IMG/VR virus record: IMGVR_UViG_3300005098_000057
Location: 1-29,777 of that record
Strand: one strand, 5' to 3'
Length of the DNA: 29,777 bases
Source of the DNA: a virus
Every line of letters begins with the position of its first letter. Within the stretch, counting starts at the first letter, position 1. The position numbers and the translations under genes were made by a program. Below, one piece after another: positions 1-29,777 of this stretch. The notes beneath the pieces are model-generated. The model ran no database searches. It was not told the DNA's origin and saw only the letters and a program-made list of their open reading frames with translations.

Positions 1-2
1 CT

Positions 3-200
3 GACCCTGACGCTTTCTTGACAAATACCGAGAGCGACCCCGATGCTGCTGGGATGAAGACTTCACTTGGCGGCAGTGCTGCTTGTGCTGCTGGCAAGTA
101 TTTTGCGGACGGCTCTGGTGCGATTACCCTCACGACTAATAAGAGCACGGGTGATGCGGGTGTCGTCTATGTGTTTGCAGATTACGTGGTGATTTACTAG
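3..200 (+). CDS. 3' end of a virion structural gene (partial)
   Basis: The frame is open from the left edge and stops with TAG at 198-200, so only the last 65 or so residues are present. The tail of the protein is rich in Gly, Ala, Thr and Val and ends in aromatic and beta-prone residues (VVYVFADYVVIY). Small phage capsid or decoration proteins often end this way, but this alone does not identify it. It is followed 13 bases later by another structural-type gene with a strong ribosome site, which fits a rightward virion operon. A TTG inside the frame at 18 is unlikely to be the true start because the frame continues upstream. Which capsid component it is cannot be decided here. Confidence 0.6.
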   Translation, partial: DPDAFLTNTESDPDAAGMKTSLGGSAACAAGKYFADGSGAITLTTNKSTGDAGVVYVFADYVVIY

Positions 201-213
201 AAGGAGGTAGAAG

Positions 214-741
214 ATGGCTGCATTAGATACTGATTTGAGAAGGACTGATGAAAGGCACTACAAGAGGGTCAATCCCTTCTGGGTGCAGAGCAGTCCTTTC
301 GGCTATGAGAATACAAATGAGAAGGTGTTGCTGTTCGCCTTTCCAGCGGTGTTAGGAAACTATTTCCTGCACCAATTTGTGCTGGAGGTCGAGATAGCGT
401 TTTCTGGTGGAACACCAGCGATTGACATTGGCAAGTGCACCTTGGACGACCCTTCGGTTGACCTGACATACAGCAATCTCGACGAGGACTATTATATTGA
501 CAACACAGATGTGACAGAAGGCTCGGCTGGATACTACATGCCTGGCACGTCTTTGACAGAAGGGACGCCGAATACTGTGTCTGGAACAGTCTGGGCAAAG
601 GCCCTTCGTGAGAATGATGTTGGAGCACTGATTGTCAAAGGTGCAGATACGGTTATGCCTGCGATTGTCGCAACGCTGTCCAATGGACTGACCGCTGGGA
701 GGGCTCGGTTGTATATGCTGGTAAGCAGGATTGGAGTGTAA
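214..741 (+). CDS. Putative virion structural (decoration-like) protein
   Basis: The 175-residue protein begins with ATG after AAGGAGG, an excellent ribosome site. It has no signal peptide or membrane segment. The body looks beta-rich, with many Gly, Thr and Val residues and an acidic stretch near residues 80-100. It lies between a structural gene fragment and an adaptor-like gene, a position that in podovirus-like genomes usually holds capsid or decoration proteins. I do not recognise the family, so the role is inferred from composition and place only. Its stop TAA (739-741) is followed immediately by a tiny reading frame carrying the first copy of the dispersed GTCAAAWTTTGAC element. Confidence 0.6.
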   Translation: MAALDTDLRRTDERHYKRVNPFWVQSSPFGYENTNEKVLLFAFPAVLGNYFLHQFVLEVEIAFSGGTPAIDIGKCTLDDPSVDLTYSNLDEDYYIDNTDVTEGSAGYYMPGTSLTEGTPNTVSGTVWAKALRENDVGALIVKGADTVMPAIVATLSNGLTAGRARLYMLVSRIGV

Positions 742-774
742 ATGTCAAAATTTGACTTTTCTGGTGATGTGTAA
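742..774 (+). CDS. Possible 10-residue minicistron coupling two genes
   Basis: ATG at 742 touches the stop of the previous gene (TAAATG) and opens a frame reading MSKFDFSGDV. Its TAA at 772-774 overlaps the ATG of the next gene (TAATG). A GGAG lies 5 bases upstream of its ATG. The following adaptor gene has only GGTG in front of its start, weaker than nearly every other gene here, so coupled re-initiation through this minicistron is plausible. The first five codons are the dispersed palindromic element itself. The frame could equally be an accident of that DNA site; peptide function is unknown. Confidence 0.3.
   Translation: MSKFDFSGDV
744..756 (+). promoter_or_regulatory. Dispersed palindromic element, copy 1
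   Basis: The sequence is GTCAAAATTTGAC followed by TTTTCT. It sits in the 32-base gap between two virion genes, two bases after the upstream stop codon. The 13-base core is a near-perfect palindrome around one central base. Function is unknown; a protein-binding site is the simplest reading. Confidence 0.75.
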
Positions 775-1400
775 TGAACCTGCAACAGCTTATTGACGAA
801 GTGATTGTCGTGCTAGACGACGATAGCGATGACATCGTGTCTCGTATTCCTGACTGGATAAACGAGGCAATTGCGACTGCGGTTGAGCGGGCCGAAGTCC
901 CTGGGTTTGGTGTCCTCAACACTGTTGACACTGTGGTTGGGCAGGCCTATGCAAGCCTGCCCTCACAGTGCAGCCGCCTACTGTATGTAGGCGATGGCGA
1001 TGTGGAGCTCACGGTAGTGACGCTCGAAGAACTGCTGGAGCGATATCCAGGGATGGACGCCGAAGGCGATGTCGAGGCGGTAGCCGTCGATGGAGCAACG
1101 CTGTATTATCAGCCCGTTCCTGCGGAAGTACAGACATTGACTGTGCTGTATAGACGGAAGCCAGCCACGTTAGTGGAACCTGACGATGTCCCCGAGGGGA
1201 TACCTGAAATGTTGCACCGCAAGGTGATTGTGCAGGGTGCAGCAGCGATAGGCTTTGGCCTCATTGAGGATGGTATTGAAGAGGGGAAGAAGGTCAATAC
1301 AGCTTCGGCAATGATGCTCTACGAGCAGGGAATACATGAGCTGCAGGCTTGGGTCGAAAGACGGCGAGTCCACAGACCTAGGTCTATCTGGAGGTATTGA
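774..1400 (+). CDS. Head-tail adaptor-like protein
   Basis: The 208-residue protein has an N-terminal helical pattern (LQQLIDEVIVVLDDD...IPDWINEAI) seen in phage adaptor proteins of the P22 gp4 / T7 gp11 kind. These form the ring that joins the portal to the tail. The middle is beta-rich (DGATLYYQPVPAEVQTLTVLYRRKP) and the C-terminal third is helical, again as in that group. The assignment rests on recall of the family pattern, not a search. The next gene resembles a tail-hub propeller, which is the usual neighbour. Its start has only a weak GGTG ribosome site and overlaps the stop of the 10-residue frame, so coupling is likely. The stop overlaps the next start (TGATG). Confidence 0.6.
   Translation: MNLQQLIDEVIVVLDDDSDDIVSRIPDWINEAIATAVERAEVPGFGVLNTVDTVVGQAYASLPSQCSRLLYVGDGDVELTVVTLEELLERYPGMDAEGDVEAVAVDGATLYYQPVPAEVQTLTVLYRRKPATLVEPDDVPEGIPEMLHRKVIVQGAAAIGFGLIEDGIEEGKKVNTASAMMLYEQGIHELQAWVERRRVHRPRSIWRY
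929..970 (+). repeat. Long two-tier intragenic hairpin
   Basis: Outer arms CACTGTG (929-935) and CACAGTG (964-970) enclose inner arms GGGCAGGC (939-946) and GCCTGCCC (955-962) around an 8-base loop. Fifteen base pairs form with only small interior offsets. It lies wholly inside the adaptor coding sequence and has no T-run, so it does not look like a terminator. Confidence 0.7.
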
Positions 1401-2287
1401 TGGCTTTAGCGAGAGTGTTGCAAAGCCCAAGAGGGCTGGACAATCGTCATGACCCTGTCACGTTGTGCCGAGAAGGTGTTTGCTATCTGGCAGCAGCTTA
1501 CAACGTAGATGTCGAGAGACGAGTGTGCAGACGGAAGGGCTACCGAAAGGTCGTAGACCTTCCAGGACATAGCCCATATCCTTATTTTGGAGGATGTCTG
1601 TTTGTTTCCAACGGGAGGCTGATGCTGCTATCGCCAGATTACAGCTACGCCACCCTCAGGGTGGGGTTGCACGACAGTACTATGAGCTATGCAACTGTGT
1701 TTAACAGAGTGTATTACAGCAATGGCTATGAGAACGGCTATGTTGAAAACGCTGAAAGCCACCCTTGGGAGGTAGGTGAGTATGTCGGGCCAGATACGAC
1801 AAGGGTCTTTAGCGACCCTCCGACAGGGCACATTCTGTGCCTATGGCACGGGAGGATGTTCATAGCCGAAGGCTCGACACTCTGGTATAGTGAGCCATTT
1901 GCTTATCATGCCTACGACCTCAGTCGCAACTTTGTTCCTTTCTCCAGCAGGATACGGATGGTTATTGGCATCGCCGATGGGATGTTTGTCAGCGATGAGC
2001 ATACAACATATGCCCTGGTGGGCGACAGTCCTGAGAGTTGGTTTGTCAGAAAAGTGGCGGACTATCCTGCTGTGGAGGGCACAGCCCTTCATGTGGAGAG
2101 CAGCTGCATAGGTGACGGAAGTCTGCCGCCTGGCATGCATGCCATGTGGATGAGTGCACGAGGCATCTGCCTCGGTGGCCTGAACGGCTACTTCAGGAAT
2201 TTGACGGAAGAGCACGTCAAGTGCCCTGCAGGCACTCGAGGGACTGCTCTTATCAGGGACGGAAGATATATAACGATTGTGTGGTAG
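1400..2287 (+). CDS. Beta-propeller-like tail hub / DNA stabilisation protein
   Basis: The 295-residue protein starts with ATG at 1400, five bases after GGAGG; a TTG directly upstream is not needed. Its middle contains the pattern WHGRMFIAEGSTLWYSEP, then IGIADGMFVSDEHTTYALVG, and near the end GLNGYFRNLTEEH. This layout is familiar from podovirus proteins that sit below the adaptor and plug or extend the tail (comparable in role to P22 gp10). The repeated short beta strands suggest a propeller. The identification is from remembered family pattern, with no membrane or catalytic motif. Downstream genes also look virion-related. Confidence 0.55.
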   Translation: MALARVLQSPRGLDNRHDPVTLCREGVCYLAAAYNVDVERRVCRRKGYRKVVDLPGHSPYPYFGGCLFVSNGRLMLLSPDYSYATLRVGLHDSTMSYATVFNRVYYSNGYENGYVENAESHPWEVGEYVGPDTTRVFSDPPTGHILCLWHGRMFIAEGSTLWYSEPFAYHAYDLSRNFVPFSSRIRMVIGIADGMFVSDEHTTYALVGDSPESWFVRKVADYPAVEGTALHVESSCIGDGSLPPGMHAMWMSARGICLGGLNGYFRNLTEEHVKCPAGTRGTALIRDGRYITIVW

Positions 2288-2296
2288 GAGGAAGTT

Positions 2297-3016
2297 ATGC
2301 TGAAACTAAGCACAGGATTGAAAAATAGTTTGCTCGGAAACGCTACTCTGAAGGGAACTTCGTTGGCCTACCATGATGGTGGAGCTGGGAATGACTACAT
2401 CACAGATAGTGAGAATAGGTTTCTGGATGCGGGCTTCAAAGTCGGAGACAAAATCACGACTACTGGGTCTACGACTGGTGGCAACGACATGACAGATGTA
2501 GAAATACTGGCTGTTTCTGCGGGCAAGCTGGAGTTTGCTACAGGCACTGTGGCAGCGGAGGAAGCCTTCAATGAGAACACAGTCTTGAAAAGCGACAATG
2601 GAGGCTCTCTCGAAGAGCTTTTCAAGGACGCTGTTCTTGAGATATACAGTGGAAGTCAGCCAGCTGATGCGGACAGTGCCGAGACGGGCACAAAACTTGT
2701 GAGAATCACGCTAAACAGCGGAGCTTTCACACCTGGTTCGCCAGACAACGGCCTTGAGTTCGAGGCTCCGATGAACGGAGTGATAGGGAAGAAGAGTGGT
2801 GATGTCTGGAGTGGGGTTGGCTTGGCCGACGGGACGGCTGGATGGTTTCGCCTGTATGACAACAAGTATCACACAGGTGATAACAAAGCTGCCGTTAGGC
2901 TTGATGGAGCCTGCGGTGTTGGAAGTGGGCAGCTGAAACTGTCTAGCTTGACCATAAAGGAGGGCGTGACGATAACGATAGACGGTTTTGATATTGACAT
3001 CAGAGGGGCTTCGTAA
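2297..3016 (+). CDS. Putative virion structural protein
   Basis: The 239-residue protein starts at an ATG after GGAGGAAGTT. It is rich in Gly, Thr and Ala with few Cys or Trp. Its C-terminal half contains LEIYSGSQPADADSAETG and GWFRLYDNKYHTG, a pattern I associate with uncharacterised structural proteins encoded beside tail genes in podovirus-like genomes. There is no signal peptide or membrane segment. The stop overlaps the next start (TAATG at 3014-3018), implying translational coupling with a protein of the same kind. The exact place in the particle is unknown. Confidence 0.6.
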   Translation: MLKLSTGLKNSLLGNATLKGTSLAYHDGGAGNDYITDSENRFLDAGFKVGDKITTTGSTTGGNDMTDVEILAVSAGKLEFATGTVAAEEAFNENTVLKSDNGGSLEELFKDAVLEIYSGSQPADADSAETGTKLVRITLNSGAFTPGSPDNGLEFEAPMNGVIGKKSGDVWSGVGLADGTAGWFRLYDNKYHTGDNKAAVRLDGACGVGSGQLKLSSLTIKEGVTITIDGFDIDIRGAS

Positions 3017-3399
3017 TGGGTGTCTGGTGTAATGATGCTATGCTTGACACAGCATTGAACTGGCTCAAGAATGGAGCCGACAAGCTATGCTTGTGTAGTC
3101 AGCAACCTGCTTCCTATGCGGAAGCAACATCCACGTATTGCCTTGGCTCGATAGCCATTGGCTCTGCCAATTTTGGAGAAGTTGAAGATGGGCTTGTCTC
3201 AGGGAGGCGTGTAACGGTGAATGTGGCTGATGCCATTCCCGTAGGTGCTACGGGTGTGCTCAACCATATTGCTCTTGTGAGCGATATCTCGCAAGAGCTG
3301 CTGTATGTTGTCCCCTGTCCTGAAAGGGATGTTGCTCAGGGAAGTGAGGTTGTGCTTGGCCAGTTCTATGTAGAACTGCGAGACCCAATTTCGGTGTAG
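3016..3399 (+). CDS. Conserved phage virion-associated protein
   Basis: The 127-residue protein opens MGVWCNDAMLDTALNWLKN and continues with CSQQPASYAEATSTYCLG. Later it has GRRVTVNVADAI and GVLNHIALVSD. This order is common to a widespread family of unnamed phage proteins encoded between tail-hub and fibre genes. The fold is probably a beta sandwich. Translation is coupled to the previous gene through a one-base TAATG overlap. There is no catalytic motif. It is probably a particle component, with the family recognised by pattern and the role inferred from position. Confidence 0.6.
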   Translation: MGVWCNDAMLDTALNWLKNGADKLCLCSQQPASYAEATSTYCLGSIAIGSANFGEVEDGLVSGRRVTVNVADAIPVGATGVLNHIALVSDISQELLYVVPCPERDVAQGSEVVLGQFYVELRDPISV

Positions 3400-3409
3400 G
3401 AGGTATGTT

Positions 3410-3910
3410 ATGAAGATTGCTGCAACTGTGTGTGCCTTCTGGGAGTGGGAGTTGTGGAGAAACAGTGTTCTGCTTGACCAGTGGGCATATTGCAATAAGA
3501 TTGTTAAGCAGGGGCTGAATGCTTGGCTCGACATCATGTTTCATGGGACGACACAGGTGTCAACCTGGTATATCCTTGTATTTGAGGATGACTATGTGCC
3601 TACAGCAGACGATACATATCAAAGCCCTGGATTTACAGAGTGCGAGGCGTATAGTGAGGCTACAAGACCAGTGTTCAATGAGGGTGCTGCCAGTAACGGG
3701 ACGATAAATAACTATGATAATCCTGCAGTGTTCAGCATCAATGCAACAAAGACAATATATGGTGCAGCCCTTGTGAGCAACAGCACAAAGGGTGATAACA
3801 GTAGCGGATACTATATGTTTTCAGCGGCTAACTACGGTGAGGGCAAGCCTGTTGAAAACGGAGACACCTTGAAAGTGAAGCTTGCCATTACGGTGACAAG
3901 CACCACATAG
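3410..3910 (+). CDS. Conserved phage virion-associated protein
   Basis: The 166-residue protein starts after AGGAGGTATGTT. The first third has WYILVFEDDYVPTADDTY followed by PGFTECEAYSEATRP. The rest shows AVFSINATKTIYGAALVS and ENGDTLKVKLAITVT. This series of strands is shared by a common unnamed phage family found beside the preceding gene's family, often near tail fibres. Beta structure throughout suggests a particle surface or tail component. There is no membrane segment or enzyme motif. Confidence 0.6.
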   Translation: MKIAATVCAFWEWELWRNSVLLDQWAYCNKIVKQGLNAWLDIMFHGTTQVSTWYILVFEDDYVPTADDTYQSPGFTECEAYSEATRPVFNEGAASNGTINNYDNPAVFSINATKTIYGAALVSNSTKGDNSSGYYMFSAANYGEGKPVENGDTLKVKLAITVTSTT

Positions 3911-3922
3911 TGGAGGAAAGGC

Positions 3923-5476
3923 TTGGCTTTTACTTGGAATCCAGATGACAAGCACCATAGTATAGAGCTTTCCGATGGCAACTTAGTGGCCAAACATATC
4001 TGGGAAGGTCATTCGTCAGGGACTGTTCGTGCCACTGGTGGGGCTTCGTCTGGGAAGTGGTATTGGGAACTCCAGCATCTTGGCGGTTGCGATTTCGCAT
4101 ACTGCATTGGATATTACGGAATAGCACTTGCCAGTCACCCTCTTATCGATGGAGTTGGTGCAACGGAAGAGAGTTACTGCTTCACGAATCACGGTAATGG
4201 TGCTTACAAGAAGCATGCTGCCGGTCTCGAAGCTTACGGTGTACCTATCACCGAGGGCGATGTCATTATGGTCGCCCTTGACCTCGACAGCGGCAAGGTA
4301 TGGTGGGGCAAGAACGGAACGTGGTTCGAGAATGGGGACCCAGTTGCTGGGACCAATCCAGCCTACACGGGTCTTTCTGGGTGCTTCTATCCAGCAGTTA
4401 GCTTCTACCTGTATGGGACTAAAGCGAAAGCTAGATTCTGGAAGAACCATCTGTCCTTCACACCTCCTGCGGGCTTTAGGCCCTGGGAGGGTGGGATTTA
4501 CACAGTATCTTTCGATGAAGGAGCTGAAGTCTCCGACGCATATGACGCTAAGAGAGGCTATACGCTTGAAATAGAGGAGCGAGCAAGTGCCGAGGACAAG
4601 CCACACGTAGCGAGCCCCAACTATCTGACGATTGCGGAAGAGGCTCTTGTATCTGAGCGTTACGACGTTCCTAGTCCTGTATATACGGAGGTTACTGAGC
4701 TCGGCTCAGTAGAGGATGTCTATGCTGCTGCCAACCTGACCACAGCAATTACTGAAGCGGCTGGTGTCGAAGACGAATACGTCGTAAGCCCGAAATTTGG
4801 TGCTGAGGCGGACCAAGGACTCGTCCAGGACCACTGGGAAATTAGTGTTTTCAAGAAGTTTCTGCCTACTGACAGCTACATTGGACATGTTGGTAGCTCT
4901 CCGACTATTGACATTACAAAGGCCCCGATTACAGGAGAAGCCGTCCTAGACATTGCTGCTGATGTGGCTGGGCTCGGCGGAGCTCTCCTGTCGGAGGGTA
5001 TTGAGGTCTCCTGCAAAGCAACTGCTTCGCAGGTCATTGTGGCACAAGGCATTGCATCTGCAATGCTCGGTGTGGAAGCCCTGGGTGCTGGCTTCGCAGA
5101 AGCAACCACGGAAGTGGATGTCGATGCCACAGGCTGCGTCAGCACGCTTGGCAGTGCTATCGCAGAACTGCTGTTAAGCGTAAGCGGCGAGGCCCATGCA
5201 GAGATTAGAGGTCAAGGCGATGCGAGCATTGTTTCTCGCATCAGTGCTGTTGGTCACAGCGAGGCTGTCGCCGAAGGCCAGGTTGATGTAATCCTTGGGC
5301 TTTCAGCCGTGGGTGTGATTGGCAAGCTCGCTCGTGGCGAGTGCACCTTGCAGCTCGCTGTGGAGGGAAGCGGAGCTTCAGTGCCGACAGGCGAGGCTGA
5401 GGCCAGCCTCAGGCTGTGCCTGCAAGCATTCGCTAGAACGAACATTGGAGTATGTGTATTGAGGTATACAAGATAA
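3923..5476 (+). CDS. SPRY-domain tail fibre or adhesin-like protein
   Basis: The 517-residue protein starts with TTG at 3923, five bases after GGAGGA; no better ATG exists. Residues 1-188 form a clear SPRY domain: GKWYWEL at 44-50, GDVIMVALDLDSGKVWWGKNG at about 112-132, YPAVS at 156-160 and FTPPAGFRPW at the end. SPRY modules bind proteins or glycans and occur in phage receptor-binding or decoration proteins. Residues about 198-310 hold roughly six degenerate 20-residue repeats built on VxDxY...E. Residues about 335-505 are rich in Ala, Gly and Val with longer degenerate beta repeats. This head plus repeat-stalk design suits a fibre or host-recognition protein. Binding partner unknown. Confidence 0.75.
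   Translation: MAFTWNPDDKHHSIELSDGNLVAKHIWEGHSSGTVRATGGASSGKWYWELQHLGGCDFAYCIGYYGIALASHPLIDGVGATEESYCFTNHGNGAYKKHAAGLEAYGVPITEGDVIMVALDLDSGKVWWGKNGTWFENGDPVAGTNPAYTGLSGCFYPAVSFYLYGTKAKARFWKNHLSFTPPAGFRPWEGGIYTVSFDEGAEVSDAYDAKRGYTLEIEERASAEDKPHVASPNYLTIAEEALVSERYDVPSPVYTEVTELGSVEDVYAAANLTTAITEAAGVEDEYVVSPKFGAEADQGLVQDHWEISVFKKFLPTDSYIGHVGSSPTIDITKAPITGEAVLDIAADVAGLGGALLSEGIEVSCKATASQVIVAQGIASAMLGVEALGAGFAEATTEVDVDATGCVSTLGSAIAELLLSVSGEAHAEIRGQGDASIVSRISAVGHSEAVAEGQVDVILGLSAVGVIGKLARGECTLQLAVEGSGASVPTGEAEASLRLCLQAFARTNIGVCVLRYTR
5049..5066 (+). repeat. Intragenic inverted repeat
   Basis: Perfect 8-base arms GCATTGCA and TGCAATGC are separated by two bases, inside the repeat-rich C-terminal part of the SPRY protein gene. 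There is no sign of a terminator. Confidence 0.6.
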
Positions 5477-5477
5477 A

Positions 5478-5966
5478 ATGTCAAATTTTGATAATTCTTC
5501 GGAGGAATGCTGGGACAGGCTATGCCTGTCGATGAACCTGCGGCGACTAGCCGTCAGCCAGTATGGCAACTTTAACTTTGACGGTCTCGTGGAGATGAAC
5601 GGAGTTCCTCTCGCCTTTAGCAAGGACGGTATATATGTCCTCGAAGGCGATGATGATGACGGACAGCCTATACAAGCTCTGCTTGAATTCATGACAGATA
5701 TGGAGTCTGAAAGGCAGAAGAGGTTGCGGAGCTGCTATCTTGGCTGCGAAGCCGACGGCGACTTGCGTCTGGTGCTGCGGAACGATGAGGGGAACGTGCG
5801 AGAATATGTGTTTACACATAAGCCTATGCAACACTCTGCCAGAGTGGCTGTAGGCAGGAGTGGTCGGGGACGATACTGGACATTTGCGATAGAGAATATA
5901 GGTGGTTGCTACTTCTGTATTGATACGGTCGATGCTGTGGTAACAGTGATGCGGAGGAAGCCGTGA
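5478..5966 (+). CDS. Conserved phage virion protein
   Basis: The 162-residue protein has the run LAVSQYGNFNFDGLVEMNG, then AFSKDGIYVLEGDDDDG, KRLRSCYLGCEADGDLRL and GRSGRGRYWTFAIENIGG. I recognise this as a conserved phage family encoded with tail or fibre genes; its function is not established. The start chosen is ATG at 5478, two bases past the upstream stop; it has only GAGG 13 bases away. ATG at 5532 is an alternative, also without a good ribosome site. The first five codons (MSNFD) are copy 2 of the dispersed palindromic element. The gene ends in a GTGA overlap with the next start. Confidence 0.6.
   Translation: MSNFDNSSEECWDRLCLSMNLRRLAVSQYGNFNFDGLVEMNGVPLAFSKDGIYVLEGDDDDGQPIQALLEFMTDMESERQKRLRSCYLGCEADGDLRLVLRNDEGNVREYVFTHKPMQHSARVAVGRSGRGRYWTFAIENIGGCYFCIDTVDAVVTVMRRKP
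5480..5492 (+). promoter_or_regulatory. Dispersed palindromic element, copy 2
   Basis: The sequence is GTCAAATTTTGAT followed by AATTCT, one mismatch from the core consensus. It starts three bases after the stop of the SPRY gene and is read as the first codons of the following gene. GGAGG follows at 5501-5505. Confidence 0.7.
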
Positions 5967-7834
5967 GACAGCTGCCGAGAATCGTGCTGAAAGGTGATAG
6001 GCAAGCTGCGGAAGAGATGATAAGAGAGGGTGTGAGGCAGTTTGACATTCTGCTTCAGCAAATGAAATTTGCTGGTCTAAAGCAGGATGTCCGCCGAGTG
6101 CGATATCTCGATGGGAGCGAGATTGTATGCAGGAGTGTGTTTGGCGACAACACGCTGGAAATATATGTTCCGCCTGAGGTGGTGGAGAGGAAGGAGGAGC
6201 TGCCTCCTCCGATAGGAGATTTCATTGTCTTTTGTAAAGACCACAGTCTGCTCATGCGTATCGAGAAGGGAGAGCTCAAGATGACCTCTGTCAGGGATGT
6301 TCAAAGACCACCTATGGCGAAGCTGAACACCAGTATCGCTCTGGAAGATAAGGTCGTAGATATCATTTTGCAGCATGCAGGGTCTCACGACCCATTTTAT
6401 TTTATGGGTTGCAGTGAATATTGCGAGGAGAGTGTATGTATTAGAAGAGGAAAAGAGATTAAGCTGCAGTTCAGTCTCCACTTCGGTGAGCATGACTTCT
6501 ACAGAACAACGTCGTCGTATGTTATTAAATGCTCCAAAGACTGGAGTGTTGTTTGCTTCGCACAGATGAGCGTTGGGTTAAGCATATACAGTGGTGTCAT
6601 TCGTGCAAGCAGATACGTGTGGGATAAAACTGAGTACAAACTTACCGATACTGTTGAGCTACCCCTTCACAAAGAGGATAAGTATGGTCCAATCCCTGCG
6701 TATCCAAGCTACCTGCTGTATATAGATGACAACTGGCGGGTGCATTACAGGTTTAGTAAGGCTCTATTGAAATGGAGTAATGAGTATAAAGATTATATTG
6801 TTGACCGTGTAGTCTACGAGCGTAGGGAGCTGAGTATTCTTACTGGAAAGGATGCTTGCATTGGCTACCTGGACGACTATGCCTCTGCCGATGTATATAG
6901 ATACAGAGTCTCGTCTGATGGCTCCCTCAAGGTCAAGTATACTAAGGTGCCTTGTGTGGATAGAGATGTAGATACCATAGCTGACTCTCATGAGCACCGT
7001 GAGTGGATAGTCACTTCGAAAGTGGACGTAGACTATGTTCACTGTCGTAGTCGCAGACGACAGCGAGAAGTGTGGGCGGCGTGGCACAGGGAGTGCAGTT
7101 ATTGGAATGAAGGCAAATGGCGTGTTAATGACTTCACGCTTGGCTCGTTCTACATCGAGGAGGACATTAAGTCCAGTTATGCTCTGGAGCACACAAAAGA
7201 CTGGAGTCTCGATGACGAGTGGAACTATGACGTGACTGACTGCTTCACTGCTAGCTACAGTGCATCTTGCAAGTGCAAACTGAAGTGGCCAGATGGGAGG
7301 CATCTGTGTGACCTGCCTTGTGCAGGCTATCGAATACGAATTTACCCTGGCCCAGAAGAAGAGGACACAGAATGGCGTTTTCCACCGTGTAACGACTCAG
7401 TTAGCAGATGCGTCACCTACACCTTTCCCTGGTCTCGTTACGGTCCTGGCCCTGGCGACAGTATGCCTTGGCCTGCTGCTTTCGAGGGAGGCAATCACAG
7501 GTGCTGCCTTCTTACGACAGGTGCGTTGGCTCAGATGCCCTATAGACGAGTCGCTCTATTTGCTGGTGCACATTTACTAATCACGAAGCCATATGCTTTC
7601 TTTGCCAAGAATGGTCCTGTTACAGTCAAGATGCTGATTGAAGGAGAGCGAGAGAATGGCGATATTCATTACAACAAAGTAAGCGTCCTTGTTAACGGTG
7701 TTGACAGAACGAAGGACTTCCTCAAGGAGTTTAAGCGAGTGACAGGGGAAACTTTTGACCCAGACGCTGTCCATCATACCGTTGGACTGTTTGCGTATGT
7801 AGGAGGAAAGAATGAGCAAGGATTACCTAGCTGA
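5963..7834 (+). CDS. Large putative virion protein, family not recognised
   Basis: The 623-residue protein starts with GTG at 5963, four bases after GGAGGAA and overlapping the previous stop. The sequence is strand-rich with many Trp, Tyr and Arg residues and scattered Cys (for example SASCKCKLKWPDGRHLCDLPC around residues 430-450). No enzyme motif, signal peptide, coiled coil or membrane segment is visible. Being flanked by fibre-type and long helical virion genes suggests a tail or baseplate component. The high Cys content for a presumed extracellular particle protein is worth noting: the residues could form disulfides or bind metal. Confidence 0.55.
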   Translation: MRQLPRIVLKGDRQAAEEMIREGVRQFDILLQQMKFAGLKQDVRRVRYLDGSEIVCRSVFGDNTLEIYVPPEVVERKEELPPPIGDFIVFCKDHSLLMRIEKGELKMTSVRDVQRPPMAKLNTSIALEDKVVDIILQHAGSHDPFYFMGCSEYCEESVCIRRGKEIKLQFSLHFGEHDFYRTTSSYVIKCSKDWSVVCFAQMSVGLSIYSGVIRASRYVWDKTEYKLTDTVELPLHKEDKYGPIPAYPSYLLYIDDNWRVHYRFSKALLKWSNEYKDYIVDRVVYERRELSILTGKDACIGYLDDYASADVYRYRVSSDGSLKVKYTKVPCVDRDVDTIADSHEHREWIVTSKVDVDYVHCRSRRRQREVWAAWHRECSYWNEGKWRVNDFTLGSFYIEEDIKSSYALEHTKDWSLDDEWNYDVTDCFTASYSASCKCKLKWPDGRHLCDLPCAGYRIRIYPGPEEEDTEWRFPPCNDSVSRCVTYTFPWSRYGPGPGDSMPWPAAFEGGNHRCCLLTTGALAQMPYRRVALFAGAHLLITKPYAFFAKNGPVTVKMLIEGERENGDIHYNKVSVLVNGVDRTKDFLKEFKRVTGETFDPDAVHHTVGLFAYVGGKNEQGLPS

Positions 7835-9680
7835 GATAACGTCACTAGTGGAGAGCAAATTCAGGAATGCGGAGGACTATGCAGATGCCACATGGCAGTC
7901 CGCTGTCAGTTACCTGAGTGACCTCTCCAGCATTGTGGCAGATTTCGATTTCAATCCTGTTGACCTAGACTTCTCGATAGAGCCAATCAGTGTAGGGTCG
8001 TATGACCCTGCAAGGCCAACCAGGCCAGACTTGGATGTGCAGTTACCAGACGCTCCACAGGCAGAAACGTTGAAAAGAGTCTCAGTGGAGGGTGTTGATA
8101 TTCCAGACATAGATTTTGTCGCTCCAGACATCAGTCTGCCAGAGACACCTGCGGTGTCTTGGCCAGAGGAGCCAGGAGAGCCACCTACGGTGGGAGGCGT
8201 AGACGTCCCGTCGAAGCCTGACTACGAGCTACCAGACGTACCGTCGCTCGATGAAATTGTGCTGCCCGATGCACCAGAAGTGGATGTCCCACAGATGGAC
8301 ATTGACATACCGTCTATTGACATAGAGACACCGAGCTTAATCTTCGATTATAGTGAGGCTATGCACAGCAGCGACCTCAACGACGCCTTAGCGTCGAAGT
8401 TGCTAAGCGGTGTCAGGGACGGAGCGACGGGCTTGCCTGCTGATGTCGAAGACGCTATCTGGCAGCGAGCTCGAGACCGCAACGCTCTGCGGAATGAGCA
8501 GATGTATCGGGAAGCCGAGAACTATTTCGCCTCTCGAGGCCACACACTTCCGCCTGGAGCGTTAGCAGGACGCCTTGCACAGGTGCAGCAAGAAATTGCA
8601 AGGAGTGAACAGCAGCTCAACTACGAGATTAGTATTGAGCAAGCTCGACTTGCTCAGCAAAACACACAGTTCATGATAACCGCTGCGTTGCAGTATGAGC
8701 AGCAAATAATGCAGTATGAAGACGGCATGGCTCGAAGGTCGCTGCAAGCAGCACAATACGTGCAGCAAGCTTCGCTAGACCTGTTCAGAGCGGAGATTGC
8801 AAAGCACCAGTTATTGCTGGAGCGGTATCGCTCGGCGGCAGCTGTATACGAATCTAAGATTCGTGCAGGCCTAACTCTGCTGGAGCAGTATAGGCTTCGC
8901 CTCACGGCATCACAACTGCAAGCCGACATACAAAGGACACAAGTCGAGCTATACAGGACGCAGGTCGGTGCGTTGGAAACGCTGATGAGGCTGTATGCTG
9001 CGGAGATGGATGCAGCAAGACTACATCTTGACGTTAGTCGCATGCGACTGCTCGCCTTCGGCGAAAAGGTGCGTGTTTACACATCTACGATTGCTGCTAA
9101 CACCGCAAGATATAACGCCTATCAGGCTGCCATTGCTGGCGAAGCTGCGAAAGTGCAAATGTATGGTGAGCAGGTCAGAGCGTATCTTGGAAAAGTGGAG
9201 GCGGCCAGGGCGAAGAGCTCTATCAAGATAGCCGAGGCAGCAACGAGGCTGGATGTTAACCGTCAGAAGATAGAAAAGTATAGGGCTGATATTGACCGAT
9301 ACAGGGCAAGGATTGCGAGCTTGCTCGGTGAGGTAGAAACGAAGGCAAGAGCCTACGGCTATGATGTCAGTATGTATGCTGCCGATGTTGGTCTGGCAAG
9401 AACGAAGATAGACGGTGACATAGCGAGCTATAGAGCACGAACACAGCATATCGATGCTACTGTGCGACAAGCACTTGCACAGGCGGAGATAAATCTCAAT
9501 GCTGCATTGCGATTACACGAAGTGCAGACAAACGCAATGAAGGCTGGTGCTACAGTGACAGCACAGATGGCTGCATCAGCGTTGTCGTCCGTGGCTGCAG
9601 GAGCAAACATGAGTTACAGGGGTGGATACAGTAACAGCCTTGTAACAAGCTTCGCCACCAATTACTATTACTATCCGTAG
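7812..9680 (+). CDS. Proline-rich plus long helical virion protein
   Basis: The 622-residue protein starts with ATG at 7812 after GGAGGAAAGA, inside the last 23 bases of the previous gene. Residues about 50-185 are an acidic, Pro-rich ladder of short VDxPDxD-like units. Residues about 215-590 are almost entirely helical, with many Gln, Glu, Arg and Ala residues and heptad-like spacing, as expected of a long coiled coil or tail rod. The C-terminal tail is Gly, Ser and Tyr rich and ends NYYYYP. Proteins of this plan occur in podovirus-like structural modules, but their role is not defined. There is no catalytic motif. Confidence 0.6.
   Translation: MSKDYLAEITSLVESKFRNAEDYADATWQSAVSYLSDLSSIVADFDFNPVDLDFSIEPISVGSYDPARPTRPDLDVQLPDAPQAETLKRVSVEGVDIPDIDFVAPDISLPETPAVSWPEEPGEPPTVGGVDVPSKPDYELPDVPSLDEIVLPDAPEVDVPQMDIDIPSIDIETPSLIFDYSEAMHSSDLNDALASKLLSGVRDGATGLPADVEDAIWQRARDRNALRNEQMYREAENYFASRGHTLPPGALAGRLAQVQQEIARSEQQLNYEISIEQARLAQQNTQFMITAALQYEQQIMQYEDGMARRSLQAAQYVQQASLDLFRAEIAKHQLLLERYRSAAAVYESKIRAGLTLLEQYRLRLTASQLQADIQRTQVELYRTQVGALETLMRLYAAEMDAARLHLDVSRMRLLAFGEKVRVYTSTIAANTARYNAYQAAIAGEAAKVQMYGEQVRAYLGKVEAARAKSSIKIAEAATRLDVNRQKIEKYRADIDRYRARIASLLGEVETKARAYGYDVSMYAADVGLARTKIDGDIASYRARTQHIDATVRQALAQAEINLNAALRLHEVQTNAMKAGATVTAQMAASALSSVAAGANMSYRGGYSNSLVTSFATNYYYYP
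8848..8864 (+). repeat. Intragenic 17-base odd palindrome
   Basis: Perfect arms ACGAATCT and AGATTCGT flank a single central A, inside the coiled-coil part of the 622-residue virion protein gene. Confidence 0.6.
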
Positions 9681-9689
9681 GAGGGTAAG

Positions 9690-10283
9690 ATGATATTACC
9701 GTTTCCTTATCCAAGGTGGTATACAGAGAAAAGGTTAGCGGAGGTAAGAAGGACTACAGCTCGGGCCCCAGCAGGCCACCCCTACTATGGGCATTTTATG
9801 CCTGAGGAGGACCTCCTGAAGTGGTATGAGCAGAGGAAGGCTGCCGAGGAGGCTGCGGCACTGCAAGACCTCGTAGAGCAGGCTGCTACTCGACGGGCTG
9901 CTCTGGAAGGCGAATACGGCTTACGAACACAGAGGTTGGCTGGAGAGCAGACTGTGAAGGTTGCTGATATTGGCAGGATGGGCACTGTCGAGGCAGCACG
10001 GATAGGAGCAGAGGCCACAACCAGGGCTGCAAGACAGTCCGCCTTGGGACAGATAGGAGCCGAAAGAGCTCGTGGTCAATGGCAGCGAGAGCTCATGCAG
10101 AGGCTTCTGGCGGAAGAGCGGTCTCCTGAGACTGGACGCTCCCCTCGAGAGCGGATACGGAAGATAGCTGATAAATATCGCCAGATGGAGGGCATTAACG
10201 AGTGGTTTCCACCAACTTGCCCGTTGGGGACAGTGTGGGACGAAGACTCTCAGCAATGTGTCCCTGAAGGAATGTTGCCATGA
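9690..10283 (+). CDS. Helical virion protein with C-terminal Cys motif
   Basis: The 197-residue protein starts with ATG after GGAGGGTAAG. Residues about 50-165 are Ala, Glu, Gln and Arg rich and strongly helical, like the preceding protein. The last 25 residues switch to CPLGTVWDEDSQQCVPEG, a CPxGTVWDxxxxxC pattern. Similar short Cys loops occur in peritrophin/chitin-binding-like and phage tail proteins, so this could be a small disulfide or binding knob; that is inference. The stop overlaps the next start by four bases (ATGA). It is probably a particle component made together with its neighbours. Confidence 0.55.
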   Translation: MILPFPYPRWYTEKRLAEVRRTTARAPAGHPYYGHFMPEEDLLKWYEQRKAAEEAAALQDLVEQAATRRAALEGEYGLRTQRLAGEQTVKVADIGRMGTVEAARIGAEATTRAARQSALGQIGAERARGQWQRELMQRLLAEERSPETGRSPRERIRKIADKYRQMEGINEWFPPTCPLGTVWDEDSQQCVPEGMLP

Positions 10284-10477
10284 GTGAGCAAATACGAAAG
10301 ATGTATCGGAAGGCTGGACTGACACCGCCCAAGGGGAAAGGGATACACACGCCTGTGGCACACAGGTGCGTTATAGAATATCTGAAGAAGGGACTTTCCA
10401 AGAGTGAAGCGTGGAAACGCTGTGTTGGTGCTCTTGGCAAGAAGGCTATTAAGCCTTCCCATAGAAGAACAGTGTAA
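10280..10477 (+). CDS. Small basic Cys-containing protein
   Basis: The 65-residue protein is Lys and Arg rich (predicted strongly basic). It contains HTPVAHRCVIEYLKKG followed by AWKRCVGAL, a His/Cys...Cys spacing seen in short conserved segments of phage structural proteins. Its ATG overlaps the previous stop as ATGA. Its own stop TAA is followed two bases later by copy 3 of the dispersed element. The charge suggests contact with nucleic acid or with the acidic neighbours in the particle. No function is established. Confidence 0.5.
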   Translation: MSEQIRKMYRKAGLTPPKGKGIHTPVAHRCVIEYLKKGLSKSEAWKRCVGALGKKAIKPSHRRTV

Positions 10478-10479
10478 AA

Positions 10480-10492
10480 GTCAAATTTTGAC
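10480..10492 (+). promoter_or_regulatory. Dispersed palindromic element, copy 3
   Basis: The sequence is GTCAAATTTTGAC with flanks AAAA and TTTT, making 10-base perfect arms around one central T. It lies in the 32-base gap between two small basic genes, two bases after the stop, and is followed by CTTGGAGG, the next ribosome site. Confidence 0.8.
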
Positions 10493-10509
10493 TTTTCTTG
10501 GAGGTGAAA

Positions 10510-10722
10510 ATGGCTGTTGCACGACCAAGAAAGAAGAAATGGATACCGAAGGACCTTAAGGAGGGTGCTTTCACAAGATGGTGCAAGGCACGGGGCTATG
10601 GTGGCGTGACAGAAGCGTGTATTGCGAAGGGCCTTGCAGCTGGAGGCACTATCGCTAAGCAAGCCAATCTGGCCAGGACGTTCCGTCGGATAGCCGAGAG
10701 GCGGAAGAAAAGGAGGGTATAA
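10510..10722 (+). CDS. Small basic conserved phage protein
   Basis: The 70-residue protein uses ATG at 10510, five bases after GGAGG; an in-frame TTG at 10498 precedes that ribosome site and is rejected. The core FTRWCKARGYGGVTEACIAKG resembles a short conserved phage motif (FTxWCxxxGFxGVTxxCI) found in small structural-module proteins. The C-terminus is a basic tail (ERRKKRR). It is probably a DNA-contacting or particle-packed protein. The gene ends directly against the next ATG. Confidence 0.55.
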   Translation: MAVARPRKKKWIPKDLKEGAFTRWCKARGYGGVTEACIAKGLAAGGTIAKQANLARTFRRIAERRKKRRV

Positions 10723-11436
10723 ATGCCTGTCATAGCAAGACCAAGACCACAAGGATGGTATGGCCGAGTAGCGAGTTTCTTTGGCTTCGCAGAGCCGTTC
10801 ATGCCTGTGCCCTTGATGACGCACAGACAATTTGCGAGGGCGATAATGCCTCTGTTCAGCGAGGAGCTGGCTGAGCGGAGTGCAAGGATACCACCTGACC
10901 TGATGGCCCTAGTCAAGCGGATACCAAAGAGTGTGGTGCGGAGCATAAAGAGAGTGCAGCTCATGCCTCAATCAAGAGCGAAATTTGGCATAAGAGCAGA
11001 AACAGTACCAAGCTGGTATATCAGGACCCTGCCCAAGAGCAAGCAGAGACTCCTTTTGGGCAGGACGAGGTTCGTAAGGAGAGTTCCATTTATCAGGCTC
11101 TTCAAGGGCGGAACAGCACGTGGAGCGACAGCGGCGGATGTAAAGACGCCGTTCCACGAAGCAGGGCATGAGCTAGAGTCTTTCCTATTCCGTGATAAAG
11201 AACTAGGGCGACTCTTGTGGTCTCTCTACAAGGAAGACCCTGATGCAGTCTTGAGGTTTCAGAGAGCCACCAATGTCTACATGCGTAACCCTCACGAAGT
11301 GCTTGCGGAGACCGCTGCGAGACGAATCTTCAAAAAGGCCGATTGGCCAAGATGGGGAGAGGCCTACGACGTTGCTCCTGAATGGGCAAAGTGGGCCGTT
11401 GAAGAGGCCATCAAGAGAGCTGGAGGAATACCATAA
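10723..11436 (+). CDS. HEAGHE zincin-like metallopeptidase, copy A
   Basis: The 237-residue protein starts with ATG right after the previous stop, with GGAGGG upstream. It carries FHEAGHELES, with H145, E146 and H149 forming the HExxH zinc site. About 43 residues later comes NPHEVLAE, where E192 is a good candidate third ligand; this HExxH plus E-x-x-A plan is shared by small zincins such as ImmA/IrrE-like proteins. The first 120 residues are basic and predicted helical. There is no signal peptide. It lies directly before a paralogue and the giant ejection-protein candidate, so it may process internal virion proteins or act on the cell during entry. Substrate unknown. Confidence 0.65.
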   Translation: MPVIARPRPQGWYGRVASFFGFAEPFMPVPLMTHRQFARAIMPLFSEELAERSARIPPDLMALVKRIPKSVVRSIKRVQLMPQSRAKFGIRAETVPSWYIRTLPKSKQRLLLGRTRFVRRVPFIRLFKGGTARGATAADVKTPFHEAGHELESFLFRDKELGRLLWSLYKEDPDAVLRFQRATNVYMRNPHEVLAETAARRIFKKADWPRWGEAYDVAPEWAKWAVEEAIKRAGGIP

Positions 11437-12209
11437 TGCCAGTTGCAGCGAAATCAAGACGTTTCTCTCTTGTGAGACACATTAAGGAGATGGGACCTCC
11501 ATCTGGTGCAGCCATTAGTGCAGGCCCTGGATGGAGGGAGAGGGCATGGGGTGCATATATCAGAATGGCTAAGAAACTTGGCCTCGACGAGCCTTACGCT
11601 CCTTTTGCTGGACCGATGCCTATGTTGACATACAGGCAGTTTGCCAGAACCATAATGCCACTGTTCGAGAGACGAGTGATATATCTTGGTGGTGGAAGAA
11701 GGAAGGGGATTCCACCTGAAGTGATGGCCCTGGTTAAGAAGATACCAAAGAGTGTGGTGCGGAGGATGAAGAGAGTGAGAGTCATACAGCCTCGAGTAGA
11801 GCCGAGATGGGGAGGTTATACATATCCGAGCTGGTTTGTTAAGAAACTGCCGAAGGCTACACAGAGGAAACTCTTGGGAAGGGCAAGATTCGTGAGGCGA
11901 GCTCCTACAACAAAGTTGCACGTGGAAGGAGGTCCAGAGGTAGCATTTCACGAAGCGGGACATGAGCTTGAGTCTATGCTTGGCTTAGGTGAGAACGTGG
12001 AAGACCGTCTTTGGAGGTTGTATAACAGGTATCTTGGACAGGCTGTAAGGTTTGAGACTGTGATAGGAGAGCCGATGCCAGACCCTCACGAAGTGCTTGC
12101 GAACACGTTTAGAGCGAAAGTTCTTGAACCAGAAGCATATAAGCATGCTCCTGAATGGGCAAAACGGCTTGTTGACAAGGCTATTAGGAAAGCTGGAGGA
12201 ATACCATGA
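11436..12209 (+). CDS. HEAGHE zincin-like metallopeptidase, copy B
   Basis: The 257-residue protein is a clear tandem paralogue of the preceding gene. Both have Y/HRQFAR.IMPLF, ALVK.IPKSVVR, PSW..K/RTLPK, RFVRR and FHEAGHELES, and both end AGGIP. HExxH here is H172-E173-H176, and the possible third ligand is E219 in DPHEVLAN. Stretches of DNA are still identical between the two copies (for example around 10923 and 11743, ATACCAAAGAGTGTGGTGCG), so the duplication is not ancient. The gene overlaps the previous stop by one base (TAATG) and the next start by four. Both copies keep the zinc residues, which argues that both are active. Target unknown. Confidence 0.65.
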   Translation: MPVAAKSRRFSLVRHIKEMGPPSGAAISAGPGWRERAWGAYIRMAKKLGLDEPYAPFAGPMPMLTYRQFARTIMPLFERRVIYLGGGRRKGIPPEVMALVKKIPKSVVRRMKRVRVIQPRVEPRWGGYTYPSWFVKKLPKATQRKLLGRARFVRRAPTTKLHVEGGPEVAFHEAGHELESMLGLGENVEDRLWRLYNRYLGQAVRFETVIGEPMPDPHEVLANTFRAKVLEPEAYKHAPEWAKRLVDKAIRKAGGIP

Positions 12210-15200
12210 TAGATGTAGTATCATTGATGCTTGCAAAGAGGCGTGGTGAGCTGAGCAGGGAAGAACGTGTCAGAAGACTGCGAGAGCAGTATCTTGCTGA
12301 CCCAACCAAGGCCCAGAAGCTCATTGCAGCTATAATGACGCAACACGTTCCTCCTGAGCGAATACGGAAGAGGAAATATCCTACGGTGCTGGAGGCCGTG
12401 GACGCAGCTATTCCACGAAGTGACCCTCGGCGAGGGATGGGGCGAGCTATCTGGGAGACATACAACAAGATGATGGTCAACCCAGAATTCGAGGGTTACT
12501 CACCACCTGAGCTAATTGCTGCAGCTCACGAAGTGGAGCTCGGCAAGCGGCGAGAAGCCGTGCATGAGCATACGTGGAAGCAGAAGCGAGGGACTTTCAG
12601 GAACTGGCCCGTCATCGGAGCAGAGCCTGTGGCGGAGCTGCCCGACCAGGAAGCATGGGAGCAGCGACAGGCTAGGAGGCCATATACACCCGCCGAGGTC
12701 AGTGCCGCAATTGGTGGAGGCTTCAGTCTTGCTGGTCAGCTGTTTCGCAGATGGCTTGCCAAGCGTGCGGTGGCTGCTGGTGCTGCAGCTGTCGTTCCAG
12801 AGATTAGCGTCCCAGCTACGCTGATAGCTGCAGGAATAGCTATTCCAGAGTTCTACATCTGGGACAAGATAGAGCATGCTATCCACTCTACAGAGTGGGC
12901 GAAGAGACATCCTTTGCAGGCGACTGCTGTTTCGCTTGCGACCGCTGGTGGACTTATCCACTATGGCGGGAAGTTGATGAGGCGAGCTGCTGGAGGCCTG
13001 TTTGGCAGGCTTGAAAGGGCCACTCGTGTGGCTGACGAAGCAGCCGAGGCAGCGGCTGTTAGGCCTACGGTTGAAAATCTGCTCAAGCATGACAAGGCGA
13101 AAGCCAAGGTCTTCGAAGAGGGCGAGCTCGCTGCTCGTGTTCTCACACCGAGGGTGCGAGCTCCGCTGTTAGACATGCTGGCTGAAGCCATAGAGGCCAG
13201 ACGGCCGAAGCTTCCTGTTCCAGTGGAGCCGCCCAGGGGACCGTCAGGTCCTGTGCTAGTGTCGCCTTACGGTGTCAGCAAAACAGGACGTCAATTCGCT
13301 AAGTATGCCTTTGCAGGTCCTGGCGAAGAGCCAAGACGTTACACGTTCAAGAACATCACGAATGTAGAAGAAGTCTTCAAGAAGATTGCTCAAGGCAAGA
13401 ACAAAGACGAGGCTTTGCAGGAAGTTGGCAAAGCTGAAGCTTTGCTGAAGCAGCAGGTCAAGAAACCTCGCATCTCGAAAGAGGTGCGATACGAGCTCAA
13501 GAAGATGGGCTATACGCCGCAAGATATAAAGCAGATGACGCCTGAGGGCGTGCGAGTTATCACCCGCCTCTACGAGGCGAAGAAGAAAGGCGAAGACATG
13601 AACAAGGTCATGAAGGAACTTGCCCGTGTAGTCGGTGTGGAGAAGCCCAAGATTGAGCCACCACCTGGTGCAAGCACCAAAGAGCTCTACGAGTGGGCGA
13701 AGAGCCTGTCGCCGCAAGAGCGGTATGACCTCGTAGAGCAGGGTAAGCTGCCCCAGAGTATAGCGAGAAAGATAGCTGCAGAGGAGAAAGCGAAAGCGAA
13801 GCTGTCAGAGACAGAGCCCTCGCTAGAGCGTGAGCCTACGCCTGAAGAACTCAAAGAGAGCGAGGAGTTTCTCCAGTCCCTTGGGAATATAGACGGAACA
13901 ATCCCTGGGCCTGACGGCAAGCTGAAGCCCGCCAAGGCTGCAGAGCACGCCCGAAAGCTCAAAGGAGCAGACAAGCTGTTGCTTGGGATTGTCGCAGCGT
14001 CGACGCTAGTCCCACTGGCTGAGGTGCTTGGCCCAACGGAGGCTGAGGCCGCAGGGCCAGAGGCCGTGGTAACGGAGCTTGCCGCAGCGGTTCTCAAGGG
14101 AGCTCGTCGAGAAGGTCCAAAGACGCTGCAAAAGATGTTGAAAGCACTGCGTGAAGCACATGTCATACCACCTCCACAGACAGACCCTTTCACGCTGCCA
14201 GAGCCGATGCGAGCAATCAGACTTGTGCCGTCGTTAGACCTGATTCAAAAGAAGGCAAACATGCCTTTGCAGGGATTGGCAACACCACACAGCTACTTTT
14301 GGTATTACTTTGGTGTGAGAGAAGGCCAGGAACTGATGGCAAATCCTGCGGTTCAATGGGCAAGTGCTCAGACAGCAGCAATATACAACACGACTGTCGG
14401 ACAGCGGACGCTGCTTCGCATCTTGAATGAAATTCCTGGATACAAGAGCTCGGCCAACGAGCTCATCGAGGTCATGAGACCGCTGATGCAGAAATACTAT
14501 GAGCCAATGCAAGTCCGAGGCTATCACGCGTATATGGCTGACAAGCTGAAGAAAGCTATTGACAAGGAGTGGGCAAGAGCCACCAAACGGAAGCTTGTGG
14601 GTGAAGAGAAGGAAAAGGCTCTTAGCATAATAGAAGCCCTCGAAGAGCAGTATAGAGCTCACGCCAGAGAGCTGGAGAAAACCGCTCACATCGTGGATGA
14701 ATACCATGAGGCCTGGCGACGCATCGTCCAGCCGATGTCGCTGCAGCCCCAGCACATTGGACTGCGGGTGTTTCTCGCAGCTGAAGACACAGCGGATTTC
14801 ATCCATTATCCTTGGCTGAAAGGGCGGTTGAGCTTCGACGAGCAGGTCGCAGTCGCAAGGCTGAAAGCCATGATGGAGCACTATGGAGCTAGACTGCTGG
14901 AAGCAGGAGAGGAGATTATTACGCATCGACCTTACATGCATCACGCTCCGCATCCAGACGCTAACTTTGAGCGAGTGGAGGCTGCTATCAAGCGTTTTGG
15001 CAGAGGTGTTGTGCCGACACCACCGCTGGCGAAGATATTCAGCCGTAAGGCAGGCTTCCTGCCGATGGTTCCAGATGCCGAGTATTGCACCACTCGGTAT
15101 ATACAGGACATCAACCTTCGGTTGGAAGCAATGAACTTCTGGCGGAAGGGCAAGCCCGATGGGTGGTGGGCTTTCCAGCAGGCCATAGAAGCCAACCCTG

Positions 15201-16378
15201 GGATAGCCCCCGAGGGGCTAGTGCGAGCATTTCGGGCTTTCGCTCGTGGCTTCAAGCCTGTCGAGTCGACACCCTTGAACGATTTGTCCAACAAGCTATA
15301 TGCTTTTGAGGTAGCAAGGCTGCTCTGGATGAGCCCGTCAGTTGCACTGAAGCACCTTTTCAAAGTGCTTGCAGGCTATCGGACCTTCGGCCTTGAGGCT
15401 GTGAAGGCAACGCCGAAGGCGTTAGTGTCAACAGTGAAGGTCGCTATCAAGCGTCAAGGAGGCGAAGCCTGGCTGAAGAAGATGGGCTGGTCGCTGGATA
15501 TGATGGACGAAGCTGTTGAGGCTCTTACTGAGACAGGCAAGCTCTATCGCATGATAGCGGAGATATCTCCGTTCATGGCGACTGAAAGTCAGGCAGCAAA
15601 GCTGCTACGCAGATTTAACGAAATGGGCTCGTTGCCCGTATCTGCAGTGGAGCGTTTCGACAGGGCACTTAGCGTGGTGACAGCTTTGCGAATGGCAGCA
15701 AAGAAAGGGATGACACCATGGCAAGCCACCTACGGTGTCTTTGACACCATCCTGAAGGCCAACTTCTTGTCTGGGCCACTGAACCCTGCATGGCTGCGAG
15801 ACCCGAAAATCAGGCTGGTCATGACCTTTCAGGGAACGCCGTATAAGATAATGGAACAACGGGCTATGCTGTATGGCAGAGCTGGCGGAGCCTTGCTCGA
15901 AGTTGTGAAACAGCTCGCACGAGACGTGCGTGAGGGCGAGATGCGGTTCAAGTGGGCCATGATAAAAGACGCTCTCTCGAGAGAGAGAGATATTTTTGGA
16001 ACACCTGTGCTAAAGCAGGCCTTGACGGAGATGCTCCTCGTGGGAACGGCGATTGAGGTCGGGAAGCATGCTTGGGATGTTGAGCTTGCTCATCATTTCT
16101 TGCACCCGCCGTTTGTGCGAGTGCACAGACGTGAAATCGCAATTGGTGCTAGTCCACTGGTGGGAGCCACTGTCAGAGCCTTGATGGCTCCTGAAGAGAT
16201 AAAGGAAGAAGAGTTTATCGTTTCACGCTTCTTCAACGAGTGGTTTGGGAGGGCGAACAGAGGCTTGCCGCTCCCAGCCACTTTCGTGAAGCTCGCTCGA
16301 TTGAGCAAGGATGACATTCCTGAGATATACCGTGACAGGCGGCTGGCATACCTATTCAGTGTCCCCACTCTCGACTAG
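12206..16378 (+). CDS. Giant internal virion / DNA ejection protein candidate
   Basis: The 1390-residue protein is coupled to the zincin gene by an ATGA overlap, with GGAGGAATACC before its ATG. It is mostly helical and Ala, Lys, Arg and Glu rich. Hydrophobic stretches lie near residues 188-215, 231-250 and 590-612, and could insert in membranes. Near 1205-1215 it has FQGTPYKIMEQR and shortly before it NFLSGPLNPAWLRDP; I associate this pattern with large podovirus internal or ejected proteins. Size, place at the end of the virion operon and adjacency to peptidase genes agree. No transglycosylase or polymerase motif was seen. Its last 27 bases overlap the convergent ligase gene. Confidence 0.6.
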   Translation: MIDVVSLMLAKRRGELSREERVRRLREQYLADPTKAQKLIAAIMTQHVPPERIRKRKYPTVLEAVDAAIPRSDPRRGMGRAIWETYNKMMVNPEFEGYSPPELIAAAHEVELGKRREAVHEHTWKQKRGTFRNWPVIGAEPVAELPDQEAWEQRQARRPYTPAEVSAAIGGGFSLAGQLFRRWLAKRAVAAGAAAVVPEISVPATLIAAGIAIPEFYIWDKIEHAIHSTEWAKRHPLQATAVSLATAGGLIHYGGKLMRRAAGGLFGRLERATRVADEAAEAAAVRPTVENLLKHDKAKAKVFEEGELAARVLTPRVRAPLLDMLAEAIEARRPKLPVPVEPPRGPSGPVLVSPYGVSKTGRQFAKYAFAGPGEEPRRYTFKNITNVEEVFKKIAQGKNKDEALQEVGKAEALLKQQVKKPRISKEVRYELKKMGYTPQDIKQMTPEGVRVITRLYEAKKKGEDMNKVMKELARVVGVEKPKIEPPPGASTKELYEWAKSLSPQERYDLVEQGKLPQSIARKIAAEEKAKAKLSETEPSLEREPTPEELKESEEFLQSLGNIDGTIPGPDGKLKPAKAAEHARKLKGADKLLLGIVAASTLVPLAEVLGPTEAEAAGPEAVVTELAAAVLKGARREGPKTLQKMLKALREAHVIPPPQTDPFTLPEPMRAIRLVPSLDLIQKKANMPLQGLATPHSYFWYYFGVREGQELMANPAVQWASAQTAAIYNTTVGQRTLLRILNEIPGYKSSANELIEVMRPLMQKYYEPMQVRGYHAYMADKLKKAIDKEWARATKRKLVGEEKEKALSIIEALEEQYRAHARELEKTAHIVDEYHEAWRRIVQPMSLQPQHIGLRVFLAAEDTADFIHYPWLKGRLSFDEQVAVARLKAMMEHYGARLLEAGEEIITHRPYMHHAPHPDANFERVEAAIKRFGRGVVPTPPLAKIFSRKAGFLPMVPDAEYCTTRYIQDINLRLEAMNFWRKGKPDGWWAFQQAIEANPGIAPEGLVRAFRAFARGFKPVESTPLNDLSNKLYAFEVARLLWMSPSVALKHLFKVLAGYRTFGLEAVKATPKALVSTVKVAIKRQGGEAWLKKMGWSLDMMDEAVEALTETGKLYRMIAEISPFMATESQAAKLLRRFNEMGSLPVSAVERFDRALSVVTALRMAAKKGMTPWQATYGVFDTILKANFLSGPLNPAWLRDPKIRLVMTFQGTPYKIMEQRAMLYGRAGGALLEVVKQLARDVREGEMRFKWAMIKDALSRERDIFGTPVLKQALTEMLLVGTAIEVGKHAWDVELAHHFLHPPFVRVHRREIAIGASPLVGATVRALMAPEEIKEEEFIVSRFFNEWFGRANRGLPLPATFVKLARLSKDDIPEIYRDRRLAYLFSVPTLD
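15204..15220 (+). repeat. Intragenic inverted repeat
   Basis: Perfect 7-base arms TAGCCCC and GGGGCTA flank CGA, inside the giant ejection-protein gene. Confidence 0.5.
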
Positions 16379-17186
16379 GGACAGCACCACAGGATGAAAG
16401 GGAATTCCATCTTTTGTGAGCTCTTGGTATTTGACCAAGAGCTTCTTCCCTTTCAGTTCATCACGCCGTTTCCAGTAGCGGTCCCTCTGCACTTCCGTGA
16501 GGCCAGAACCAACGCTGAAGATGCCGCCGTCACCTTTGCATATGAAGGCACCGAGAGTGCCCTTCGGGATCTATGGTTCTTTCTTCCTTGACACCGATTA
16601 TCTCATAGGTGTCAGTCTTCGATGGCTTCAGCTTCATGATGTTCGTGCTTCGCTTCTCCTCGTAGAAAGCGTCTCTGTTTCTTACAATGATGCCCTCGTA
16701 GCCATCGGCTAGGAACGTATCAAGCAGCTCATGCACCTCCACAAGGGAATATGCTTGGAAAGTAGGAACTATCCAGACGCTAGACGTAGCAAGATTGACT
16801 AGTGAAGCTAGCGTCGCAATACGCTGCTTCTGCGTCGTCCAAATGACCTTGATATCGAAGATGCTGTATACTATCTGTGAATAGTCAGGATGTAAGCTGT
16901 TCTGTCGTGAAACGATGCTCCGAATGTCCTGGAGTTTCTTGCCAGGTATCCAGAGCTCACCATCAAAGACACCCTCGTATTTCCAAGAGACAAGCTCCTC
17001 GTTGATGTGCGGAACGCTGACAATCTTGTTGCCTTGGCTTGACAGCAGTGTAACTTTGTCGTTCTCGCAGACTGCAAGGCAGCGATTGCCGTTTATCTTT
17101 GGCTGACAAAGCCACGGCTTTGGCCACTTGAAAAGCCTGCGTTCCTCAAAGGGAACAGCCAACATCACTCCCTTTCTCGCTCCCAT
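16352..17186 (-). CDS. ATP-dependent DNA ligase, interrupted by a +1 frameshift
   Basis: This enzyme seals nicks with ATP through a lysyl-AMP intermediate. The frame from ATG at 17186 (after GGGGAGGAAGG) has motif I CQPKINGNR (K30, R35), motif III VFDGELW (residues 73-79), motif IV EGIIVR (164-169) and motif V MKLKP (184-188). It then runs out of the family pattern after EERTIDPEG and stops at 16530. In the +1 frame from about 16570 the sequence continues PKGTLGAFICKGDGG, GLTEVQRDRYWKRR, LLVKYQELTKDGIPFHPVV, exactly the expected OB-fold domain, to a TAG at 16352. Together they make about 278 residues, normal for a minimal viral ligase. The break may be an assembly error, a real lesion or a programmed shift at CCC-G. 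Confidence 0.85.
16419..16443 (+). terminator. Possible rightward intrinsic terminator
   Basis: Perfect 10-base arms AGCTCTTGGT and ACCAAGAGCT flank a 5-base loop and are followed on the + strand by TCTTCCCTTTC. It lies 41 bases past the end of the rightward virion operon and inside the 3' part of the leftward ligase gene. The U-tract is imperfect, so termination is likely but not certain. Confidence 0.5.
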
Positions 17187-17545
17187 CTTCCTTCCTCCCC
17201 ATCATATTTATATCCTATCTTGCGTAAGCATACACAGAGTGCATTTGCACTTACTCCACATTTCATGCTGAAAGACCTCATTGACCCAAAGATGCGAAGC
17301 ACACGCTCAACACCACCATACCTGGCGAAAGCCTCGGAAGCAAAGCCGTGCGGAGCGTTGCTCCGTCGCTTGTCTTTCAGTCTGATGCCGAGCTTCCGCA
17401 GGTTTGTCCTGATACAGTTTGGTGAGAAGCCCCAATACCTGACCATCCCAGCTACACCAATCGTCTTATATTGATGTTCCAAGATGGCCTTCATGTCCTC
17501 ACCCAGGGTGTTTACCACCACTTGCAGAAAAGTGTCTTCTGCCAT
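17165..17545 (-). CDS. Helix-turn-helix-like protein, paralogue of the upstream gene
   Basis: The 126-residue protein starts with ATG at 17545 behind GGGGGTGAC. It has two helix-turn-helix-like units: GVAGMVRYWGFSPNCIRTNL (about residues 30-49) and SMKCGVSANALCVCLRKIG (about 93-111). Between them lies NAPHGFASEAFARYGGVERVL, which is nearly shared with the 179-residue protein encoded just upstream. Such paired units resemble DNA-binding repeats near homing nucleases and phage regulators, but no nuclease residues are visible. A DNA-binding role is inferred. It overlaps the ligase start by 22 bases. Confidence 0.55.
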   Translation of the reverse strand: MAEDTFLQVVVNTLGEDMKAILEHQYKTIGVAGMVRYWGFSPNCIRTNLRKLGIRLKDKRRSNAPHGFASEAFARYGGVERVLRIFGSMRSFSMKCGVSANALCVCLRKIGYKYDGEEGRWERERE

Positions 17546-17549
17546 CTTG

Positions 17550-17627
17550 TCACCCCCTTACCACTAGGAAGGTTAGTATTAGCAGTGCTAATGCGATTAA
17601 CAAAGCTATAATGTCAAATTTTGACAT
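17550..17627 (-). CDS. 25-residue single membrane-segment peptide
   Basis: ATG at 17627 follows GGAGGTGGGAGAA, a full ribosome site with 8-base spacing. The frame begins MSKFDIIALL and continues as an unbroken run of Leu, Ile, Ala, Val and Thr ending in VVRG before TGA at 17550, an ideal transmembrane helix. The next gene starts four bases later behind its own site. The first codons coincide with copy 4 of the dispersed element and overlap the end of the 179-residue gene. It could be a small membrane regulator or holin-like peptide; no function can be assigned. Confidence 0.5.
   Translation of the reverse strand: MSKFDIIALLIALALLILTFLVVRG
17578..17592 (+). repeat. Short odd palindrome
   Basis: ATTAGC and GCTAAT flank AGT inside the 25-residue peptide frame, 21 bases from copy 4 of the dispersed element. 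Confidence 0.35.
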
Positions 17628-18145
17628 TTCTCCCACCTCCTAGCGTCTCTGCTGTAACGATAGCCCTTCTTGCGAAGATACTGCCCAAGGGTGGTGCTGT
17701 GCACCTTGCAGACCGAGCTGAATCTCCCTACGGTCTGGAACCTGCGAAGCACCTTCTCAATACCACCGTATCTGGCGAAGGCTTCACAAGCGAGGCCGTG
17801 CGGAGCATTGTTGTAGAGCCTCGACTTCGTCCTGATGCCAAGCTCCCGCAGCCCCTTGCGAATGACCACCCCTGTGAAGCCCCAGTGCTTCTGCATCCAG
17901 GTTGAGCCTCGCTCTCGATACTGCTCTCGCAGCACCATCCTTGCAAGCTCCCTGTCACAGCCGTAAGTCATCATGACATTCCAGAGGAACGACCCTCTGG
18001 ACTGTTCAGCCACCGCCGAAGCAATAGCTGCCTTCAGCTTCTCGTATAGAGGTCCTCCAAGCGAGTCCACAAGAGCAAACAGCTCTTGTGCTTCCTTGTT
18101 GGAGAGCCACGCCACAAGTTTATACCCTCGTCTGTCCCTTGGCAT
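17606..18145 (-). CDS. Helix-turn-helix-like protein, larger paralogue
   Basis: The 179-residue protein starts with ATG at 18145, five bases after GGAGG in AAAGGAGGACAAT. Residues about 95-170 match the 126-residue neighbour: IRKGLRELGIRTKSR, NAPHGLACEAFARYGGIEKVL, LRKKGYRYSRDARRWEK. It adds an N-terminal helical domain of about 75 residues (KEAQELFALVDSLGGPLYEK). Two helix-turn-helix-like units are visible near 83-104 and 146-165. The last codons (CQNLTL) are supplied by copy 4 of the dispersed element, unlike the paralogue, which ends in a charged tail, so the gene end seems to have been altered by the element. Probably DNA-binding; target unknown. Confidence 0.55.
   Translation of the reverse strand: MPRDRRGYKLVAWLSNKEAQELFALVDSLGGPLYEKLKAAIASAVAEQSRGSFLWNVMMTYGCDRELARMVLREQYRERGSTWMQKHWGFTGVVIRKGLRELGIRTKSRLYNNAPHGLACEAFARYGGIEKVLRRFQTVGRFSSVCKVHSTTLGQYLRKKGYRYSRDARRWEKCQNLTL
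17613..17625 (+). promoter_or_regulatory. Dispersed palindromic element, copy 4
   Basis: The + strand reads GTCAAATTTTGAC followed by ATTTCT; the 17-base stretch from 17611 is symmetric apart from its central base. This is the only copy whose TTTCT flank points against the direction of transcription. It overlaps the end of the 179-residue gene and the start of the 25-residue membrane peptide. Confidence 0.8.
18068..18090 (+). repeat. Intragenic inverted repeat, 9-base arms
   Basis: Perfect arms CACAAGAGC and GCTCTTGTG flank AAACA, within the N-terminal part of the 179-residue helix-turn-helix-like gene. Confidence 0.6.
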
Positions 18146-18212
18146 ATTGTCCTCCTTTCCTCAAGATTTCCTTGTACTCTCGCCTCAGCTGCTTAGCAAC
18201 TCTTCCGTTCAT
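18120..18212 (-). CDS. 30-residue basic phage protein
   Basis: ATG at 18212 overlaps the previous stop as ATGA and is preceded by GGAGAACAGAA. The frame reads MNGRVAKQLRREYKEIL, then a Gly, Lys and Arg-rich tail, and stops at 18120, 26 bases inside the next gene. The MNG..AK.LRRE start is familiar from short phage proteins whose role is unknown. Coupling on both sides supports a real gene despite its size. Confidence 0.55.
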   Translation of the reverse strand: MNGRVAKQLRREYKEILRKGGQYAKGQTRV

Positions 18213-18718
18213 TTCTGTTCTCCGCACAGCTTCTCTTTCAGAGCTCTGTAACCTTCCTCGGATATCTTAATTTCCACACCGTCAATAATTATTGTGTGAC
18301 CCTTGGGACGAGCGTATTTCCAGTGCGTGTAACTAAACTTTGCAGCCTCTCTGAACTCATCTATATCGTCTGAGTCTGCTGCTACGTAAGGGTGGTTCGC
18401 TCCATCAATATAGCCTACATAAATCCCTGTTCTCCAGCTTACGTTATCGTCGCTGAACTCAGCAATCTCGCCATACTCGAAGGCATAGCCTTCGAACATT
18501 TCGTCAATCCAGTGATAACTTCCATTGTCTTCCTCAATGCGATAGCAGTTGTCCATGACCTCCTTGATAGTTACGGCCTGTCCGCAGAACTTTCTGTTCG
18601 TTCTCAGGAAGAGCCACGGCTTCCCAAAGAAACCGATGTCGCCGCTCAGCGGCACGCCCTGTCTCATCATTGCCCTCCATTGCCTAACCCTTACTTTGTC
18701 TCCTACCTTGAATTTCAT
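18209..18718 (-). CDS. Conserved phage protein with SH3-like N-terminus
   Basis: The 169-residue protein starts with ATG at 18718 after GGAGGGTGAA; frames reading further upstream lack a ribosome site and overlap the previous gene. It opens KFKVGDKVRVRQW, an SH3-like barrel strand pair, and later has KFCGQAVTIKEV and YHWIDEMFEGY, a combination I know from unnamed phage proteins of replication modules. The C-terminal 50 residues (HTIIIDGVEIKISEEGYRALKEKL) look like a separate small fold. There is no catalytic motif. It is made together with the helicase-like gene upstream, whose stop lies one base away. Confidence 0.5.
   Translation of the reverse strand: MKFKVGDKVRVRQWRAMMRQGVPLSGDIGFFGKPWLFLRTNRKFCGQAVTIKEVMDNCYRIEEDNGSYHWIDEMFEGYAFEYGEIAEFSDDNVSWRTGIYVGYIDGANHPYVAADSDDIDEFREAAKFSYTHWKYARPKGHTIIIDGVEIKISEEGYRALKEKLCGEQK
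18477..18495 (+). repeat. Intragenic inverted repeat
   Basis: Perfect 8-base arms TCGAAGGC and GCCTTCGA flank ATA, inside the SH3-like gene. Confidence 0.5.
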
Positions 18719-18719
18719 T

Positions 18720-19922
18720 TCACCCTCCATAAACATACCAGATGTCGCCTGTTGGCTTCCCATCTGGCCCATTATACACACGCTTTACGAGACGCTGTCG
18801 TAAGACAGTGTCCATAACATTGTCAAACTTCTTGCTGTCAATGTCCCGCCAGACAAGACGCATAAGCTCCCGCTCTGTTATCCACTTCCGAGATTTGACA
18901 ATCTCGACAACAAGATTGACATCCGCAGCTACCAAGCTGCGGCCTACGGCTTTGAACACGTTGTGCATCTGGGCTTCCACCTCCTCGAGGTCTCGGAGCG
19001 AAGCTTCAATGTGAGACCAGTCTACGACGAGGTCGTTCGACCTCGCTGCAGCATGAACGATTGCGAGCTTCAGCAAGTAGAGGGGCTTTCGCTCATACCA
19101 GCCATCGAAGACTGGGTCTGGGCATAGCTGTGCCGTTCTGTCGTAGTCGTCATACCATTCAATCCAGCGTTGTCTGCACTCAGGCGAGAACTCGTATGTC
19201 CCCGCTATACGAGAGATAATGTAGAGGTCGTTCTTGAGAGCCCTACAGAGCTCTCGCTCTTCTTCATCCTCAACGGGAATTGGAACAGGCTTTGCCCGCC
19301 GTGTGGCCCAGACGAATATGATTCTCGACGTTAGCCCACTGCCAATGGCACTGCTTGGCAGTGAGGATGCAATGCTCTCGGGTGTTGTCGCAGCAAGAAC
19401 ATTGAGGAACACAGATGGAACGACGTTTGTCCCAGTGTGTTTCGTTCGATACTTCCAGGGTATTTCCTGAGCGTCGAACAGGTCTGTTAGCATAACAATC
19501 ATCTTCGTGTTATCGCCCTTCTGACCGAGGAAGCTCTCAAACTCTTTCGACGTGACCGTCAAGCTGCTGTGCTGAAAGCGTGAGCCGTCAGGCATTTGCT
19601 CGTCAACTGCACTGTTTTCCAAATCTTGAATCAACGCCTGTGGCGTGACTGCGTCAGCACTCAGAATAACGTCGGGTATCTCCGACAGGAATTTTATTCC
19701 GAAGGAGATGGCTTGACTCTTGCGAGCAGCACCTGGCGGTGCAACCAGCACGACATACATATTAGGATACACGTTTATCCTGCCAAGCGAAAGCTTCGCT
19801 TTCTTGCGAAGCACAGCTGCAATCACAGACATAGCTACCCACCTGTGAAAGATTGTGGCACTTTCTGTGTTCTGCATATACCGAAGGTATGCTTCAATCC
19901 AGTCATTTAACATTCTCCCCAT
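18720..19922 (-). CDS. DUF3987-like primase-helicase ATPase
   Basis: The 400-residue protein begins with ATG at 19922, nine bases after GGAG. The N-terminal FHRWVAMSVIAAVLRKK leads into YVVLVAPPGAARKSQAI (residues 56-72), a Walker A variant with K68-S69. The hydrophobic strand IVMLTDLFDAQE follows at about 140 as a Walker B candidate, then NVLAATTPESI and GLTSRIIFVWA. This order matches the DUF3987 helicase-like proteins that phages use in replication. The C-terminus (WITERELMRLVWRDIDSKKFDNV...LVKRVYNG) looks like a winged helix. Its place directly after the DNA polymerase suggests that it is the replicative helicase. Walker A lacks the usual second Gly (Arg67 instead). Confidence 0.7.
   Translation of the reverse strand: MGRMLNDWIEAYLRYMQNTESATIFHRWVAMSVIAAVLRKKAKLSLGRINVYPNMYVVLVAPPGAARKSQAISFGIKFLSEIPDVILSADAVTPQALIQDLENSAVDEQMPDGSRFQHSSLTVTSKEFESFLGQKGDNTKMIVMLTDLFDAQEIPWKYRTKHTGTNVVPSVFLNVLAATTPESIASSLPSSAIGSGLTSRIIFVWATRRAKPVPIPVEDEEERELCRALKNDLYIISRIAGTYEFSPECRQRWIEWYDDYDRTAQLCPDPVFDGWYERKPLYLLKLAIVHAAARSNDLVVDWSHIEASLRDLEEVEAQMHNVFKAVGRSLVAADVNLVVEIVKSRKWITERELMRLVWRDIDSKKFDNVMDTVLRQRLVKRVYNGPDGKPTGDIWYVYGG
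19337..19363 (+). repeat. Intragenic inverted repeat, 9-base arms
   Basis: Perfect arms CACTGCCAA and TTGGCAGTG are separated by nine bases, inside the helicase-like gene. Confidence 0.5.
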
Positions 19923-19924
19923 CG

Positions 19925-22237
19925 TTACTGTCTCCAGTCAATATCGAGCTCTTCCATATCGCCCCAATATCCTCCGACCTTGAAGTCGACGTCGATTATC
20001 ATTGTCTCGTTGTTGACAGGGACTTCTCTTATCATATGCTCTCGCATTAGGCGGACGCATCTGTCGACCTTCTCAGGCTCGGCTGCTACGTAGATTGCGT
20101 CGTGGAGCTGGATGCAGACATCAAACTCGCTGCCGTGAGCCCGATAGAAGCTCTCTGCCGATATGTTGAGCAGGTCTCCGACGGACGACTGCGGAATGTA
20201 GGCATACGCCTCTCGGAAAAGAGCGTCGCCCCACCTTCCAAGGAAGCGGTGTCTTCGACCGAAGAGGTTGATGAGCGTCCTGTTCTGGCGGAGCTGCTGC
20301 TGTATTCGCATGTGCCAGCTTTTCAAGAGGTGATTCTTCTCGTAGTAGCGGTCGAGTAAGGCTCGAGCCTGTGACAGTGTAACACCGAGACGCTCGGCGA
20401 CAGTCGCAGGGCCTGCAGCGTAGTTGCAAGCATGACGGAGCGTCTTCCCTATGCGACGCTGTGCTGGCGTGACTTCGTCTACAGGTATTTCATACATTAG
20501 GCTTGCCGTGTAGCGATGGATATCGTATTTCTTCTTCCTCAAGGAAGGAGGTATTCCGAAGCTGTCCTTGAACATCTTCATCAGGACAGTGTCAAGACAC
20601 AAGTAGGCCACCACAATGGCTTCCGCCTGGACGTAGTCCGCTCCGATGAATACCTTACCCTTCGGTGCTCGATAGAGCACGCGAGCATCCTCGGGAATGT
20701 TCTGCAAATTGCCACTGCCATATGGCAAGATGATGCTTTTGCTGGAGCTCCAGCGACCACCAAACGACGTTCCTGCTATGTTATAGCAGGTGTGCACCTT
20801 TCCCTCGGGGCTGACAGTGATGTCCACGAAAGACGATTTCTTCTTGGCAACGGCCCGTCGTTCGAGGATGAGCCCAGGAACTGGGTGCACCTTTGCAAGT
20901 CTTTTCAAGGCTTGCTCGTCGGTCGTGACCTTACGCTCTTGCTCTTTGGACTTGCGTCGCTTGAATTGCAACGGCAGACCGAGGTCGACGTAGAGCAAGC
21001 GTCTCACTTGGTCTGGCGAGTTGAAATTTATTTCACGGCCGCAAGCAGCAACAAGCTTCTCGTCAAGCTCCTTGAGCTTCTCATCGCATTCCTTGAGGAG
21101 TGTATCACGCTTCTGTGTGTCGACGTCTATGCCCTGCAGCTGCATGTAAATGGCGAGCTCAAGCTGTCTCATCTCCATATCGAAGATGTGTTGCTGGCCA
21201 GCGTTCCGAACTTCTCGCTCCAGGATTGGAACAAGGGCGATTGTAGCTGCTGCGTCTTGGGCATTGTAGAGGCCCATGTCTCTACTGGAGTAGGGCTTCC
21301 AGACAGGGACGTCCAGACAGATGCTTGCAAGATAGCCTAGGTCTCTCGGCAGCTCAGGCCATACAACATGGGCTGCGAGCAGTGTGTCCATATACATCTT
21401 CCTTGGGAAGATGTGGTAGCGATACCACAGCATAGCTGCGTCATACACTGCGTTGTGCATCACGATTGGGCAGCGTTCGCATAGGCGAGCTACCGCTGAC
21501 CAGATAACGATTTCATCCCTTTCAGGCCATTTTGGATACCTGCCATCCAACAGCTGGATGGAAATAGCGAAATTCGGGTCGGCTGATAAGCCAATCCACG
21601 AGACGTGAGTCTTGATGGCCTCGAGGTCGAGAGCCACAGGGCCTCTGGCACTGTCGCAAAAGTCTATGAACTCTTGCAAAGTTGGGCGAGTCTGGAAGAC
21701 CCGCTTGTCTTCTGGGATTTGTGGAAACTTACTGTGGTGAAGTGCCTTCCGCATGTCCAGAATGAACGTTGTTGCTAGCTCCCACTCGTAGTTCACCGCT
21801 TGCGGGTGGTAGGTCGCAAGGACTTTCTGTCCACGCACAAGCGTGGACTCCATCACATAGCCTCTATACGAGGCTATGCCTGTCTTGCCCGTCAGGGCCC
21901 ACAGGGCTGTCCGCCCAAGGGCGACAACAATGTTCGGGCGATACTGCTCAATCTCCTCCTTGAGGAGGTTGACCCACTCAATAAGCTGAGGCTTCGGCTT
22001 GGTGCAGGACGCATCATGAAAGTAATATTTTATGTCATTGGCAGGTGGTCTCTCACGAGCTACATTCGCTATAAGGCATTCTGCTCGGTTTATCCCTGCA
22101 TACGACAGCAGCGAATTGAGCGTCTTTCCCGCTCGCCCCACGAAAGGCCTCCCTGTCATGTCTTCTTCTTTCCCAGGGGCTTCACCGACCAGCATAATAT
22201 TGGCGGTCGGCGGACCTTCAGTAGGGACGAACGTCAT
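19925..22237 (-). CDS. Uracil-DNA glycosylase / family A DNA polymerase fusion
   Basis: The 770-residue protein joins three domains. Residues 1-165 resemble family 4/5 uracil-DNA glycosylases, with GEAPG (18-22), GRPFVGRAG (29-37), N-x-x-RERPPxN near 58-67 and YHPQAV (143-148). The usual N-terminal CxxC of the Fe-S cluster is missing. Residues about 198-340 are a 3'-5' exonuclease with D204/E206, N262/D266 and Y324/D328, so proofreading looks intact. Residues about 400-770 are family A polymerase: motif A GADYVQAE (D534), motif B R594...K598...Y606 and motif C LHDAIYV (D713). Motif C has Ala after Asp instead of the common Glu, and motif B has Tyr-Ala instead of Tyr-Gly. It starts at an ATGA overlap with the methyltransferase gene. 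Confidence 0.88.
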   Translation of the reverse strand: MTFVPTEGPPTANIMLVGEAPGKEEDMTGRPFVGRAGKTLNSLLSYAGINRAECLIANVARERPPANDIKYYFHDASCTKPKPQLIEWVNLLKEEIEQYRPNIVVALGRTALWALTGKTGIASYRGYVMESTLVRGQKVLATYHPQAVNYEWELATTFILDMRKALHHSKFPQIPEDKRVFQTRPTLQEFIDFCDSARGPVALDLEAIKTHVSWIGLSADPNFAISIQLLDGRYPKWPERDEIVIWSAVARLCERCPIVMHNAVYDAAMLWYRYHIFPRKMYMDTLLAAHVVWPELPRDLGYLASICLDVPVWKPYSSRDMGLYNAQDAAATIALVPILEREVRNAGQQHIFDMEMRQLELAIYMQLQGIDVDTQKRDTLLKECDEKLKELDEKLVAACGREINFNSPDQVRRLLYVDLGLPLQFKRRKSKEQERKVTTDEQALKRLAKVHPVPGLILERRAVAKKKSSFVDITVSPEGKVHTCYNIAGTSFGGRWSSSKSIILPYGSGNLQNIPEDARVLYRAPKGKVFIGADYVQAEAIVVAYLCLDTVLMKMFKDSFGIPPSLRKKKYDIHRYTASLMYEIPVDEVTPAQRRIGKTLRHACNYAAGPATVAERLGVTLSQARALLDRYYEKNHLLKSWHMRIQQQLRQNRTLINLFGRRHRFLGRWGDALFREAYAYIPQSSVGDLLNISAESFYRAHGSEFDVCIQLHDAIYVAAEPEKVDRCVRLMREHMIREVPVNNETMIIDVDFKVGGYWGDMEELDIDWRQ
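21829..21878 (+). repeat. Twin intragenic hairpins in the glycosylase segment
   Basis: GTCCACGC and GCGTGGAC flank ACAA at 21829-21848. Eight bases on, CATAGCCTC and GAGGCTATG flank TATAC at 21856-21878. Both have perfect arms and lie in the glycosylase part of the polymerase fusion. Confidence 0.6.
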
Positions 22238-23526
22238 GATTTCACCTCCTTTGATAGGGCTTCGAGAGCAGCAGCGTATGCCGCCTTGTCTATTTCACAG
22301 CCGATAGGTCGCATTTTCAATGACAGGGCTGCACGGAAGGTGCTAGCAGAGCCAGCAAATGGGTCGCAAACGACACTGTTCGGCATAACTGTTCGTTGAA
22401 TAAGCTCACGCAGGAGCTCGACAGGCTTCTCCGTCGGATGAATACGCTTGCTTGGCTCAACAGGCGGAACCTGTATCCAATCAGGACGTCCTTGCAGAAC
22501 AAGCTCACTGTCTGGCCTGCGGCAGTATAGCAGCATGTCGTAGCAGCTGGCTGGCCAGCACTTCGGTGCGTTGCACTGGCCCACGGCTCGCTTGACCCAT
22601 ATGACAGGACGAACGTGCGGGAGCCAGCCTACGGCTTCAAAGATTGTCCGCACAGCATGAAAGTATTCAGGTGCTACGAATATCCAGGCGTGAGCCGTGC
22701 TCTTGCAAAAGCGGAAGCTCTCACGTGCAAGCACGGTGTAGAGCTCGAAAGCCTCGTCAGGCTTGTCCTCGAACTTGTAACCAGCTGTGCTGACACCACC
22801 CGTTTCACGGCCTACGCTGGTGGCGATTTCATCTATGTTAATACCGTAAGGCGGGTCTGTCAGCAACAGGTCGACAGACCTGTCTGGTATAGTCGGCATC
22901 CACTCCCTTGCATCTGCAAGGTGTAAATCCCACTCCAAGCAAGCTTGGCGAGCGAGCTCAGCTCGCCGCAAGGCAACGTCGATGCTCTTCGCCGCTCGCT
23001 TGATAGCCGATTTCTTCTTGAGCCTCGCAAGTTCGGGGAATGTTTCCACAGCCTCTGCTATCTGGATATGCTCGATGACCTTAGCTCTGCTAACACCAAG
23101 GCTTTCGGCAGTTTTGTCGAGTGTCCATCCGCCCTCTCGGCCGCTTTGCGACTCGCCATAAAGCTTTTGCTTTATGTTGTGAAGGTCCCGTATAGCGAGG
23201 GCCTCCTCGGCGGGAGTGAGGTTTTCTCGCTGCAAATTCTCTTCGAGCTCGATTTCTCGCAGAACCAGCGGGTCAACTGCGTCTATGTAGATGCAGCGAA
23301 CCTTCCGCTGCCCTATCTTGCACGCCGCTAGGCGGCGTCCACCTGCAACAAGCCTCATGTCACGAGTTACTATGATAGGGACGAACTGTCCGTATTTCTC
23401 CATAGAGTGGAGAAGCTTCTTCAGCTTTCGCTGGTCGACCTCCCTCCGATACCTCGGAAGGTCTTCGTCAAGGACGACCTCGTCGGGGTCGACCTCGAAG
23501 ATTTCCTTCTTGTTGAAGTAAGACAT
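22234..23526 (-). CDS. ParB-like / DNA methyltransferase fusion
   Basis: The 430-residue protein starts with ATG at 23526 behind GGAGGACTAGGAA. Residues about 10-160 are ParB/Srx-like: GQFVPIIV (46-53), AGGRRLAA (61-68), EENLQRENLTPAEEA (95-109), then a helix-turn-helix near TLDKTAESLGVSRAKV (135-150). Residues about 195-430 are an amino-methyltransferase with motif IV DPPYGI (224-229), then HPTEKPVELL and motif I DPFAGS (388-393), the order of beta-class enzymes. It transfers methyl from AdoMet to adenine N6 or cytosine N4 in DNA; which base and site is not visible. No restriction gene is adjacent, so protection of viral DNA or regulation is more likely. It overlaps the polymerase start by four bases. 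Confidence 0.85.
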   Translation of the reverse strand: MSYFNKKEIFEVDPDEVVLDEDLPRYRREVDQRKLKKLLHSMEKYGQFVPIIVTRDMRLVAGGRRLAACKIGQRKVRCIYIDAVDPLVLREIELEENLQRENLTPAEEALAIRDLHNIKQKLYGESQSGREGGWTLDKTAESLGVSRAKVIEHIQIAEAVETFPELARLKKKSAIKRAAKSIDVALRRAELARQACLEWDLHLADAREWMPTIPDRSVDLLLTDPPYGINIDEIATSVGRETGGVSTAGYKFEDKPDEAFELYTVLARESFRFCKSTAHAWIFVAPEYFHAVRTIFEAVGWLPHVRPVIWVKRAVGQCNAPKCWPASCYDMLLYCRRPDSELVLQGRPDWIQVPPVEPSKRIHPTEKPVELLRELIQRTVMPNSVVCDPFAGSASTFRAALSLKMRPIGCEIDKAAYAAALEALSKEVKS

Positions 23527-23547
23527 TTCCTAGTCCTCCCCAGAAGA

Positions 23548-23560
23548 GTCAAAATTTGAC
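23548..23560 (-). promoter_or_regulatory. Dispersed palindromic element, copy 5
   Basis: On the minus strand it reads GTCAAATTTTGAC then TCTTCTGGGGAGG, running straight into the ribosome site of the methyltransferase gene. It begins three bases after the stop of the zinc-ribbon gene, in a 37-base gap. Confidence 0.8.
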
Positions 23561-23563
23561 GTT

Positions 23564-23812
23564 CTAGCTTCGCCGAACAATTGTAGTTACGTGGCCACAC
23601 TCTGTGCAGCGAAATAGCTCAATTGCGATAAGCTCTTCACGCCCAGTATGCGATAGCACCGCAGAAACCTTTTTCAAAACGAAGACGGTTGTGAAGTATG
23701 TGCTTCCGCACTCGGGACACTCCACACTCGGGCACTTTGACAAGTCAACCCTGACAGGTTGACCTATGGCCTGTGGGCCGTGTCCTCCGTTACCATTATC
23801 ACCTTTCTTCAT
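23564..23812 (-). CDS. Small zinc-ribbon protein
   Basis: The 82-residue protein starts with ATG at 23812 behind GGAGGGCAAGAG. Two knuckles are visible: CPECGS near residues 32-37 and CTECGH near 69-74. Together they make a four-Cys zinc ribbon with about 36 residues between. A further Cys lies just before the first knuckle. The first 20 residues are Gly and Asn rich and probably disordered. Similar small ribbons are common in phage replication modules and may bind DNA or a polymerase, but the partner is unknown. It overlaps the upstream gene by 14 bases. Confidence 0.6.
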   Translation of the reverse strand: MKKGDNGNGGHGPQAIGQPVRVDLSKCPSVECPECGSTYFTTVFVLKKVSAVLSHTGREELIAIELFRCTECGHVTTIVRRS

Positions 23813-24131
23813 CTCTTGCCCTCCTGCTTTCAGTAATGGCGGAGCTGTCTGCCTTCATCAGCTCACGGGCAAAGCTCGAGAAGGCGGCAGCGGCTTCGCC
23901 GTCGAGATAGACCTTAAAGGTCTGTCCTCTGCGGATGACCACGATTTCCTCGTGCTCCAGCAGCTTATCCGTTAGCCACATAACTAGCTTCTTGGTTTTC
24001 TTGTTCTCCTCCATCCAGTCCTTGAAGACTCTCATAGCAGCCTCAACACCCTCGTTCAAGAACAGGCTCTCGTCCTTGTTCCAGTAGGACAGCACGTTTC
24101 TTAGACGTTCTCGCAAAGCTTTATCGTTCAT
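23799..24131 (-). CDS. Hypothetical protein
   Basis: The 110-residue protein starts with ATG at 24131 behind GGGAGGCTAGCT. It is mainly helical and highly charged (MRVFKDWMEENKKTKKLVMWL), with one beta-like stretch EIVVIRRGQTFKVYLDGEA. There is no recognised motif, signal or membrane segment. It sits in the recombination-replication operon between two small genes with tight overlaps, so it is probably expressed with them. Family not recognised. Confidence 0.55.
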   Translation of the reverse strand: MNDKALRERLRNVLSYWNKDESLFLNEGVEAAMRVFKDWMEENKKTKKLVMWLTDKLLEHEEIVVIRRGQTFKVYLDGEAAAAFSSFARELMKADSSAITESRRARDEER

Positions 24132-24133
24132 AG

Positions 24134-24340
24134 CTAGCCTCCCTTGAGCGACGCTAGGTCACTCAGCCTAACACCGACCTTCTTGAGAAGAGCCCTCTCC
24201 TCCTTGGAGAGAAGAGGGCTTCGCCTCGGCTTCACAGCTGAGAGGTCCTTCTCACGCTGGCCCCGATAGGAGCGGATGAACCGCTCCCGCTCCTCTGGGG
24301 TCATTTCCATGAAAGGCTTATGCATTTCAAGAAGTTTCAC
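24134..24340 (-). CDS. Small conserved phage protein (MTPEER motif)
   Basis: The 68-residue protein begins with GTG at 24340, overlapping the upstream stop (GTGA), with GGAGAGAGCAA ahead; ATG at 24325 is an alternative start. It contains MHKPFMEMTPEERERFIRSYR, followed by a Lys, Arg and Ser-rich linker and the C-terminal helix EERALLKKVGVRLSDLASL. This plan is common to short phage proteins encoded next to Sak4/RecB-like recombination genes. The role is unknown; the basic linker hints at nucleic acid contact. Confidence 0.6.
   Translation of the reverse strand: MKLLEMHKPFMEMTPEERERFIRSYRGQREKDLSAVKPRRSPLLSKEERALLKKVGVRLSDLASLKGG
24191..24220 (+). repeat. Intragenic inverted repeat with inner stem
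   Basis: Arms AGCCCTCT and AGAGGGCT enclose CTCC-TT-GGAG-type pairing, within the gene for the small MTPEER-motif protein. Confidence 0.5.
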
Positions 24341-24813
24341 TTGCTCTCTCCGACGGCAGTCATCCTGCGGATTTCATTAGACACTGTCCCCTCGTATTCA
24401 CGGATGCCAACTTGTACGTCTACATGCAAACCAATCCACTCACCGTTGCGGATGCCCTCGGCAATCTTCTCTGGTGTGGACATGTCCACTCCCATTGCGT
24501 CGCAAAAGCGGTGGAGCATGTTGATTTTAGCCTGACGCTTTGTCATCCTGCCGTCACGAGTGAGCTCGTTCTCGTCTCCCTCCTTTGGGAGGAAGTTACG
24601 ATAGTAGAGAATGCTCCCGTCAATGGGGGTTTCACCGTCACTCTTAACCCCACCATTCTCATTCAATGTTACCTGCCACACGACTGCGTTCTGGTCAGGG
24701 TCATAGCTGACTGCTGTCACGTGCCCGTGATACGTGCCTTGAGGCACGAGGGGCTCGGGCTTAAATTCTTCTTCCACGTCAAAACTCCCTGGGATGTAAA
24801 CTTCATTTTCCAT
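24337..24813 (-). CDS. DUF669-like recombination/replication protein
   Basis: The 158-residue protein uses ATG at 24813 behind GGAGGACAAA; a TTG further upstream lies before the ribosome site and is rejected. The pattern PQGTYHGHVTAVSYDPDQNAVVWQV...YYRNFL followed by MLHRFCDAMGVDM and GLHVDVQVGIREYEG resembles DUF669-type phage proteins. These are encoded beside Sak4 and Cas4-like nucleases and are suspected single-strand DNA-binding partners of the recombinase. The beta-rich first half fits an OB-like fold. It overlaps the upstream ATPase gene by 11 bases. Function is inferred from family and context. Confidence 0.65.
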   Translation of the reverse strand: MENEVYIPGSFDVEEEFKPEPLVPQGTYHGHVTAVSYDPDQNAVVWQVTLNENGGVKSDGETPIDGSILYYRNFLPKEGDENELTRDGRMTKRQAKINMLHRFCDAMGVDMSTPEKIAEGIRNGEWIGLHVDVQVGIREYEGTVSNEIRRMTAVGESK

Positions 24814-25528
24814 TTTGTCCTCCTTTTTCAATGTACTCCATTATTGCCTGCCAATCATTAGGAACGAAGTCTGGCAGTCGGTGCTCCTTGCCCGACAAAA
24901 TTGAGCGGGCCTTTGTCAGACCGATAGGCACAGTCTGCAAATACCACTGTGTAACGCTCTTTTCTCGACGAGTTGTTGCATAATAGACTTCGTCGAAGTA
25001 GCCTGGAACCTTTTCAGACAACTGGCCCGTGAGCAACGGGCCGATGTCTATAATGGCCCCAGTTGACTCGTCACGCTTGATGTCAATGTGCGAAAGCACA
25101 ATGACATTGCAAGGCAATGACACTATCTGCCGCAGCTTGCCCTCCACCAGATTGCGAACCATCTGGTAGTGGACATTCCAGATTGGTCCGCCTGTCGGTG
25201 ACCGCTTAGGGTCGAGCATCAATGCTCTTTCCATCGCAAGGTCAGTCATGGTTGTTGTCGAGTCGACGACAACCGTCTTATATCTGTCGATGTCCTTGCG
25301 AAGCTGCAGCAAATCTTTTTCAAACTTCACCCAGTCCTGCCAAGTCATCTTGTAGGTCTCGTAGTCGAAGTCCTTGCCAGCATACGTAAGTATGTGACCA
25401 TCGAAGTCGAAGACAAATCCAGGAGTAGGAGCACTCGCTGCGAAAGTGCTCTTCCCTGTTCCATACGAGCCGATGACCATTATCTTCAGGTGCTGGGTGT
25501 TGGCCTTAACATCCTTTGCACTCGGCAT
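24803..25528 (-). CDS. Sak4-like RecA-fold recombination ATPase
   Basis: The 241-residue protein has Walker A GSYGTGKST at residues 20-28 and Walker B YKTVVVDST ending at 83-91. The strand PCNVIVLSHIDIKRDES lies near 140-155, as in the AAA_24/Sak4 group of phage ATPases. These RecA-like proteins anneal or pair single-stranded DNA. It is flanked by a RecB/Cas4-like nuclease and a DUF669-like protein, which together form a standard phage recombination cassette. The start ATG at 25528 lies 23 bases inside the upstream gene and has GAAGGAGG before it. Confidence 0.85.
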   Translation of the reverse strand: MPSAKDVKANTQHLKIMVIGSYGTGKSTFAASAPTPGFVFDFDGHILTYAGKDFDYETYKMTWQDWVKFEKDLLQLRKDIDRYKTVVVDSTTTMTDLAMERALMLDPKRSPTGGPIWNVHYQMVRNLVEGKLRQIVSLPCNVIVLSHIDIKRDESTGAIIDIGPLLTGQLSEKVPGYFDEVYYATTRREKSVTQWYLQTVPIGLTKARSILSGKEHRLPDFVPNDWQAIMEYIEKGGQNGK

Positions 25529-26450
25529 ACATGGCCTCCTTCATGTTGCTTATCCGCTTAAGCGTTGGCTCAAGATAGTCTCGCTCCGTGCGGATAAAGC
25601 CAGGAATTGGACAATCCTTGTCCTGCAGCTCATCAAGCGACAAATGTCGCTCGCAAAGCGGAGCGTAGCAGCACCTGCCAAAGCGATAGCAGCTGTCAAA
25701 CTGCATCGGCCAGCACTGATGTGCTTCGCACTGGGCGATTTGTTCCGCCGTCAAAATGAAGCTCCGCCGCCATTCGGCGAGGTCGCTGTCAGTGAAAATC
25801 ATCGGCACTCGCCTGAAGGCGATTGTCTGCTTTCCCCACGTGCCGTCTGCCTTGCGACGACAGGACACTTGGTGGATTACCACCAAGCAGCCCTGGACTT
25901 CCAGCCCCATTGCCTTTGCGGCGTAAGTGTAGCCCATTATCTGAGCCGAACGGTTGAGCCGCTCGGCGACAAGAGCAGCCGATTGTCCTGTTGTTTTGTG
26001 TTCTACAACGAAGGGGATGCCGTCGAGCACTGCCCGCATGTCTATCTTGCCAAAGAAGCCAAGGTTGTCGCCGACCTCAACAAAGAACGACTGCTCTGTG
26101 GCTTTCACCTCGAGAGAGGCAGTATCAACCTGCTGGAACTCATCAATATACGCTAGCAGGGCTTCGCCTGCTGCGTTCAATGTGCGATAGTCCTCTTCCC
26201 ATTCGGGATGAACGACTGTCTCCAGCTCCCAGATGGCTTTGCCATAGGCCAGAGCTTGTTGCACCGCTTCGCTGAGCTTCGCTCCTGCTTTGACGGCACT
26301 GTAGTAGCCCTCCATTATGGCGTGCCACGTGCTGCCATAACGCAGGGCATTGCTGCCTTGCAGAGGGCGTAGCCCACAAATGCAGGACAGGAAATACTTT
26401 CTTGGACAGGAGGCGAACGCCTCCCGTCCTGAATTGTCCAACTGCATCAT
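25506..26450 (-). CDS. RecB/Cas4-like PD-(D/E)XK nuclease with Fe-S cysteines
   Basis: The 314-residue protein has the RecB-family plan: N-terminal CPRKYFLSC (C15), H43, FFGKIDMRA (D137), VVEHKTTG (E150 and K152) and QIMGY (Q170/Y174). C15 together with C254, C260/261 and C266 matches the four-cysteine Fe-S arrangement of Cas4/AddB-like nucleases. It probably resects DNA ends to feed the Sak4-like ATPase encoded next. ATGATG at the start overlaps the previous stop; either Met is possible. A strong hairpin lies 22 bases inside the coding sequence. Confidence 0.85.
   Translation of the reverse strand: MMQLDNSGREAFASCPRKYFLSCICGLRPLQGSNALRYGSTWHAIMEGYYSAVKAGAKLSEAVQQALAYGKAIWELETVVHPEWEEDYRTLNAAGEALLAYIDEFQQVDTASLEVKATEQSFFVEVGDNLGFFGKIDMRAVLDGIPFVVEHKTTGQSAALVAERLNRSAQIMGYTYAAKAMGLEVQGCLVVIHQVSCRRKADGTWGKQTIAFRRVPMIFTDSDLAEWRRSFILTAEQIAQCEAHQCWPMQFDSCYRFGRCCYAPLCERHLSLDELQDKDCPIPGFIRTERDYLEPTLKRISNMKEAMYAECKGC
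26404..26429 (-). repeat. Strong hairpin just inside the nuclease gene
   Basis: Arms GGACAGGAGGCG and CGCCTCCCGTCC pair over 12 positions with one mismatch and an AA loop. In the mRNA it starts about 22 bases after the start codon of the RecB-like gene, a place where structure can slow translation initiation. Confidence 0.6.
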
Positions 26451-26806
26451 AGATTGATACCCACTTTTGCGAGAGCATCAATGATGGCCTGACGTTCGTC
26501 GTCTTCAAGACCAGCAAGGCGACGCTCCAATTCAGCTTTGCTGAGCTTCGGAGCTGCCGCTCTCTTGGCAGTCCACTCGCCACCTTTCAAGGTTTCCCAA
26601 CGCCTTTGGATGGCTTCACTGGCGTCCTCACCGTCACGGCCTGCAGCAGCATCGCCCAACACCTGGCTGAGTCCGTGTATCATGAGCTTACGCTGGATGT
26701 CTGGCGAAAGCTCGTCCACACTGTAAAAGCCACTTTGCCCCGTGCTTACAACAGTAATCTCAACACCGTTGTCCTTCGGGACTTTGTCCAGTTTCTTCAC
26801 ACTCAT
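26447..26806 (-). CDS. Conserved phage recombination-operon protein
   Basis: The 119-residue protein starts with ATG at 26806, three bases after AAGGAGG. It contains LSPDIQRKLMIHGLSQVLGDAAAG followed by EAIQRRWETLKGGEWTAKRAA. I know this pattern from a widespread unnamed phage family found beside recombination or replication genes. It is helical, without enzyme motif or membrane segment. Its start lies 47 bases inside the ribbon-helix-helix gene, an unusually long overlap for this window, so the two may be translationally linked. Confidence 0.6.
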   Translation of the reverse strand: MSVKKLDKVPKDNGVEITVVSTGQSGFYSVDELSPDIQRKLMIHGLSQVLGDAAAGRDGEDASEAIQRRWETLKGGEWTAKRAAAPKLSKAELERRLAGLEDDERQAIIDALAKVGINL

Positions 26807-26954
26807 GAACCTCCTTCAGTGAAATTAAACCTCCCTCTACGAGGAGGTCAAATATAAGCTGGGACATTGACTTGCCAGCTAAAGCCGCAGCAATCTTTAG
26901 CTGACACTTTGTCCCTGCTGGCCATCTAAAGTGGAAATCTTCATATGTGTCCAT
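26760..26954 (-). CDS. Ribbon-helix-helix transcription regulator
   Basis: The 64-residue protein begins MDTYEDFHFRWPAGTK. The strand DFHFRWP is followed by two helices (QLKIAAALAG and SMSQLIFDLLVEGG), the Arc/CopG-type ribbon-helix-helix plan for dimeric DNA binding. The start ATG at 26954 lies only 2-4 bases past the predicted transcription start of a sigma70 promoter, so the message may be nearly leaderless; a longer frame upstream would run through the promoter. An operator-like inverted repeat overlaps the -35 box. The simplest reading is an autoregulated repressor controlling the recombination-replication operon that follows. Confidence 0.7.
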   Translation of the reverse strand: MDTYEDFHFRWPAGTKCQLKIAAALAGKSMSQLIFDLLVEGGLISLKEVHECEETGQSPEGQRC

Positions 26955-26963
26955 TTGTCCATT

Positions 26964-26992
26964 TGTATAACATACCTTTTTCAAGGTGTCAA
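26964..26992 (-). promoter_or_regulatory. Sigma70-type promoter of the regulator gene
   Basis: On the minus strand TTGACA (26987-26992) is followed after exactly 17 bases by TATACA (26964-26969). Predicted transcription starts near 26957, about three bases before the ATG at 26954. It is the best promoter match I see in the window. Confidence 0.75.
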
Positions 26993-27018
26993 CCCCTAAA
27001 TTTACAAGGTTGACACCT
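26984..27018. promoter_or_regulatory. Operator-like inverted repeat over the -35 box
   Basis: Perfect 11-base arms AGGTGTCAACC (26984-26994) and GGTTGACACCT (27008-27018) flank a 13-base A/T-rich spacer. The left arm contains the -35 box. Bound protein would block the promoter, and the adjacent ribbon-helix-helix protein is the natural candidate. The half-site GTCAA/TTGAC is the same as in the dispersed element. Confidence 0.7.
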
Positions 27019-27024
27019 AAGTGC

Positions 27025-27288
27025 CTACCTGAGCCTTGCAATCAGGTCGTTAATCATACCCTGCAATCTGCAGACCTTAGCGATAGCCTCCTCGAGACAC
27101 GCCTCGAGCGGAGCTTTTGTTTCCTCCAGCTTCTCACCAGCGGCCTTCGCTTTTGGCTCGGGAGTTACTGGTGTGCAGTATGGGCTGATGTAGTCAGCCA
27201 GCGTCCCAAGACACACCTGCAAGTTATCCAGCTCACCGAGGACTGTGTCCATCTTCTCCATTATAGGAGACCTCTGGTTTGCACTCAT
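27025..27288 (-). CDS. Hypothetical helical protein
   Basis: The 87-residue protein uses ATG at 27288 behind GGGAGGTGAAAGCC; a GTG three codons upstream is less suitable. It is mostly helical (MEKMDTVLGELDNLQVCLGTL and EACLEEAIAKVCRLQGMIND) with a Pro, Lys and Ala-rich linker in the middle, which suggests a coiled-coil dimer. Its stop lies six bases from the operator-like repeat, so it is the last gene before the internal promoter. No family recognised. Confidence 0.5.
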   Translation of the reverse strand: MSANQRSPIMEKMDTVLGELDNLQVCLGTLADYISPYCTPVTPEPKAKAAGEKLEETKAPLEACLEEAIAKVCRLQGMINDLIARLR

Positions 27289-27309
27289 GGCTTTCACCTC
27301 CCTTCATAG

Positions 27310-27561
27310 TCATTTGACTCGTCTAACGACCAGTGTGCAGCCCCTTCCTAAGGGGATGAGTTTCATCTGGCCCACCCTCAGTGGAAGGATGTTGTCCTCC
27401 CTGACACCTAATATCCCAAGATGTGACATGTCGCACATCCTTTTCAAGGAAATTCTTGGCTGATGAGCGATGCAATCACCGTGAGGTGATACAATTTTGC
27501 TGCACAGCAGCACAGCTGCAGGGTTACAAGAAATGTCAAAATTTGACCTTTTCGCTGACAT
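27310..27561 (-). CDS. Hypothetical 83-residue protein
   Basis: ATG at 27561 follows GGAGGAGGAACAACG, a strong ribosome site lying in the end of the upstream gene. Codons 5-9 (RSNFD) come from copy 6 of the dispersed element. The C-terminal half, HLGILGVREDNILPLRVGQMK followed by a short basic beta strand, looks like a genuine small beta fold; the N-terminal half is less protein-like. A shorter start at 27429 (39 residues, AAGGA upstream) is possible. Function unknown. Confidence 0.45.
   Translation of the reverse strand: MSAKRSNFDISCNPAAVLLCSKIVSPHGDCIAHQPRISLKRMCDMSHLGILGVREDNILPLRVGQMKLIPLGRGCTLVVRRVK
27475..27512. repeat. Two adjacent small hairpins
   Basis: ATCACC and GGTGAT flank GTGA at 27475-27490, and TGCTGC and GCAGCA flank ACA at 27498-27512. 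No T-run follows either on the minus strand, so they are not obvious terminators. Confidence 0.45.
27535..27547 (-). promoter_or_regulatory. Dispersed palindromic element, copy 6
   Basis: On the minus strand it reads GTCAAATTTTGAC then ATTTCT. It contains the stop codon (TTTTGA) of the frameshift-corrected 88-residue gene and codons 5-9 of the following gene. Confidence 0.8.
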
Positions 27562-27803
27562 CGTTGTTCCTCCTCCAGTCATTTACTTCTCGAAGGAAAG
27601 GGGCTCTGATGTAATCCTGGTAAGCTAGCGGGACAGGTCTTGTCTCGAAAAAAGTGCAAGCTTGCCAGCTCCCTCCTGTCTTCTGTCCACATAACCAACC
27701 AATACCAACCACCTCCGTTCTGTGGATAGCCCTGCTCCCTGAGCCTCTTGCAGAGCTCAAGGGAAGGAACTTCGTCGGTGGGGTTGAATTTTTCTTCTGG
27801 CAT
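27536..27803 (-). CDS. Conserved phage protein broken by a +1 frameshift
   Basis: From ATG at 27803 (after GGAGGAGCGGTA) the frame reads LELCKRLREQGYPQNGGGWYW, a known start for short unnamed phage proteins, but then loses the pattern and stops at 27579. Skipping one base at the run of six T (27648-27653 on this strand) gives LHFFETRPVP and YIRAPFLREVNDWRRNN, the expected end of the family (xIKAPTxxExxxWLR), and a stop at 27536 inside copy 6 of the element. The corrected protein has 88 residues. A homopolymer sequencing error is the likeliest cause; a UUU-C +1 shift is an alternative. Confidence 0.6.
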
Positions 27804-28045
27804 TACCGCTCCTCCTCGGCACACTGACACTTGACGACTAGTTGTCCAAACTCGACAGCATACTCCCACGAGGTGCACCACACAAGTCCTAGGCTTACGA
27901 AGCCAAGATACTCTCGACCGTGATACATATTCACCTCGATAGGGCCGAAGGCCAAGGGTGCTCGGCCTATCGGCCTGAACAGCTCGTCTGTGAAGACGAG
28001 GTTTGTTCTGTCCTCTCGGATGTGGATACAAAGCCTTCCTGGCAT
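27803..28045 (-). CDS. Hypothetical protein
   Basis: The 80-residue protein starts with ATG at 28045 behind GGAGGTGAGGCAA. It is mainly beta (LCIHIREDRTNLVFTD, FGPIEVNMYHGREYLGFVSLG), with CQC near the end. There is no recognised family, signal or membrane segment. It is the first gene after copy 7 of the dispersed element, and its stop overlaps the next start (TAATG). Confidence 0.55.
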   Translation of the reverse strand: MPGRLCIHIREDRTNLVFTDELFRPIGRAPLAFGPIEVNMYHGREYLGFVSLGLVWCTSWEYAVEFGQLVVKCQCAEEER

Positions 28046-28073
28046 TTGCCTCACCTCCTCTCTTTTCAGAAAC

Positions 28074-28086
28074 GTCAAAATTTGAC
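28074..28086 (-). promoter_or_regulatory. Dispersed palindromic element, copy 7
   Basis: On the minus strand it reads GTCAAATTTTGAC then GTTTCTGAAAAGAGAGGAGG, leading into a ribosome site. The symmetry extends outward as GAAA-n-core-n-TTTC. It starts three bases after the stop of the 24-residue membrane peptide. Confidence 0.8.
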
Positions 28087-28089
28087 ATT

Positions 28090-28164
28090 TCAGCTGTTTA
28101 TCCATCTGATGACAATCCATCCTGCTAGCCACACAGCTAGCAGGAAACCGAAGAATTCAATCAT
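28090..28164 (-). CDS. 24-residue single membrane-segment peptide
   Basis: ATG at 28164 follows GGAGGTCAGA, a strong ribosome site, and overlaps the end of the previous gene by eight bases. The frame begins MIEFFGFLLAVWLAG and continues hydrophobic to RWINS before TGA at 28090. It is one transmembrane helix with aromatic residues at both ends and a positive C-terminus. It could be a small membrane regulator of host functions or a holin-like peptide; nothing identifies it further. Confidence 0.6.
   Translation of the reverse strand: MIEFFGFLLAVWLAGWIVIRWINS
28121..28144. repeat. Inverted repeat inside the membrane peptide gene
   Basis: Perfect 9-base arms CCTGCTAGC and GCTAGCAGG flank CACACA. 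It occupies a third of the 24-residue coding sequence. No T-run follows on either strand. Confidence 0.6.
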
Positions 28165-28606
28165 TCTGACCTCCTATGTCTATAGCATTCTCTCTGTCCA
28201 GCCACTCGTGAACGAGTGCCCTGTATTCCTTTGCCCAGGACTCCAAGTTCTCTGGTGGTGTGAAGGATATCAACCCACGGAGCAGAAAGGAGACCTTCCT
28301 GTGGAGCGTTCGCCAAGCACTCTCCACGTGCACCAGATAGTGGAGGAGCTCCCGACGGTGCTCACGGACGAACCTGAGAGCCTCAATCATGCTCTCGGGC
28401 GAGAGTCTCTTGAAGTCAGTGGCGTTTGCCACAACCTGGTGCATGCTCTTGCAGCGTAGAGGCCCAGTGAACACCACTTTCGTGGGCCACTTGCACGGGA
28501 CGTCTGGTCCTCGCAAGGCGGTAACGTAGTCCCACGCAGCGACTTCCCGTCCCGCTTCGAGCAGCTCCTCTACGATGTGCCTCCACTCTTTATCTCGGTT
28601 CTTCAT
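28157..28606 (-). CDS. LRGPD-motif protein, paralogue B
   Basis: The 149-residue protein starts with ATG at 28606 behind GGAGGAAGACC. It shares with its upstream neighbour the series WDYVTALRGPD, then K/AxFTxPLR, then HRRELLHYLVHVESAW. The two are tandem paralogues, this one lacking the N-terminal 60-residue extension. The fold is mostly helical with conserved Arg, Asp, His and Tyr residues that might form an active or binding site, but no known catalytic signature is recognised. Probably an early accessory protein. Confidence 0.55.
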   Translation of the reverse strand: MKNRDKEWRHIVEELLEAGREVAAWDYVTALRGPDVPCKWPTKVVFTGPLRCKSMHQVVANATDFKRLSPESMIEALRFVREHRRELLHYLVHVESAWRTLHRKVSFLLRGLISFTPPENLESWAKEYRALVHEWLDRENAIDIGGQND

Positions 28607-29207
28607 GGTCTTCCTCCTTCATGATGACGTGCTTGCCCCGCATCCACTCGTTGAGCAGCTCTATGTATCGCTTGGCGGCCTCCCTAGGCGAGATGCCAGG
28701 GATGCTACCTTCAAGGAAGGTACTTGTTAGCAGCTCTCCGAGAGGAGGATAGAACGCCTCCCAGACTGCAGTGATGTGCTGCAGGTAGTGATATAGCTCG
28801 TGGCGATGCTCATGGATAGCAGCGAAGCCTTCCTCAATCCCCTCCGAAGATAGTCCGAGGAACTCCTCCCTGTCGAGGGCATATGCACATCTGCCTCGCA
28901 AAGGACAGGTAAATATGGCCTTTGCGGTAACTGAGCAATCAATCGTGTCTGGTCCACGCAGTGCTGTGATGTAGTGCCACAATGCTTCATGGCTGCGGGA
29001 TATCTCCATAATAATCTCCCTCCAGCCCTTCTCACCGTTGGTGAGAAGGGGTGTGTCCCACCGCAGCAAAGCTGCTGCCAAGCCACTCTCCGCAGCCTCC
29101 AAGGCCTGCCTGGCAAGAAGGCTTACCTGCTCGTTCGTGCGAGCGGCCTCTATAGCTGTCTTCGCTCCACGGAGCCGAAACTTAAGCCAGTTAACTTCTC
29201 TTGACAT
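28590..29207 (-). CDS. LRGPD-motif protein, paralogue A
   Basis: The 205-residue protein uses ATG at 29207 behind GGAGGATTTGACG; a longer frame upstream has no ribosome site and overlaps the previous gene more. Residues about 1-60 are helical and Ala/Arg rich. The rest holds ALWHYITALRGPD, AKAIFTCPLRGRC and HRHELYHYLQHITAVWEAF, matching the smaller neighbour. The ALRGPD...PLR pair is familiar from phage proteins of unknown role. An 11-base perfect inverted repeat lies in its N-terminal coding part. It overlaps both neighbours by 17 bases. Confidence 0.55.
   Translation of the reverse strand: MSREVNWLKFRLRGAKTAIEAARTNEQVSLLARQALEAAESGLAAALLRWDTPLLTNGEKGWREIIMEISRSHEALWHYITALRGPDTIDCSVTAKAIFTCPLRGRCAYALDREEFLGLSSEGIEEGFAAIHEHRHELYHYLQHITAVWEAFYPPLGELLTSTFLEGSIPGISPREAAKRYIELLNEWMRGKHVIMKEEDHEEPR
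29026..29050. repeat. 11-base-arm perfect inverted repeat in coding sequence
   Basis: CCCTTCTCACC (29026-29036) and GGTGAGAAGGG (29040-29050) flank GTT, within the LRGPD paralogue A gene (codons for LLTNGEKGW). It is the longest perfect tight hairpin seen in the window. Confidence 0.7.
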
Positions 29208-29373
29208 CGTCAAATCCTCCTTCCGAAGGACACTCGTCCTTCGCTTCTTCAATGAGTCTCTCGTAAGAGAGACGTATTTGCCTACGCTCTTCCGAGCTAA
29301 CGTTCAGGCTGGCAATGTATTGCCAGAAGACCCGCCAATACGCTGACAGTTCTCTGAAGGGACGTTCATTCAT
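29191..29373 (-). CDS. Hypothetical 60-residue protein
   Basis: The protein starts with ATG at 29373 behind AAGGAGGACAAAG and overlaps the previous gene by eight bases. It is helical and charged (FRELSAYWRVFWQYIASLN, EERRQIRLSYERLIEEAKDE). There is no recognised motif. Strong ribosome site and tight overlaps on both sides support a real gene of the early operon. Confidence 0.5.
   Translation of the reverse strand: MNERPFRELSAYWRVFWQYIASLNVSSEERRQIRLSYERLIEEAKDECPSEGGFDDVKRS
29224..29273. repeat. Two neighbouring intragenic inverted repeats
   Basis: CGAAGGAC and GTCCTTCG flank ACTC at 29224-29243. GTCTCTC and GAGAGAC flank GTAA at 29256-29273. Both have perfect arms and lie in the 60-residue gene. 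Confidence 0.6.
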
Positions 29374-29740
29374 CTTTGTCCTCCTCCTTGGCCGAGCCGA
29401 GAATTTCCTCTATCTGCTCCACCGTCAGGCCATCTTGCATGGCTGTGCGACGCAGTCTCTCATGACTTGATAAAGCCATGCGGACGATGCTGCCATCAGC
29501 AGCACGCTTGAAAGCCACTGTCGGCGAGAGCGGCTCCCGTCGTAAAGCGACGAAGAAACGACGCTTTATAAGCGTTACACGAATGCTGATACTTTCAGCA
29601 TCAGCCTGGTCAGGATACTCATCTCGGAGCTTTAGCAAGCGATTGCGGAGGCGGGTGGCCTCCGCTTTCGAAGCAGCAGGGAGCAAGAGCTCCTCCCCAG
29701 ATTGTAGAGACAAGGCTTCGCAGAACCAGTCTTTAAGCAT
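29366..29740 (-). CDS. Hypothetical protein
   Basis: The 124-residue protein starts with ATG at 29740 behind GAAGGAGGCCAGCG. The first half is helical with basic residues (SKAEATRLRNRLLKLRDEYPD), the middle is beta-like (SISIRVTLIKRRFFVALRRE), and the end has a short helix pair (ERLRRTAMQDGLTVEQIEEIL). The plan suggests a small nucleic-acid or protein-binding protein, but I do not recognise the family. It is the first complete gene of the leftward operon in this window. Confidence 0.55.
   Translation of the reverse strand: MLKDWFCEALSLQSGEELLLPAASKAEATRLRNRLLKLRDEYPDQADAESISIRVTLIKRRFFVALRREPLSPTVAFKRAADGSIVRMALSSHERLRRTAMQDGLTVEQIEEILGSAKEEDKDE
29583..29665. repeat. Two intragenic inverted repeats
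   Basis: ATGCTGA and TCAGCAT flank TACTT at 29583-29601. GCGGAGGC and GCCTCCGC flank GGGTG at 29645-29665. Both are perfect and lie in the 124-residue gene. Confidence 0.55.
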
Positions 29741-29777
29741 CGCTGGCCTCCTTCAGTAATTTGAGAGTAGTTTTCAG
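29733..29777 (-). CDS. 3' end of an upstream gene (partial)
   Basis: The frame is open from the right edge, ends ...KLLKEASDA and stops with TAA at 29733, eight bases inside the next gene. The overlap resembles other junctions in this operon. Too little is present to say more. Confidence 0.35.
   Translation of the reverse strand: MKTTLKLLKEASDA

Follow-up and report, generated by a model that had tools for sequence, protein, structure and literature searches.

In a virus contig of 29,777 bases that may be a fragment (the window, meaning the whole stretch of DNA analysed), a small ribbon-helix-helix (RHH) protein appears to head a recombination and replication operon as an autorepressor translated from a leaderless mRNA, a reading to which we assign a probability of roughly two in three. 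The locus is real, and varies a kind of autoregulated promoter that is already known. The features at the head of the operon are as follows.

26763-26954, minus strand: 64-aa Arc-type RHH protein, without a Shine-Dalgarno sequence (Pfam, family profile, model).
26955-26958, minus strand: predicted transcription start zone, leader of 0-4 nt (from the -10 position).
26964-26972, minus strand: extended -10 element, with TG at 26972-26971, T, and TATACA at 26969-26964 (read from the sequence).
26987-26992, minus strand: -35 box TTGACA (read from the sequence).
26984-27018, no strand assigned: candidate operator, the inverted repeat AGGTGTCAACC-13-GGTTGACACCT (exact arms, shuffles, conservation).

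On the minus strand the elements run in the order AGGTGTCAACC-TTGTAAATTTAGG-GGTTGACACCT-TGAAAAAGGTATGT-TATACA-AATGGACAA-ATG, and the promoter reads TTGACA-17-TGTTATACA with a 17-nt spacer between the -35 and -10 boxes, so that the TTGACA-17-TATACA minus-strand promoter proposed in a preliminary description of this DNA is correct to the base. A standard promoter scan, which requires T as the last -10 base, missed it because TATACA lacks that final T. The predicted +1 is at approximately 26957, with the A at 26956 and 26955 preferred, and the ATG (26954-26952) falls at +4. The near-zero leader predicted earlier is supported by this spacing and by relatives that the preliminary description had not seen. 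TTGACA promoters of such quality are not rare on their own, with three in the window (one on the minus strand) against 0.88 expected per shuffled window, and the evidence is conservation.

Close relatives, at 84-97% DNA identity, keep the repeat, the -35 and -10 boxes and the ATG. Distant relatives were gathered by searches with Sak4 and the 119-aa protein encoded by the second gene, and the homologous operon (RHH, small conserved protein, PDDEXK nuclease, Sak4 annealase) was found in about 30 distinct viral contigs. Nearly all of these operons carry TTGACA-17-TGnTATnnT directly 5' of the RHH gene, and their RHH proteins are often <20% identical to that of the window; most distant relatives with upstream sequence have a small RHH gene before the 119-aa gene. 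Across 25 thinned promoters of relatives TTG is invariant, TTGACA is the consensus and TG is present at 92-96%, and the family consensus has CTTGAAAATA before the -35 box and nCTGG after it. A direct repeat with a period of 21-23 bp on both sides of the -35 box was considered and rejected, since own-versus-other matching was not significant (p=0.17-0.32); an A-rich UP-like element may account equally well for these two flanks. Nucleotide and protein searches of phage records for the operon found none. One relative (L002) has a 1.3-kb cassette at 2480-3960, encoding 157-aa HTH-like and 240-aa proteins, before its RHH gene, and the repeat region recurs there in degenerate form at around 2570.

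Most relatives start the RHH gene 18-89 nt downstream of the promoter with a Shine-Dalgarno sequence. The predicted leader is 12-89 nt in 22 promoters, with at least a weak Shine-Dalgarno sequence in all but L018 (12 nt), and ≤6 nt in eight promoters, none of which has one (Mann-Whitney p=1e-4, Fisher p=2e-4 for leader length against Shine-Dalgarno, with rows that are not independent). Seven of the eight short-leader rows (the window, L103, L106, L112, L116, L113 and L123) form one clade of the Sak4 tree (support 90/82), within which Sak4 identity goes down to 65%, leaders are 0-6 nt and the Shine-Dalgarno sequence is absent. The ATG lies at +1 in L112 and L123, at +2 in L116 and at +7 in L113 (or +1, counting from an in-frame ATG farther upstream). 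A single origin of short leaders in the window's clade is thus probable, an argument drawn solely from Sak4 because the tree of the 119-aa protein, which is short, does not group all seven rows. In that tree the eighth row, L142, pairs with the leadered L128, perhaps indicating a second origin. Strong GGAGG-type sites precede most of the phage's other genes, whereas the RHH gene has none; hence the missing Shine-Dalgarno sequence is not the general style of the phage. Leaderless genes are those whose mRNA begins at or a few nucleotides from the start codon and which lack a Shine-Dalgarno sequence; leaderless translation of the RHH gene, raised earlier as a possibility, is a prediction well supported by the predicted 5' end, the bare start codon and the clade comparison.

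Translation could instead begin at TTG 26984, at 8-nt spacing from an AGGGG, on a read-through mRNA, which would give a longer protein and a gene that is not leaderless. The AGGGG is at a good distance and the frame is open and conserved (MKKVCYTNGQMDTYED), but the promoter itself accounts for conservation there, and the sisters L112, L116, L113 and L123 have the promoter in the same place and no such upstream start with a Shine-Dalgarno sequence. We consider this start highly improbable, the least likely of the alternatives weighed here.

Translated from ATG 26954, the RHH protein would begin MDTYEDFHFR. Against Pfam Arc (PF03869), its best family match, it scores E=0.012 and 15.9 bits, below the gathering cut-off of 20.4, and it is Arc-like without being filed as an Arc family member. 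The family profile matches the solved RHH proteins 2kel, 9kkd, AvtR and ParG, with E down to 3e-7. A single-sequence AlphaFold model was poor (pLDDT 63) and an alignment-based model was used instead, with a core pLDDT above 90 and helices at residues 15-26 and 30-40. P22 Arc is among its best structural matches (rmsd 1.2, TM 0.75-0.81 normalised by target length), at Foldseek E-values that are not significant. The RHH class (MetJ/Arc/CopG) is defined by a beta-strand and two helices in a core of about 45 residues that forms an intertwined dimer, and on its modelled helices, Arc matches and profile the 64-aa protein falls into it, presumably with the strand pairing and dimer of the class, in agreement with the Arc-like regulator described previously. 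The outward strand residues D6, H8 and R10, aligned by eye, correspond to Arc Q9, N11 and R13. With P22 Arc the window protein shares its fold and its strand motif (FHFRWP, against FNLRWP in Arc); it differs in lying at a recombination operon with a different candidate operator, and no Ant/Mnt immunity region as in P22 was seen.

The inverted repeat has arms at 26984-26994 and 27008-27018 that are 11 bp long, 100% complementary and 13 nt apart, and its downstream arm covers the -35 box, in keeping with the 11-base-arm repeat described before. ACCTTG occurs twice inside it, 23 bp apart (27010-27005 and 26987-26982). Perfect repeats with arms ≥11 and spacers ≤20 number 0.15 on average per dinucleotide-shuffled window and two in the real window, only one of which sits on a promoter; in a promoter-sized stretch 0/200 shuffles attain the observed repeat (p=0.005, the floor). 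The exact half-site is found once elsewhere in the window, within a coding region. L003, L007, L028 and L002 preserve the repeat, the -35 box, the -10 box and the ATG almost without change, with a 14-nt repeat spacer in L028 and one mismatch in the left arm of L002.

The repeat might act in RNA, as a hairpin in a read-through mRNA that serves processing, attenuation or stability, with a secondary or absent role as DNA operator. Its fold is stable (-19.9 kcal/mol, z=-5.3) and the genes upstream share the strand, with no clear terminator in between. However, no U-tract follows the repeat, L002 has no right-arm change to compensate its left-arm mismatch, the -35 box dictates the sequence of the right arm and a transcript starting at 26957 would lack the hairpin, and we rate this role as improbable, if slightly less so than the TTG start. 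An Rfam search gave no match.

For a DNA operator, the distant relatives offer a partial comparison. Repeats beyond those in shuffles occur in L066 (CCCAGATGT-14-ACATCTGGG) and L080 (TTCACAGCTTG-14-CAAGCTGTGAA), around the -35 box as in the window, and in L074 (ATCTGATGA-11-TCATCAGAT), downstream of the -35 box over the spacer and -10; relative to L066 and L080, the axis in the window is shifted upstream by about 5 bp. The spellings differ among these four promoters and the arms match inside each, as a co-evolving repressor-operator pair would give. Across 24 promoters, inverted arms match their own partner better than those of other promoters (p=0.0005 in the best-scoring range and frame, p≤0.0095 in each of the three frames of this range, no significance in control ranges), a result that is suggestive because the offset ranges of the permutation test were picked after viewing the alignment. 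A symmetric operator is not family-wide, since 24/28 promoters, most relatives among them, have no significant inverted repeat (p>0.1).

A further alternative accepts the promoter and the leaderless start and supposes that the RHH protein activates or acts at other promoters, while the repeat serves a different protein, of phage or host. RHH proteins are able to act at sites other than their own promoter, and an exact copy of the repeat with a 13-nt spacer lies immediately before a RecT-like gene at L038:6909-6943, in an unrelated contig of an apparently Bacillus-like phage, with no RHH gene noticed among the surrounding listed ORFs; this copy may be coincidence or convergence. Against another user, the two arms occur together only at the RHH promoter in the record, and the RHH gene adjoins the promoter in nearly every related operon examined. 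When bacterial and archaeal genomes were scanned for the repeat, six matches emerged, none beside an RHH gene, and the bacterial copies look like terminators or chance. We regard this alternative as unlikely, yet the least unlikely of the three. Of an autorepressed RHH operon, in which the protein binds an operator in its own promoter and represses it, the sequence shows an operator-like repeat and the gene order. Self-repression by the 64-aa protein through binding to the repeat is plausible, and we infer it because some relatives carry self-matching, differently spelled repeats around the -35 box.

Several known systems share parts of this arrangement. Lambda cI from PRM and Tn1721 tetR are natural leaderless mRNAs (PMC4965119, PMC9938897), and the window resembles them in having a regulator gene on an mRNA predicted to begin at the AUG; it differs in its RHH rather than HTH or TetR fold and in its single promoter, and no integrase or lysogeny module was seen. 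The cI precedent offered earlier is hence fair for leaderless translation of a repressor but not for the circuit. A lambda-type switch comprises a temperate module with an integrase and divergent repressor promoters; no tyrosine integrase (PF00589) was matched in 20 related records, possibly partial genomes, and no divergent promoter was apparent by eye at the other arm of the repeat, so a switch of that type is not supported here. MobC of plasmid RA3 is likewise an RHH protein encoded by the first gene of an operon, and represses its own promoter via an overlapping palindrome; it differs from the window gene in having a ribosome binding site, an operator placed between -35 and -10, and a role in conjugation (PMC4175270). 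CvkR of CRISPR-associated transposons is a mobile-element repressor with a leaderless mRNA (predicted in the window) and a palindromic target over promoters, but is of the MerR type, and the published data point away from CvkR autoregulation (PMC9938897).

Downstream of the RHH gene, and in the case of the 119-aa gene overlapping it, lie the following.

26447-26806, minus strand: second gene, 119-aa protein with an LGDAAAG motif and a GGAGG Shine-Dalgarno sequence.
25506-26450, minus strand: RecB/Cas4-like PDDEXK nuclease (Pfam PDDEXK_1, E=4.9e-19; PHROG exonuclease).
24803-25528, minus strand: Sak4-like single-strand annealing ATPase (phrog_124, E=5.8e-31).
23526-22234, minus strand: ParB N-terminal domain fused to a DNA methyltransferase (domain matches).
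22237-19925, minus strand: family A DNA polymerase with an N-terminal uracil-DNA glycosylase (UDG) domain (domain matches).
19922-18720, minus strand: primase/helicase (domain matches).
17186-16533: ATP-dependent DNA ligase.

The replication genes together span 18720-23526 on the minus strand, and the RHH gene heads nuclease, Sak4 and replication genes, which bears out its position at the head of the recombination and replication operon that the promoter was earlier said to feed. The same description suggested that this may be the main early control point, which is not established because several small unknown genes lie upstream on the same strand, with no clear terminator before the RHH gene, and transcription from upstream could read through; the gene lies inside a same-strand run from 29740 to 16530. 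The window also holds two pairs of genes duplicated in tandem (10723-11436 and 11436-12209; 17165-17545 and 17606-18145; DNA repeats D2-D4, D9). Separately, a 13-bp palindrome, GTCAAAWTTTGAC, has seven copies in the window (six perfect) at or near gene boundaries, against 0.5 expected.

744-756, 5480-5492, 10480-10492, 17613-17625, 23548-23560, 27535-27547, 28074-28086: copies of GTCAAAWTTTGAC.

Twelve copies occur in a 36,993-base relative and eight in a 37,030-base relative, some kilobases apart, and they are candidate dispersed binding sites, stoperator-like or ParB-like.

In the autorepressor reading, a host sigma-70-type RNA polymerase would start at TTGACA-17-TGTTATACA, about 0-4 nt before the RHH ATG, and the first cistron would be translated from a leaderless or near-leaderless mRNA, while most of the genes after it would start from Shine-Dalgarno sites of their own. 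The RHH protein, in the simplest case as two dimers, would probably bind both arms around the -35 box and block RNA polymerase, thereby holding down the production of itself, the nuclease, Sak4 and the replication proteins; the outcome would be a burst of expression followed by shut-down. We give even odds to the broader proposal that in one clade the head gene of the operon passed from Shine-Dalgarno-led to leaderless with its promoter kept, and that the operator was rewritten together with the RHH repressor between lineages.

Bacteria and phages have few natural leaderless mRNAs, and most of these have been studied singly. In this operon, orthologues with the same promoter have a leader in some phages and apparently none in others, which makes the loss of a leader testable. 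A likely regulator can also be named for a widespread, uncharacterised Sak4 recombination operon. If the reading is true, the locus would provide a natural series for the origin of leaderless genes and for the co-evolution of repressor and operator.
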